Part shown: one piece after another, positions 1 through 46,294 of the stretch | How positions within the stretch are numbered: position 1 is the first letter of the stretch | Layout of the letters: each line of letters begins with the position of its first letter | Origin: a virus | Reading direction: 5' to 3' (one strand) | DNA: 46,294 nt | IMG/VR virus record: IMGVR_UViG_3300042319_000694 | Coordinates: 1 to 46,294 of that record | Notes under the pieces: generated by a model | Databases searched by the model: none | What the model was told of the DNA's origin: nothing | Seen by the model: the letters and a program-made list of their open reading frames with translations, nothing else | Program-made: the position numbers and the translations under genes

Positions 1-172
1 CAGTTACCTTGCCTAATGGAATACCTCTATCGAAATATCCGCTGATAAGATAGTTTAATGCGTAGTTGTTGGTACTGACCCAATCAGTTGGGTCATTGAA
101 GCCAATACTTAAACCGTCGATAGATTTAGTAATTGACTTTCTAAATTTAGAAATATCAAATGCTTTTGCCAT
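1..172 (-). CDS. uvsX: UvsX (RecA-like recombinase), N-terminal fragment
   Basis: The first 57 residues are present; the gene runs off the left edge. The fragment reads MAKAFDISKFRKSI, then NYALNYLISG, then a DRGIPLGKV segment, which matches the stretch just before the Walker A loop of T4 UvsX and RecA-type recombinases. UvsX forms filaments on ssDNA and performs strand exchange in recombination-dependent replication and repair, with gp32 as partner; gene 32 lies two genes upstream. The ATG overlaps the TAA of the preceding small ORF by one base (TAATG), which implies translational coupling. The ATPase core lies outside the window, so the call rests on the N-terminal motif and gene context. 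Confidence 0.8.
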   Translation of the reverse strand, partial: MAKAFDISKFRKSITKSIDGLSIGFNDPTDWVSTNNYALNYLISGYFDRGIPLGKVT

Positions 173-384
173 TATAGATCACCCTTTGATAGTTTCTTCG
201 GACTTACGACAATGTCTTCACGACCGATTGCTTTTAGCCATGTGTTTAATCTGTTAATTATAACAGAATCGTCCTTGGGGTTGTCGAATCTAACATCGAT
301 ATCGGCAACAGTGTCCCCTGTTTGATCTTCTCTACTGTTAAAACTCAGAGAGAAGTTCTCATTAATTTTTTGTGTTCTTGCCAT
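172..384 (-). CDS. Conserved small hypothetical protein between gene 32 and uvsX
   Basis: A 70-residue hydrophilic protein beginning MARTQKINENFSLSF and ending LSKGDL. I do not recognise a domain. It has no signal peptide, membrane segment or cysteine. A CAGGG Shine-Dalgarno-like sequence precedes the ATG, and the stop overlaps the uvsX start by one base, so it is almost certainly co-translated with uvsX. Its position between the ssDNA-binding protein and the recombinase suggests a replication/recombination accessory or simply an early gene; that is inference from context only. Confidence 0.7.
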   Translation of the reverse strand: MARTQKINENFSLSFNSREDQTGDTVADIDVRFDNPKDDSVIINRLNTWLKAIGREDIVVSPKKLSKGDL

Positions 385-404
385 TATTTTTTACCCTGTT
401 GAGA

Positions 405-432
405 ATAGAGTGTGAGTTGCCCCACACTCTAT
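405..432 (-). other. Perfect 10-bp hairpin 3' of gene 32
   Basis: Arms ATAGAGTGTG (405-414) and CACACTCTAT (423-432) flank an 8-nt loop, nine bases past the gene 32 stop in the direction of transcription. No uridine tract follows directly, so it does not look like a standard intrinsic terminator. It may be an mRNA 3'-end stabiliser, an RNase processing site or a weak attenuator between gene 32 and the downstream small ORF/uvsX. Confidence 0.6.
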
Positions 433-440
433 GTTTAGTC

Positions 441-1415
441 TTACTGCTTCTGACGATTGCGAATCATGGCAAGGATGTCTTGCGCACGACTGTTGTCACC
501 TGCGGGAGCTGCGGCAGCTGGAGCAGCACTAACTGCTGGGGCTGGGGTATCGTCAATGTGTTCATCGACTGGTGCAGAGGCTGCTCTGGCAGCTGGCTTG
601 TTAGGATCTCCAGTGGCTTGACTCATACCTGCTGGTTTGAAATACTGACCCCAACGTTCCATATCATAAGCTTCACCATCTACAGAAGCTTCGAACATTT
701 CTTTCATGACCTTGAGTTCTACATCAGTGGGTTTCTTTGGCAAGAATCCGCTGAGATCAAACAGACCATGTGATTCTATTGCTGCAGATTCTACATCTGT
801 TAGCGAACGCTCACGACGGCTCCACTTTGAAGTAGAGTAGTCAGCAAAGCCACCTTTCGATGTCTTAGCAATACGGAAGTCAAGACCTTTCAAGAAGTCT
901 GTTGGCAACTCATCCAATTCTGGATCCATCAATGCGCTACGGATAATAGCGTAGATCTGAGGTCCGATGATAAATCTACGGATAGGGTTGTCTGGGAGTT
1001 TGTCTTCCTTGAGTGGATCTTCAACAACAAAGCCTTGGAAAATGTAACTACGCTTTTTCCAATACTTACGACCCATTTCTTCTAGACTCTTGTCTTTGAA
1101 CCAACCACGCACTTCTGAAAGGATTGGACATGCTGTGCCGTCGTTGTACATTTCCACGCAAGGAACTTGCACTTGAACTGACCTACTGTCTGTTTCGCCT
1201 TTGATTCCTGCGAACGGCAGTTTGATCATTGCACGTTCTACCCAGAAGAATGTGTTGTTGGGATTGCCATCAGGTAAGAAACGTACGACAGCTTCTTTGC
1301 CTTCTTGCATGTTCCAATGTGGGTAAATTGCGTTGTCTCCACCGCCGGTGGATTGTCCTGTGGACTTTGATTGTGCTTCTTGAAGTTTAGCACGGATTTC
1401 TGATAATGTTGCCAT
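441..1415 (-). CDS. 32: gp32-like single-stranded DNA-binding protein
   Basis: 324 residues, close to T4 gp32 (301 aa). It has the gp32 layout: a short basic N-terminal segment, an OB-type core (about 30-240) with aromatic/basic motifs such as KYWKKRSYIFQGFVVEDP (about 118-134), and a flexible tail rich in Ala, Pro and acidic residues (about 265-310) ending in AQDILAMIRNRQKQ, the usual end in marine T4-like gp32. C86 and C96 lie where the T4 zinc site occurs, but a complete His-Cys3 set is not obvious. gp32 coats ssDNA and recruits replication and recombination partners through its acidic tail. A strong GGAGG Shine-Dalgarno precedes the ATG, and a sigma70-type promoter lies about 60 bases upstream. 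Confidence 0.92.
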   Translation of the reverse strand: MATLSEIRAKLQEAQSKSTGQSTGGGDNAIYPHWNMQEGKEAVVRFLPDGNPNNTFFWVERAMIKLPFAGIKGETDSRSVQVQVPCVEMYNDGTACPILSEVRGWFKDKSLEEMGRKYWKKRSYIFQGFVVEDPLKEDKLPDNPIRRFIIGPQIYAIIRSALMDPELDELPTDFLKGLDFRIAKTSKGGFADYSTSKWSRRERSLTDVESAAIESHGLFDLSGFLPKKPTDVELKVMKEMFEASVDGEAYDMERWGQYFKPAGMSQATGDPNKPAARAASAPVDEHIDDTPAPAVSAAPAAAAPAGDNSRAQDILAMIRNRQKQ

Positions 1416-1471
1416 TTTAAATGCCTCCTATGTTATGCCTAAAATGTTTATATGCCTTATGCACACGTTTT

Positions 1472-1500
1472 ATTATGCGCTTTTTATTTATCAAGGTCAA
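1472..1500 (-). promoter_or_regulatory. Sigma70-type promoter of gene 32 with an embedded late box
   Basis: On the minus strand TTGACC (1500-1495) and CATAAT (1477-1472) are separated by exactly 17 bases, a near-consensus host promoter upstream of gene 32. The spacer contains GATAAATA (ATAAATA at 1491-1485), identical to the phage late box found elsewhere in this window. Gene 32 could therefore be read by unmodified host polymerase early and by late-modified polymerase later. Confidence 0.65.
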
Positions 1501-1535
1501 CGATTATCTGCTAGTTTTTCGATTTTATTTTGCCA

Positions 1536-1563
1536 AAAGAAAAAGCGGGTCAAGCCCACTTTT
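1536..1563 (-). terminator. Intrinsic terminator after the 79-aa ORF
   Basis: Minus strand AAAAGTGGG - CTTGA - CCCGCTTTT (one T-G wobble), then TTCTTTT: a stem, short loop and U-rich tract. The loop contains the stop codon of the 79-aa ORF (1550-1552). It closes the small cassette 1550-1925 and separates it from gene 32. Confidence 0.75.
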
Positions 1564-1789
1564 CCTTATACTTCGCCATTGCCCGTTGCCTAGCTAGCCA
1601 TAATCTAAACTTTACATAGTCCGATAGTTCATCTTCATCAACTACCTTACCAAAGGTTCGAGCCTTTAGATTGCGGCCAAATGTGACTTCATCATCAACG
1701 ATGAAGTCACTATCATCTAATCCAAAATTACTTCGCTGGAGTAGCGGCTTTTGCGTCTGCTTTAGCTGGCTCTTTCTTAGCAGGTTCAC
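1550..1789 (-). CDS. Small hypothetical protein overlapping the secreted 65-aa gene
   Basis: Up to 79 residues from a GTG start at 1789; no in-frame ATG, GTG or TTG occurs later before the conserved-looking part. The C-terminal two thirds look like a folded small protein: acidic DDSDFIVDDEVTFGRN, then LSDYVKFRLWLARQRA and a basic end KYKEKWA. Function unknown. If the GTG is used, the first 20 codons overlap the end of the 65-aa gene by 62 nt in another frame, which is long for this compact genome. The true start may instead be a rare codon near 1727. Its stop lies inside an intrinsic terminator, so it is the last gene of its transcript. Confidence 0.6.
   Translation of the reverse strand: MNLLRKSQLKQTQKPLLQRSNFGLDDSDFIVDDEVTFGRNLKARTFGKVVDEDELSDYVKFRLWLARQRAMAKYKEKWA
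1683..1710 (-). other. Perfect 11-bp hairpin inside the 79-aa ORF
   Basis: Arms GTGACTTCATC (1683-1693) and GATGAAGTCAC (1700-1710) with a 6-nt loop, starting 18 bases past the stop of the 65-aa gene. There is no uridine tract after it. It could stabilise the mRNA of the secreted protein or gate translation of the 79-aa ORF, which encodes SDFIVDDEV across it. Confidence 0.6.
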
Positions 1790-1925
1790 TTTTTGCAGGC
1801 TTTTTCTCTTCCTTCTTGGCTTCTACTTTAGCTGGTGCTGCTGGAGTAGCAGGAGCCTTAGCTGGTTCTGCAGCGAATACAGTTGCAGCGAACAATGATG
1901 CTACTACGATTGCGATTGATTTCAT
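1728..1925 (-). CDS. Small secreted Ala/Lys/Pro-rich protein with signal peptide
   Basis: 65 residues. The N-terminus MKSIAIVVASLFAATVFA followed by AEP is a textbook Sec signal peptide (one Lys, hydrophobic core, AxA-type cleavage near residues 17-19). The mature part of about 46 residues is low-complexity Ala/Lys/Pro/Glu with repeated PAK units and no Cys or aromatics. Similar small periplasmic proteins are frequent in betaproteobacteria, so I infer capture from the host. The gene has its own AAAGGAAA Shine-Dalgarno and lies between two terminators (2031-2056 upstream, 1536-1563 downstream), the layout of a moron-type insertion. A periplasmic or envelope role is inferred; no enzyme function is visible. 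Confidence 0.75.
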   Translation of the reverse strand: MKSIAIVVASLFAATVFAAEPAKAPATPAAPAKVEAKKEEKKPAKSEPAKKEPAKADAKAATPAK

Positions 1926-2030
1926 TTTAAAGTTTCCTTTAGGTTGTTTTTACGTAAAGAATATTCCCTACGTATATATATAACGCTTTAGTAGGACTAA
2001 ACGTTTACATAAAAGTTTGATTTCATTTAG
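1926..2030 (-). promoter_or_regulatory. Putative promoter/leader of the secreted 65-aa gene
   Basis: The 105-base gap upstream of the 65-aa gene is AT-rich. On the minus strand a TTTAGT - 17 nt - TATATA pair could be a weak sigma70 promoter. TTTAGT and ACTAAA form a small inverted repeat at its -35 side. TTTACGTAAA (1949-1958) is a 10-bp palindrome in the predicted leader. None is close to consensus; the promoter is inferred mainly because the gene sits just after a terminator. Confidence 0.3.
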
Positions 2031-2056
2031 CCAAAAGAAAGGGCACCTAAGTGCCC
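2031..2056 (-). terminator. Intrinsic terminator after the 626-aa gene
   Basis: Minus strand GGGCAC - TTAG - GTGCCC followed by TTTCTTTTGG: a GC stem (2041-2046 with 2051-2056), tetraloop and U-rich tract, just past the stop at 2078. It ends the late transcript that starts upstream of this gene. Confidence 0.85.
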
Positions 2057-2077
2057 GATCTAACTGCGACGAAACTT

Positions 2078-3958
2078 TTAATAGCCTGCCAATTCTCTAA
2101 TACGTGATAGTTCTGCAATCTGTGGATCTTGTTGTTGTGGTGCCATTCTTTCTACAAATTTGCGAGCAACTTGTTCAGCCTGTTCACCAAACTTTTTGCC
2201 TACCATAATAGCAACGCCTTCTGGGCCTTTGGGGAATGTGCCTGTATCACGATCATAAAATGATGTAATAAACTCTGCTAATTCTTCAGTGTTCAATCTT
2301 TCTTTTCTCTTTTCAAAATCACGTTTTGGCTTGTCATCCTTGTATTCTATATCTTTCATAGTCAGTGGTGATTGTCCTGACTTCTTACGATCCACTGCTG
2401 GTCGTTCGTAGTCTCTTGGATTGTCTGGATCCACAGCTTCCTGCGGTACTGGCTCTTCTGCAGGTACAGCCGCTGCTGGATCAACTGGTGCTGGTTCCGC
2501 TTCCGGAGCAGTTTGGTCACCTCCTTGGGCTGCTTCCGGGTCATCCACCATGTCGCCAAAATCCAACTGTTCTAGTGCTTCGGGTGCATTAAATTCCAAC
2601 CAATCTTTGATCAATGGTCTCACACATGCATCTGGATCTTGTGCTGCCTGTTCTTTGATTCGCTTGTATAGTTCCGGATCTTCAATCAATCCTTTGAGGC
2701 TTTCGATAGCATTGGTGCCATCAACTCCCGCTGGGAAGTGTTGTCCTACTAGTTCTTGTAGACCTTGTAATGCTGCCTGTTGTTCTTCGGGGTCTTCACT
2801 GGTCACTGCACTGTCTTCGCCTAGGCCCATGACCCAGTTTTCAAATTGAGCAAATGGGTCATTGTCTTCTGTTTCAACCGTTAGGTCTTCGTTGTTGATT
2901 TCTTCTTGTGTCATAGCGACTATGTCGTCATAGCCTATGGTGTTTCCTTCTTTCATCAGTCTGTATAAGACTGGAAACACAGTTGCGATATCTTCTTTAA
3001 ATGATCTGACCGTGAATTTTTGTTTAAAATCTTCTACTACGTCTTGTGGAATTTCTTCGCTGTCGTAGGCCTGAAAGTTTTCTTTGTATGCCTCGTAATG
3101 GCTTTGTTTACTCAATGCCTTAATCTGTTCTCTTAGATGATTTAGATACTCTGTACTTCTTTCAACTACTGAGTTGGTATCTGAGTTCATTAGGTCATTG
3201 CGTACTACGTAGTTGCCAAAACTCTTGAGCTGAGCGATTTCTTCACTCATTTTAGTAATGCTTGCGCCTAGTTCATCGTATGGTAGGCCACCGTTAGCCA
3301 CGTGACGCTGCATGGCTCTGGCGCCAGCGAGATGAATAAAGGGATATTTAAAACGTTCGCCGTCTTGGTTTTCAACAAATAGTCCAGAAATATTTCTAGT
3401 TCTAGCACCTGGCTGTGTATCATCCATTACTGCTTGGCTGTGTTTAATAATTAGACGTGTGTCCATTAATTTTTGATAGCTCACTGTTTTGCTACCGTAC
3501 ATCGAGCTTTCGCTCATTATGTTTTCACTCATTAGGCTTTCTCCAACTGGTTTTTGTACCATATTTGTCTGTGGTTTAGGTTGTGCATTCTGACTAAGGA
3601 ATTGATAATCTCGTTTGTCAAGATTGTCTTTGGCAATGTCTCTAGTGTCAAAACTCAATAATCTGCGTTTGGCAAATTGACGCAATTCTTTCAAGAATCC
3701 GTACCAATTTGTTTTCTGTCCATCGTCCATGCCTTCGGTGATGCCATTAGAAAAATACACTTTTATGCTATTGGGTTCTGCAAGGCTGATACTGACATGA
3801 CCTATTGGCGTTTGCCCTTCTGTGTAGTCAAAATCAAAGAATCTAGCCTGTTCAGGATTGATTGTGATCTCACCGGTTTCGGCTCCTAGTTTCAGCCCAG
3901 CAAAGCGGCTGCGTACCTTGTAGAATAAATCGGTGGCTATGTTATTTGTTGCGTCCAT
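2078..3958 (-). CDS. Putative structural protein (T4-like phage family, function unknown)
   Basis: 626 residues from ATG at 3958; a longer reading from TTG at 3973 (five more residues) is less likely because the late box occupies that sequence. I place it in a hypothetical family common in marine T4-like phages but know no tested function. It has an N-terminal alpha/beta part (KVRSRFAGLKLG; NWYGFLKELRQFAKRRLL; KRDYQFLS, about 1-125), a long acidic helical middle (about 190-460), a Pro/Ala/Glu-rich linker (about 475-525) and a C-terminal helical part with KKFGEQAEQVARKFVERM. No signal peptide or membrane segment. ATAAATA lies 5 nt before the ATG with no Shine-Dalgarno, so it is expressed late. 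It directly follows gp17. Confidence 0.7.
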   Translation of the reverse strand: MDATNNIATDLFYKVRSRFAGLKLGAETGEITINPEQARFFDFDYTEGQTPIGHVSISLAEPNSIKVYFSNGITEGMDDGQKTNWYGFLKELRQFAKRRLLSFDTRDIAKDNLDKRDYQFLSQNAQPKPQTNMVQKPVGESLMSENIMSESSMYGSKTVSYQKLMDTRLIIKHSQAVMDDTQPGARTRNISGLFVENQDGERFKYPFIHLAGARAMQRHVANGGLPYDELGASITKMSEEIAQLKSFGNYVVRNDLMNSDTNSVVERSTEYLNHLREQIKALSKQSHYEAYKENFQAYDSEEIPQDVVEDFKQKFTVRSFKEDIATVFPVLYRLMKEGNTIGYDDIVAMTQEEINNEDLTVETEDNDPFAQFENWVMGLGEDSAVTSEDPEEQQAALQGLQELVGQHFPAGVDGTNAIESLKGLIEDPELYKRIKEQAAQDPDACVRPLIKDWLEFNAPEALEQLDFGDMVDDPEAAQGGDQTAPEAEPAPVDPAAAVPAEEPVPQEAVDPDNPRDYERPAVDRKKSGQSPLTMKDIEYKDDKPKRDFEKRKERLNTEELAEFITSFYDRDTGTFPKGPEGVAIMVGKKFGEQAEQVARKFVERMAPQQQDPQIAELSRIRELAGY

Positions 3959-3963
3959 AAGTA

Positions 3964-3970
3964 TATTTAT
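3964..3970 (-). promoter_or_regulatory. Late promoter box, 5 nt before ATG
   Basis: Minus strand GATAAATA-TACTT-ATG. The box overlaps the last codon of gp17. The spacing of 5 nt between ATAAATA and ATG recurs at other genes here, and no Shine-Dalgarno can fit after the expected transcription start. Confidence 0.7.
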
Positions 3971-5556
3971 CAAAGACCCATGCTGACAAAGATCGGCATA
4001 GGCATAGATTCATCGGTGATTTTTTCTGTCATTTTGTCGTAGATCTGTGGATCCCAATCCGCTAGCACATCTGCCATACGCATGATCAGCAGTGTTGAAC
4101 TGACTAGATCGTCGTGTTCCCCGCTCTTGGCTTTAAACCCCAGCCCCGATGCTATATAGGTTTTTAGTTCAGATATCAACGGTTTAGAGTGGATGGTCAT
4201 TTTGTGGTTTTCGATCATATTTTTTAGTTGGCTGCAAGCAGATATCTTTGATCTATGTGTGGTGTTAAATCCTTTACGGAACTTGCGTATGTGTCCTTTG
4301 CGGATGGGCTCTGAAAGGAACAATCCGTGGAAGTTTTCTTCACCTATGTCGTTGATCACTATTAGGGCAGATTCGCCTATTGTATTGTTTTCAACACTGT
4401 AATACATAATAGGTGCACCACCTTGTTCTTCGCCTCTTTCATGTATGTATTTTAGTATTTCTCTCAAGACTCTGACCTGTTGCTGTACAGGAGTGGTATT
4501 GTGATGCCATTCTGCTACTTGTACCATTTCAGGCATTTCATAGACCTGTATGGCGCCGTAGTCTCCACCTGTGCCCAAGCTGGGATCTAGAGCTATTAGA
4601 TATGTGGCTCTGGGGTTTATTTCTTTGTACCAACGTGTCTGCCCCATGTTCATCATAGGGTCCGATCCTGTAAGTTCAACCAACTTCACAGAGTTGATTA
4701 GAGTTTCATCATAGATCAAGAATTCACATTCGAACTCTCTACGGAATCGTTCTTCGCCGATCTTAGCACGTTCTAATCTAGCCCACTCCTCGTCTCTGTC
4801 TGGGTGTTCTTGCCACGGTGCGAAGAAAGGAAAGAAGCCATTGACACCTAATTTGGTTTCATTGCCGAAGTCGTCGAACCGCTTGTTGGCTTCTAACCAA
4901 ATCATAGCAAATTGATCTTCGTCACTGTTAGGTGTTGACGTGATAATAGCTTTACCACCTGTGGCCAATGTTGGCGATAATGCAGTCCAGAACTCTTTGG
5001 CTTTTTCCGGTGGTTGCACGAACGCAAACTCATCACAATATATTAATGAAAGAGATTTGCCGCGGCCTGTGTTTTCAGTTGTGGTAGTTGCTTGTATGCG
5101 TGAACCATTATCGTATTCGATGGTGTTTCTGTTATATGAATATACCCCGGCACGGATAAAGTCTGGTAAATTTTCATAGGCATATCTATAACGATCCATA
5201 ATGTCTCGAGCGCCTTCGTACTTGTGTGCAGCAATCAACACCTGTACGTCTGGCATGAACTGTGTGTACCACAATAGGTATGCCACTGCACACGTGGTCT
5301 TGCCCATCTGACGCGGCAGCATGGCTATGCATTCTTTGTTGGTGTGATATGCATCAATTAACAGTTCTTGAAAACCATAGGGTTCAAATGGTATAGACCC
5401 TCTAGTAGGATGTTGTATCTTAATAAAGTTTTTGGCAAAGTATAAAGGACCGCCGACTGGATCCATACAGGCTTCTAGGTGTTTGACTTCTTCTAAATTG
5501 TACCGGATCGGTGCATGGGCTTTCTTAATTAGATTGCCGTCTAAGGATTTTGACAT
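3970..5556 (-). CDS. 17: Terminase large subunit gp17 (ATPase-nuclease)
   Basis: 528 residues. It powers translocation of DNA into the prohead and cuts concatemers. The N-terminal ATPase has Walker A PRQMGKTT (81-88), Walker B LIYCDEF (171-177; D175, E176) and a coupling motif around TSTPN (206-210). The C-terminal RNase H-like nuclease shows the acidic triad ALDPSLGTGGDYG (D324), SVEN (E389) and HDD (482-483). T4 gp17 is 610 aa, so this is a slightly short but complete version. The start has AGTAAATA 5 nt upstream of ATG and no Shine-Dalgarno. Unlike T4, the small subunit gp16 is not adjacent: three ORFs lie between them. Confidence 0.95.
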   Translation of the reverse strand: MSKSLDGNLIKKAHAPIRYNLEEVKHLEACMDPVGGPLYFAKNFIKIQHPTRGSIPFEPYGFQELLIDAYHTNKECIAMLPRQMGKTTCAVAYLLWYTQFMPDVQVLIAAHKYEGARDIMDRYRYAYENLPDFIRAGVYSYNRNTIEYDNGSRIQATTTTENTGRGKSLSLIYCDEFAFVQPPEKAKEFWTALSPTLATGGKAIITSTPNSDEDQFAMIWLEANKRFDDFGNETKLGVNGFFPFFAPWQEHPDRDEEWARLERAKIGEERFRREFECEFLIYDETLINSVKLVELTGSDPMMNMGQTRWYKEINPRATYLIALDPSLGTGGDYGAIQVYEMPEMVQVAEWHHNTTPVQQQVRVLREILKYIHERGEEQGGAPIMYYSVENNTIGESALIVINDIGEENFHGLFLSEPIRKGHIRKFRKGFNTTHRSKISACSQLKNMIENHKMTIHSKPLISELKTYIASGLGFKAKSGEHDDLVSSTLLIMRMADVLADWDPQIYDKMTEKITDESMPMPIFVSMGL

Positions 5557-5561
5557 ATGTT

Positions 5562-5568
5562 TATTTAC
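5562..5568 (-). promoter_or_regulatory. Late promoter box of gene 17, 5 nt before ATG
   Basis: Minus strand AGTAAATA-AACAT-ATG. One-base variant of the ATAAATA box with identical 5-nt spacing; it sits immediately after the terminator 5571-5598. Confidence 0.65.
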
Positions 5569-5570
5569 TG

Positions 5571-5598
5571 AAAAAAATAGGCTCCGGAGAGCCTATTT
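5571..5598 (-). terminator. Intrinsic terminator between the 220-aa gene and gene 17
   Basis: Minus strand AAATAGGCTC - TCCG - GAGCCTATTT then TTTT: a perfect 10-bp stem, tetraloop and U tract, 17 bases past the stop at 5615. Confidence 0.92.
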
Positions 5599-5614
5599 GG
5601 TTTGTTAGTTTATA

Positions 5615-6277
5615 TTAACTATCGATCGTTTCTGCGGCATCGACTAGTGTTACTGCAACGTCATCGTAAATGTCTCCAATAGTGTCTGGTGCTGCAATTG
5701 TAATTGTTTCATCAATTTCAGCTCCCTGACCGCCATCATAAACACGCACACGTTTTGTCATTGCCAGTAGTATTGCTTGTCCGATCAAATAACGCAAGGC
5801 TTTAGCTGTTGTATCAATAGTAATCGCTCCGCCTGTTGTTGGTGCAAACGAAGCAACTCCTAGTCCTTTGCCGCCTGTTGAGCTTACAGCAGTTGAAGAA
5901 TTAGTTACAGATGTTAGTATGTTTGATGCAGAAGCTGCACCACTGCGATCGTATCTGATGGTAAATGTCACCGAGGTTGGTTGGTTGGCTGCTACTGTTA
6001 CGCCACCGCTGGCAAATTGTACGTCTTGAATTTGAGCGTCAGCAAATCTTGATACTGCATCAACGATGTTCATAAAACGCAGATGTCCTCTTGCCACACG
6101 CTGACCAATTACCAGTGTAGTTGGTTTAGTGGTAAACTGGCTATGGTCTTGAGGATATACAGCACCGTTATCAGTGCCGTCAGCTGTAGGATATGTTCCT
6201 GTGCCACCGCTGAGTGTTAGCACAACTTGATAAAATTCTGGTCTTAATGACTCTGTTGAAATTTTAAATCCTGACAT
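5615..6277 (-). CDS. Putative virion protein, 220 aa (function unknown)
   Basis: Ser/Thr/Ala/Gly-rich with alternating beta-type segments, for example GHLRFMNIVDAVSRFADAQI (63-82) and TSVTFTIRYD; no cysteine, signal peptide or membrane segment. The composition fits a beta-rich structural or decoration protein, but I do not recognise a family. It is the last gene of the unit starting at 7610: it follows the acidic Met/Pro-rich gene with a TAATG one-base overlap, has an AAGGAG Shine-Dalgarno and is followed by a strong terminator. Late expression with the packaging genes suggests a capsid or neck role (inference). Confidence 0.7.
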   Translation of the reverse strand: MSGFKISTESLRPEFYQVVLTLSGGTGTYPTADGTDNGAVYPQDHSQFTTKPTTLVIGQRVARGHLRFMNIVDAVSRFADAQIQDVQFASGGVTVAANQPTSVTFTIRYDRSGAASASNILTSVTNSSTAVSSTGGKGLGVASFAPTTGGAITIDTTAKALRYLIGQAILLAMTKRVRVYDGGQGAEIDETITIAAPDTIGDIYDDVAVTLVDAAETIDS

Positions 6278-7011
6278 TATTTCGCTCCTTTAGCTTCTGA
6301 CAATCTCTGCAGAAGTTCTTCTCTTATACTGGCACGTAGTTGTTCTTTGCTTTCATATGCTCCAGCTGCCATTGGATTATCACCGCGATATGGCTTGCCG
6401 CTGAAGCTTTTCTTAGGCTTGTTTAGATCGTTACCGTCTGGAATAGCAGCATCAATGCCTGCATATTCTGGATCTGATCCGTTTAGTGAATTACCAAATG
6501 CTTCGTCTTTTTCTTTCTTTTCAGCATCGTGATCGTCCATATCGTGATCACCATCACCGTCAATGTCTCCCATTGCCTTGGTTACATCATCACCGTCATC
6601 GCGATCTAAATCCCCCATCGGAGGCATGTTGTCTGCATCCATATCACTTGGCCCGCCCATGTTATCTGCATCAGGCTCGTCATGTGGCTCTGAATCCATG
6701 GGTGGCAGCATCTTTAATGGAGGCAGTCCGCCCATTGGTTTGTCCATGGGTTCAATACTGATAGAACTGATAGGTGATGCTGGCTTATCCATATCTGGAT
6801 TCACACTTTTCACCAGCTTCATTAGTTCTTCAATGTTGTCTAAGCCCTGTGCATTAAGGTTAATGCTCATGGTTGGAGGTGGAGTATCTGGTTTTTCTGG
6901 CATTGACGGCATTCCCATAGGCATGCCCATCGGCATAGGTGAGTCACCGCAGGCTTCTGTGGCAGGCCTGTCTAACTCCTGCATCTTGGCCAATAGTTCT
7001 TGAAAGTTCAT
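6277..7011 (-). CDS. Acidic Met/Pro-rich protein, possible head core or scaffold component
   Basis: 244 residues, very biased: Met/Pro repeats (PMPMGMPMGMP, about 25-35), a helical patch TMSINLNAQGLDNIEELMKL (47-66), then a long Asp/Met/Gly/Pro-rich middle (about 105-170, with DGDGDHDMDDHD) and a charged helical C-terminus ASIREELLQRLSEA. The composition suggests a disordered, strongly acidic protein. Such proteins occur in T4-like marine phages near packaging/head genes; a role in the prohead core is inferred, not shown. The Shine-Dalgarno AAAGGAAA lies within the end of the upstream gene, and its stop overlaps the next start. Confidence 0.65.
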   Translation of the reverse strand: MNFQELLAKMQELDRPATEACGDSPMPMGMPMGMPSMPEKPDTPPPTMSINLNAQGLDNIEELMKLVKSVNPDMDKPASPISSISIEPMDKPMGGLPPLKMLPPMDSEPHDEPDADNMGGPSDMDADNMPPMGDLDRDDGDDVTKAMGDIDGDGDHDMDDHDAEKKEKDEAFGNSLNGSDPEYAGIDAAIPDGNDLNKPKKSFSGKPYRGDNPMAAGAYESKEQLRASIREELLQRLSEAKGAK

Positions 7012-7013
7012 AG

Positions 7014-7610
7014 TTAATTTCCTTTGCGTGGATCTGGTTTGCCAGCATTTGACATTGGGCTCATAGATCCAGCTTTGTCTGTTTTTTGCTTGGGTATTTT
7101 GTATTCAGCAGCGAATCCATCTTTGGTCCTCTGCTTGGCTGTTTTGCTTAAATCTTTTAGAAACCCTTTGTTGAAATCATCACCAAAGTAATCTTTGTGT
7201 TTGATTTTTCCTGCGCCCTTGTCCATGTCCTGTTCGTCTAACATAGCTTCACCGCTGGGTTCGTTGTCCAACAACACTTGATCTGCTTCTGTAGGTTCAC
7301 CACTGTTTCTCACACGGAAACAGCTTTCGTCCATGCCCATGGCTTTGACGTGTGTCTCTATTTCCGGTGGTGTGATGGGATATTCGCAGATCACTTCATA
7401 TATAGTAACCTGCATGTTTTCTTTGCCTGGAAAATCCAATGGCAACTTTTGTATAGGTGTAGTTGACAGCTTTTCAAAGGCCATGACCTTGCAGCTGTCT
7501 AAGCGTGACTTTAGTGCTTCTTGAAATTTTTCAGGAACGTCGCCCGCAACTTTGATCTTGAAGCTGTAAATTTTTTTGTTTTCGACGAGATATTCTTTAA
7601 AAGTTTTCAT
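7014..7610 (-). CDS. Putative internal head/core protein with capsid-targeting-like N-terminus
   Basis: 198 residues beginning MKTFKEYLVE. This closely resembles the capsid-targeting sequence of T4 internal proteins (MKTYQEFIAE), which directs proteins into the prohead and is removed by the gp21 protease after a hydrophobic-X-Glu site; here LVE (8-10) fits. A compact alpha/beta domain follows (about 15-95, with TPIQKLPLDFPGKENMQV) and then a charged, probably disordered C-terminus (about 110-198). ATAAATA lies 5 nt before ATG with no Shine-Dalgarno. It sits between gp16 and the acidic protein. Family function unknown; head localisation is inferred from the N-terminus. Confidence 0.65.
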   Translation of the reverse strand: MKTFKEYLVENKKIYSFKIKVAGDVPEKFQEALKSRLDSCKVMAFEKLSTTPIQKLPLDFPGKENMQVTIYEVICEYPITPPEIETHVKAMGMDESCFRVRNSGEPTEADQVLLDNEPSGEAMLDEQDMDKGAGKIKHKDYFGDDFNKGFLKDLSKTAKQRTKDGFAAEYKIPKQKTDKAGSMSPMSNAGKPDPRKGN

Positions 7611-7615
7611 ATGTG

Positions 7616-7622
7616 TATTTAT
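7616..7622 (-). promoter_or_regulatory. Late promoter box, 5 nt before ATG
   Basis: Minus strand CATAAATA-CACAT-ATG, overlapping the stop codon of gp16 (7619-7621). It starts the three-gene unit 7610-5615. Confidence 0.72.
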
Positions 7623-8089
7623 GCTTTTCCGCTTAATTTTTTCAGCAGTTCGTTGCGATCTGTGATCACATAACCCTGCCCGTTTATTACGTTGTTGGGA
7701 TCTACTCCAGCATCGTTGTCTATTTTTAGTTTTTTCAGCTGTAGATCCACAGCTTTGAGTTTTTTTTCTATCTTGTTGCTTTTAGCAGTAATAGCGTTAC
7801 CCATCATTGAGCTAGCTACTTCAAATATCCGACCCGAATATCTTACTTCTACATTCATGCCAAGATCCATGAGATCATCGTATGCTTGTTCGGCTTTTTT
7901 AGCAAGATTATCTAGTTCTTGTTCATCGAGATTTTCTAGTTCTTGTATATGTGGCAGTGTTTGTACTATCTTTTGCACTGCTTGATACTGATCCTCAAGA
8001 CTATTGATTTCTTCATGCACGGGCGGAGGAGGTGCTGCAGGCTCAGCTTGAGATTCCAAATCAAATAGTTCTTCTAATTTTTTAGTCAT
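7619..8089 (-). CDS. 16: Terminase small subunit gp16-like
   Basis: 156 residues from ATG at 8089 (MTKKLEELFDLE). A longer reading from 8137 adds 16 residues inside the gp4 gene and is disfavoured. Layout matches gp16: a Pro/Ala/Glu linker (about 15-28), then two long helices (NSLEDQYQAVQKIVQTL; QAYDDLMDLGMNVEVRYSG - FEVASSMMGNAITAKSNKI) typical of the oligomerising helical core, then a small C-terminal tail. gp16 forms rings that help gp17 initiate packaging. It lies directly downstream of gp4 and three genes upstream of gp17. Confidence 0.75.
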   Translation of the reverse strand: MTKKLEELFDLESQAEPAAPPPPVHEEINSLEDQYQAVQKIVQTLPHIQELENLDEQELDNLAKKAEQAYDDLMDLGMNVEVRYSGRIFEVASSMMGNAITAKSNKIEKKLKAVDLQLKKLKIDNDAGVDPNNVINGQGYVITDRNELLKKLSGKA

Positions 8090-8096
8090 ATCATAC

Positions 8097-8537
8097 TTAT
8101 CTGCGTTTGGTGCCTTGATGAAAAATATCACCTTCATTGACCACTCTAAACCTAATGCCCTGCTGTTTACACCAAGCCGTGGCAGCTTCCCACTTGGCCA
8201 TATTTTTAATATACTGTTCTTGATTATATCTGCTTTTGCCCACGGATTCTCGTAGAGTTTGACTTTGTGGTTTAACTTCGACTACTTCTGCATGCTTCTT
8301 GCCAGTTTTATCTTTGTAGACCACAAAGAAATCAGGCACGTATATTGTATATTTGCCTGTCATGGGATCTCTATAGGGTATCTGGATGCTTTCACTGGCC
8401 CAATTTTCAACACCTTGATGCTCGTCTAGCATACGCATGAACACAAACTCCCATGAACTACGAGCCAATGGTGTTTTCTTTCCTACGTATTTGGCAGGGT
8501 TTTTCATTTCAAATCGTCCCTGTGCGAATTTAGGCAT
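8097..8537 (-). CDS. 4: Head completion nuclease gp4 (gp50)
   Basis: 146 residues, matching T4 gp4 (150 aa) in length and motif order: SSWEFVFMRMLDE (about 27-39) aligns with RSNWEKFFFEWLDK of T4, then ASESIQIPYRDP, then the PD-(D/E)xK-type active site VPDFF (D near 69) and EVKP (E and K near 87-89), then GIRFRVVNE. gp4 closes the filled head before tail joining and is a predicted nuclease. The start overlaps the stop of the 121-aa gene by one base (TAATG). Confidence 0.88.
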   Translation of the reverse strand: MPKFAQGRFEMKNPAKYVGKKTPLARSSWEFVFMRMLDEHQGVENWASESIQIPYRDPMTGKYTIYVPDFFVVYKDKTGKKHAEVVEVKPQSQTLRESVGKSRYNQEQYIKNMAKWEAATAWCKQQGIRFRVVNEGDIFHQGTKRR

Positions 8538-8902
8538 TAGGCAGCTATGTTTCTTATTTGATTGGGTTTTACATCGCTGGTTTTATAGCCTAGCAGTGAT
8601 GTGGGCACACGATTGTTGTTGAGTATTTCAGCAACTATCTGGCTTAGAGAAACTCCTGGAAAGTTTTTCAATGTGTCTAGTATTTGAAAAATAGGTGTAC
8701 CGTCGATTTTGGCCTGCCGTAGAACAACAGATGCCGAAGTAGAAGCAGCATCTAGATCAAATCCAGCCTGTTGAAAAAAGCTCACTGCGGCTGTGACATC
8801 ATTGGAAGGAAACTCTAGGGCAGCTTCGCCGTAGTTTTCAAAATACAACTTGGTAGAAGCTGCACTGTCTTCGATAGTTTGTGCTGGTAAATTAGTGGCC
8901 AT
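8537..8902 (-). CDS. Small conserved virion-associated protein, 121 aa
   Basis: A mostly helical protein of a family recurrent in T4-like cyanophages and marine phages (start TKLYFENYGEAALEFPSNDV; VSFFQQAGFD; FQILDTLKNFPGVSLSQIVAEIL; end KPNQIRNI). No tested function known to me. Strong GGAGG Shine-Dalgarno, lying in the end of the upstream gp48/54-like gene. Its position between the tail-tube/baseplate gene and gp4 suggests a neck or baseplate role (inference). Confidence 0.7.
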   Translation of the reverse strand: MATNLPAQTIEDSAASTKLYFENYGEAALEFPSNDVTAAVSFFQQAGFDLDAASTSASVVLRQAKIDGTPIFQILDTLKNFPGVSLSQIVAEILNNNRVPTSLLGYKTSDVKPNQIRNIAA

Positions 8903-8905
8903 ATG

Positions 8906-10003
8906 TTAGTCTGGACCTCCTACTAAATTGCGTTGGACAGCCTTGGTAGTGGTTTCTGTACTGGCGCTCTTGGGGAAAATAGCACCTATCACCCCACCAA
9001 TTCGTTGAGCCGCCGCTGTGATATTACCAGGATTACTGAGAATATTGATGGCTTCACTAGCCAACTGATCTTTGCTGAGACTTTTGAGATTCTTATAGGT
9101 ATTAAAGGTTTTGGCTAATGTACCTATGAATCCCCCTGGGGTATTAAAGGCTGCACCTGACCCAACATCTCCAAAAATTTGTTCTAGGCCGTCTAATACT
9201 CCGCCCTCCCCAGTAAGAGTTGAAACTCCACCGCCGGCAACACTTAACGGGCTTGGTACAGTGTCATAGTGTAGTGTAGCAAATCCTTTAGGTGTACCAA
9301 CACTTACATTACCAGTGGTATACTTAACTGCTTCGTATTCTAGAGTCATTTGACTTTCATTAAATTCTGATGCACTATAATCCATGCTGCCATGATTCCA
9401 ACTTTTAATTTTAGGATTAACAAGCGTGTAGCCTACAAACCGTCTACGGCTCATGGTATAGATCGTCACTGAATTAAAAAAATTATTTTCGGTTCTGTCG
9501 TTGTCTAGCCCGTATCTAAAACTGTCGCTCTTGGTGCTGGTCGGTCTAAGATGATTTGGTTTATAAGCAGCATCTGGATTATGTCGATCTCCTACATAAT
9601 ATCCATAGTATAAGGCCCACATGGCATTGATCACAGCATTACTGTCGTCATGCATGCTGATAGATATTGGTTCGTAATTTATCTGTTTATATAGTATCTT
9701 TTTGCGGTTGTATTGATTCTTAGTTACAGAATCAAAATTAAATTTCGGAAGCTCTGCACTTTTTACCAACAGCCCAGCTTCGTTGCCATGTTTGGCTGTG
9801 AACGGACTCATTCCTCTTACTGCATTGTTTATATCAAACTGAACATAGTAAAGAAACTTGGTTTTAGGGCTGAGTCTAAGATTATTGTCAACGAACAATC
9901 TCGTAGCGTGACGATAATTGCTTAGTTGACCTTTAGGCTTGGTTACTCCTTCAACTATGCCGGAGCCAAACTCTGATAGGTATCTTATGAATTTATTTGC
10001 CAT
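8906..10003 (-). CDS. Baseplate-tail tube junction protein, gp48/gp54-like
   Basis: 365 residues. The central part (about 50-240) has the tail-tube fold signature shared by gp19, gp48 and gp54: LSPKTKFLYYVQFDIN, LLVKSAELPKFNF, YEPISISMHDDSNAVINAMW, FFNSVTIYTMSRRRFVGYTL, KSWNHGSMDYSASEFNESQM and ending in LEYEAVKY. The C-terminal third is Gly/Ala/Ser-rich with helices. gp48 and gp54 start tube polymerisation on the baseplate; the gene is next to gp19. I cannot decide between gp48 and gp54 by eye. Late box 5 nt before ATG, no Shine-Dalgarno. Confidence 0.65.
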   Translation of the reverse strand: MANKFIRYLSEFGSGIVEGVTKPKGQLSNYRHATRLFVDNNLRLSPKTKFLYYVQFDINNAVRGMSPFTAKHGNEAGLLVKSAELPKFNFDSVTKNQYNRKKILYKQINYEPISISMHDDSNAVINAMWALYYGYYVGDRHNPDAAYKPNHLRPTSTKSDSFRYGLDNDRTENNFFNSVTIYTMSRRRFVGYTLVNPKIKSWNHGSMDYSASEFNESQMTLEYEAVKYTTGNVSVGTPKGFATLHYDTVPSPLSVAGGGVSTLTGEGGVLDGLEQIFGDVGSGAAFNTPGGFIGTLAKTFNTYKNLKSLSKDQLASEAINILSNPGNITAAAQRIGGVIGAIFPKSASTETTTKAVQRNLVGGPD

Positions 10004-10008
10004 ACAAA

Positions 10009-10015
10009 TATTTAT
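10009..10015 (-). promoter_or_regulatory. Late promoter box, 5 nt before ATG
   Basis: Minus strand CATAAATA-TTTGT-ATG, lying immediately past the terminator 10021-10052. It drives the unit gp48/54-like, 121-aa protein, gp4 and gp16. Confidence 0.75.
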
Positions 10016-10020
10016 GCCAC

Positions 10021-10052
10021 AAAAAAAGCCCGATTTTTAGTCGGGCTTTTTT
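10021..10052 (-). terminator. Intrinsic terminator after gp19 (symmetrical)
   Basis: A run of A, then AGCCCGA - 7 nt - TCGGGCT, then a run of T. Read on the minus strand it follows the gp19 stop (10064) with a GC stem and long U tract; its symmetry would also let it work on the plus strand. Confidence 0.93.
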
Positions 10053-10063
10053 GAAGATTATAA

Positions 10064-10714
10064 TTAACCTTGTGCTGTAGAAGCGCCTGTAGTAGCTGCG
10101 CCAATAGTTCTGCCTACTGCTGCTCCAATACCACCTATTGGGCTTACTGCTGTTGAACCAGCTGCAAACTGTGCTAGATTATCATAGGCAATGGTCAATG
10201 CCACTGTCATATGTTCATTGGTTGAGTAGTTAGCATCACCGTAGTCTGCGTTCTGAACAAAACAACCATATAGTTCGAAGGTTTCAAGGGTGTTTGGTAC
10301 TAGAGCACCATTACCGCCATCTAACACTTCAATACGCATGGTAAATTTGTAGTCAATACCCGAACGTGCAGAAGCCTGTTCCATGAAATCAAACTGTTTC
10401 TGGATCTGCTGGCCTACCATTTTCTGTACCTGACCGCTGGCATCATCACGCAATGTTAGCGTGACGTTTTCAAGAGTGTATTTTCCAGCAAGTTTGACCT
10501 TAGAGTTATAAACGTCCAGAGTCATTTCTTCAAATGCTACTTTAGGTCTAGTAACGTCCTGTACCTGTTTGGTGAGTTCTGTTGCTGCGGCAACTCCAAA
10601 TCCCAACAGTGTAACTCTGAAGCGGTATTTTAACTTGGGCATCAACAGCACCTGAGTGCTGCCTGCCGCATTAGTTGTTGGAATACCAATGTTGTTAAGC
10701 GATGTAATTGCCAT
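10064..10714 (-). CDS. 19: Tail tube protein gp19
   Basis: 216 residues (T4 gp19 163 aa). Contains tail-tube features: LKYRFRVTLLGF near the N-terminus, VTRPKVAFEEMTLDVYNSKV, YTLENVTLTLRDDASGQV, QKQFDFMEQ, and ETFELYGCFVQNADYGDANYSTNEHMTVALTIAYDN, the usual beta-sandwich end of gp19. It polymerises into the inner tube through which DNA is ejected. The last about 25 residues are Gly/Ala/Thr-rich and look flexible. Starts 3 bases downstream of the gp18 stop with an AGGAG Shine-Dalgarno, as in the T4 18-19 order. Confidence 0.92.
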   Translation of the reverse strand: MAITSLNNIGIPTTNAAGSTQVLLMPKLKYRFRVTLLGFGVAAATELTKQVQDVTRPKVAFEEMTLDVYNSKVKLAGKYTLENVTLTLRDDASGQVQKMVGQQIQKQFDFMEQASARSGIDYKFTMRIEVLDGGNGALVPNTLETFELYGCFVQNADYGDANYSTNEHMTVALTIAYDNLAQFAAGSTAVSPIGGIGAAVGRTIGAATTGASTAQG

Positions 10715-10716
10715 TT

Positions 10717-13700
10717 TTAAATTTCTCCTGTGTTCTTGATACGCAATGGAATGTAAATGAACTCAATGGCTTTCACTGGCTCTATAGCGATATCAACGTA
10801 AAGTTCGTTGCGATCGATACGAGACGGAGTGTTATTGCTTTCATCACACACAACCGCAAAGTCGTAGATTGCTCTCAAGCCTACTAATTCAAGCAATAGG
10901 CTTTCTGCCGCTTGTTTGATTTCGTCTCTAGTAATCTTATCGTTTGGTTCAAAAAGATATGGACGAGCCAACTTGTTCAACTGACTACGTAGATATACTA
11001 CTAAACGTGCCACGTTAATACGATCTAATGCTGATGCATTTCTTGCACGAGTCTTTTGACCATACGCTACTAAGCCAACACCATTGAAGAACGGAATCGG
11101 ATTGATCTTCAAGTCATACAATGTATCACGTTGTCCTTCGTTCAGCGCAACTGTTTGGAATTCACCTGTAGCTGCATCAATATATCCCACTGCTGTGGCA
11201 TTAGTAATACCACCGCGTCGTGTTCCTGCTGGTGCAAACCACGGGAAGCTAACATTGTCGCTGAGTGCGATAGTTTTTAGCATCATGTGACTTGCTGGAA
11301 CCACTGCATTTGACCCGCTAAGATCAGTAGTAAATCCGTTTGGATAATATGTAGCCAAGTATTCGTCATAGGTTACAATACCGTCATCGCCGTTATCTGT
11401 AACTAATTCTGCATTAGTACCCCAGTTGTTTAATGATGTAGCATCTGCGGCTAATCTCAACGGAGTGTCGCCTACCACAAACGCAGTAATACCACGGTCA
11501 ATGTTTAGATTAACTAGGTTGCTCATAGTTTCTGGATATCCTGGGCAAGCGATGATGTTGAAGTTACGTCTTTCTTCATCACGGATCTCTTGACTTGTGT
11601 CAATCACTGCTTTCAACGCCTGTGTTACCACTTTGCGCTGTGCCTTACGACCGAAGCTGCCTGACCCGTCTTCGTTGTTGCCGGAAGCAGTGACCCAACG
11701 ATCTGGGAAGTAAGTCTCCATGCCATATCCTGCACCACTAACAAAGGCTGATCCTGCTATTTGTGCGTCACCGGTTCTTGGGTTATCTCCAGCTGTGTCG
11801 ATGTAGTTGTTGCGATATTGCTTGACGTTTCCGCCACTGCGTCTTAGGTTCCATAGCAACATACCTTTTGGATATAGTGCTGGATCCGGAGCATCTGGAT
11901 CTAAGAAGTTGTGAGTGATCAAATCTTCAATAGTCGATTGACTTGAACTTGTGCCTGAAGTATTCCAACGAGCATCTGCAAACAACACACCTTCTTCAGT
12001 GGTTTGATCTGTTTTGTCTACTAATTCCCAACGTAGTGTAACATCACCGATGTCTGACAGATTGTTGTTATATCTATAGATAGTTGGATAATTTTCTAAA
12101 TCTGCTGTACTAATCCACAGATCCCCAGTGACAGTAACTCCTGACACATATGGGTTGCTGGCAGCTACTATTGGTAGATACCCAGTTCTTAGTGTGGCTG
12201 TGGCAACTTCACCGTATGGTGCTGTGCTGTGTCTATATCCTACAAATGTGTTACCGTTGTGGATCATAATATCCACATCTGCAAAGTTAGGATTATACCA
12301 AAGTTGTTCATCAGTTGGCTCATTCAACGGAGCATCTGGACTGGCCGCAAATCTTGGATCATCTGAAGCCAATGGTTTGTAACCTGATACTAGATAATCG
12401 TCTGCAGCACCAGTAGCAAGGTCTTCTGCACCTAGTACTATACTACCTAATGATATGTTGTAGAAGTTTTCTGTGCCTTCTCTGGTTTTGATATTGTATG
12501 GAGTAAACAGTTTGGCTAACGGTGTACCTGTGCTGTCTGTTAATCTAAAATCACCACCGTCGTTGTGTGTGATAACTAATCTGCTTTGAGTGGTTGAAAC
12601 CGCTACCACTGACGCTTCGATATTTGTAAATCCAGCTGCGTTGATAGCTGCTGCAAGTTTATCTGCGTCTGTGTTGTCACCAGTTGGCGCATTTGCTCCG
12701 CTAGGATTACCAGTGCTCAGAGTAATGGTCTTAGCTGTGTCTAGGGCTAACTGACCTACTATACTTTCAGCAAGGGTAAACACTGTTGTAGCACCAGCAG
12801 TAAATGTACCGCTCTTGATAATATTGCTGGTTATGCTGGTACCTTGACCAGGTGATATATTTCTGTACCACACACGGAATTCAGCTGTGTTAGGTGTTGC
12901 ATCAAAACCGCTGTTTTCTTGTGCATTGCTCTGCACAAACAATGTTTCTGTGCCGATGTTAGACCCGCCGCCGCTGCGATCTAGATAATAAAGTGCAGCA
13001 TTGGTAGATGCATAGATCGGAGCTTCTGAGGACACCCATGATGATGTTGCCGAACTCCACTGCTTGGCTCTCCATCTAGCTCCTCTGTTTGGCTCTGTGG
13101 TTTTAATCCACACAGAACCTGTAGGGTATCCTTCTACTGTGGTTGTGTTGTCACTGCGTTTGAACGCAGGTACATCTGTATGCGGTGTCTGTTGTAGTGC
13201 AGGACTGACATATTCACCCATTGTAATACCGATTGTGCTCCACGATGCTGTGCCGTTGTCTAGGTATATTCTACCATCTGCACCAGTTGAGTCAATTGCG
13301 CCATCAGCTGCTGAAGTACCATCGGAATAAATGTATAACTTGTTGGCTAATACTTTTGCAGTTACACCTGTGATATTGGCCGAGTTAATGTTAGCTGCTG
13401 TTGTAGCTAAATTTCCAGCCGCAATTGATTGACTGTTAACAAACAAGGTACCTGACTGTGTACCTACATATGTCGAACTAACCGCTACCGGCCAGCTGGC
13501 TTTCCATGCGTTAGATCCAAGCAGCACCCACTCACCTGCATCTACTTGTGTGCCGCCGCCTGCAACGAGACCGTTGCCAGCAGACTTGTAATAGATTCTT
13601 GCAAGATCTTCTGCTGCACCGTAGGAAGTGTCACCTTCTACAGTGCGGAATACAACTGCGTAATCGCCAATCTGTCCCACAGCAGTTTTAGGAGCATTAG

Positions 13701-14244
13701 TTGTTTCAATTTTGCTTGGGAAATCTGCGTCTGTTAGCACCAACGGTGTTTTGCTAGTAAATTTCTGGCCGCCGGCGGTAGAACCAGCGGCGCTGTTCCA
13801 CTCTTGGATACCCCAAGTTGTGGCCTGTGTGTCAATCCACCATTTGCCGTTTACTGGATTTGCTCCCGGGGCGTCGACTGATGATGCAAGTTGGTCTAGG
13901 TCTACATCAGCGCGAACAATAAATGCTGCGTTACTGACACCTAGCAAGCTATAGGCTGCTAGTAGACCATATTCGTTGCGCTCCGAGCCGTGGATAGGAG
14001 TTGAACTCGCTGTCTGCTCAAAGAACGGAACTCCAAACAGATCTGTAAGATCTCTCTGGCTGGTAACTTTAAATGCCACGCCGGCATTTGCTTTGGTTGT
14101 TGCTGAAGCTGTGTTTGTACCAGCTCCGTTTGTTTTATCTTGGGCTGTTGCTACGACAATAAGAGGAACTGTACCAGGTTCTGCTGGTGTATAAAAACTC
14201 TCGTCGATTACCGTAACTTGTACGCCTGGTGATGTTAGTGCCAT
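10717..14244 (-). CDS. 18: Tail sheath protein gp18, with a very large insertion
   Basis: 1175 residues versus 659 in T4. The N-terminal sheath segment (MALTSPGVQVTVIDESFYT; VPLIVVATAQDKT; FKVTSQRDLTDLFG; EYGLLAAYSLLGVSNAAFIVRADVD) and the C-terminal polymerisation domain (about 790-1175, with RRNFNIIACPGYPE, LNIDRGITAFVVGD, SALDRINVARLVVYLR and a final VKAIEFIYIPLRI) are typical. Between them about 650 residues of beta-rich, Trp/Ser/Thr/Gly-rich modules (GKWWIDTQATTWGIQEW, GSVWIKTTEPNRGARW) probably decorate the outer sheath surface. The sheath contracts to drive the tube into the host. An AGGAG Shine-Dalgarno and a CTAAATA late box precede it. Confidence 0.93.
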   Translation of the reverse strand: MALTSPGVQVTVIDESFYTPAEPGTVPLIVVATAQDKTNGAGTNTASATTKANAGVAFKVTSQRDLTDLFGVPFFEQTASSTPIHGSERNEYGLLAAYSLLGVSNAAFIVRADVDLDQLASSVDAPGANPVNGKWWIDTQATTWGIQEWNSAAGSTAGGQKFTSKTPLVLTDADFPSKIETTNAPKTAVGQIGDYAVVFRTVEGDTSYGAAEDLARIYYKSAGNGLVAGGGTQVDAGEWVLLGSNAWKASWPVAVSSTYVGTQSGTLFVNSQSIAAGNLATTAANINSANITGVTAKVLANKLYIYSDGTSAADGAIDSTGADGRIYLDNGTASWSTIGITMGEYVSPALQQTPHTDVPAFKRSDNTTTVEGYPTGSVWIKTTEPNRGARWRAKQWSSATSSWVSSEAPIYASTNAALYYLDRSGGGSNIGTETLFVQSNAQENSGFDATPNTAEFRVWYRNISPGQGTSITSNIIKSGTFTAGATTVFTLAESIVGQLALDTAKTITLSTGNPSGANAPTGDNTDADKLAAAINAAGFTNIEASVVAVSTTQSRLVITHNDGGDFRLTDSTGTPLAKLFTPYNIKTREGTENFYNISLGSIVLGAEDLATGAADDYLVSGYKPLASDDPRFAASPDAPLNEPTDEQLWYNPNFADVDIMIHNGNTFVGYRHSTAPYGEVATATLRTGYLPIVAASNPYVSGVTVTGDLWISTADLENYPTIYRYNNNLSDIGDVTLRWELVDKTDQTTEEGVLFADARWNTSGTSSSQSTIEDLITHNFLDPDAPDPALYPKGMLLWNLRRSGGNVKQYRNNYIDTAGDNPRTGDAQIAGSAFVSGAGYGMETYFPDRWVTASGNNEDGSGSFGRKAQRKVVTQALKAVIDTSQEIRDEERRNFNIIACPGYPETMSNLVNLNIDRGITAFVVGDTPLRLAADATSLNNWGTNAELVTDNGDDGIVTYDEYLATYYPNGFTTDLSGSNAVVPASHMMLKTIALSDNVSFPWFAPAGTRRGGITNATAVGYIDAATGEFQTVALNEGQRDTLYDLKINPIPFFNGVGLVAYGQKTRARNASALDRINVARLVVYLRSQLNKLARPYLFEPNDKITRDEIKQAAESLLLELVGLRAIYDFAVVCDESNNTPSRIDRNELYVDIAIEPVKAIEFIYIPLRIKNTGEI

Positions 14245-14277
14245 ATCGCCTATTCTCCTGGTAATAGTTGCTCATAA

Positions 14278-14284
14278 TATTTAG
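14278..14284 (-). promoter_or_regulatory. Late promoter box of gene 18 (CTAAATA class with leader)
   Basis: Minus strand GCTAAATA, 33 nt before the gp18 ATG; the leader contains CAGGAGAAT as Shine-Dalgarno. This contrasts with the boxes placed 5 nt before ATG. Confidence 0.6.
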
Positions 14285-14337
14285 CATTCTATTCCAAAAA
14301 CAGCGAGTTAGGCGCATAACAAAAGGGGTCAAAAAGG

Positions 14338-14344
14338 GTAAATA
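14338..14344 (+). promoter_or_regulatory. Late-type box before the HNH/zinc-ribbon gene
   Basis: Plus strand GGTAAATA-CCAA-ATG: a GTAAATA box 4 nt before the ATG at 14349, resembling the minus-strand leaderless architecture. An AAAAGGG just upstream could instead act as Shine-Dalgarno for a longer transcript. Confidence 0.45.
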
Positions 14345-14348
14345 CCAA

Positions 14349-14687
14349 ATGCGACCACTCTGCAAGGCCTGCGCACAGCGCCCTAGAGCCATTAATTACT
14401 ACAAAGACACTCGTGCCTATTATAGAACACTGTGTGAAATCTGTCTGTCACACGGTGCAGGTGCGCATAATCCTCGTTGGCAACGTGCAGGATACAAACT
14501 CAAGACAGTGTGTGAAAAATGTGGATGCCGATCTCAACACGCAGAGGTATTTCGTGTGTTCCACATAGATGAAAATCTCAACAACTGCAGACCCAACAAC
14601 CTCAAAACTATATGCTTGAACTGTGCCGCTGTGTTAGGCAAAGAGGGCATCACTTGGAGGCAAGGCGATCTTGTGGCCGACTACTAG
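14349..14687 (+). CDS. Zinc-ribbon/HNH-endonuclease-like protein
   Basis: 112 residues from ATG at 14349; an upstream ATG at 14268 adds 27 residues across the gp18 leader and is disfavoured. Four Cys pairs are visible: CKAC (5-8), CEIC (29-32), CEKC (55-58) and CLNC (89-92). The HNH-like core is FHIDENLNNCRPNNLKTIC (71-89), with H72, N83 and N84. The family is common in marine T4-like phages. It may be a free-standing HNH nuclease or only a DNA-binding zinc protein; whether it cleaves is unknown. It lies on the strand opposite its neighbours, between gp18 and the gp1 kinase, and its last 54 bases overlap the end of that kinase gene. Confidence 0.75.
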   Translation: MRPLCKACAQRPRAINYYKDTRAYYRTLCEICLSHGAGAHNPRWQRAGYKLKTVCEKCGCRSQHAEVFRVFHIDENLNNCRPNNLKTICLNCAAVLGKEGITWRQGDLVADY

Positions 14688-15290
14688 ATTCGCACTCTGT
14701 TCATAAAGCTCGTCGATAGAGCCGTTGTTATCAATAATGCTGTCAAAATCATTGCCTAACCATGCCCATTCCGATGCATGTATTTTTCGCATCTTCATAG
14801 CATTAAGACCTACGTTGTTGCCTTGATTAGCACTGATAGCATCTGCATACCAGTCGGGCAAATCGCCACGCTGCACCCAAACAATTTGTCCGCCTGCATC
14901 TTTAATTGATTTAATTTCGTTGGGGAATCTGCAGTCTGAAATAACTATATGGTCTTTGCTGGTGCGTAGTTTGTTTTCTAATGAAGCGATCCATATGTCG
15001 TCGTGAAATGATCTACGACAGACTTCTGTGCCCCAATATTGTAGAACCCACCTAGGAGTTAGTGTAGGCATATCTAGGCGTTCGGCCCACCAAGGATCTA
15101 CCTGTTCTCGCCATTCACGAGCCTGTGCTGTACGTCCTTCCAGCATGGTTCTATCCCAACCAAACACACTGGCCACTGCGTCTTTGAGTGTTGAAGCAAA
15201 ACTTTCTCTGCGAAATTCGTGAAAATTAACTAGATAATCGGCTACAGTGTCTTTGCCTGAGCCTATGAAACCGCATACACCTATGATCAT
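14634..15290 (-). CDS. 1: Deoxynucleoside monophosphate kinase, gp1-like
   Basis: 218 residues. N-terminal P-loop GFIGSGKDT (7-15), then ADYLVNFHEFRRESFASTLKD as in T4 gp1 dNMP kinase and its marine phage relatives, LQYWGTEVCRRSFHDDIW (about 84-101) and the DCRFPNEI segment near 118-125. It phosphorylates dNMPs (in T4: dTMP, dGMP and hydroxymethyl-dCMP) to raise dNTP supply. AAAGGGG Shine-Dalgarno. It follows gp13 and probably shares its late promoter, which is odd for a nucleotide-metabolism gene. The C-terminus converges with and overlaps the HNH-like gene by 54 nt. Confidence 0.88.
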   Translation of the reverse strand: MIIGVCGFIGSGKDTVADYLVNFHEFRRESFASTLKDAVASVFGWDRTMLEGRTAQAREWREQVDPWWAERLDMPTLTPRWVLQYWGTEVCRRSFHDDIWIASLENKLRTSKDHIVISDCRFPNEIKSIKDAGGQIVWVQRGDLPDWYADAISANQGNNVGLNAMKMRKIHASEWAWLGNDFDSIIDNNGSIDELYEQSANLVVGHKIALPPSDALFA

Positions 15291-15335
15291 AAATTGTCCC
15301 CTTTAGAACAATTATAATATAGATTAGTTATAAGG

Positions 15336-16094
15336 TCAACCAGTTATCCAGGTATAGCCGCTGCCGCCGGGAACCAATTTCATTAAATCGTCTATGAGTT
15401 TTTCCATCTCGGTTTGAGCTTCTGTTATCAATGCTGTGCCGTTAAGCTGTGTGCCACCTTGTGGGCCAGCAATTTGTCCAAATTTGCTTCGAGCTTGGCC
15501 TAGCATCATTTTACAGTTGGCCAAACTGTAGTCTTTGATCCATTGCCCAGAGTATACATCATCTATGATGGCAAAGTCTGGTTTGGTATTGTAGACCTGT
15601 AACATCACTGATTCTTCGCCGCGAGGGCGTTGATGAATTATTAATTTGCGACTCTGAGGATGATAGGTAAAATTAATATAAGAACCAAACATTTTTCCAA
15701 CCAATTCCTGATACTGCGAAAATAATTCATAAGTTAGTAGTCCCCCCATGTTGGTACTACTTAACAGGTAAGTGTTGGCATAGGCCAAATTAAATGGTTC
15801 AAATACTGTTCCCCCTGTACCATTACCGGTTCTAGAACCAACACTGCGTCTAAAAATTTGACGTACCTGTTGAATTTCTTTGGGGAGAATATATTCGTTA
15901 TTGCTCTCAGTTAGTGTTATAAATGCATAGCTTTCTTCTACAGCGTTATCGCTACGCTGACGGAAAGTTGCTAGAGCACGATTAAGTGCTGTGTCGTAGT
16001 GTATAGGATCTAATTCTACATCTACCATGCCGTTGCCCAGCATGTTTTTGCAGTAGTCGTAAACAGAGTTTTTGGCTTGGTCTGATGTGCTCAT
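15336..16094 (-). CDS. 13: Neck protein, gp13-like
   Basis: 252 residues (T4 gp13 309). Resembles marine T4-like gp13: an N-terminal helical part with DPIHYDTALNRALATFRQRSD, EYILPKEIQQVRQIFRRS, a middle part with the HPQSRKLIIHQRP strand that corresponds to the FQRHxxRLYI-type segment of gp13, then QWIKDYSLANCKMMLGQARSKFG and a C-terminal helix EAQTEMEKLIDDLMKL. gp13 and gp14 form the head-tail joining neck. It is read away from gp14 (plus strand), whereas in T4 genes 13-14-15 are collinear. Late box 5 nt before ATG and no Shine-Dalgarno. Confidence 0.65.
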   Translation of the reverse strand: MSTSDQAKNSVYDYCKNMLGNGMVDVELDPIHYDTALNRALATFRQRSDNAVEESYAFITLTESNNEYILPKEIQQVRQIFRRSVGSRTGNGTGGTVFEPFNLAYANTYLLSSTNMGGLLTYELFSQYQELVGKMFGSYINFTYHPQSRKLIIHQRPRGEESVMLQVYNTKPDFAIIDDVYSGQWIKDYSLANCKMMLGQARSKFGQIAGPQGGTQLNGTALITEAQTEMEKLIDDLMKLVPGGSGYTWITG

Positions 16095-16099
16095 ACAAG

Positions 16100-16106
16100 T
16101 ATTTAT
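16100..16106 (-). promoter_or_regulatory. Late promoter box of gp13, 5 nt before ATG
   Basis: Minus strand GATAAATA-CTTGT-ATG. It is back-to-back with the plus-strand box at 16114-16120. Confidence 0.75.
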
Positions 16107-16113
16107 CGTAGCG

Positions 16114-16120
16114 GTAAATA
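16114..16120 (+). promoter_or_regulatory. Late promoter box of gp14 (plus strand)
   Basis: Plus strand GGTAAATA one base before ATG at 16122 and seven bases before a second in-frame ATG at 16128. If transcription starts about 5-7 nt past the box, the second ATG (MPRLSLYRP) would be the real leaderless start. Confidence 0.6.
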
Positions 16121-16121
16121 T

Positions 16122-17561
16122 ATGACTATGCCAAGACTCAGTTTATACCGTCCCGAAAAGGGCAACGATTTCCGTTTTATAGATAGATCCGCCTGGGAAA
16201 TGTTCCAAGTTGGCGGCACCGATGTACTGGTTCACAGATATATAGGCACAGGAGCCGCAATACAAGGCAACACTCCTAGCACCCCTAACTACACCACTGA
16301 TAATGTGGCAAACATCCAGGATCTATTGTTTTTAGAAAACAGAGATCGCAAGTACGATCCCGATGTGTATGTAATGCGAGGTGTCTACAACATCAGCGAC
16401 ATAGATTTTAACCTCAGTCAGTTTGGTCTATTCCTACAAAATGACACTATCTTTATCACTTTTCACATCACTGATACTGTGGAAAAACTAGGTCGTAAAA
16501 TCATAGCAGGCGATGTGATAGAATTACCTCATCTCAAAGATGAATATGCTTTGAATGATTTGACATTTGCACTAAAACGTTTCTTTGTGATAGAAGAAGT
16601 TACTAGAGCAGCAGAAGGATTTTCAGCCACATGGTATCCGCACTTATATCGTGCCAAGTGCAAGCCTTTAGTCGATAGCCAAGAATTCAAACAGATTTTA
16701 GATGGCATTGCCGACAGTGATGCTTATCAAGGTACCTATAACTCAACTATCACTTATTATCCCGGTGATATAGTGCTTGCCGACAACGGTAAAAAATATC
16801 AAGTCATACAAGAAGTAACAGGGGTGGCTCCTCCTAACGCTACTTATTTTGCATTAGCAGATACCTTGCGCGATGTTGTTTCTACCTACGAAAAAGAAAT
16901 GCAGATCACTGCTGCGGTATTAGATCAAGCAGAATCAGATGCACCTCGCAGTGGCTACGACACCAGCAAATATTATACACTTCAAAGAGCAGAGGACGGT
17001 ACTACAGAAATAGCTAGTGTCGATGATGACACATTTCCAACCTATGATCAGTATCAAGATATGATTCCGGATCCTATAACCGGAATCATTCCTGCACAGG
17101 CTACAGATGAAAATGGAGTGCCTCAATTTGACACAGATGGTAATCCGATATTTGTTGGACTTACTGCTAGCTCAGTGATCCTGCCTGCAGATGGTGACGG
17201 CTACGAGGGATATCTTACCAAAGATGGTATTCCTCCTAACGGTGCTCCATTCACCGCAGGCATTTCATATCCTAATAACCCTATTCCGGGGCAGTTTGCA
17301 CTGCGCACAGATTATTTGCCTAACAGACTGTTTAGGTTTGATGGCACAAGATGGCGTAAGTTTGAAGACAATGTGCGCATGACCATGAGCAACCTCGGAG
17401 CCAGTGATGTTGCTGCCGGTGAACCTTTCGCAGGCAAGGATGTGCGCCTTACACAAAAATCTACATTCATCAATAATTCCACTGTGAGCACCATTGACGG
17501 GCACACAGTCAAAGAAAAACAGAGTCTCAGCAAGGCTCTTAGACCCGAGGCAGACCTATAA
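16122..17561 (+). CDS. 14: Neck protein gp14-like with inserted surface modules
   Basis: 479 residues (T4 gp14 256). N-terminal MPRLSLYRPEKGNDFRFIDR, VGGTDVLVHRYIG, LLFLENRDRKYDPDVYVMRG and SQFGLFLQNDTIFITFHI match marine T4-like gp14, a component of the head-tail neck. Two additions explain the length: a module at about 202-247 (YNSTITYYPGDIVLADNGKKYQ), like a chitin-binding CBM5/12 repeat, and a C-terminal module ending LFRFDGTRWRKF (about 403-414). Position 6 could be the true first Met only if an even later start were used; ATG at 16128 is the main alternative. Its stop overlaps the gp15 start by one base. Confidence 0.78.
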   Translation: MTMPRLSLYRPEKGNDFRFIDRSAWEMFQVGGTDVLVHRYIGTGAAIQGNTPSTPNYTTDNVANIQDLLFLENRDRKYDPDVYVMRGVYNISDIDFNLSQFGLFLQNDTIFITFHITDTVEKLGRKIIAGDVIELPHLKDEYALNDLTFALKRFFVIEEVTRAAEGFSATWYPHLYRAKCKPLVDSQEFKQILDGIADSDAYQGTYNSTITYYPGDIVLADNGKKYQVIQEVTGVAPPNATYFALADTLRDVVSTYEKEMQITAAVLDQAESDAPRSGYDTSKYYTLQRAEDGTTEIASVDDDTFPTYDQYQDMIPDPITGIIPAQATDENGVPQFDTDGNPIFVGLTASSVILPADGDGYEGYLTKDGIPPNGAPFTAGISYPNNPIPGQFALRTDYLPNRLFRFDGTRWRKFEDNVRMTMSNLGASDVAAGEPFAGKDVRLTQKSTFINNSTVSTIDGHTVKEKQSLSKALRPEADL

Positions 17562-19135
17562 TGGATTTCCACTACGACGGACAGATAAGACGCTATGTCA
17601 CACAGTTCATGCGTGTGTTTATTGGATTCAAGTATCAAGCCGGCGATGGCGATCAGCGGCAGATACCGGTGATGTATGGAGATCTAACTAGGCAAGTGGC
17701 CAGTATCATCAAAGATAACTCAGAAAACAAAATGCCTACGGTGCCAAGGATAGCCTGTTATATCACAGGTCTTGAAATGGATACTAGTAGGCTCAGTGAT
17801 CCTACATTTATTTCAAAGATACATATCCGAGAACGCAGATTCACAGACGCTGGCGGCACTAGAGAATACACTGGCGCACAAGGCGGTAGTTATACAGTAG
17901 AACGGTTGATGCCTACGCCGTTTAAATTGACTATGAAAGCAGATCTGTGGACTTCTAACACAGATCAAAAATTACAGTTACTTGAACAGATACTGGTGTT
18001 GTTTAACCCTAGTCTTGAACTTCAAACCACAGACAACTATATTGACTGGACCAGTCTCAGTGCTATGTATCTAACCAGCACTATTTTTTCAAGTAGAACT
18101 ATACCACAAGGAGCAGAAAGCGACATAGATATCTGTAGTATGGAATTTGAAATGCCTGTGTTTATATCACCACCGGCCAAGGTTAAAAAATTAGGCATAG
18201 TTCAGAGCATTGTGGCTAACGTGTTAAACGATCAAGGGGCTGTGTTAAATCTTGAAGATTTAATTTATAACAGTACTCCTGGTATTGCCTTATCTGGTCG
18301 TCCTTTTGGCAGATACGGAGTTTTATTGTTTAAATCAAATACCGGTAACCCCGACGATAATCAATACGATCTAACATTGATTAATCCCATGGAGGCGGTG
18401 ACATCACTGGGCCTCGGCGAAAAAGAAATAAAAAACGGTGGGCCGATTGATTGGAATATGATATTGAATGCACAGGGCGGGTATGTTCCAGGCAGTGAAG
18501 TTTCGTTTAAGAAAGCCAACGGACTTGAAATAGTAGGAACATTTGTAATTAATCCAATAGATCCTAGCATATTAATAGTGTCTCTGGATGAAGACACATA
18601 TCCAGGCAATGACGATGTGCCTAGTGCTGTGCCTGGAGTAACTGCTAGTGGCACTATAGATGCTGTCATCGATCCTTACAAGTATAATCCATTAGAAGTA
18701 TACGGGTCGCATGCTGCTATACCCATAGGACTGAGATTTCTAATGTTAGACGATGTTAACAACAGCGTAAATCGTGGCGGTTACATAAATCTTCCTTCTA
18801 ATCCAGCAGACAGCACCAGTGTGCCTTATCGTGGACCGCAGGCCTGGAGAGGACTCAGCAACAATGATTCGTCGTGGGACAATCAAGATGGCACTGACCC
18901 AGTCATCAAAGCTAACTCTGTTATAGAATGGACTGGGAGCACGTGGGCCACAATATGGGATCCAGATCAAAATACTGCAGAAGCAGCAGATACTCTAGGT
19001 GAAGAATTTGTTCCATTTTATATCCAAAATATGCGTACAGGTATCAAATACAAGTGGGATGGCACACAATGGATCAAGGCCTTCGAAGGGGAATATCTGC
19101 CAGGAGAATGGAACTTCAGACTCGCAGGTGGATAA
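17561..19135 (+). CDS. 15: Tail sheath stabiliser/terminator gp15-like, extended
   Basis: 524 residues versus 272 in T4. The first about 220 residues follow gp15: YDGQIRRYVTQFMRVFIGF, RQIPVMYGD, MPTVPRIACYITGLEMD, PTPFKLTMKADLWT, LLEQILVLFNPSLEL and MEFEMPVFISPPA. gp15 caps the tail and joins it to the neck. The C-terminal 300 residues are extra, beta-rich and contain Trp-based surface segments (SVIEWTGSTWATIWDP; YKWDGTQWIKAFEG near the end) similar in style to those in gp14 and gp18. TAATG coupling to gp14. Confidence 0.8.
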   Translation: MDFHYDGQIRRYVTQFMRVFIGFKYQAGDGDQRQIPVMYGDLTRQVASIIKDNSENKMPTVPRIACYITGLEMDTSRLSDPTFISKIHIRERRFTDAGGTREYTGAQGGSYTVERLMPTPFKLTMKADLWTSNTDQKLQLLEQILVLFNPSLELQTTDNYIDWTSLSAMYLTSTIFSSRTIPQGAESDIDICSMEFEMPVFISPPAKVKKLGIVQSIVANVLNDQGAVLNLEDLIYNSTPGIALSGRPFGRYGVLLFKSNTGNPDDNQYDLTLINPMEAVTSLGLGEKEIKNGGPIDWNMILNAQGGYVPGSEVSFKKANGLEIVGTFVINPIDPSILIVSLDEDTYPGNDDVPSAVPGVTASGTIDAVIDPYKYNPLEVYGSHAAIPIGLRFLMLDDVNNSVNRGGYINLPSNPADSTSVPYRGPQAWRGLSNNDSSWDNQDGTDPVIKANSVIEWTGSTWATIWDPDQNTAEAADTLGEEFVPFYIQNMRTGIKYKWDGTQWIKAFEGEYLPGEWNFRLAGG

Positions 19136-19143
19136 GTACTGGC

Positions 19144-19539
19144 ATGCAACAGCGTGCCGGATTATTATTCTTAGCTAAAACCACAGGTCGTATTCTTCTG
19201 ATCTTAGATGACGAGCGGTGGACCGTACCTACATTTCAGCGCAGTAACAGCCTCCTAGAAGATGCAAACGAACTATTAAATCAATATGCACAGGGTCGTA
19301 TAGTTCCTATTGAACTGTATCTATCTGAAGATCGTGGTTTTGAATATGGCACATATGTCTGCGTGGTCGATCAGGAGTTTTTAACCTTGGCATCAAAGAC
19401 CGTATGCTGGGCAGACTTAGATTGCCTGCCCAAACAACTACACTCGGGGCTGCGTACCACATTAAATAATCAAGTAATACGTGTAAAAATAGAAACCATA
19501 TTGGAGTTAGAAAATGTCAAATCTATTGCAAAGATCTAG
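19144..19539 (+). CDS. Nudix-fold-like protein without a recognisable Nudix box
   Basis: 131 residues from ATG at 19144, eight bases after the gp15 stop; a reading from 19054 overlaps gp15 and is rejected. MQQRAGLLFLAKTTGRILLIL followed by DERWTVP and later PIELYLSEDRGFEYGTYVCVVDQEF and W-x-P-LHSGL resembles phage Nudix hydrolases. The Nudix box (G-x5-E-x7-REUxEExGU) that should follow the WTVP strand is replaced by FQRSNSLLEDANELLNQYAQ, which lacks the Gly and the Glu pair. It therefore probably cannot hydrolyse nucleoside diphosphates. Its end overlaps the next gene by 26 nt. Confidence 0.6.
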   Translation: MQQRAGLLFLAKTTGRILLILDDERWTVPTFQRSNSLLEDANELLNQYAQGRIVPIELYLSEDRGFEYGTYVCVVDQEFLTLASKTVCWADLDCLPKQLHSGLRTTLNNQVIRVKIETILELENVKSIAKI

Positions 19540-19792
19540 TAGATTTCAAGAGGACTGTGAGAAGTATCGTACAGCCATTGATAGCATGCCCGACGGCGTA
19601 GCCAAACAGGAATCTCAACAACTGTTGAATAAACTGATTGGGGAAATAAAAAAATTAGACAGCATGCACATGGAAATGGTCTATAGTCGACAACTGCCTT
19701 CTATGGGCGGTGAAATGAAGCAGGATATCACAGCTATAAGACAAAAATTAGAAACCAGAATCAAAGACTGGGCACAGGCACAGAAAAATTAA
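19514..19792 (+). CDS. Small coiled-coil hypothetical protein
   Basis: 92 residues, almost entirely helical and charged: FQEDCEKYRTAIDSM, QESQQLLNKLIGEIKKLDSM, MEMVYSRQLPSMGGEMKQDI, RQKLETRIKDWAQAQ. This layout (two helices, a MV-x-RQLP-x-MG turn, a final helix) recurs in a marine T4-like phage family without known function. A GGAG Shine-Dalgarno lies in the previous gene. Last gene of the plus-strand neck operon; its stop shares bases with the stop of the convergent tail-fibre gene. Confidence 0.72.
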   Translation: MSNLLQRSSRFQEDCEKYRTAIDSMPDGVAKQESQQLLNKLIGEIKKLDSMHMEMVYSRQLPSMGGEMKQDITAIRQKLETRIKDWAQAQKN

Positions 19793-21882
19793 ATACTAGC
19801 GAAGTTTTTAATTGTAATAGTGCCTACCATACCAGCATGACTGCCACACTGATATCTGTAGTTGCCGGAAATACTATCCGGAATCTTCCAATACAAGGTA
19901 CCAGACGACTTGCCCTGTGCAGCTGATCCTGTACTAACTGTACCATCGGAGCCCACATGTACCAACCCAGTGTTGTAATTTGTGCCAGTGTTGTCCTGTA
20001 TCAAGAAAGGATGGCCGGCAGCTCCTACCAAATTAAATGCTATGGTGGTAGCATTAATGGCATATATTGTAGGATCGTCTGTGGTACCATATTGATCAAA
20101 TCTATAGGCTGTGCTGCCGTTAGCAGTGACATTTAATCTCGTGATTGCTGGGAGATAGAACTGGTCAACAGTGATACCTGCAGTATAAACATCTGTCAGT
20201 CCTGACAAATTAGTTGCGCCGGCTGATACGGTATTGGTGATTGTAACAGTATCTGTACTAGCATCTGTTGTGATTGTAATACCCGTGCCTGCTACTAGTG
20301 TCAATGTATCTGTACTAGAATCTGCTACTACATTACTTTGTCCTGCCACAGCTATGGTAGCAAAACTATCGGAAGCTGTGCCGCCACCCGCAGCAGCGAT
20401 TGTTATCGTGTCTGTGCTGGCGTCTGTGGTTATGGTAATATTTGATCCTGCTATCAACGTCAATGTATCTGTGGCCGAATCTGCTACAACGTTTGATTGA
20501 CCGGCTACAGCTATGGTAGCAAAGCTGTCCGATGATGAGCCGCCTGAAACTGTGGCCCAAGAGTTATCACCACGGAGATAGGTACTAGCACTAGCTGTTC
20601 CTGTGGCTCCGATTCGTCCTATTGGCACAGTACCCGACGTTAACTGTGTGGCATTAAGTGCTGTTAAATTAACCCCTGAACTTGCAGGCAGGGTAGCTGG
20701 AAATCTTGCATCGGGTACAGTACCCGACGTTAACTGTGTGGCATTAAGTGCTGTTAAATTAACCCCTGAACTTGCAGGCAGGGTAGCTGGAAATCTTGCA
20801 TTAGGTACAGTACCCGAAGTTAATTCTGTAGCATTTAATGCTGTTATCAAACTGCCATTACCGCTAAAACTGGTAGCAGTTAATAATCCTGCATCTGATA
20901 TAGTTGCAGAACTGTTTTGTATAATAGTACCTGTGGTACCGTCATAGCGTATGATAGCATTATCCACATATCCGCCACCCGAGCTTAGTACATCTCCTGT
21001 TCCTGCTCCTGAAGCGCCCGGGGGGCCAATATCTCCCTTGGGTCCCGGAACACCAACAGCACTGGTCTGCTGATATGTGCCGTCTGGAAATACAATAGCG
21101 TTTCCAACTACAATATCTGAATCAAAGGCCACTGTAGGAGTGAATGTAATAGTAGAACTGTCTGCGGAATCTATAGTAGTTCCCACAAAAGTGATGCTAC
21201 CTGTGCTGGTGGTTGAATTAATTGTTATAGTATCGGTGCCAGCATTAGTAGTAATAGTAATATTAGAGCCAGCAACCAATGTTAGTGTGTCAGTAGTAGA
21301 GTCAGCTTCAACCGTAGACTGGCCAGCTACCACAACAGTACTAAACGAGTTAGGCAAACTAGATTCGCTGGCTACTGCTACCCAAGCACCTGCATGAGCA
21401 TAGTATAATTTTCCTGTATCATGTACATGTGCAACCATGCCATGATAGTCTATCGGCGACACTTCTGCATTAAGATCTGCTAGAGTGTCCCAGTGAAATC
21501 TGATTCGATTTTTCTGACCGGTGATATCTATCACACCCGACAATACCAGCGTGTTAGTAGAATCATCTAACCATGTTAATGCCGTTAAGTCATTGACTTG
21601 AGAACCAGTCGACGGGTAATAGGCTATTTTTCCAGCCACACCCGATTGCACTCCGCCACTGAATCCTGCAGAATTTGCTTTGGCTAAGAAATCTGCATTA
21701 GATATATTGGTTAAATCTGCTTTTGCAAGATTTACACCGCTAGCTGTGGTGCCGTTATACAGTCTCAGAGTGTTATCTGTTCGATCATAAAAGATTTCAC
21801 CGCGATTTCCGGATCTTCTATCAAGAAAATCCGCTTCTCTAGGTATGATTCTTACTGCGTCAAGTACTGGTATCTTTGCCAT
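19789..21882 (-). CDS. Tail fibre-like protein with collagen-like stretch, repeats and cupredoxin-like C-terminus
   Basis: 697 residues, Ser/Thr/Gly/Ala-rich. The N-terminus (GEIFYDRTDNTLRLYNG, 28-44) resembles fibre/virion attachment segments. A 43-residue beta repeat (AGQS..ADS.TDTLTL.AG) occurs at about 180-222, 454-495 and 507-548. A collagen-like run of six Gly-X-Y triplets lies at 277-294 (GVPGPKGDIGPPGASGAG). A 30-residue unit (ALNATQLTSGTVPDARFPAT...) is tandemly repeated at 349-378 and 379-408 with a partial third copy. The C-terminal about 80 residues look like a cupredoxin: H624, then YQCGSHAGM with C679, H682 and M685. Late box 5 nt before ATG, no Shine-Dalgarno. Confidence 0.75.
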   Translation of the reverse strand: MAKIPVLDAVRIIPREADFLDRRSGNRGEIFYDRTDNTLRLYNGTTASGVNLAKADLTNISNADFLAKANSAGFSGGVQSGVAGKIAYYPSTGSQVNDLTALTWLDDSTNTLVLSGVIDITGQKNRIRFHWDTLADLNAEVSPIDYHGMVAHVHDTGKLYYAHAGAWVAVASESSLPNSFSTVVVAGQSTVEADSTTDTLTLVAGSNITITTNAGTDTITINSTTSTGSITFVGTTIDSADSSTITFTPTVAFDSDIVVGNAIVFPDGTYQQTSAVGVPGPKGDIGPPGASGAGTGDVLSSGGGYVDNAIIRYDGTTGTIIQNSSATISDAGLLTATSFSGNGSLITALNATELTSGTVPNARFPATLPASSGVNLTALNATQLTSGTVPDARFPATLPASSGVNLTALNATQLTSGTVPIGRIGATGTASASTYLRGDNSWATVSGGSSSDSFATIAVAGQSNVVADSATDTLTLIAGSNITITTDASTDTITIAAAGGGTASDSFATIAVAGQSNVVADSSTDTLTLVAGTGITITTDASTDTVTITNTVSAGATNLSGLTDVYTAGITVDQFYLPAITRLNVTANGSTAYRFDQYGTTDDPTIYAINATTIAFNLVGAAGHPFLIQDNTGTNYNTGLVHVGSDGTVSTGSAAQGKSSGTLYWKIPDSISGNYRYQCGSHAGMVGTITIKNFASI
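20627..20801 (-). repeat. Direct repeat of 85 identical bases, period 90
   Basis: Bases 20627-20711 are identical to 20717-20801; a diverged third unit begins near 20807. The period equals 30 codons and the repeat encodes the tandem 30-residue unit of the tail fibre. The absence of silent differences suggests recent duplication or gene conversion. Confidence 0.92.
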
Positions 21883-21887
21883 ATTAT

Positions 21888-21894
21888 TATTTAT
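21888..21894 (-). promoter_or_regulatory. Late promoter box of the tail fibre, 5 nt before ATG
   Basis: Minus strand AATAAATA-ATAAT-ATG in the 17-nt gap after hldD, letting the fibre be expressed independently of the sugar island. Confidence 0.7.
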
Positions 21895-21899
21895 TCAAA

Positions 21900-22769
21900 T
21901 TAGTAATAACGATCTTTAGCCAAATAATCTATGTATGCTGCGATGCCCTCATGCACTTTGGTGAAACTTTCGACATCTACCCCTGATTTTGTTAACAACG
22001 TCATATCAGCTAATGTATTTATTTGATACTGTTTTTTAAGATCATCGGGCATATCTACAAATCTTTTTTTGCCTTTGTTTGTGTTAGATATTACTAGATC
22101 TGCTACAGTTTCAAAATCCGTGTTGGATCCGCTGCCGAGATCATAAATTCCGGGTTGATAATTTTCAAACATAAAATGATATATGGTTTTTGCTATATCT
22201 TCCACCCATACAAAATCTCTAAAATAATTCTTGCTGTTTTCGAATATCGTTATTTCTTCAGTTTCTTTGATTTGATTAACCCAATGTAAAATTGTAGAAG
22301 CCATTCTGCCTTTGTGATACTCATTGGGTCCATACACATTAAACAATCGAAGGACAACTCCTTCTACTTCGTTTTCGCTGAGTAGTTTGCTGAATGCGTA
22401 TTGATTCATTGGGCCGGCGCCGTTGCCATACACCGATGCGCTAGAAGTAAAAATAAAAGGTATTTTGCGTTGTTTACAAAATACATTCCATTTCCTTGTA
22501 GATTTAACATTGGTTGCATAGATCGAGCTCCAATTTTTTTCTAGAGTATTGGCATTTGCACCAATGTGTATAACTCCGGTGACGGTTTCATCGATTGCAT
22601 CGATGTCATCTACAGAAACAAGTCTGTTGTACTGTTTACCTATGAGATTTTTATATTGATTTTCATAAGGCAGATCGTCAACTATAATAATATCAGTGAC
22701 TCGTTGCGAATTCAAGTATCCTAATACCACACTACCGATAAATCCTCCAGCACCAGTTAATATGATCAT
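21900..22769 (-). CDS. hldD: ADP-L-glycero-D-manno-heptose 6-epimerase (HldD-like)
   Basis: 289 residues (E. coli HldD 310). Extended SDR fold: NAD(P)-binding TGAGGFIGS (5-13), SSASVYG (109-115) and the catalytic YAFSK (Y124, K128). RLFNVYGPNEYHKGRMAS (141-158) is a strong HldD-type signature, including the HKG-x-MAS segment, which separates it from GalE and dTDP-glucose dehydratases. HldD converts ADP-D-glycero- to ADP-L-glycero-manno-heptose, the donor for LPS inner core. The start overlaps the kinase stop by 4 nt and has a GGAAG Shine-Dalgarno. It forms a pathway with the next two genes. Confidence 0.88.
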   Translation of the reverse strand: MIILTGAGGFIGSVVLGYLNSQRVTDIIIVDDLPYENQYKNLIGKQYNRLVSVDDIDAIDETVTGVIHIGANANTLEKNWSSIYATNVKSTRKWNVFCKQRKIPFIFTSSASVYGNGAGPMNQYAFSKLLSENEVEGVVLRLFNVYGPNEYHKGRMASTILHWVNQIKETEEITIFENSKNYFRDFVWVEDIAKTIYHFMFENYQPGIYDLGSGSNTDFETVADLVISNTNKGKKRFVDMPDDLKKQYQINTLADMTLLTKSGVDVESFTKVHEGIAAYIDYLAKDRYY

Positions 22770-23533
22770 TTGATTTCTTCCAGTCTCGGTGCATATACAC
22801 CTATATGTTGAACTGTTACTGCCGACGCTTTGTTTGCAAATTTAACAGCATCGGGCATGTGTCCTGTTTTTAAAAACTCGTATACCAATGCTGCTAAAAA
22901 TGTATCGCCGGCGCCGCATACATCGATTACATCGCCTACAATTTCAGCGGCATATGTCCAACCATTCCAATAAGCGCCATCTCCGCCGTGTGTGACAATC
23001 AAGTGCTGTGAGTTAGGTAGGCTTGTTGCACGACTTTTTTCTAATGCATTGATCTTAATATAACACCCTGCTAGTCTTGCTAGGTCTGTTTTCTTTGTAT
23101 CAACAAAGATAGGCACGTTGGCTTCTTTAACCAGTTCTTCTATTAATTCGTAGGTTACTGTGCCTTTGTTGTAGTCACTGATTACAACAGCATCATACAC
23201 AGGCGGTATTGCTGTTTCAAATTTGATAGGTTCACTTATGATGTCTTTATCTAGTCGAATTAATTGCTGTTTACTACGAATATCAATTAGTCGATTCTTT
23301 ACACTAGTTTCGCCGTGTAAAAAATTAACATGACACCCCAATGCTTCTAGATTTTTGGCAACGTTTCCTGCCATACCGGCTTTGGTTACAATGTACTTGG
23401 ATTCAAACACCGGTACTGGTGCTTCAGGACTAATACGATTTACATCTCCGTAGGTATATATGTCTTCACCGATATCACCGACTAATAATATCTTGTATTT
23501 TACCTGTGGTTGAATACTGTTGGAGTCTTTCAA
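22766..23533 (-). CDS. hldA: Heptose-7-phosphate kinase, PfkB family (HldE/RfaE kinase domain)
   Basis: 255 residues, shorter than the about 315-residue HldE kinase domain. GDVNRISPEAPVPVFE (29-44) is the HldE-specific version of the N-terminal PfkB motif; AGMAGNVAKNLEALG (52-66) and the C-terminal DVCGAGDTF (204-212, catalytic D210) complete a PfkB kinase. The product would be heptose 1,7-bisphosphate. The start is TTG at 23533: an in-frame TAG lies three codons upstream, no ATG precedes the conserved part, and AAAGGA is suitably placed. The first 59 nt overlap the end of hldC in another frame. Confidence 0.85.
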   Translation of the reverse strand: MKDSNSIQPQVKYKILLVGDIGEDIYTYGDVNRISPEAPVPVFESKYIVTKAGMAGNVAKNLEALGCHVNFLHGETSVKNRLIDIRSKQQLIRLDKDIISEPIKFETAIPPVYDAVVISDYNKGTVTYELIEELVKEANVPIFVDTKKTDLARLAGCYIKINALEKSRATSLPNSQHLIVTHGGDGAYWNGWTYAAEIVGDVIDVCGAGDTFLAALVYEFLKTGHMPDAVKFANKASAVTVQHIGVYAPRLEEIK

Positions 23534-23876
23534 AATATACTATCCTTTTGCAATGCTCTGCTCCGATGACATGTTTGTCTCGGTAATCACTACCTTTAAC
23601 CATTATATCTGGTGCAAACTCTTTTATTAATCTATCTAATTCCTCGTCAGAATCAAATGTTTCTACTCTGTTGACTGATTTTAATGCAAATAAAAAACTA
23701 CAACGTTCATATTCGCTGTGTATAGGTCTTGACGATCCTTTGAGTTCTTTAATCCTACGATCGCTGTCTGTTAATACCAACACGTAACTATTAGGATAAC
23801 TTTTTGCATGTTCTAATAATCTTAAATGACCAAGATGCAATATATCAAATGACCCGTTTACTACTACTTTTGTCAT
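23475..23876 (-). CDS. hldC: Heptose 1-phosphate adenylyltransferase (HldC/RfaE2-like)
   Basis: 133 residues, the usual size of a stand-alone cytidylyltransferase-fold domain. NGSFDILHLGHLRLLEHAK (7-25) holds the HxGH nucleotide-binding motif (HLGH, 13-16); VKGSDYRD - VIGAE (about 93-106) and YSTTGKI (121-127) are the RfaE C-domain motifs. It transfers AMP from ATP to heptose 1-phosphate giving ADP-heptose. In E. coli this domain is fused behind the kinase; here it is a separate gene placed before the kinase and overlapping it by 59 nt. Confidence 0.88.
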   Translation of the reverse strand: MTKVVVNGSFDILHLGHLRLLEHAKSYPNSYVLVLTDSDRRIKELKGSSRPIHSEYERCSFLFALKSVNRVETFDSDEELDRLIKEFAPDIMVKGSDYRDKHVIGAEHCKRIVYFERLQQYSTTGKIQDIISR

Positions 23877-23877
23877 G

Positions 23878-24450
23878 TTAGTGATCTAATGTATACCATC
23901 CGGTTATAATATATTTGTAACCGTTATATATGGGGTTTCCTCTGTGGGGGTGAGTGAAATAGGCAGGCCAAATAACCAACTTGCCGGTTTCTGGTTTAAT
24001 CTTAAGACCTTGATACAGAAATTCTGTTTCGCCGCCCTCTTCAATATCATTGAGATACAGGGTATAGGCCAGGATTCTATTGGCTGATGATTGGTCTGCA
24101 TTTTCACAATGCCACGCATGGTAGCCTTGGCGCGGGCCGGTTCTCTGTACGCTCATGCCCTTGGGTGTGTGTTGAAAACAAAATCCAAGACTCTGATATT
24201 TTTCAAAGTACTGTTCTATATAATACTTGTTTAGAGTCTTATAAAAGAAAGAACACAGGTCAGGATCTACGCTGAAATTTTGTTGACTGTGAAATGCCCA
24301 ATCAAAAAATATTCGATCGTCCTGATTTTTCATCATGCTATTTTGTGTGAGATGTTGACCCATTTTAACCATATCTTCAAATCGTTGTATGATAGTTTCA
24401 CAGTAGTCTTTGGGAAATGCATCTGGATATACTTCAATAAAATTCATCAT
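23878..24450 (-). CDS. 2OG-Fe(II) dioxygenase, prolyl 4-hydroxylase-like
   Basis: 190 residues. The double-stranded beta-helix core is clear: YHAWHCE with H114 and E116 (HxE instead of the usual HxD), RILAYTLYLNDIEEGGETEF (125-144), IKPETGKLVIWPA (151-163), THPHRGNP (distal His at 167 or 169) and YKYIITGWY with K179 as 2-oxoglutarate anchor. This order and the YLND-x3-GGETEF segment are those of prolyl 4-hydroxylases. Substrate unknown; candidates are a virion protein (a collagen-like fibre is encoded about 3 kb away) or a sugar. The start overlaps the cupin stop; GGAG Shine-Dalgarno. Confidence 0.82.
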   Translation of the reverse strand: MMNFIEVYPDAFPKDYCETIIQRFEDMVKMGQHLTQNSMMKNQDDRIFFDWAFHSQQNFSVDPDLCSFFYKTLNKYYIEQYFEKYQSLGFCFQHTPKGMSVQRTGPRQGYHAWHCENADQSSANRILAYTLYLNDIEEGGETEFLYQGLKIKPETGKLVIWPAYFTHPHRGNPIYNGYKYIITGWYTLDH

Positions 24451-24806
24451 TGACTATCTCCGGGAAATATTCTAAAATTATCTTCTACTGAATCAGGAGT
24501 ACTCACTTCAACTATGATTGAATTGTCTTCCAACGCTTCAAGTTGATGCGGTAACCCTGGAGGATTATGCCAATTATCGCCTGTGTTTAAGATTTTTTCC
24601 TGCATGGTAGCAGTCTTTGTGTCTATGTATCTTAACAAGAAACGACCCTGATTGACATTCCAGCTTTCATCTTTGACCAGATGATAATGCATGCTGAACT
24701 TGTTGCCGGCATTGACGAACACCAGATATTTTCCACAGTATTGATCGGTGGACGAAAATATTATTTCGTGGCCCCAACCTTTTTCTATTTTACCAAATAA
24801 TTTCAT
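24447..24806 (-). CDS. Cupin, sugar-phosphate isomerase-like
   Basis: 119 residues, single cupin domain. EKGWGHEIIFSSTDQYCGKY (8-27), MHYHLVKDESWNVNQGRF (39-56; metal-type H40, H42 and E47) and PPGLPHQLEAL (82-92; H87) match the cupins related to type II mannose-6-phosphate isomerase C-domains and other nucleotide-sugar cupins; EVSTPDSVEDNFRI is also typical. It might isomerise or epimerise a sugar phosphate or only bind one. In a heptose cassette lacking a visible GmhA it is a candidate for an early step, but that is speculation. Overlaps both neighbours by 4 nt. Confidence 0.75.
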   Translation of the reverse strand: MKLFGKIEKGWGHEIIFSSTDQYCGKYLVFVNAGNKFSMHYHLVKDESWNVNQGRFLLRYIDTKTATMQEKILNTGDNWHNPPGLPHQLEALEDNSIIVEVSTPDSVEDNFRIFPGDSQ

Positions 24807-25315
24807 TTTTGAATATAATTTAAGTTAATAATAATTCTTCTTTTTGCATCTGTTGCACTTTTCATTTTATGAGAAATATTGGTATCGAAAATTAATACCC
24901 TGTTTTCAACAGAATCAATCTCGATTATTTCGTTTTCAACTGTTATCATCGTTTTAGCATTGCATGTTGTTAGATATAATATGACCGTTTTAGAATTTTC
25001 ATAGGTATTATCGACATGCCAAGAAGATTCGTATTGATCTTTTTTACTTATAGTCATATTTGATCTAAGTTCTATTAATGAAGAGACTTTTAATTTAGCT
25101 AAAAATGGTTCTAGTAAATTAAAAAAAGGACTATAAACACGGTTGTTTAAAAAGAAGTTATGTGTAAAATAACACGCACCGTGTTCATCGTCTGATGTCA
25201 TGTTGTCTCTATAAAACCAATTCATATCTAATGAAGTTAGTGTATTTTTTATTGTATCAAAATATTCTTTATCTAAAAAATTATCTATTACTTCGTACTC
25301 TGATTTTTCAGTCAC
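24803..25315 (-). CDS. 2OG-Fe(II) dioxygenase-like protein
   Basis: 170 residues from a GTG start at 25315 with an AGGAG Shine-Dalgarno. The facial triad is visible: SSWHVD (H100, D102) and ISHKM (H149), with R159/R160 as possible 2-oxoglutarate ligand. RVLIFDTNISHKM before the distal His is typical of small phage and bacterial dioxygenases. The surrounding DNA looks more AT-rich than the structural genes, which may mark separate acquisition. Substrate unknown. Confidence 0.72.
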   Translation of the reverse strand: MTEKSEYEVIDNFLDKEYFDTIKNTLTSLDMNWFYRDNMTSDDEHGACYFTHNFFLNNRVYSPFFNLLEPFLAKLKVSSLIELRSNMTISKKDQYESSWHVDNTYENSKTVILYLTTCNAKTMITVENEIIEIDSVENRVLIFDTNISHKMKSATDAKRRIIINLNYIQK

Positions 25316-25333
25316 AATAAAAATTCTCCTGAA

Positions 25334-25894
25334 TTAACCGTAGATTTCTGCAGCATCATGATCTTTTACCGATACATCCATGTTCCACGAAATGATTGTT
25401 TTGGTTTCTTCTGAGATATTAATCGGGGCTCGGTGAATTACCCAGCTAGGAAATGTAATAATATCACCTTCATGTACATCAAATGTATGAACATCTTTTG
25501 TTACAGGATCTATCCATTCTGTTTGTGCGCTGCCCTCAGGCAAATGCACATAATATACGTTGGTAAAGTTGTTGCTATGAGTATGCCAGGCATGCTTTCC
25601 CCCTGTGGCATATTGTTGGAACCAAATTTCAGTGATACCAAATGTTTGATATCCCATGGTATTACACCATTCGTTGAGATGAACAGCAAGCGGATAATTT
25701 ATAATTTTAAGCCACTCCCTATCGCCATCACATCGAGATGTACTCCAATCACATCTGATGATATCGCTGTTAAATGCCAGCATGTGTTCTGCACTATCTT
25801 GTCTTGATATAGCATCTATTACTTGTTGCTTTAGTTGCGTATGTTCCTTAAATGGTTTAATACTTATAGGAAACGGTATAACAGTAGATGACAT
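25334..25894 (-). CDS. 2OG-Fe(II) dioxygenase/cupin-like protein with HxH motif
   Basis: 186 residues. The core WFQQYATGGKHAWHTHSNN (91-109) contains H104-x-H106, then VYYVHLPEG, VHEGDIITFPSWVIHRAP (140-157; distal H154) and TIISWNMD. This is the arrangement of the putative 2OG-Fe(II) oxygenases related to TIGR02466, in which the usual HxD is HxH. Metal dependence is likely, chemistry unknown. Coupled by a one-base TAATG overlap to the gene upstream. Confidence 0.7.
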   Translation of the reverse strand: MSSTVIPFPISIKPFKEHTQLKQQVIDAISRQDSAEHMLAFNSDIIRCDWSTSRCDGDREWLKIINYPLAVHLNEWCNTMGYQTFGITEIWFQQYATGGKHAWHTHSNNFTNVYYVHLPEGSAQTEWIDPVTKDVHTFDVHEGDIITFPSWVIHRAPINISEETKTIISWNMDVSVKDHDAAEIYG

Positions 25895-26505
25895 TAATAC
25901 AAACTACCTTGTCTTTTTATTACTATGTTTGATGCAAACACAACTCTTGATTCAGTTGTCTGATTATGATATACATAGTGTTCGAGACAAGAAGGAAATA
26001 TTATCAATACTCCTTCTTGCATTGGTGGTTTATATATGTTTGGATATCGATCCAACGGATCTAATTCTAGATACTTTAGATGATTTGATAAATTAGGGGC
26101 CCTAAAAACCAACTGGCCTGAATTTTCATTGGGTTGCTTTAGTATAACCACACATGAAAATGCTGGTACATTTGTTGTTATGTGATTGTGTAACTGTTGA
26201 TGATCATATTGATTATGCACATTGTACCATGTATCTATTTCAACTTTATAGGGAAATTGAAACATGAACGAGTCTATGTAAGATTGGATATAGGGTGCCG
26301 GCAGTAATGTATCATTCCATTTTTTAAAAAAGTCAGCATCGCCCCAGCGTTGAGATGCATTTTTAGAAATTCTGCTCTCATCACCTTTGAATTCATCTTC
26401 TTTGCCATTTAATATCAATGGAAGATAATGATCCTGTAGCATTTTTAAATCTGCAGGATTCAAACGAGAAATGCTTACCGGGTATCCTTCAAGTTGTATC
26501 ATCAT
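25894..26505 (-). CDS. 2OG-Fe(II) dioxygenase-like protein with HxH motif
   Basis: 203 residues. WYNVHNQYDHQQLHNHITTN (93-112) carries H106-x-H108, then FSCVVILKQPNENSGQLVFRAP (116-137), EGVLIIFPSCLEHYVYHN (164-181; distal H176) and SRVVFASNIVI with R187. The overall plan matches the neighbouring dioxygenase-like proteins but sequence similarity by eye is low, so they are diverged family members, not recent duplicates. Substrate unknown. TAATG overlap with the SGNH gene. Confidence 0.7.
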   Translation of the reverse strand: MMIQLEGYPVSISRLNPADLKMLQDHYLPLILNGKEDEFKGDESRISKNASQRWGDADFFKKWNDTLLPAPYIQSYIDSFMFQFPYKVEIDTWYNVHNQYDHQQLHNHITTNVPAFSCVVILKQPNENSGQLVFRAPNLSNHLKYLELDPLDRYPNIYKPPMQEGVLIIFPSCLEHYVYHNQTTESRVVFASNIVIKRQGSLY

Positions 26506-27230
26506 TAGATAGTATCTTTGGTATACATGCCAGTTTTAAAATCACTTGTGAGATCCACAGTTTCACCGGTGTTAAAAAACTTAAGCACTTTGTCTGCTAA
26601 AATTTTATGGTTGACTTCTGAAAAGTGATTATAACGCAGATCGCTGGTTTCAGCACGATATATCGCAGCCGTTTCCTCTGAGTCAAACTCAGAGCTTGAG
26701 GCTTTGAACAGGGTTCCTTCTACTCCCGCGACAGTGTGAAACCCTGGCAGGACCAAACATCGAATACCTTGTTGTCCATATAGCATAGTTCTAAAAGTTA
26801 TCGCATCGAGAATTGCATCATAGTGTAACAAAAGACGATGATCGGAATACAAATATCGTTGATACAGTTCTAATGCCTTGGCTTGTTCTTTTGTAACATG
26901 AACTCCTGGCACCCATTTTGCATTTATGAAATTCGCCATGCCTGGTTTATCTTCAAAAAACCATTCTCTGTAATAAGAAGTAAGTTGTATTATAACACAG
27001 TCACCAGTTTTAAATAACGATTCGCGAGTTCTTAGGGTATGCAAAATATACTCATTGGAACAGCCCAGAACAGCGTCATTTACATGATTATCATTCCCGA
27101 TTATATTTTCACTAACAATCCTAGTCCAATTCTTTTCTAAAGGCATAAATGTTACCAGACCCTTAGGCCCAATAACTTCATTCTTGTGTGCATCGGGTAC
27201 ACTAAAACTATCGCCGAAAATATATAACAT
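26505..27230 (-). CDS. SGNH/GDSL-type hydrolase-like protein
   Basis: 241 residues. N-terminal IFGDSFS with the block I GDS (6-8, nucleophile S8), LGCSNEY (55-61) giving the block II/III Gly and Asn, and near the C-terminus SDLRYNHFSEVNH (196-208) supplying Asp and His of the catalytic triad. Similar proteins in marine phages and in polysaccharide gene clusters act as esterases or, in related families, as acyl-group handlers on sugars. No signal peptide, so a cytoplasmic role, perhaps removing or moving acyl groups on the island's glycan (inference). Confidence 0.75.
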   Translation of the reverse strand: MLYIFGDSFSVPDAHKNEVIGPKGLVTFMPLEKNWTRIVSENIIGNDNHVNDAVLGCSNEYILHTLRTRESLFKTGDCVIIQLTSYYREWFFEDKPGMANFINAKWVPGVHVTKEQAKALELYQRYLYSDHRLLLHYDAILDAITFRTMLYGQQGIRCLVLPGFHTVAGVEGTLFKASSSEFDSEETAAIYRAETSDLRYNHFSEVNHKILADKVLKFFNTGETVDLTSDFKTGMYTKDTI

Positions 27231-27859
27231 TAATTAGTTGCCCCTGTTTCTAACAAAATATTAAAAGACAAGCTAATACGATCCTCATTGGTTGTATTTT
27301 CACCAACACTGTGATCTAAATAGCCAGGCCACAAACTTAATCTACCTTGTTCTGGAGCGAATGCGTTTTCATGAGCATATGAACTACCAATTGGATTGCA
27401 TTTTAATGCTTTAAGAGCATTTCTAAAAACTAGATCACCGTCTTGTCCATTTGTTTTAAACCAATACACTCCACTAACGTGGCTAGTACCGTGATCGTGA
27501 ACATGAGCATACTGACCCGGTTTAGTTAGTGTAAGCCATGAAGTTTCGATGGCTGCTTTGTACAGCGGTTTAACATCCATCATTCTCATATAATTGAAAC
27601 AATGATGCATAATACACGAGGTGATCACTCTCATTTTTTCGTCTTTTAAAATAGACTGGTTAAAATTACCTTGGTTAGATAGGTGATGAGTGCTGGAATT
27701 CCAATATGGATTTGGTCCCCAACGATTTTCTAGGTGCAGTTTATCAACCACGGTCTGCATCTCGGCTTGTATTTCATGATATTCTGTGCTTTCTGTTTTA
27801 TATGTGTATAGGGGTGTGGGGAACAATGAGTAAATTCGGCCCTGAGTTTGATTGTTCAT
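27230..27859 (-). CDS. Putative 2OG-Fe(II) oxygenase of the TIGR02466 type
   Basis: 209 residues. Starts YSLFPTPLYTYKT as TIGR02466 members do, and contains ETSWLTLTKPGQYAHVHDHG (105-124; H121-x-H123), HVSGVYWFKTNG, GDLVFRN, QGRLSLWPGYLDHSVGENTT (171-190; distal H183) and RISLSFNI with R194. These are the family hallmarks. Members are widespread in marine T4-like phages; substrate unknown. GGAGG Shine-Dalgarno. Confidence 0.82.
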   Translation of the reverse strand: MNNQTQGRIYSLFPTPLYTYKTESTEYHEIQAEMQTVVDKLHLENRWGPNPYWNSSTHHLSNQGNFNQSILKDEKMRVITSCIMHHCFNYMRMMDVKPLYKAAIETSWLTLTKPGQYAHVHDHGTSHVSGVYWFKTNGQDGDLVFRNALKALKCNPIGSSYAHENAFAPEQGRLSLWPGYLDHSVGENTTNEDRISLSFNILLETGATN

Positions 27860-27872
27860 TTTTCCTCCATAT

Positions 27873-28463
27873 TTAAATAAACATCATCTGATTGATTCTG
27901 TAGGCATCTCCAACAAACCAATCAGGTTGCATTACTGCGGTGTGAACATCAGTTTGTCTATATAATGCCAATCTATTAAACGACATCTCTGCATAACCTA
28001 GTTCTTGTCCGGTGTCAGAATAAAAAGCTGTACCGCCGTGAGATTCGTCATTGTAGTTTAAATATACCGATGCTGCGAATCTACCCGGATCTGCACTATC
28101 TCTATGGGGAGTTGGCTGGTCTTGTCCTTGCATTACATTTACCATAAATGTTATAAAATCAAATGTTTTACGTATGTCATTATCAGTCTTGCGAGGCCCG
28201 TCATTGAAATTTTCGCTGATTAGCTTGACAAATGTATCGGCTAAACTTGTTAGATCGATACCAAGACTAATTGACAGGCCAGGGTACGTATTTCTAATCA
28301 TGCTCTTTGACGCAGGGATAGACAGAGCCAACTCTCTAACTTTTTCAGGATTAAGATAAAAGTTATCAACAATGACACATTTGGTATCACCTAATTGATG
28401 TACATGTACTTCAAAATTAGGATTAACTGCAAATATGTCTTGTTCATTTATTTTTTTAATCAT
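27873..28463 (-). CDS. DUF6445-like 2OG-Fe(II) dioxygenase-type protein
   Basis: 196 residues. FYLNPEKVRELALS near the N-terminus, then TPHRDSADPGRFAASVYLNY (118-137; H120, D122), HGGTAFYSD, and VHTAV with H174 and RINQMMFI with R189 at the C-terminus. The PHRDS and GGTAFY motifs and the MMF-type end fit the DUF6445 group that occurs in tailed phages and near sugar-modification genes. Substrate unknown. Overlaps the carbamoyltransferase stop by 4 nt (ATGA). Confidence 0.75.
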   Translation of the reverse strand: MIKKINEQDIFAVNPNFEVHVHQLGDTKCVIVDNFYLNPEKVRELALSIPASKSMIRNTYPGLSISLGIDLTSLADTFVKLISENFNDGPRKTDNDIRKTFDFITFMVNVMQGQDQPTPHRDSADPGRFAASVYLNYNDESHGGTAFYSDTGQELGYAEMSFNRLALYRQTDVHTAVMQPDWFVGDAYRINQMMFI

Positions 28464-30283
28464 GCTCTGTCATTATGTTCAATCTCTACCATCATTTTAA
28501 CAGCTGGAAAATAAATGTAATTAATTCCTGAATTATAAAGAGTACGCATGGCATCGTCTATGGTTTCAACCAGCGGCTCGCCGCCTAGGTTAAAGCTGGT
28601 ATTAAACAATGCAGGCACACCTGTTTGATTTTTAAATTCTTTGATTAGATTATACCAATGAAAGTTTTGTTCTTGAGTCACTGTTTGAATTCTGCAGGTA
28701 CCGTCAACGTGTATAACTGCTGGAATCTTTTCTTTCACGCCAGGCTGACAATTTACAGCATACATCATAGAAGGGGAATCTTCCATGCCACGCAGATCAA
28801 ACCAATCGTGTACATCATCTTGTAATACTGATGCAGCAAATGGTCTAAAATATTCTCGTTTTTTAATTAAATTAACAAAATCTTTACCGTCGGCAAATGT
28901 TGGATCAAACATCAATGATCTATTGCCTAGTGCTCTGGGACCGTTTTCGCATCGTTCTTGAAATAATGCCACAATGTTTTTAGATCTAATAGTCTTAATA
29001 ACATCTTTGTAATCAACATTTATTGTTACACTACCACCATACTTGGCCGCAGTTTCTATTACTACATCTTCAGTGATATGTTGTACTGGACCTAAAAATA
29101 AATTTTCATCTTTTGATCTTACTTTTGTATCTTGAGATGTTTTATAGTAATGATAAAGTGCAGCACCCATTGCAGTACCGGCATCGTTTGATACTGGCTC
29201 AACATAAATCTTTACACCTTCCGGTAGGTGCTGTAGATAGAAATAGTTGGCAACACAATTCAACCCGTACCCGCCGCTGATAACAATATTTTTATTACCT
29301 GTACGTTTGATTGATTTTAGAATCAAGTCAAGTACTAGTTGCTGAGATTCAGTTTGGACATTATAGGCCATGTTTCTTCTAGAAGCTAATTTCGTTACAT
29401 CTTCTGCATTGGCTTCCAGCATTTGTTGCTCGTAACGCTGCAATTGTCGTTGATTGTTAGGGTCAGTCACTGATCTATGAATTACTTTTGGATCGTACAC
29501 TCTGTCATCCAGCTCAGCATAGACTTCTTCATTGACTAGTGCGCCATTGGGATAAGTTGGAACAATTAAATTTTTATTTGCACCAAATTTTTCATAAATC
29601 GTTGGTGCTTTGTTTGGCTCTCCATAGGGGAATAGTCCCATGGTCTTGCCTGCTTCTATCGAGTCGAATCCGCAGAATCTAGTAACAGCTTCGTATGCTT
29701 TAACAATACCTGCTTTGTCATTAACTATAACTTCTGTACCGTTCCCATCACTATTGTAGTGTTCAGTCCTCCAAGGTCCGTTGCCTCCAAAATGCTTGTA
29801 CACTTCCTCAAAGTTTGCAGGGTATGAACAATCATATATACTTTCAACTTCAAACATGGTTCGACCGTCTGGGCGTTCAATAAATGTACCTGCACCATCT
29901 ACAATAATAGCATTTGCTTTATCAAACCCAGATCTATAAAATGCCAACGCGGCGTGACTTCTATGGTGTTGATCGTGATATTTAAATACTTGGGTATCAA
30001 CATCGTCGATTAATCTCAACTTCCTAGCAAGTGCAGAATACACATCTTGCCTTACATAATCGTTTATTGGTTCGTCGTCATCTTGTGTGTGAGATATTGC
30101 CAAATAATCGATCTTGTCAGTATAGTCAAGAATTTTAATCATACTCGCAAGCGGGCCGCCGTCATATTTGTAGCGAGATAGTCTTTCTTCTTCAATAGAA
30201 AATACAATTTGTCCATCTTTTAAAAGACAAACTCCTGCATTATGCCCTCGAGCAATACCTGCAATATATCCTGTTTTTTGCAT
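28460..30283 (-). CDS. Carbamoyltransferase of the NodU/CmcH family
   Basis: 607 residues from ATG at 30283, preceded by AAGGA; an ATG at 30301 would add six residues but lacks a good site. The N-terminal half is an ASKHA-type domain: IAGIARGHNAGVCLL (8-22), SIEEERLSRYKYDGG, QHHRSHAALAF (about 105-115) and IIVDGAGTF. The C-terminal YrdC-like half has ISGGYGLNCVANY, EPVSNDAGTAMGAAL, ERCENGPRALGNRS and FNTSFNLGGEPLV. The family carbamoylates hydroxyls of sugars or antibiotics from carbamoyl phosphate. With dioxygenases and a glycosyltransferase nearby, the acceptor is probably a glycan. Confidence 0.92.
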   Translation of the reverse strand: MQKTGYIAGIARGHNAGVCLLKDGQIVFSIEEERLSRYKYDGGPLASMIKILDYTDKIDYLAISHTQDDDEPINDYVRQDVYSALARKLRLIDDVDTQVFKYHDQHHRSHAALAFYRSGFDKANAIIVDGAGTFIERPDGRTMFEVESIYDCSYPANFEEVYKHFGGNGPWRTEHYNSDGNGTEVIVNDKAGIVKAYEAVTRFCGFDSIEAGKTMGLFPYGEPNKAPTIYEKFGANKNLIVPTYPNGALVNEEVYAELDDRVYDPKVIHRSVTDPNNQRQLQRYEQQMLEANAEDVTKLASRRNMAYNVQTESQQLVLDLILKSIKRTGNKNIVISGGYGLNCVANYFYLQHLPEGVKIYVEPVSNDAGTAMGAALYHYYKTSQDTKVRSKDENLFLGPVQHITEDVVIETAAKYGGSVTINVDYKDVIKTIRSKNIVALFQERCENGPRALGNRSLMFDPTFADGKDFVNLIKKREYFRPFAASVLQDDVHDWFDLRGMEDSPSMMYAVNCQPGVKEKIPAVIHVDGTCRIQTVTQEQNFHWYNLIKEFKNQTGVPALFNTSFNLGGEPLVETIDDAMRTLYNSGINYIYFPAVKMMVEIEHNDRA

Positions 30284-30306
30284 TATTTTTCCTTGTAGCA
30301 TTTATT

Positions 30307-31293
30307 TCAAGCACAACCAGGCGCAGAACACCCAGCAGCTTGTTTAGGTTCAACATACGCCTTGGCAGTTTTACCTAATGTGGTTTTAATTTGTTTGACA
30401 ATTGTCTTGACAGTTTCGTCACTAAGCACCATTAGATTTTCATTGTGTCTATCAATTCTAATGTCTACCGCAACTCTTATTGGAGAATATTTTCTTTCGT
30501 CTTTGCCGTTATCGATTATAGTAAGTGTGCTGCTGCTAGGATACGAAATATTTTCAGGGAATGTGCCGCCTATAACCACCGTGCCCGGTTTCTTCAAGGC
30601 ATGTGCAATATGCTGTCCCACTGAGTCACAGCCCAAGAAATAATCAGCAGCATTGATAATTGCAGTCCATTGCAATAAACTAACACTCTCTGGCACCATT
30701 ACTCCTAGTGCTTTGTTTCCAGGAACTTTCAACTCGCTCATCATTATAACAGCATAATCTTTATTCAGTTCTTCAAGTATTTTTACAATATCATCAACTT
30801 CAAATGATCTACCACTTTCGTCGATGATGGTGTTGCCCTGTAATCCAGCTGTTTTTCCAAATGGTTGGAAGATTACTACTTGTTGCTTTTTAAAATGATT
30901 TCTAGCTTCATTGACTAGTTCGTTTGCTTGTGCAATATCCTTTTTTCCAATGAAGATGTTATATTCTTTGGTTTCTGGGATGATTTCAGGAGGAACATCG
31001 TAGTTGATCAGCATGTCAAACGCTTGAACAAGATTGCATCTTTGAGTAAAGTATGCGTTTAGTTTATACGGTTCGGGGGTTATGATTTCTCTATCTTTTA
31101 ATTTTTCAAAAAGATCTGGGTTGGTAGCATGATGCACATTATTTGCTAATGTTTTGCTGGTTAAATATAGATCGATCCAACCTTCAACAACAATGACTGC
31201 TGTTGGATCAGTATTTTTAACATAGTATTCTAGTGCGGGAATGGCACATAGTACTCGGCCTGCGCCGCCATTTATAAAAAATGCTTTTTTCAT
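30307..31293 (-). CDS. GT9-like (ADP-heptosyltransferase superfamily) glycosyltransferase
   Basis: 328 residues. MKKAFFINGGAGRVLCAIPALEYY at the start resembles the acceptor-side GDxxLxxPxL motif of GT9 enzymes; QVVIFQPFG (about 138-146) and CDSVGQHIAHALKKPGTVVI (about 235-254) match the donor-site D-S/T-x-G-x-x-HxAxAL-x-x-P signature. GT9 enzymes transfer heptose from ADP-heptose, so its place in an operon with hldC, kinase and hldD is meaningful. The C-terminus carries an unusual CSAPGCA. First gene of the island, with ATAAATA 30 nt upstream and an AAAGG Shine-Dalgarno. Confidence 0.75.
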   Translation of the reverse strand: MKKAFFINGGAGRVLCAIPALEYYVKNTDPTAVIVVEGWIDLYLTSKTLANNVHHATNPDLFEKLKDREIITPEPYKLNAYFTQRCNLVQAFDMLINYDVPPEIIPETKEYNIFIGKKDIAQANELVNEARNHFKKQQVVIFQPFGKTAGLQGNTIIDESGRSFEVDDIVKILEELNKDYAVIMMSELKVPGNKALGVMVPESVSLLQWTAIINAADYFLGCDSVGQHIAHALKKPGTVVIGGTFPENISYPSSSTLTIIDNGKDERKYSPIRVAVDIRIDRHNENLMVLSDETVKTIVKQIKTTLGKTAKAYVEPKQAAGCSAPGCA

Positions 31294-31323
31294 TGATATC
31301 GTAACCTTTGCTATCTAGTACGA

Positions 31324-31330
31324 TATTTAT
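31324..31330 (-). promoter_or_regulatory. Late-type box upstream of the sugar-modification island
   Basis: Minus strand AATAAATA, 30 nt before the GT9 ATG with AAAGG in the leader. It is the only late-type box I see between 31408 and the start of the 13-gene island, so it may drive all of it. Confidence 0.55.
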
Positions 31331-31371
31331 TTTGAGGACTAGGCCTCTAAGAATAATGTGAGCGAGCGTTG

Positions 31372-31399
31372 AGTATTGTGCTGTTGCCAGCACAATACT
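31372..31399 (-). other. Perfect 11-bp hairpin after the tail-fibre assembly gene
   Basis: AGTATTGTGCT (31372-31382) and AGCACAATACT (31389-31399) with a 6-nt loop, 8 bases past the stop at 31408. No uridine tract follows on the minus strand. It may be a processing or stability hairpin separating the adhesin transcript from the island. Confidence 0.65.
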
Positions 31400-31407
31400 A
31401 TTCGAAA

Positions 31408-32121
31408 TTAATAAACGCCTGGGGGTAGATTTTGTAAAGCATCAGCATCAGAGGCATCTCTGTCTGCGATCATAATAACACCAATATTCTCTGCAAATTC
31501 CATATTGGGTCCGTCTTCGGGACTCCGCGGAAATCTCACAAGATAGTTAGGAACCTCTAACCAATCGTCAGGAAGGTCTCTGAGTTTTTGTCTATAATCC
31601 AACCATTGTTGTTTTAGAGATTCTGGCATATCTGGAGCAATTTTGCCATCACTTGCAGCTAGTTTTGAATTTCTCATGCTTCTAAGCCACTCATCACTTC
31701 TATCTCTTTTGTACTCAAAGAATTTAAGCGGTGCTGTGTAATCGTCAGTTACAGATTGTTTATCATAAACTATTCTAACATCTGAAGGATCTACAACTGT
31801 GGCATTTGGTTGATCAACTGGGCCAACAGAAACTTCGTAGATCTTTGGTTTTTCTAATCCGCCGTAGATCAATCCAATTTTGCAGCAGTTTATGTCAGTG
31901 TCTGCTTTTAATATTTCTCTTTTGAGATTCAATGGTAGTGGACGATCAGGTTCATCTTCTGGTGCATAGCACTCCATCAAATACCCAGTTTCTTTGTCGA
32001 GCCACATGACTATTTCTTCTGGGCCTTCGTATAGCTGTGTACTGGTTTTACCTAACGTATTTTCCAACGAATATAAGTGATCCGGTATGCTGTATGTCAG
32101 CATTTTGGTTATTTTTGCCAT
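31408..32121 (-). CDS. Tail fibre assembly-like protein
   Basis: 237 residues. The segment LKQQWLDYRQKLRDLPDDW (about 169-187) is the hallmark of phage tail-fibre assembly chaperones and related proteins (a W-x2-YR-x2-LRD pattern). The N-terminal part is beta-rich (SIPDHLYSLENTLG; IVMWLDKETGYLMECYAP). Such chaperones help fibres trimerise, and the gene directly follows the adhesin genes. AAGGAG Shine-Dalgarno. The family is diverse, so the chaperone role is inferred. Confidence 0.65.
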   Translation of the reverse strand: MAKITKMLTYSIPDHLYSLENTLGKTSTQLYEGPEEIVMWLDKETGYLMECYAPEDEPDRPLPLNLKREILKADTDINCCKIGLIYGGLEKPKIYEVSVGPVDQPNATVVDPSDVRIVYDKQSVTDDYTAPLKFFEYKRDRSDEWLRSMRNSKLAASDGKIAPDMPESLKQQWLDYRQKLRDLPDDWLEVPNYLVRFPRSPEDGPNMEFAENIGVIMIADRDASDADALQNLPPGVY

Positions 32122-32131
32122 TTATTTCTCC

Positions 32132-32959
32132 TTAACTATATGTTATTTTAACAAGACCACCGGCACCAAAACTGCCCCAACACGCACTAACTGATGCAGT
32201 GGCATGTCCTGCGCCACCTCCACCCGGGAAAGCTGCGTGTGCCGAACAGCAGGCCAAGTTGCCTACGCACATATGTTTACCGCCAATGCCGTGTCCTGCT
32301 GAAATTGGTCCAGACGGTGATCCTGCAACAGAAAAGTGATCAGCACAGCAGTCATATTGAGCATTGTATGATCCAGAGGTTCCTCTAAAACACATATCGG
32401 ACCCGTATACTGGGTCATTACACACGTTGGTAATCCAACCGGCATTGTAGTTGCCCACGTTGCATTGAACGTTACCAATGTGGCAGTTATAACATTGTGA
32501 GATCATGTCCCATGAAGTTGACCCACCCATGCCACCAATGGCACAGAAGTTGCTGAGACCAGTGCCATTGACAAAGCTGGTGCATCCGTGACGGCAATTT
32601 TGGTTACATGAACAGCAGCAGCTACAGTTTGACGATCCTGCGGCACACACTGTGTATACTGTGCCATCTGTAAATCCATTCACTGACTTGGTCAATGTTC
32701 TTACGCCATAATTTCCGCCTTGACCGCCACACCCGTGATCATAGTCACCACCTGATGAGCCACCTGGGCCACCACCTGATAGTATTTCAAATTTTATAGA
32801 TGTTGTTCCGTTAGGCACTGTCCAAGCGCAACAACGACCACCATTCTCTGGTGTCCAGTTGTTGGTGTTCCATACGTATAGTTCATTGAGTTCTGCAATT
32901 TTACATTGGTGTTGGCTATTGCCATAAACGATACCAACGTTTGATAATTGTACTGGCAT
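32132..32959 (-). CDS. Cys/Gly-rich putative tail-tip adhesin, copy A
   Basis: 275 residues with 24 cysteines. Short N-terminal segment MPVQLSNVGIVYGN, then ELYVWNTNNWTPENGG, then glycine-rich motifs LSGGGPGGSSGGD, CGGQGGNYG, GGMGGST, PGGGGAGHA and GSFGAGGLV alternating with variable stretches; this resembles the Gly-rich distal adhesins (gp38 type) of T-even-like phages. A dense cluster NCSCCCSCNQNCRHGC lies at about 110-125. Cys count is extreme for a cytoplasmically made phage protein and could reflect metal binding or disulfides formed outside. AAGGAG Shine-Dalgarno. Adhesin role is inferred. Confidence 0.65.
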   Translation of the reverse strand: MPVQLSNVGIVYGNSQHQCKIAELNELYVWNTNNWTPENGGRCCAWTVPNGTTSIKFEILSGGGPGGSSGGDYDHGCGGQGGNYGVRTLTKSVNGFTDGTVYTVCAAGSSNCSCCCSCNQNCRHGCTSFVNGTGLSNFCAIGGMGGSTSWDMISQCYNCHIGNVQCNVGNYNAGWITNVCNDPVYGSDMCFRGTSGSYNAQYDCCADHFSVAGSPSGPISAGHGIGGKHMCVGNLACCSAHAAFPGGGGAGHATASVSACWGSFGAGGLVKITYS

Positions 32960-32973
32960 TTTCTAATTTCTCC

Positions 32974-33801
32974 TTAGATATATGTTATTCTAACAAGGCC
33001 ACCTGCGCCAAAACTGCCCCAGCAGGCATTAACTGAGTCAGTTGCGTGTCCTGCGCCGCCGCCACCTGGGAAAGCTGCATGTGATGAACAGCAGGCCAGA
33101 TTGCCTACGCAGCGATGTTTGCTGCCAATTCCGTGTCCTGCAAAAAACGGACCGCTTGGTGAGCCTTGAACTGAGAACGCATCAGCACAACAGTTGTACT
33201 GATGATTATATGACCCAGATGTTCCTCTAAAACATACATCAGATCCGTATACTGGACTATCACAAACTTGGTTAACCCAACCAGCATTATAGTTGCCCAC
33301 GCTGCATTGAACATTGCCAATATGGCAGTTATAACAGTTAGAGATCATGTCCCAGTTGGTCGATCCACCCATGCCACCAATAGCACAGAAATTGCTGAGG
33401 CCAGTGCCATTGACAAAGCTGGTGCATCCATGACGGCAATTTTGATTACATGAACAGCAGCAGCTACAGTTTGATGATCCAGCAGCACACACCGTGTATA
33501 CTGTGCCATCTGTAAATCCATTCACTGATTTTTGCAGTGTTCTTGAGCCGTAGTTGCCGCCTTGACCGCCGGTGCCGTGATCTGAGTCACCACCTGACGA
33601 GCCGCCTGGGCCACCACCTGACAATATTTCAAATCTGATTGAAGTAACGCCTGCGGGTACTGCCCAAGCGCAACAACGACCGCCATTCTCTGGTGTCCAG
33701 TTGTTGGTGTTCCATACGTATAGTTCATTGCGTTCTTCAATGCGGCACTTGTGTTGACCATTGGCAAAAATAATTCCGCAATTCGATAACTGTACTGGCA
33801 T
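32974..33801 (-). CDS. Cys/Gly-rich putative tail-tip adhesin, copy B
   Basis: 275 residues with 23 cysteines, the same length as copy A and nearly identical in the Gly-rich and Cys-cluster parts, differing mainly at scattered sites between them (for example ISNC versus ISQC, FFAGHGIG versus ISAGHGIG, DHGTGG versus DHGCGG). The two genes are separated by 14 nt in the same orientation, so they arose by tandem duplication. Differences concentrate in the loops between Gly motifs, as expected for receptor-binding loops. GAGGG Shine-Dalgarno. Confidence 0.65.
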   Translation of the reverse strand: MPVQLSNCGIIFANGQHKCRIEERNELYVWNTNNWTPENGGRCCAWAVPAGVTSIRFEILSGGGPGGSSGGDSDHGTGGQGGNYGSRTLQKSVNGFTDGTVYTVCAAGSSNCSCCCSCNQNCRHGCTSFVNGTGLSNFCAIGGMGGSTNWDMISNCYNCHIGNVQCSVGNYNAGWVNQVCDSPVYGSDVCFRGTSGSYNHQYNCCADAFSVQGSPSGPFFAGHGIGSKHRCVGNLACCSSHAAFPGGGGAGHATDSVNACWGSFGAGGLVRITYI

Positions 33802-33803
33802 TA

Positions 33804-34679
33804 TTACATCCCTCTTTTCATATCTTCAATTTCTGCTTTTAGCGCCTTGACAGCTTCTATCAGCAAGGGAATTAGTTTGTCATATCTCACAGCAAGGTAG
33901 CCGTCTTCTCTTTCAACCACAGCCGATGGTACTATCTCTTTTACTTCTTGAGCAATAACTCCCACGTCCTGCATGGTGCGTTCTGGGTACATTTCTTGCG
34001 CAATTTTATTCCAGTGATACTCGTACCCTGATATTTTTAACAATTTTTCTAGACTGTTATCAATCTTCGAAAGATTTTCTTTTAGTCTGATATCTGACGA
34101 TGCATATGAATATATGTCTGCGCCTACATACAGTGCGCCACTAATACCAACTCCGCCAGTAACTACCAATGTTCCACTAGTGGTGTTGCTCGCAGTCTGA
34201 GCACCTGCTAAAGTCATTCTGCCAGTGCTTGGTTGATACGTCATTTTGGTAGTTGACACATTTATACCAGTCACAGTACCTGATGAACTGGCGGTGAACA
34301 AAGGATAATGGGTAGAAGCAGATGCTGTTTCATCAGTGAGTGTAACAGATTTTGATGTCCAACTCAGAGTACCGGATGCGTTGGTTGTGAGAACCTGACC
34401 AGCTGTGCCGTCGGCAGCAGGCAGTGTCCAAGTTAAATTAGCTGCAACTGTTGCCGGAGCTTGGAAAGCCACCCAATTTGAGCTATCGCTATCTGCAAAT
34501 CGCAAATCGGTCTGTGCATTTAACTGAATATCTACAGTAGAAACAACGATTCCTGTACCGCCTGGACTGAGAGTAATATTCTGATCCGCAGCTGTGGACA
34601 AGGCATTGTCGGGCGAAATTTGAATAGTTCCTACTAGTGCAGGGCTACCTACAAGTCCGCTATTGATTTTTCTTGCCAT
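33804..34679 (-). CDS. Tail fibre protein with C-terminal S74 intramolecular chaperone
   Basis: 291 residues. The first about 190 are beta-rich fibre repeats (SPGGTGIVVSTVDIQLNAQTDL, GQVLTTNASGTLSW). The C-terminal about 100 residues are the peptidase S74 chaperone: SDIRLKENL (195-203) with the Ser195/Lys200 self-cleavage pair, GYEYHWN, DVGVIAQEV (238-246), YDKLIPLLIEAVKALKAEIE. S74 domains trimerise fibres and then cut themselves off between the residue before and Ser195. AAGGA Shine-Dalgarno. Confidence 0.88.
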   Translation of the reverse strand: MARKINSGLVGSPALVGTIQISPDNALSTAADQNITLSPGGTGIVVSTVDIQLNAQTDLRFADSDSSNWVAFQAPATVAANLTWTLPAADGTAGQVLTTNASGTLSWTSKSVTLTDETASASTHYPLFTASSSGTVTGINVSTTKMTYQPSTGRMTLAGAQTASNTTSGTLVVTGGVGISGALYVGADIYSYASSDIRLKENLSKIDNSLEKLLKISGYEYHWNKIAQEMYPERTMQDVGVIAQEVKEIVPSAVVEREDGYLAVRYDKLIPLLIEAVKALKAEIEDMKRGM

Positions 34680-34694
34680 GATCTTATCCTTATA

Positions 34695-35024
34695 TTAAGC
34701 TGTTGATGTTTCGATACCGTAGACCACAGCATTCACGCTTGTAGCACTTGAGCGGACCACTAATCTTTGATCTGCAGCCATAACAATACCTGTGCGTTCT
34801 AGCACACCCTTGGCAGCTAGACTAACATCAAATTCGATATACTCCGAAGGGTCGGGGGTTGCTGCGGTTGCCGCAAGGCAAATTGCCACTTGGATGGTAA
34901 CTGCCGATGCGCTTCGATTGCATATGCTGAGTGTTACTACTCCAAATGTATTATCTGGACAGTCGTACACTGTGGTATTGGTCGCTGCTGATAGATTTGC
35001 TGCTCCTAGTCTTCCTGTTGCCAT
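34695..35024 (-). CDS. Small structural protein, 109 aa (function unknown)
   Basis: Beta-rich, Ala/Thr/Ser/Val-rich: GRLGAANLSAATNTTVYDCP, VVTLSICNRSASAVTIQVAI, YIEFDVSLAAKGVLERTGIVM, ending VVYGIETSTA. This looks like a small virion beta-sandwich of a family recurrent near fibre genes of marine T4-like phages. No tested role known to me. CTAAATA late box 19 nt before ATG with GGAG Shine-Dalgarno. Confidence 0.7.
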   Translation of the reverse strand: MATGRLGAANLSAATNTTVYDCPDNTFGVVTLSICNRSASAVTIQVAICLAATAATPDPSEYIEFDVSLAAKGVLERTGIVMAADQRLVVRSSATSVNAVVYGIETSTA

Positions 35025-35043
35025 AATTTATTCTCCATGTATA

Positions 35044-35050
35044 TATTTAG
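35044..35050 (-). promoter_or_regulatory. Late promoter box (CTAAATA class with leader)
   Basis: Minus strand ACTAAATA, 19 nt before ATG at 35024, leader with GGAG. It overlaps the last codons of the 2611-aa gene. Confidence 0.6.
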
Positions 35051-38000
35051 TTCAAAAAGTAATTGAATGCTATTGGTAATCCGATAACTCCGCCTCTGAA
35101 TTCAAAGGTAGCATTCATCTTGATTGGCCCTGATGTCACCGTAGTTATCACGTTTGAGCTGATAAAGATACTACCTGCTGTCACGGAGTTAACGTTCAAG
35201 CTAGCTCCACCGCCACCGATCTGTCCAGCAATAAACGCCTTGATAGCTCGTTGTGTAGGCACAATGTTGTCTGAATCAGCGGTAAAGAACGGATCTGTTG
35301 AGAATTCAGTGATCGTAGCTGATCCGCCACCTAGTGTAACATTACCCAAGTTAAGTTCTTGCAATCCTGAAATATTAAACGCATCTGCATTCAAGGTTGC
35401 AATGCCAGTGCTTTGTTCAATAGCAAACAAATCACCAACTCGGAAGTTACCGTCTTGGTCTGTGGCAGTAAAGAACACTCGTCCGCCACCTTGTTCCACA
35501 GTTTCATTTGCAGGAATTGCTGATTGCAATGGTACTCCTGGATAATTGGTGTCAATGAAGTTACCTGTACCTATGTCCAAGAAGTCATGACCGGTGAGTC
35601 GAACTTGGCTGTATTTTAGACGCATGGTAATAGCTGTGCCGTCAGGTGGTGCTTCTGATATAGTTAGTGCAGGGCTGAGCTGTAAAAACGCTGTATACGA
35701 TCCGTCATTCTCTCCAAGGAAGGTTATCACATTTACTAACTTGAACACTCTGCTAGGCAAATGACTGAATACCACATTGGAACCCGGTGTAGGCCGTTGT
35801 GCGAGTCTGCGACTGGCCACAAATGTGCCAGATTGGAACAACTCTGAATACCCGTCGCCTACATCAACTTCACCGCTGCCTGTGACAAACTGGGTGCCTC
35901 TGTTTACAAAGCTAGGATTGGCCAATACTCCACTGTTCTTTCTCACTGTTACAGGAGATTCGAAGGTGTTGTTAGGATCAGTGAATGTGATGTCTGGCAC
36001 AGTAGTGTACCCTGATCCGGGTTCTGTTATATTAACTTGGAACAGTTTGTTCGCTGCTACTTTGGCTCGACCTCTGGTTGTGGCTCCGGTTCTGATATAT
36101 GTGGCTACATCACCGGTACCACCCCCAACTCCCACAAACTGTCCGTATCTATTTCTGTTACCAAAAGTCACTGCAGAGAATCCACTTGCTGCTGTGCTGG
36201 TTGTTCTTGTGGTCCAAGTAACTCCATCAGGTGATGTTGCTGCTGCTGTGGTTGTGCTTACAGCAAGGAACACTCCCTGGCCGTATGTGACCTTGGTCCA
36301 TGATGCTGTTGCTGGCAATGTGCTGGCTGTCCAAGTGATGCCGTCTAGACTATAGGCAGCTACGGTACCACTAGTGTTGGATACCGCAACAAATCTGTTG
36401 TTACCATAAGCAATGCTGTTCCAATTTGAAGAACTTGGCAATGTTCCTGCAGTCCATGTTCCCGCAACGGTAGTCGATGTAGCATGATTAGTCACATTAG
36501 TACCGCTCTTGATTGCGACAAATCTATTTTTGCCGTAGGCAATAGCTGTGAATCCAGTGGTAGTTAATGTACCAGTTTGATCCCAATTCTCACCGTCACT
36601 GCTGATTCTCACTGTGGTCACATCACTGCTAACAGCTACGAATTTTTGAGCACCAAACGTCACTCCCACCCATGTAGCAGAAGTTTGCATACTGGCAGCA
36701 GTCCATGTGATACCATCTTCACTGTAAGCAGATGTGGTGTTAGCACTAGTTCCTGCTACCGCCACAAACCTGCTGATTTTGCCCGCAGAAGAACCGTCAT
36801 CAAACAAACCTGCGGTCATAGCTGACCAGTTCGCTCCGCTCGGCATCAAGCTGGCTCTTGTGGTCCACAAAATACCATCTTCTGAAGTTGCGCCTACAGT
36901 GCTTCCGCTTCTTAGGGCCACATATCTACCACCTATGCCATAACCTGCGTGATCAAAATCTAAGATAGCGCCTGTGGTAGAATTTACTGCGGTGATTGTT
37001 ATCACTAGATCATTATTAGGTGTGGTTCCGCCGAGACTGGTTCCTAGTATGGTTATAGTCTGTAATCTCGCATAACCTGTTCCAGCACCCTGTCCAGATG
37101 GTGTATATTTCCATCCATTGCGTATCACTGTGAATGTAGCTCCTGAGCCGTTTCCTACATAGGTGCCTGTGACCGATGTGTAAACCGCAGCAGTTTCACC
37201 ATATTTCACAGCACTCCAAGTACCGCTGGTTGGTAGTGTGGCTGCTGTGCTGGTGTATCCAGGCGCAGAGAACGTCACTCTAGGTTCTATGATGTAGGTA
37301 CTCGAAGCGTCTGGGCTGACAATGGCTGTGCCTGCTATTAAATGATCAAATCCAGCTGTACCGTCTGATTCTTTGATCAACCCTGCTACTTTAGTGCCTG
37401 AATTATATGTGTTAATAATACCAAACTGCCCTACTCCCGCTCCGCCTGTGAGCACAATTTTCATACCTATGTAAGCAGTGCTGGATTCTCCGTCTGTGGC
37501 AGCGATAGTAACTGAAGTAGAAGTACCACCTTGTGCGGTGTTGGAGTTGGTGATATATCCAAATCCACCAAGATTGCCTTCGGCCTCTGGAGCATTCGTA
37601 CTGTCTTCAACAAGATCCAACATGCGAACTTCAAACACAGCATCGTCACGGAATTCATCAATCTCAACAACTTGTCCGCTGCCGCCGCCTGTGAGTGTAT
37701 AAACGACTTCTGTGTAATCTATACCTGCATTTTGAAATTCTATTTGAATCAAGGCAGACCCGTCAGTGATGACCCGATCAATCACGGCTTCAAACGCTAG
37801 TCGGTTGTCTACTACGCCAGTAACTGGGATTTCTGTTGCGTCAAACCCTTCTGCCACAGAACCAAAATCACCGTATGAGTTGTTGCCGTTGGTAGCTCTA
37901 ATACGGCCGCCGTTTTCGGCTAGGTATGCTACGTGATTGTAGTAAGCAAACACCGAAACAAGTTCTGCACGACCGTTGTTAGTGATCCATGCTCCAATAC

Positions 38001-41000
38001 CGTCACTTAGAACCTGTGTAAAGTCATTGCTGACTATAGAATCGTTACCACCATTGTGTAATGAGCCATCAATCTTTTGACCAACACAAGCTGTACCTAG
38101 AGTAGTTACACCTTGTACATATGGTGAACGTGTGATGATCCAGGTACGGTAATCCTCTGGACCCCATCCTGGATCAAGACTTGCATATGCTCCTGCACTT
38201 ACTCTAGAAGTACCAAATTCATTAGGTGCTAGTAGATCTCCAGTAAGTCCTTGCAGAGTTTGATCTCTAACGCCGGTAGCATCTCTGAGATAATACATAT
38301 CTTCTTCCAAGCTGCCTGTTACACTGTTGGCGTAATATCTGGCTGCGTATCTAGATTTGTAATTGCCTGGATATTTCAAGTCATATTTGAGTGCATCGAT
38401 GTAGGTGTTGACATCTCTGAGGCAGGCTGTACTGCTGTAGAACAGAGCCACTGTCATCGAACCACTGCCGTCGCTGACAATATCAAACGCTGTGTTTGAA
38501 TCTCTTGTGGTAGCAATCTTAAAGGTAGTTGAACTAACCACATTCTGCACATAGTAAGTTGTGGTAGTATCTACTCCGCCAAATACTGTGCCAGTAAATC
38601 TTATAGCTGCGTTTCTTGTCATCCATGCTGTTGATGTGCAAGTGAACAAGTCAGTGGCCGCTGTAGCTGCTGAGACTGTGGTAGTGTATGTTGAATCGAT
38701 GTAAGCATCGATTTCTGCCACAATATATGATCTGTTGCGCTCTAATTGCAACACAGCATAATCAACCATTCTGTTGCCTGTGGCACAACGACTGCCTTCA
38801 TTGGTAGCGCCAAACACTATGTCATCTACCATAGTCATTAGTGTTTCAATACGAGCTTGTGCAGTTGCATTGCCGCCCACGTTGGCTAGTGCTTCTGTCT
38901 TGGCATTGGATAATGCATCTCTAGTAATGGTTTTTTGGTTGCCTACAAATACATCTACTGCTGTAGCTCTTAGATAACTATATGCTGCTTCTCTAGTTTT
39001 AAAGTTGCTGTTGAACATAAAGTCAAACATCACAGCTTCTAATATCAATCGAGTGTCTCTAATACACTTGGTTTGTAGATATTGAATCTTAGGAGTGACA
39101 CCGTCAGTTTTGTAGGCATTTGGAAATATTGCATTAAAGGCTGTGCCACCTGATGACAAGCAAGATACAGTGATGCTTGATATGTTAACGATATCACCTG
39201 CTGCCAGTCCGTGTGTTGCAGTAGTTACTATAGCATATCCAGTAGAGTTATTATAGACAAAATTACTGATTGCTAGTGTTGCTCCGCTGGCTTTAATTAC
39301 AATTCCTCCGCTGACATAGGTATGTGCTAGAGTATGTTTACCAACGTAGATTCTAAAATCTGTTGAGGTGAATGATGTTTCATCTACTACAAAGTCAGTG
39401 TGCCATGCCACTGCATTTAAATCATCTACAACATTTTGAACAATGGTTTCTTGTGCAGCATCTAGTGTCACTGCGGCTGCTATCAATGCAGTGGTCGAAG
39501 TTACACCGTTGGTTGCTGTAGGATAGTCTATAACTTCCACAGGTATGCTAATGCCAGCGCCGTCGATGAATGATGTCAACACTGTACCGCCATATGTGGC
39601 TGCAAGTTGGAATGTGTTAGTATTCACTGTGCCTACTACCCAATACTTAATACCGTTGGTTAATCCGTTGCCAGTTTCTCTCGGTATTATTGCATCACCT
39701 ACACTTAATCCATGGTTATTACTAGTTAAAGTATTTGATGTAGCTATGGTGGTTACTGTGATCTGTGGAGTTATAGACTCAGTAGAATCACCTTGAATAA
39801 TGTTGGTAATGATATCTACTAATGAGCCCACTGTGGCATTAGCAGCAGAACCTCCAGTTAAGTTTGTGCTGTCAGTCCACTGTGTGGCAGCATTGCCTGT
39901 GGATTTTGTTACTCCGGTGTTGGCAATAATCTGTTGCACAATTTCTTTCAATCTAGCGTAGGCAGCCACTGTGGCTGCAATTTCTGTACTGTCAATCTGT
40001 AACGCTGTGCTGTTGTCACCGTCAAAATATGCTGTGCCAGCTACTAGAGTGGCCCAGGTTCCGCCGTAAGTCAAATCATAGTCCATGGCATCAACGATAA
40101 ATGCCACATCACGTTTGCATTTGGTTCTGCTGTATTTCACTGCAGGATAATTCACTGTTAAAAACGCAGTAATTTCTTCTTTGATAAATTCTTTGTTTTC
40201 ACGCAGCAGTGTTCTAGCATCTCCAAACCCTGTTAAGAATGAGGAGTTGTATCCAGTAGGATTAGCAGAACTTACCATGAACGTGGAACTGATCTTGAAA
40301 TCAATCTGATGCTGCATGATTCTGACCAACTGTGATGCATCTGCTGCTTCGTCGGTGGTAGCGTATGGGAATGATGCACTTTGAACTGATGTGTTGCCAG
40401 CGCTTTCTGTGACGTTGGCACCTCTTACGATCTGATCAACCACTGTTTGCAATCTAGTCAATGCACCTACGCTGTAGCCTGCATCAGATCTGTTAGTCAA
40501 GCTGCCTGCTGGGCCTGCGTTAGTTGAACGCAATTCGTCTCCGATCACACAAGTTTGTTCTGGCACAATGATTGGTAGTGTTTCACGATACTGTCCGGTA
40601 GCTATATTGATCAGATTGCTAGGACTGCGTCTTGCTGGTACGCTGGCTATGGCCGCTGCTATCTGTGGTGCTGTAACAGCTGCTGCTCGTGCAGTGATAG
40701 CATTTGTAATAAGTGTGACACTTGCTGTCACTGTGGTCAGGGCATCAGCTTCTGCTGTAAGATCGCTGTTGAAATATTGAGCCACTGTGGCAGTAGAATT
40801 ATCACCGTTTAGTGTCTGATAGTTTATGGTTGGAGCTGTCTGTGTCAACACATTTCCGATCACAGTGAGCATGTAGTTATAAGCAGCCACAGACTCGTCC
40901 GATTCAATGGCCAATCCTGGGTATGCTTCTGTTTCACCCTCGCTGAGTCCACCGATCAATGAATTAGCAACTCCGCGTGATTTAATGTTCCCGCCATGGC

Positions 41001-42882
41001 ATAGGTCATATGTTACCGCATCTAGTGTGAAGCCTACATCTCGCTCGCATTTGAAATCATCGTAGACAAATGCAGAGGTAAACGGTGCTGTGTTTGTGGT
41101 GATCTGACGCTGAATAAACTCTGTGACTTCACGTTGAATGAACACACGATTTAATTCTAGTAGATATCGTGCATCTGGATTTCTAGGACCACGTTCTACC
41201 TGTTCACAGGCATATCGAATGGTTTTCCAAGGCTTGTCCCAAGTTCTGCCATGTATAGGTGAAGGCAAGTCAACGCCTGTGGTCGCTACAAAATATGTGT
41301 GGTCTGTTTCACCTAGAGTGACCCATTCTGGATCGATACCGTTAGAGGTTAATACTTGTCCTTCTCGGCCAACTGGCAGTCTTGTGGGACCTGAACCGCC
41401 ATAGTATACTAAATCGCCTCTTACTGAAAGAATATCAGTTTCGGATCCCACACTTAATAGACTCCAGTATGTACCTGCAGTGTCTTGATCGGGTCTGCTG
41501 TTTGCCTGACCGCCACCTGCTGCGCCTACTGTAGATCCGTCATCACCTTCTGATCTATGAGATAATAGGCAGATATAGGCGTTTGCGCCAAATCTTACAG
41601 CATCGCCTAGCAGATAATCTCGGTCATCTGACCACAGGCCTTGCCAGTTGATACCAGCATTGAGTTGTGACCAGTATGTGGTGTTTGGCGGTTCTGCTGA
41701 CACAGTAGCAGTCATCGTGCCGCTAGCATCTGCAGTTATATTGAATGTTGTTCCACCTGGAGTAGTACTGATGGTGATATTGCCTGCTGCCACAGTTTTC
41801 ACGTAGTATCTAGCAGTAGTAAACACATTACCAAATGTTGTGCCGGAGAATCTTACAGCCATACCCACAACAATACCATTGGTGCTGGCTATAGTAAATG
41901 TATCTGTGGCTGCTGTAACTGCTGTAACAGTAACTGTGGTTGAAGGAGAATCTTGTGCTGCCAAATAGGTATAACCGCCTAAGCTAACCACTTCACCTAC
42001 TTCATAAGAAGTTCCACCTGCCCACGCAGATTGAAATTTAAATCCTTCTGTGTACAGATCCCAGTTGGCCGAACCAACGCTTGACGGAACAAATGCATCT
42101 GTATGCACAGTTTTTGCAATGTATTGATTGCCGCCATATTGCACAACATCACCTGGTTGATAAAGTGTGGCTGGATTCCAGGTACTTTCAAATTCAGTGC
42201 CTTCAGTGAACTGGGTCCATCGACCTGCGGTACTGTCTGTTAAGAATGCTGCATCTGCGGTATGTTGAATAGCACAGATCCACAATCCAGCACCGTATTT
42301 GACCACATCATTGAGTTTGTATCTAACAGCAGTGGACCATGTACCCTTGTATTCTACACCGGGATTAAATGTATCCCATTTGGCTTGATCTGCTTCCAAC
42401 CCAGATGCTGCGGTAGCAGCCGAGGTGTGGTGAAGATTACACACATAGGTGTAGCCGCCGTACTTGACTAGGTCATTTACCTTGTAACGAGTAGAAGTTG
42501 TCCAACTGGTTTTCCAATCAAATCCCTCTGCGTACACCGTCCATTTAGCTTGGTCAGCTTCTAGTCCTGACGCTGTAGTAGCTGCAGAAGTGTGACTGTC
42601 ATTACAAATATATAGGAGTCCACCGTATTTGACCACATCATTGAGTTTGTAGAAAGTGCTGACATTCCAATCGCCGGTCCACGATTGACCGTCGCTCATT
42701 TGATTCCATTTAGTTGGATTATATTCTAGATCTGTATTAAAATCTGCAGCAGAAGTATGCCCTATCGCACAAATATATGTGCGAGCACCATATCTAACAA
42801 CATCATCAATGTAGTATGTTGTTGCCGATGTCCATGTATTCTTCCATACAAATCGAATTCTACCTAATTTAAATTCTGCCAT
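35047..42882 (-). CDS. Giant tail fibre/adhesin, 2611 aa, with carbohydrate-binding-like repeats and Asp-box propeller
   Basis: Order of parts: (1) residues 1 to about 470: seven repeats of a CBM5/12-like module (W..TTYYIDDVVRYG.RTYIC pattern), with linkers containing HTSAA; (2) about 540-1540: four repeats of a helical unit with KCERDVGFTLDAVTYDL, KCKRDVAFIVDAMDYDL, KCIRDTRLILEAVMFDF and CLRDVNTYIDALKYDL; (3) about 1570-1900: a beta-helix-like part (SLDPGWGPEDYRTWI); (4) about 1970-2240: six blades with Asp-box motifs (SEDGITW, SSDGENW, SLDGITW, SPDGVTW); (5) C-terminal attachment part (VFFTATDQDGNFRVGDLFAIEQ). Host-glycan recognition is inferred. CTAAATA box and GGAG precede it. Confidence 0.8.
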   Translation of the reverse strand: MAEFKLGRIRFVWKNTWTSATTYYIDDVVRYGARTYICAIGHTSAADFNTDLEYNPTKWNQMSDGQSWTGDWNVSTFYKLNDVVKYGGLLYICNDSHTSAATTASGLEADQAKWTVYAEGFDWKTSWTTSTRYKVNDLVKYGGYTYVCNLHHTSAATAASGLEADQAKWDTFNPGVEYKGTWSTAVRYKLNDVVKYGAGLWICAIQHTADAAFLTDSTAGRWTQFTEGTEFESTWNPATLYQPGDVVQYGGNQYIAKTVHTDAFVPSSVGSANWDLYTEGFKFQSAWAGGTSYEVGEVVSLGGYTYLAAQDSPSTTVTVTAVTAATDTFTIASTNGIVVGMAVRFSGTTFGNVFTTARYYVKTVAAGNITISTTPGGTTFNITADASGTMTATVSAEPPNTTYWSQLNAGINWQGLWSDDRDYLLGDAVRFGANAYICLLSHRSEGDDGSTVGAAGGGQANSRPDQDTAGTYWSLLSVGSETDILSVRGDLVYYGGSGPTRLPVGREGQVLTSNGIDPEWVTLGETDHTYFVATTGVDLPSPIHGRTWDKPWKTIRYACEQVERGPRNPDARYLLELNRVFIQREVTEFIQRQITTNTAPFTSAFVYDDFKCERDVGFTLDAVTYDLCHGGNIKSRGVANSLIGGLSEGETEAYPGLAIESDESVAAYNYMLTVIGNVLTQTAPTINYQTLNGDNSTATVAQYFNSDLTAEADALTTVTASVTLITNAITARAAAVTAPQIAAAIASVPARRSPSNLINIATGQYRETLPIIVPEQTCVIGDELRSTNAGPAGSLTNRSDAGYSVGALTRLQTVVDQIVRGANVTESAGNTSVQSASFPYATTDEAADASQLVRIMQHQIDFKISSTFMVSSANPTGYNSSFLTGFGDARTLLRENKEFIKEEITAFLTVNYPAVKYSRTKCKRDVAFIVDAMDYDLTYGGTWATLVAGTAYFDGDNSTALQIDSTEIAATVAAYARLKEIVQQIIANTGVTKSTGNAATQWTDSTNLTGGSAANATVGSLVDIITNIIQGDSTESITPQITVTTIATSNTLTSNNHGLSVGDAIIPRETGNGLTNGIKYWVVGTVNTNTFQLAATYGGTVLTSFIDGAGISIPVEVIDYPTATNGVTSTTALIAAAVTLDAAQETIVQNVVDDLNAVAWHTDFVVDETSFTSTDFRIYVGKHTLAHTYVSGGIVIKASGATLAISNFVYNNSTGYAIVTTATHGLAAGDIVNISSITVSCLSSGGTAFNAIFPNAYKTDGVTPKIQYLQTKCIRDTRLILEAVMFDFMFNSNFKTREAAYSYLRATAVDVFVGNQKTITRDALSNAKTEALANVGGNATAQARIETLMTMVDDIVFGATNEGSRCATGNRMVDYAVLQLERNRSYIVAEIDAYIDSTYTTTVSAATAATDLFTCTSTAWMTRNAAIRFTGTVFGGVDTTTTYYVQNVVSSTTFKIATTRDSNTAFDIVSDGSGSMTVALFYSSTACLRDVNTYIDALKYDLKYPGNYKSRYAARYYANSVTGSLEEDMYYLRDATGVRDQTLQGLTGDLLAPNEFGTSRVSAGAYASLDPGWGPEDYRTWIITRSPYVQGVTTLGTACVGQKIDGSLHNGGNDSIVSNDFTQVLSDGIGAWITNNGRAELVSVFAYYNHVAYLAENGGRIRATNGNNSYGDFGSVAEGFDATEIPVTGVVDNRLAFEAVIDRVITDGSALIQIEFQNAGIDYTEVVYTLTGGGSGQVVEIDEFRDDAVFEVRMLDLVEDSTNAPEAEGNLGGFGYITNSNTAQGGTSTSVTIAATDGESSTAYIGMKIVLTGGAGVGQFGIINTYNSGTKVAGLIKESDGTAGFDHLIAGTAIVSPDASSTYIIEPRVTFSAPGYTSTAATLPTSGTWSAVKYGETAAVYTSVTGTYVGNGSGATFTVIRNGWKYTPSGQGAGTGYARLQTITILGTSLGGTTPNNDLVITITAVNSTTGAILDFDHAGYGIGGRYVALRSGSTVGATSEDGILWTTRASLMPSGANWSAMTAGLFDDGSSAGKISRFVAVAGTSANTTSAYSEDGITWTAASMQTSATWVGVTFGAQKFVAVSSDVTTVRISSDGENWDQTGTLTTTGFTAIAYGKNRFVAIKSGTNVTNHATSTTVAGTWTAGTLPSSSNWNSIAYGNNRFVAVSNTSGTVAAYSLDGITWTASTLPATASWTKVTYGQGVFLAVSTTTAAATSPDGVTWTTRTTSTAASGFSAVTFGNRNRYGQFVGVGGGTGDVATYIRTGATTRGRAKVAANKLFQVNITEPGSGYTTVPDITFTDPNNTFESPVTVRKNSGVLANPSFVNRGTQFVTGSGEVDVGDGYSELFQSGTFVASRRLAQRPTPGSNVVFSHLPSRVFKLVNVITFLGENDGSYTAFLQLSPALTISEAPPDGTAITMRLKYSQVRLTGHDFLDIGTGNFIDTNYPGVPLQSAIPANETVEQGGGRVFFTATDQDGNFRVGDLFAIEQSTGIATLNADAFNISGLQELNLGNVTLGGGSATITEFSTDPFFTADSDNIVPTQRAIKAFIAGQIGGGGASLNVNSVTAGSIFISSNVITTVTSGPIKMNATFEFRGGVIGLPIAFNYFLN

Positions 42883-42900
42883 TTTCTACTCCGTATTCTA

Positions 42901-42907
42901 TATTTAG
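42901..42907 (-). promoter_or_regulatory. Late promoter box of the 2611-aa fibre (CTAAATA class)
   Basis: Minus strand ACTAAATA, 18 nt before ATG at 42882, with CGGAG in the leader; lies in the 38-nt gap between the two giant genes. Confidence 0.6.
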
Positions 42908-42920
42908 TTTGTTATGTGAA

Positions 42921-45900
42921 TCAATTGAAAGACTTGTAAAACATTGTCTGTGCTAGTATCGAACCAGATATTCCAGAATTTGCACTATCAAATTCTGCTC
43001 TTACCGGCACTATGATGCGCAGGTTTGCGACGTTGTTAATTCTGTCAGGTCCTACTAGAACTGTACCAGCGATAAAACTACCTACTGCAATTTCTGAACC
43101 GCCCACGCTTAGTCTTGAAGCAAGATATGCTGCAATCGCACGTTGAGTTGGTACTATGTTGTTGGAATCTGCTGTGAATAAAGGATCTGTGGAGAATTCT
43201 CGAACCACTGCTCCTGTTCCACCTACTCTAATACCACCCAATCTCAATTCTGATAAACCCCCTAGATCAAAGAAATCAGAACTGATAGTTACTATTCCTG
43301 TGCTTTGCTCAACCGCAAATAGCTCGCCAGTTCTAAAGTTACCGCTTTGATCGGTTGAGGTATAAAACACTCTGCCTCGATCTAGTTCTACTACTTCGTT
43401 TTCTGGAGCAGGGGTATAGAATCCTGCATACAATTCAGGATAATTAGTTTCTTCAAAGTTGCCTGTGCCTATGTCTAAGAAATCATGACCGGTAATTCTA
43501 CACTGGCTAAACTGGGTTCTAATTGTGATTGCTTGAAGATGTGATAGATTATCACGAACTTTGATTTCAGGCGAAATGCGTATTCTTGCGGCCAGCCCTC
43601 TATCTGTGGGCCCTATTTCTTCAAGGCTCACTAATGTGTATGATCCAGCCAATCCTGAGATTACTAAATTAGCACCAAGAGTTGGATAACTGGTCAAATC
43701 GTTTATAACAATAAATTTGCCGGAAGGAATGACATCTGCAAATCCGTTGCCGAGGACTGTGACTGTGGTACTAAGAGTACGATAGCCCAATCCTCGATTG
43801 ATCCAACTAGTACTGCCTATAACACCGTCGGCTGTTCTTGCTTCAATCCTTGCTTCAGTTCCGTTGTTGGGATCAACAAATGTACAGGTAGGCCCTTCTG
43901 TATATCCCGAACCCGGATCCCATAATTTCACTGAGCGTATGATACCAGAACTTAGTGTGACTCGACCTAAGGCTCGTGCACCGGTCTGTATTTTATTGAA
44001 CTTGTCAGTGTTATCTATGGTTATCCACGTTGGTGTGCTTTTGCCCACTGTGGAATCTCTAGCATCTGTATGAGGAGTACCAAATGCCACGCTGACCCAT
44101 TCTGCAGAAGTAGCCAATGTTCTTGCTGTCCATACCACGCCATCTGCAGATTGTGCTGCATAATTTGTAGGCCCTGCTGTTGGATCAGCACCAACATTGC
44201 GGGCGCCAGTGTCACCTATGGCAAAGAACACTCCTTGTGCGTAGCGAATCTTCTTCCAGTTGTGTGCTGTGCTTCCGTCTTGTGATGGCATAGTAGCTGG
44301 CAACCAGTCTTCGCCATCGAAACTGTAGGCCACGTCACCTGTGCTAGATATAGCAACAAATCTGTCGTTACCATAAGTGATGCTGACCCATCCTTTCGCG
44401 CTTGAGTCTGCAATCACGTCCATGATATAATAATTCCATGACCATGTGTTCAACGTAGAATTGTATGTGCCCTTGGCCACACTGTTTCCATTGTTTCCTA
44501 ACACCACGTAAGTATTCTTTCCGTAGGCTATATCTGTCCATTCGTTAATAGTGGAATCGCCCGATGGCAATGTTACACTAGACCAACTAATTCCATTCAA
44601 ACTATATGCTGCTAAATTTGAATCAGTGGCTACCGCAATGAACAATCCGCCTCCGTATATAACTGAATTCCATAGTCGTGATGCTGGCATACTTCGCGTT
44701 GTCCAGTTTATACCGTCTATCGAGCTAGCCGCAACATTACTGTCTTGGCGTATGGCTACAAATTGATAATTTCCTGCTGCAGGATATATTACTCTGCCTG
44801 CTGCTATACATTTCCAATCACCTGCAGTCGGCATATTAAAACTAGTCCAATTTGTACCGTCTTCACTGTACAGTGCAGCCGAACCGCCTGAAGCAACTGC
44901 TACAAATCGTCCGCTGGCAGCTTCATTGTCTTCGCCTGTGCCGTAGGTTTTTTGTTCTGCAGCTAAAATTGAGTTGGTGCTGTCGTCGCTGACATCAGTT
45001 ACTAAAATAATTAAATCATTAAGTGGGGTTGCTCCGCCAAGTTGATCGCCATCAATGGTCAACAATTGGCCTGCTTCGTAGCCTGCGCCACTATTATTAA
45101 TAGTTATGGTATAATTTCTGCCTTGTTTTACCACGTTAAATGTAGCCAGTGCGGCAGTCACAGTTATATCTACTGTGCCAGTGCCTGCTTCATTAACTGC
45201 TATGTTAGTATAGGATTCGGTGGTATCACCGTAGATGATATCAGTCCAGGTGGTGCTGGTTGGCACAACGATCTCCTGTGCTGCATATGCAGGAGCTGAA
45301 AATATCACTCTGGGTTCTATTCTGTATGTGGTATTGGTCAGCAAAGGTATTGTAAGAGGTTTGCCTGGAACCACATGATCCCAACCTGGCTGATCATCAG
45401 ATTCTCTAGCTACTGTTATGACTTTTGAGACATTGTTGTAGGCTGTGATGTATCCATATTGACCTGTGCCTGCCCCACTAGTGAGAATAATACGCATGCC
45501 AAGATATTCTGTTATAGAATTTGCATCATTAGAAGCTATGGTAATAGTAGTAGCGTCGCCGGTCTGTGCATTGTTCTGTACCAGAGTGTATCCGCCTCCT
45601 CCTATGGCCTGTGCAATAGTTTCCGTGCCTGCATTAGCATCTAACAATCTAGCTTCAAATACAGCATCGTCACGAAAGTCTTCAAATACCACTTCAGCAT
45701 TAACGCCAGCTCCAACAAAAGAAGCTGTTACGCTAGAATAGTCTTGTCCTGCGTTGTTCCACTCTAAAATCTGTATCTCGTCAACAAAGTCTCCAGCAAA
45801 TGCTGCTGCTACTATGGCCTGCTGTGCTCTGGTATAGTTTCTTGCTATCACCGGAACTTCTGTGGCATCAATGCCATCTGCAATCACTCCGTATGTGCCG

Positions 45901-46294
45901 TATGAACTATTTCCGTTGGTAGCTCTAATTATACCGCCATTTTGTGCCAAGTATCCTATGTGTGCATAGTATGAAAACACAGATACCAATTCAGCTCTAG
46001 CATTATTCAATACCCATGCACCAATACCATCGCTGAGCACCTGTGTGAAGTCGTTGCTTACTATAGATCGATTACCGCCACCGTGCAACGATCCGTCAAC
46101 TTTTTGTCCAACACAGCCTGTGCCTATGGTAGTAACGCCTTGAATATACGGTGAGCGAGTATCGATCCATGTACGTGTGTCTGCAGTACCCCATCCCGGA
46201 TCAAGTGATACGTATGCGCCACCTAGCGGCAACTGATACAGATCAAATGCTGCCGGTGGATTCAGCGATGATTCAAGACCTTTTAGTGTGCAGT
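42921..46294 (-). CDS. Second giant tail fibre/adhesin, paralogue, 5' end beyond window
   Basis: At least 1123 residues; the frame stays open to the right edge, so it is partial at its N-terminus. The sequence entering the window reads CTLKGLESSLNPP and continues AYVSLDPGWGTADTRTWI. From there to the end it parallels the C-terminal about 1040 residues of the neighbouring 2611-aa protein: DGSLHGGGNRSIVSNDFTQV, an Asp-box region with SEDGTNW, SIDGINW, SLNGISW, SFDGEDW and SADGVVW (about 44100-44930), then VFYTSTDQSGNFRTGELFAVEQ and ADSNNIVPTQRAIAAYLA. The pair is a tandem duplication with strong divergence. Host receptor binding is inferred. Confidence 0.8.
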   Translation of the reverse strand, partial: CTLKGLESSLNPPAAFDLYQLPLGGAYVSLDPGWGTADTRTWIDTRSPYIQGVTTIGTGCVGQKVDGSLHGGGNRSIVSNDFTQVLSDGIGAWVLNNARAELVSVFSYYAHIGYLAQNGGIIRATNGNSSYGTYGVIADGIDATEVPVIARNYTRAQQAIVAAAFAGDFVDEIQILEWNNAGQDYSSVTASFVGAGVNAEVVFEDFRDDAVFEARLLDANAGTETIAQAIGGGGYTLVQNNAQTGDATTITIASNDANSITEYLGMRIILTSGAGTGQYGYITAYNNVSKVITVARESDDQPGWDHVVPGKPLTIPLLTNTTYRIEPRVIFSAPAYAAQEIVVPTSTTWTDIIYGDTTESYTNIAVNEAGTGTVDITVTAALATFNVVKQGRNYTITINNSGAGYEAGQLLTIDGDQLGGATPLNDLIILVTDVSDDSTNSILAAEQKTYGTGEDNEAASGRFVAVASGGSAALYSEDGTNWTSFNMPTAGDWKCIAAGRVIYPAAGNYQFVAIRQDSNVAASSIDGINWTTRSMPASRLWNSVIYGGGLFIAVATDSNLAAYSLNGISWSSVTLPSGDSTINEWTDIAYGKNTYVVLGNNGNSVAKGTYNSTLNTWSWNYYIMDVIADSSAKGWVSITYGNDRFVAISSTGDVAYSFDGEDWLPATMPSQDGSTAHNWKKIRYAQGVFFAIGDTGARNVGADPTAGPTNYAAQSADGVVWTARTLATSAEWVSVAFGTPHTDARDSTVGKSTPTWITIDNTDKFNKIQTGARALGRVTLSSGIIRSVKLWDPGSGYTEGPTCTFVDPNNGTEARIEARTADGVIGSTSWINRGLGYRTLSTTVTVLGNGFADVIPSGKFIVINDLTSYPTLGANLVISGLAGSYTLVSLEEIGPTDRGLAARIRISPEIKVRDNLSHLQAITIRTQFSQCRITGHDFLDIGTGNFEETNYPELYAGFYTPAPENEVVELDRGRVFYTSTDQSGNFRTGELFAVEQSTGIVTISSDFFDLGGLSELRLGGIRVGGTGAVVREFSTDPLFTADSNNIVPTQRAIAAYLASRLSVGGSEIAVGSFIAGTVLVGPDRINNVANLRIIVPVRAEFDSANSGISGSILAQTMFYKSFN

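Follow-up and report, generated by a model that had tools for sequence, protein, structure and literature searches.

A viral heptose and carbamoyltransferase gene island is linked to cysteine-rich tail adhesins, its possible acceptors

The virus record IMGVR_UViG_3300042319_000694 carries a dense run of sugar-pathway and oxygenase genes beside its tail genes, which raises the question of what these enzymes build and which molecule receives the product. We analyzed the whole 46,294-nt stretch of this record, hereafter the window. A first-pass annotation had described a 13-gene island on one strand, and we confirmed that 13 consecutive open reading frames (ORFs) on the minus strand fill positions 21900-31293 exactly (Table 1). 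The operon encodes HldE1, HldE2, HldD, a sugar cupin, a GT9-fold protein, a TobZ/NodU-type O-carbamoyltransferase (CarbT), six proteins resembling 2-oxoglutarate (2OG) oxygenases and one SGNH-like protein. Overlaps of 1-4 nt, previously claimed for most junctions, hold for 7 of the 12 (1 or 4 nt each); four others are gaps of 1-18 nt, and the HldE2/HldE1 junction is an overlap of 59 nt, where the TTG start of HldE1 is uncertain. With a GC content of 0.369, the island is poorer in GC than the remainder of the window (0.439). The dN/dS values of its 13 genes, 0.03-0.42, suggest purifying selection on every one of them.

Table 1. Features of the island and its borders (positions in the window)
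Feature	Position	Strand	Evidence
Tail fibre with a collagen-like stretch (GPKGDIGPPG); borders the island downstream	19789..21882	-	own late motif at 21888-21894
HldD, ADP-heptose 6-epimerase, 289 aa	21900..22769	-	TIGR02197 3.7e-67; YxxxK and GxxGxxG present
HldE1, heptose-7-phosphate kinase, 255 aa, short form	22766..23533	-	TIGR02198 1.5e-39; phrog_8133; GAGD motif
HldE2, heptose-1-phosphate adenylyltransferase, 133 aa	23475..23876	-	TIGR02199 1.3e-28
2OG-Fe(II) oxygenase, 190 aa	23878..24450	-	PF13640 above cut-off
Sugar-isomerase-like cupin, 119 aa; candidate heptose-phosphate isomerase	24447..24806	-	profile matches; HldE2 fusion in relatives
2OG-oxygenase-like, 170 aa, GTG start	24803..25315	-	PF13640 sub-threshold; phrog_274 6.6e-45
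2OG-Fe(II) oxygenase, 186 aa	25334..25894	-	PF13759 above cut-off
2OG-Fe(II) oxygenase, 203 aa	25894..26505	-	PF13759 above cut-off
SGNH-hydrolase-like protein, 241 aa	26505..27230	-	motif only: GDSF / GCSN / C-terminal His
2OG-Fe(II) oxygenase, 209 aa	27230..27859	-	PF13759 above cut-off
DUF6445, 2OG-oxygenase-like, 196 aa	27873..28463	-	PF20043 73 bits; weak 2OG match
NodU/TobZ-type O-carbamoyltransferase (CarbT), 613 aa	28460..30301	-	PF02543, PF16861; TobZ and GdmN in PDB
GT9-fold glycosyltransferase, 328 aa, probable ADP-heptose donor	30307..31293	-	phrog_8954; AF2 fold match; invariant GxDSxGQH motif
ATAAATA, T4/cyanophage-type late promoter motif	31324..31330	-	31 nt upstream of GT9 ATG
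Perfect 12-bp inverted repeat, 4-nt loop	31372..31399	-	between tail chaperone gene and GT9; repeat search
F2, tail assembly chaperone-like, conserved next to GT9	31408..32121	-	PF16778; synteny
F3 copy 1, Gly-rich adhesin, proposed acceptor; 8.7% Cys (24/275)	32132..32959	-	PF21722; model similar to cyanophage Pam3 fibre
F3 copy 2, Gly-rich adhesin, proposed acceptor; 8.7% Cys	32974..33801	-	ORF call; Cys count

The GT9 protein reaches PF01075 only below threshold, and its identity is supported by fold. Its AF2 model (pLDDT 86) matched the GT9 structures 3tov (2.9e-10) and WaaF 1psw (4.4e-10) in Foldseek, as well as WaaC 2gt1 and the adhesin heptosyltransferase TibC 4rap, with TM-scores against GT9 structures of only 0.5-0.6. 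A GT9 profile search against PDB sequences found no relatives. The GT-B fold of GT9 is accompanied by a conserved donor-site motif, invariant in the alignment as D223-S-x-G-Q-H228, and we infer ADP-heptose as the donor. In CarbT both domains lie above the cut-off, with a TobZ match of 1.1e-39. The SGNH-like protein keeps GDSF, GxSN and a C-terminal His in the alignment, and profile and PDB searches gave no match. Four of the six previously announced 2OG-Fe(II)-like proteins pass the Pfam cut-off; the others are the sub-threshold PF13640 protein with a strong phrog_274 match and the DUF6445 protein, whose 2OG match is weak.

The claimed heptose pathway was recovered in part. The best NCBIfam matches of HldD, HldE1 and HldE2 are TIGR02197, TIGR02198 and TIGR02199, all below the curated cut-offs; kinase, adenylyltransferase and epimerase of the ADP-heptose route are nevertheless all represented, and synteny and gene fusions support them. 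A search for GmhA (SIS fold, PF13580) detected the E. coli control but nothing in 14 phage records, among them several complete cyanophage genomes. We also rejected the "phosphoheptose isomerase" annotation of cyanophages, which reflects a weak HAD signal and no SIS domain. GmhB was found neither in the island of the window, itself a 46-kb fragment, nor in the closest relatives; among 71 islands with the heptose block, 20 carry GmhB and 44 a small HAD phosphatase. The cupin matches D-lyxose isomerase 2y0o, L-ribose isomerase and others. In relatives it is fused to HldE2, so the two were assigned domain by domain. It occurs in 71 of 71 closed islands with the block and in 0 of 13 without it, which makes it a probable candidate to replace GmhA as heptose-phosphate isomerase.

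We wondered whether the 13 genes form a fixed unit. Although several contigs repeat the exact order, the co-occurrence check across phage loci identified it as one variant of a wider module, and the fixed unit was rejected. GT9 and CarbT are adjacent in 136 of 136 loci. The heptose block is separable, being present in 71 of 84 closed islands and missing in 13, where the donor must be host-derived or another sugar. The payload, including oxygenases, halogenases and a second carbamoyltransferase, is swapped among relatives. Marine Synechococcus phages carry the whole heptose block, and the chemistry proposed for the module extends to many viruses of oceans and lakes, in which its target had not been assigned.

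A general role for the oxygenases, independent of the adhesin, such as 2-oxoglutarate balance and NtcA signalling, DNA repair, or DNA base modification together with the carbamoyltransferase, was suggested for cyanophage 2OG-Fe(II) proteins (PMC3037559). We regard it as very improbable, since the oxygenase set varies with the decoration module and not with replication genes, and lies in a tail operon with a late promoter motif and apparent selection. Profile searches of the 13 island proteins found no DNA methyltransferase or TET/JBP-like family, which speaks against DNA hypermodification by a TET-like oxygenase plus carbamoyltransferase. The late-type promoter noted earlier is plausible: ATAAATA occurs 8 times in the window, 8 of 8 on the minus strand. 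The exact T4 late promoter TATAAATA has no occurrence there and was rejected in favour of this shorter motif.

The partner that stays constant is the adhesin. We named the Gly-rich, Cys-rich adhesin family next to GT9 F3, and the tail assembly chaperone-like family F2. A Cys-rich ORF lies upstream of GT9 in 185 of 185 loci that extend 4 kb or more in that direction, some contigs being counted twice. F3 stands beside GT9 in 129 of 131 loci, and the other two have Cys-rich adhesins in which no homology to F3 was detected. Conversely, GT9 lies beside F3 in 54 of 54 testable loci in one scan and 55 of 56 in another (109 of 110 together); the sole exception is a 5.4-kb contig ending in a halogenase gene. 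Adhesins beside GT9-CarbT contain about 9-10% Cys (8-12% across island PF21722 copies), compared with 0-3.4% for PF21722 proteins of phages lacking GT9 and 0.4% for a remote copy in the GT9-positive P-SSM2. In 70 control loci with Syn9/S-ShM2-type Gly-rich adhesins (987 kb), 140 Gly-rich proteins had a median Cys content of 0.6%, and no GT9, CarbT or Hld gene was found. Thus the conserved core is Cys-rich adhesin, GT9 and CarbT, and this reciprocal link is new here. The adhesins, formerly seen as mere neighbours of an insertion, belong to the core.

Considering the gene identities from profiles and folds, the fixed linkage and the Cys enrichment restricted to linked adhesins, we think it likely that the island decorates the virion, heptosylating and carbamoylating the phage's own Gly/Cys-rich tail adhesins; donor, acceptor and order of steps are our inference. 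HldE1, HldE2 and HldD would make ADP-heptose, with the cupin as probable isomerase and the phosphatase step supplied by the host in the window's variant. GT9 would transfer heptose onto the neighbouring F3 adhesins (32132-33801), and CarbT could O-carbamoylate it, as WapO does in Pseudomonas LPS. The variable oxygenases and the SGNH protein may then tailor the sugar or adhesin side chains, and the decoration may act in adsorption or host range. Of the earlier proposal, a hydroxylated and carbamoylated heptose placed on a virion protein or host glycan, the enzyme set survives and the virion target is favoured, with a pathway lacking GmhA and GmhB in the window.

Alternatively, the enzymes could act late in infection on a glycan of the host surface (LPS or capsule), preventing released virions from re-binding to debris or excluding superinfection, with the adhesin linked as glycan binder. 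In known bacteria, the core heptose of LPS is indeed a substrate of GT9 enzymes and of WapO-type carbamoyltransferases, and Sullivan et al. named the cyanophage heptose genes LPS genes (PMC3037559). In S-SM2 and S-T4 the heptose genes are clustered with several other glycosyltransferases and lack GT9 and CarbT, so some phage heptose is clearly used otherwise. We still find this reading unlikely. Marine Synechococcus LPS contains neither heptose nor KDO (PMC4515613), which argues against host LPS as the target. The GT9-CarbT-adhesin set is common to cyanophages and a PA5oct-related lineage, whose hosts presumably differ. The roughly 10% Cys of linked adhesins, even non-homologous ones, relative to unlinked relatives would also stay unexplained. 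Against our own reading, co-inheritance could also arise where an adhesin is linked to an enzyme that modifies its receptor.

The set also occurs outside phages. One "Woesearchaeota" contig, which also has genes for enolase, TruB and ribosomal L10e, encodes GT9 and CarbT together with a Cys-rich Gly_rich_2 protein whose N-terminus looks signal-like. No phage receptor is in play there, yet the triad is present, which we count in favour of the adhesin as target. This is a single MAG contig, and none of the 352 other genomes examined from that order has the triad.

Possibly, though we hold this only tentatively, the cysteines of the adhesins are the acceptors and carry an S-linked carbamoyl-heptose tailored by swappable oxygenases and halogenases. 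Enzyme swaps would then vary adhesin chemistry beyond what adhesin sequence alone allows. This would be a viral protein-modification system that is widespread yet had gone unrecognised, and its triad would also have passed to an archaeon. A comparably doubtful option is that F3 cysteines are structural, in inter-chain disulfides or metal sites, with the sugar system coincident and the sugar carried by Ser, Thr, Asn or Tyr residues, either in the adhesin or in a different tail fibre. It fits the conservation of Cys sites, 6.5-fold higher than at other sites among close relatives, the 14 columns with >90% Cys and the common CC and CxC patterns. It accords poorly with the gain or loss of one Cys in 164 of 815 close pairs, and with an enrichment that follows the enzymes and not the fold. 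Of 169 Cys counts, 85 are odd and 84 even, which argues against simple intrachain disulfides.

Among known systems, the BAHT enzymes (TibC, AAH; adhesins TibA and AIDA-I) likewise pair a dedicated GT-B-fold ADP-heptose glycosyltransferase gene with a surface adhesin. They are characterised by an iron finger containing four conserved Cys and by an N-terminal beta-barrel domain (PMC4358343). We rejected BAHT membership because 29 sequences show no conserved four-Cys set and the GT9 model begins directly with the GT-B fold; the island also includes carbamoyl and oxygenase steps and a heptose pathway of its own, and its acceptor would be a phage tail adhesin. The Pseudomonas LPS inner core combines a heptosyltransferase with WapO, a putative carbamoyltransferase acting on heptose O-7 and a precedent for carbamoyl-heptose (PMC8005017); its acceptor is LPS, whereas the island's linkage points to the adhesin. 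The claim that no described system has this gene set holds only in part. The same HldE2, HldE1, cupin and HldD families (T4-GC 304, 305, 307, 308) were listed in 2010 in the "LPS gene clusters" of the cultured cyanophages P-SSM2, S-SSM7 and S-SM2, with no function or target (PMC3037559). P-SSM2 and S-SSM7 share the GT9-CarbT-adhesin slot, while the Cys-rich adhesin link, the cupin-HldE2 fusion and the payload logic described here go beyond that text. Our reading would give these genes, left open since then, a concrete target and predicts a cupin isomerase instead of GmhA and sugar chemistry on cysteine-rich adhesins.

If it is true, a large group of aquatic T4-like phages would chemically customise their own tail tips with mix-and-match enzymes, which would change thinking on host range and on sequence-based adhesin prediction. 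To our knowledge, glycosylated or otherwise modified phage adhesins are scarcely known; a literature search found no paper on a cysteine-rich tail fiber in cyanophage, and a broader S-glycosylation search nothing on phage adhesins. Glycocin S-glycosyltransferases (SunS-type) place a sugar on a cysteine of small secreted proteins, and are GT2-type enzymes with hexose donors and bacteriocin acceptors. The likeness to the island holds if Cys is the acceptor here.

Finally, the inverted repeat upstream of GT9, with no T-run after it, is a candidate terminator or processing hairpin.

The island is filled by thirteen ORFs, all on the minus strand, which encode, in the order of transcription, a GT9-like transferase, an O-carbamoyltransferase (CarbT), a DUF6445 protein, a 2OG oxygenase, an SGNH-like protein, two 2OG oxygenases, a 2OG-like protein, a cupin, a further 2OG oxygenase, HldE2, HldE1, and HldD. 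The first-pass annotation had described these genes as mostly coupled by 1-4 nt behind a late-type promoter. In agreement, 7 of the 12 junctions overlap by 1 or 4 nt, and an ATAAATA motif lies 31 nt upstream of the first gene, with a perfect 12-bp hairpin immediately upstream of it. The GC content was 0.369 in the island versus 0.439 in the remaining window, and dN/dS relative to related sequences ranged from 0.03 to 0.42 across all 13 genes. Additionally, five of the eight ATAAATA copies in the window have an ATG at a fixed 5-nt spacing downstream, which places the expected late start near the start codon; leaderless late mRNAs from these copies are possible.

We scanned with the window GT9, obtaining 80 loci, and with cyanophage GT9s, obtaining at least 569 relatives, of which 80 were kept. 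The common gene order is F3 (Gly-rich tail adhesins, PF21722) with the F2 chaperone, GT9 with CarbT, a variable payload, and the heptose block (HldE1, HldE2, and HldD). An equivalent slot is present in the cultured cyanophages P-SSM2, S-SSM7, S-CAM1, S-CAM3, and Sf-FS3. Co-occurrence of the 13 families held in part: the complete order recurs in L010, L011, L012, L014, L016, and L018, but the heptose block is present in only 71 of 84 closed islands, which carry 35 distinct payload sets, including tryptophan-halogenase-like proteins (PF04820) and a second carbamoyltransferase; as the islands share kinship, these counts are not independent events. Eleven close-kin islands retain GT9-CarbT-DUF6445-2OG-SGNH-2OG with the heptose genes absent, while others have an inverted heptose block, a cupin-HldE2 fusion, or an HldE1-HldE2 fusion. 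In marine relatives (L083 and many of L090-L169), the PF04820 gene recurs between CarbT and HldE2. The window HldE2 is 49% identical to the same-position protein of L011, L012, L016, and L018, compared with 96-97% for the cupin and 90-93% for HldD, a drop that points to single-gene replacement within the operon. Relatives of the window also have, away from the island, a second HldE2-like gene with a longer frame (258-268 aa).

Adhesin genes are tightly linked to GT9. In 129 of 131 loci, F3 is found no more than 3.5 kb upstream of GT9, and the two exceptions (L088 and L089) have Cys-rich proteins without detectable F3 similarity at that position. Where 4 kb or more of sequence precedes GT9, a Cys-rich ORF is present there in 185/185 loci, a count in which overlapping loci enter some contigs twice. 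Conversely, two F3 scans found GT9 in 54/54 and 55/56 loci with enough downstream sequence, the single locus without it being a short contig. F3 proteins beside GT9 contain 17.7% Gly and on average 9.6% Cys (n=305); the remaining window proteins longer than about 130 aa contain 0-2.1% Cys. We found no description of this link in the searchable literature, which mostly excludes subscription journals.

The Cys enrichment tracks the enzymes, not the fold, since PF21722 proteins inside GT9 islands have 8-12% Cys, whereas those of GT9-minus Syn9, S-ShM2, S-SSM5, and HTVC008M have 0-1.8% (3.4% in one truncated ORF) and a remote one in GT9-plus P-SSM2 has 0.4%. Likewise, 140 Gly-rich proteins from 70 IMG/VR loci with Syn9/S-ShM2-type adhesins had a median Cys content of 0.6%, reaching 5.5% at most, and the 987 kb of these loci contained neither GT9 nor CarbT nor any Hld gene. 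Changes are 6.5-fold fewer at F3 Cys sites than at other sites, indicating that these residues matter. Of 169 dereplicated F3 proteins, 84 had an even number of Cys residues and 85 an odd number, and 164 of 815 close pairs differed by a single Cys, unlike an intrachain-disulfide protein and still compatible with inter-chain bonds. The F3 model was of modest quality (pLDDT 68), best matching the cyanophage Pam3 fibre and a Bxb1 tail-tip protein. At L355 and comparable loci, where Syn9-type adhesins occur with GT9 absent, a nearby Gly-rich protein (33-36% Gly) has an intermediate Cys level of 3-4%.

Families, folds, synteny, linkage, and composition are direct observations here, and the island most likely decorates the phage's own tail adhesins. 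ADP-heptose would be the donor and the adhesin the acceptor; the heptose would be carbamoylated, and the oxygenases may take part in the decoration. The target had been left between a virion protein and a host glycan, and we favor the former. The island, like the system of WapO, a putative enzyme carbamoylating LPS heptose in Pseudomonas (PMC8005017), pairs a heptosyltransferase with a carbamoyltransferase, and the WapO acceptor is LPS heptose. An LPS inner-core acceptor is hard to reconcile with marine Synechococcus, whose LPS has no heptose and no KDO (PMC4515613), yet whose phages carry the entire heptose block. The window virus itself is probably not a cyanophage, since the terminase of this 46-kb record shares 54% identity with the terminases of Pseudomonas jumbo phage PA5oct and its relatives, and psbA is absent from long contigs of its relatives.

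On an archaeal contig titled Woesearchaeota (L246), genes for GT9, CarbT, and a HAD protein accompany that of a Cys-rich Gly_rich_2 protein whose N-terminus is signal-like, and this group is flanked by enolase, TruB, an HhH-GPD repair gene, and ribosomal L10e. Occurrence in 1 of 353 genomes of that order suggests that the genes were transferred sporadically or, with lower probability, that the contig is a chimera. Should the locus be genuine, it favors the Cys-rich protein itself as acceptor, since a phage receptor plays no part there.

Previously, T4-GC 304, 305, 307, and 308 (HldE2, HldE1, cupin, and HldD) were reported to co-occur in P-SSM2, S-SM2, and S-SSM7, and whether these LPS genes function was not known (Sullivan et al. 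2010, PMC3037559). In the cyanophages S-SM2 (L238) and S-T4 (L239), the HldE1, HldE2, cupin, and HAD genes belong to another cluster, which contains several further glycosyltransferases and neither GT9 nor CarbT, so phage heptose can also serve other purposes.

GmhA was absent from 14 phage records, several being complete cyanophage genomes. The cupin was present in 71/71 closed islands with the heptose block and 0/13 without; its profile matches D-lyxose, L-ribose, and mannose-6-phosphate isomerase structures, besides other cupins. From the GmhA absence, these matches, and the fusion to HldE2 in some relatives, we infer that the cupin would replace GmhA. GmhB or a small HAD protein was found in 64 of the 71 heptose-block islands, the remaining 7 being of the window type. 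A 214-aa GmhB-like HAD phosphatase occurs in L058, L041, and 17 other loci, in sister-group islands and not in the window type. The ~110-aa cyanophage 'phosphoheptose isomerase' is probably misnamed, showing only weak HAD similarity, and may be the phosphatase. The adjoining 'cysteine dioxygenase' is a sugar cupin.

The GT9 model (pLDDT 86) matched GT9, WaaF, WaaC, and TibC structures. The enzyme is not a bacterial autotransporter heptosyltransferase, as the iron finger and beta-barrel characteristic of that group are absent; it may work in a similar manner. Among annotated families, those matched by the island's 2OG-like proteins include phrog_274, labelled 'DNA endonuclease V', and phrog_1644, labelled 'minor coat protein'.

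Coordinates of features in the window and in compared loci (L) and genomes (G)
Feature	Source	Position	Strand	Remark
Island	Window	21900-31293	-	
HldE2	Window	23475-23876		
ATAAATA with close ATG	Window	21888-21894, 16100-16106, 10009-10015, 7616-7622, 3964-3970	-	
758-aa (9.6% Cys) and 290-aa (10.7% Cys) proteins	L088	10016-13161		Beside GT9; single-cell marine virus
Cys-rich/Gly-rich protein, GT9, carbamoyltransferase, HAD	L246	8040-13317		Housekeeping genes on both sides
Gly-rich protein	L355	6534-7475		
PF04820 protein	L083	15511-16998		
'Phosphoheptose isomerase'	L082	24312-24656		
'Phosphoheptose isomerase'	L083	19055-19390		
Second HldE2-like gene	G001	145572-145910		
Second HldE2-like gene	G004	49557-49898		
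Second HldE2-like gene	G007	40459-40680
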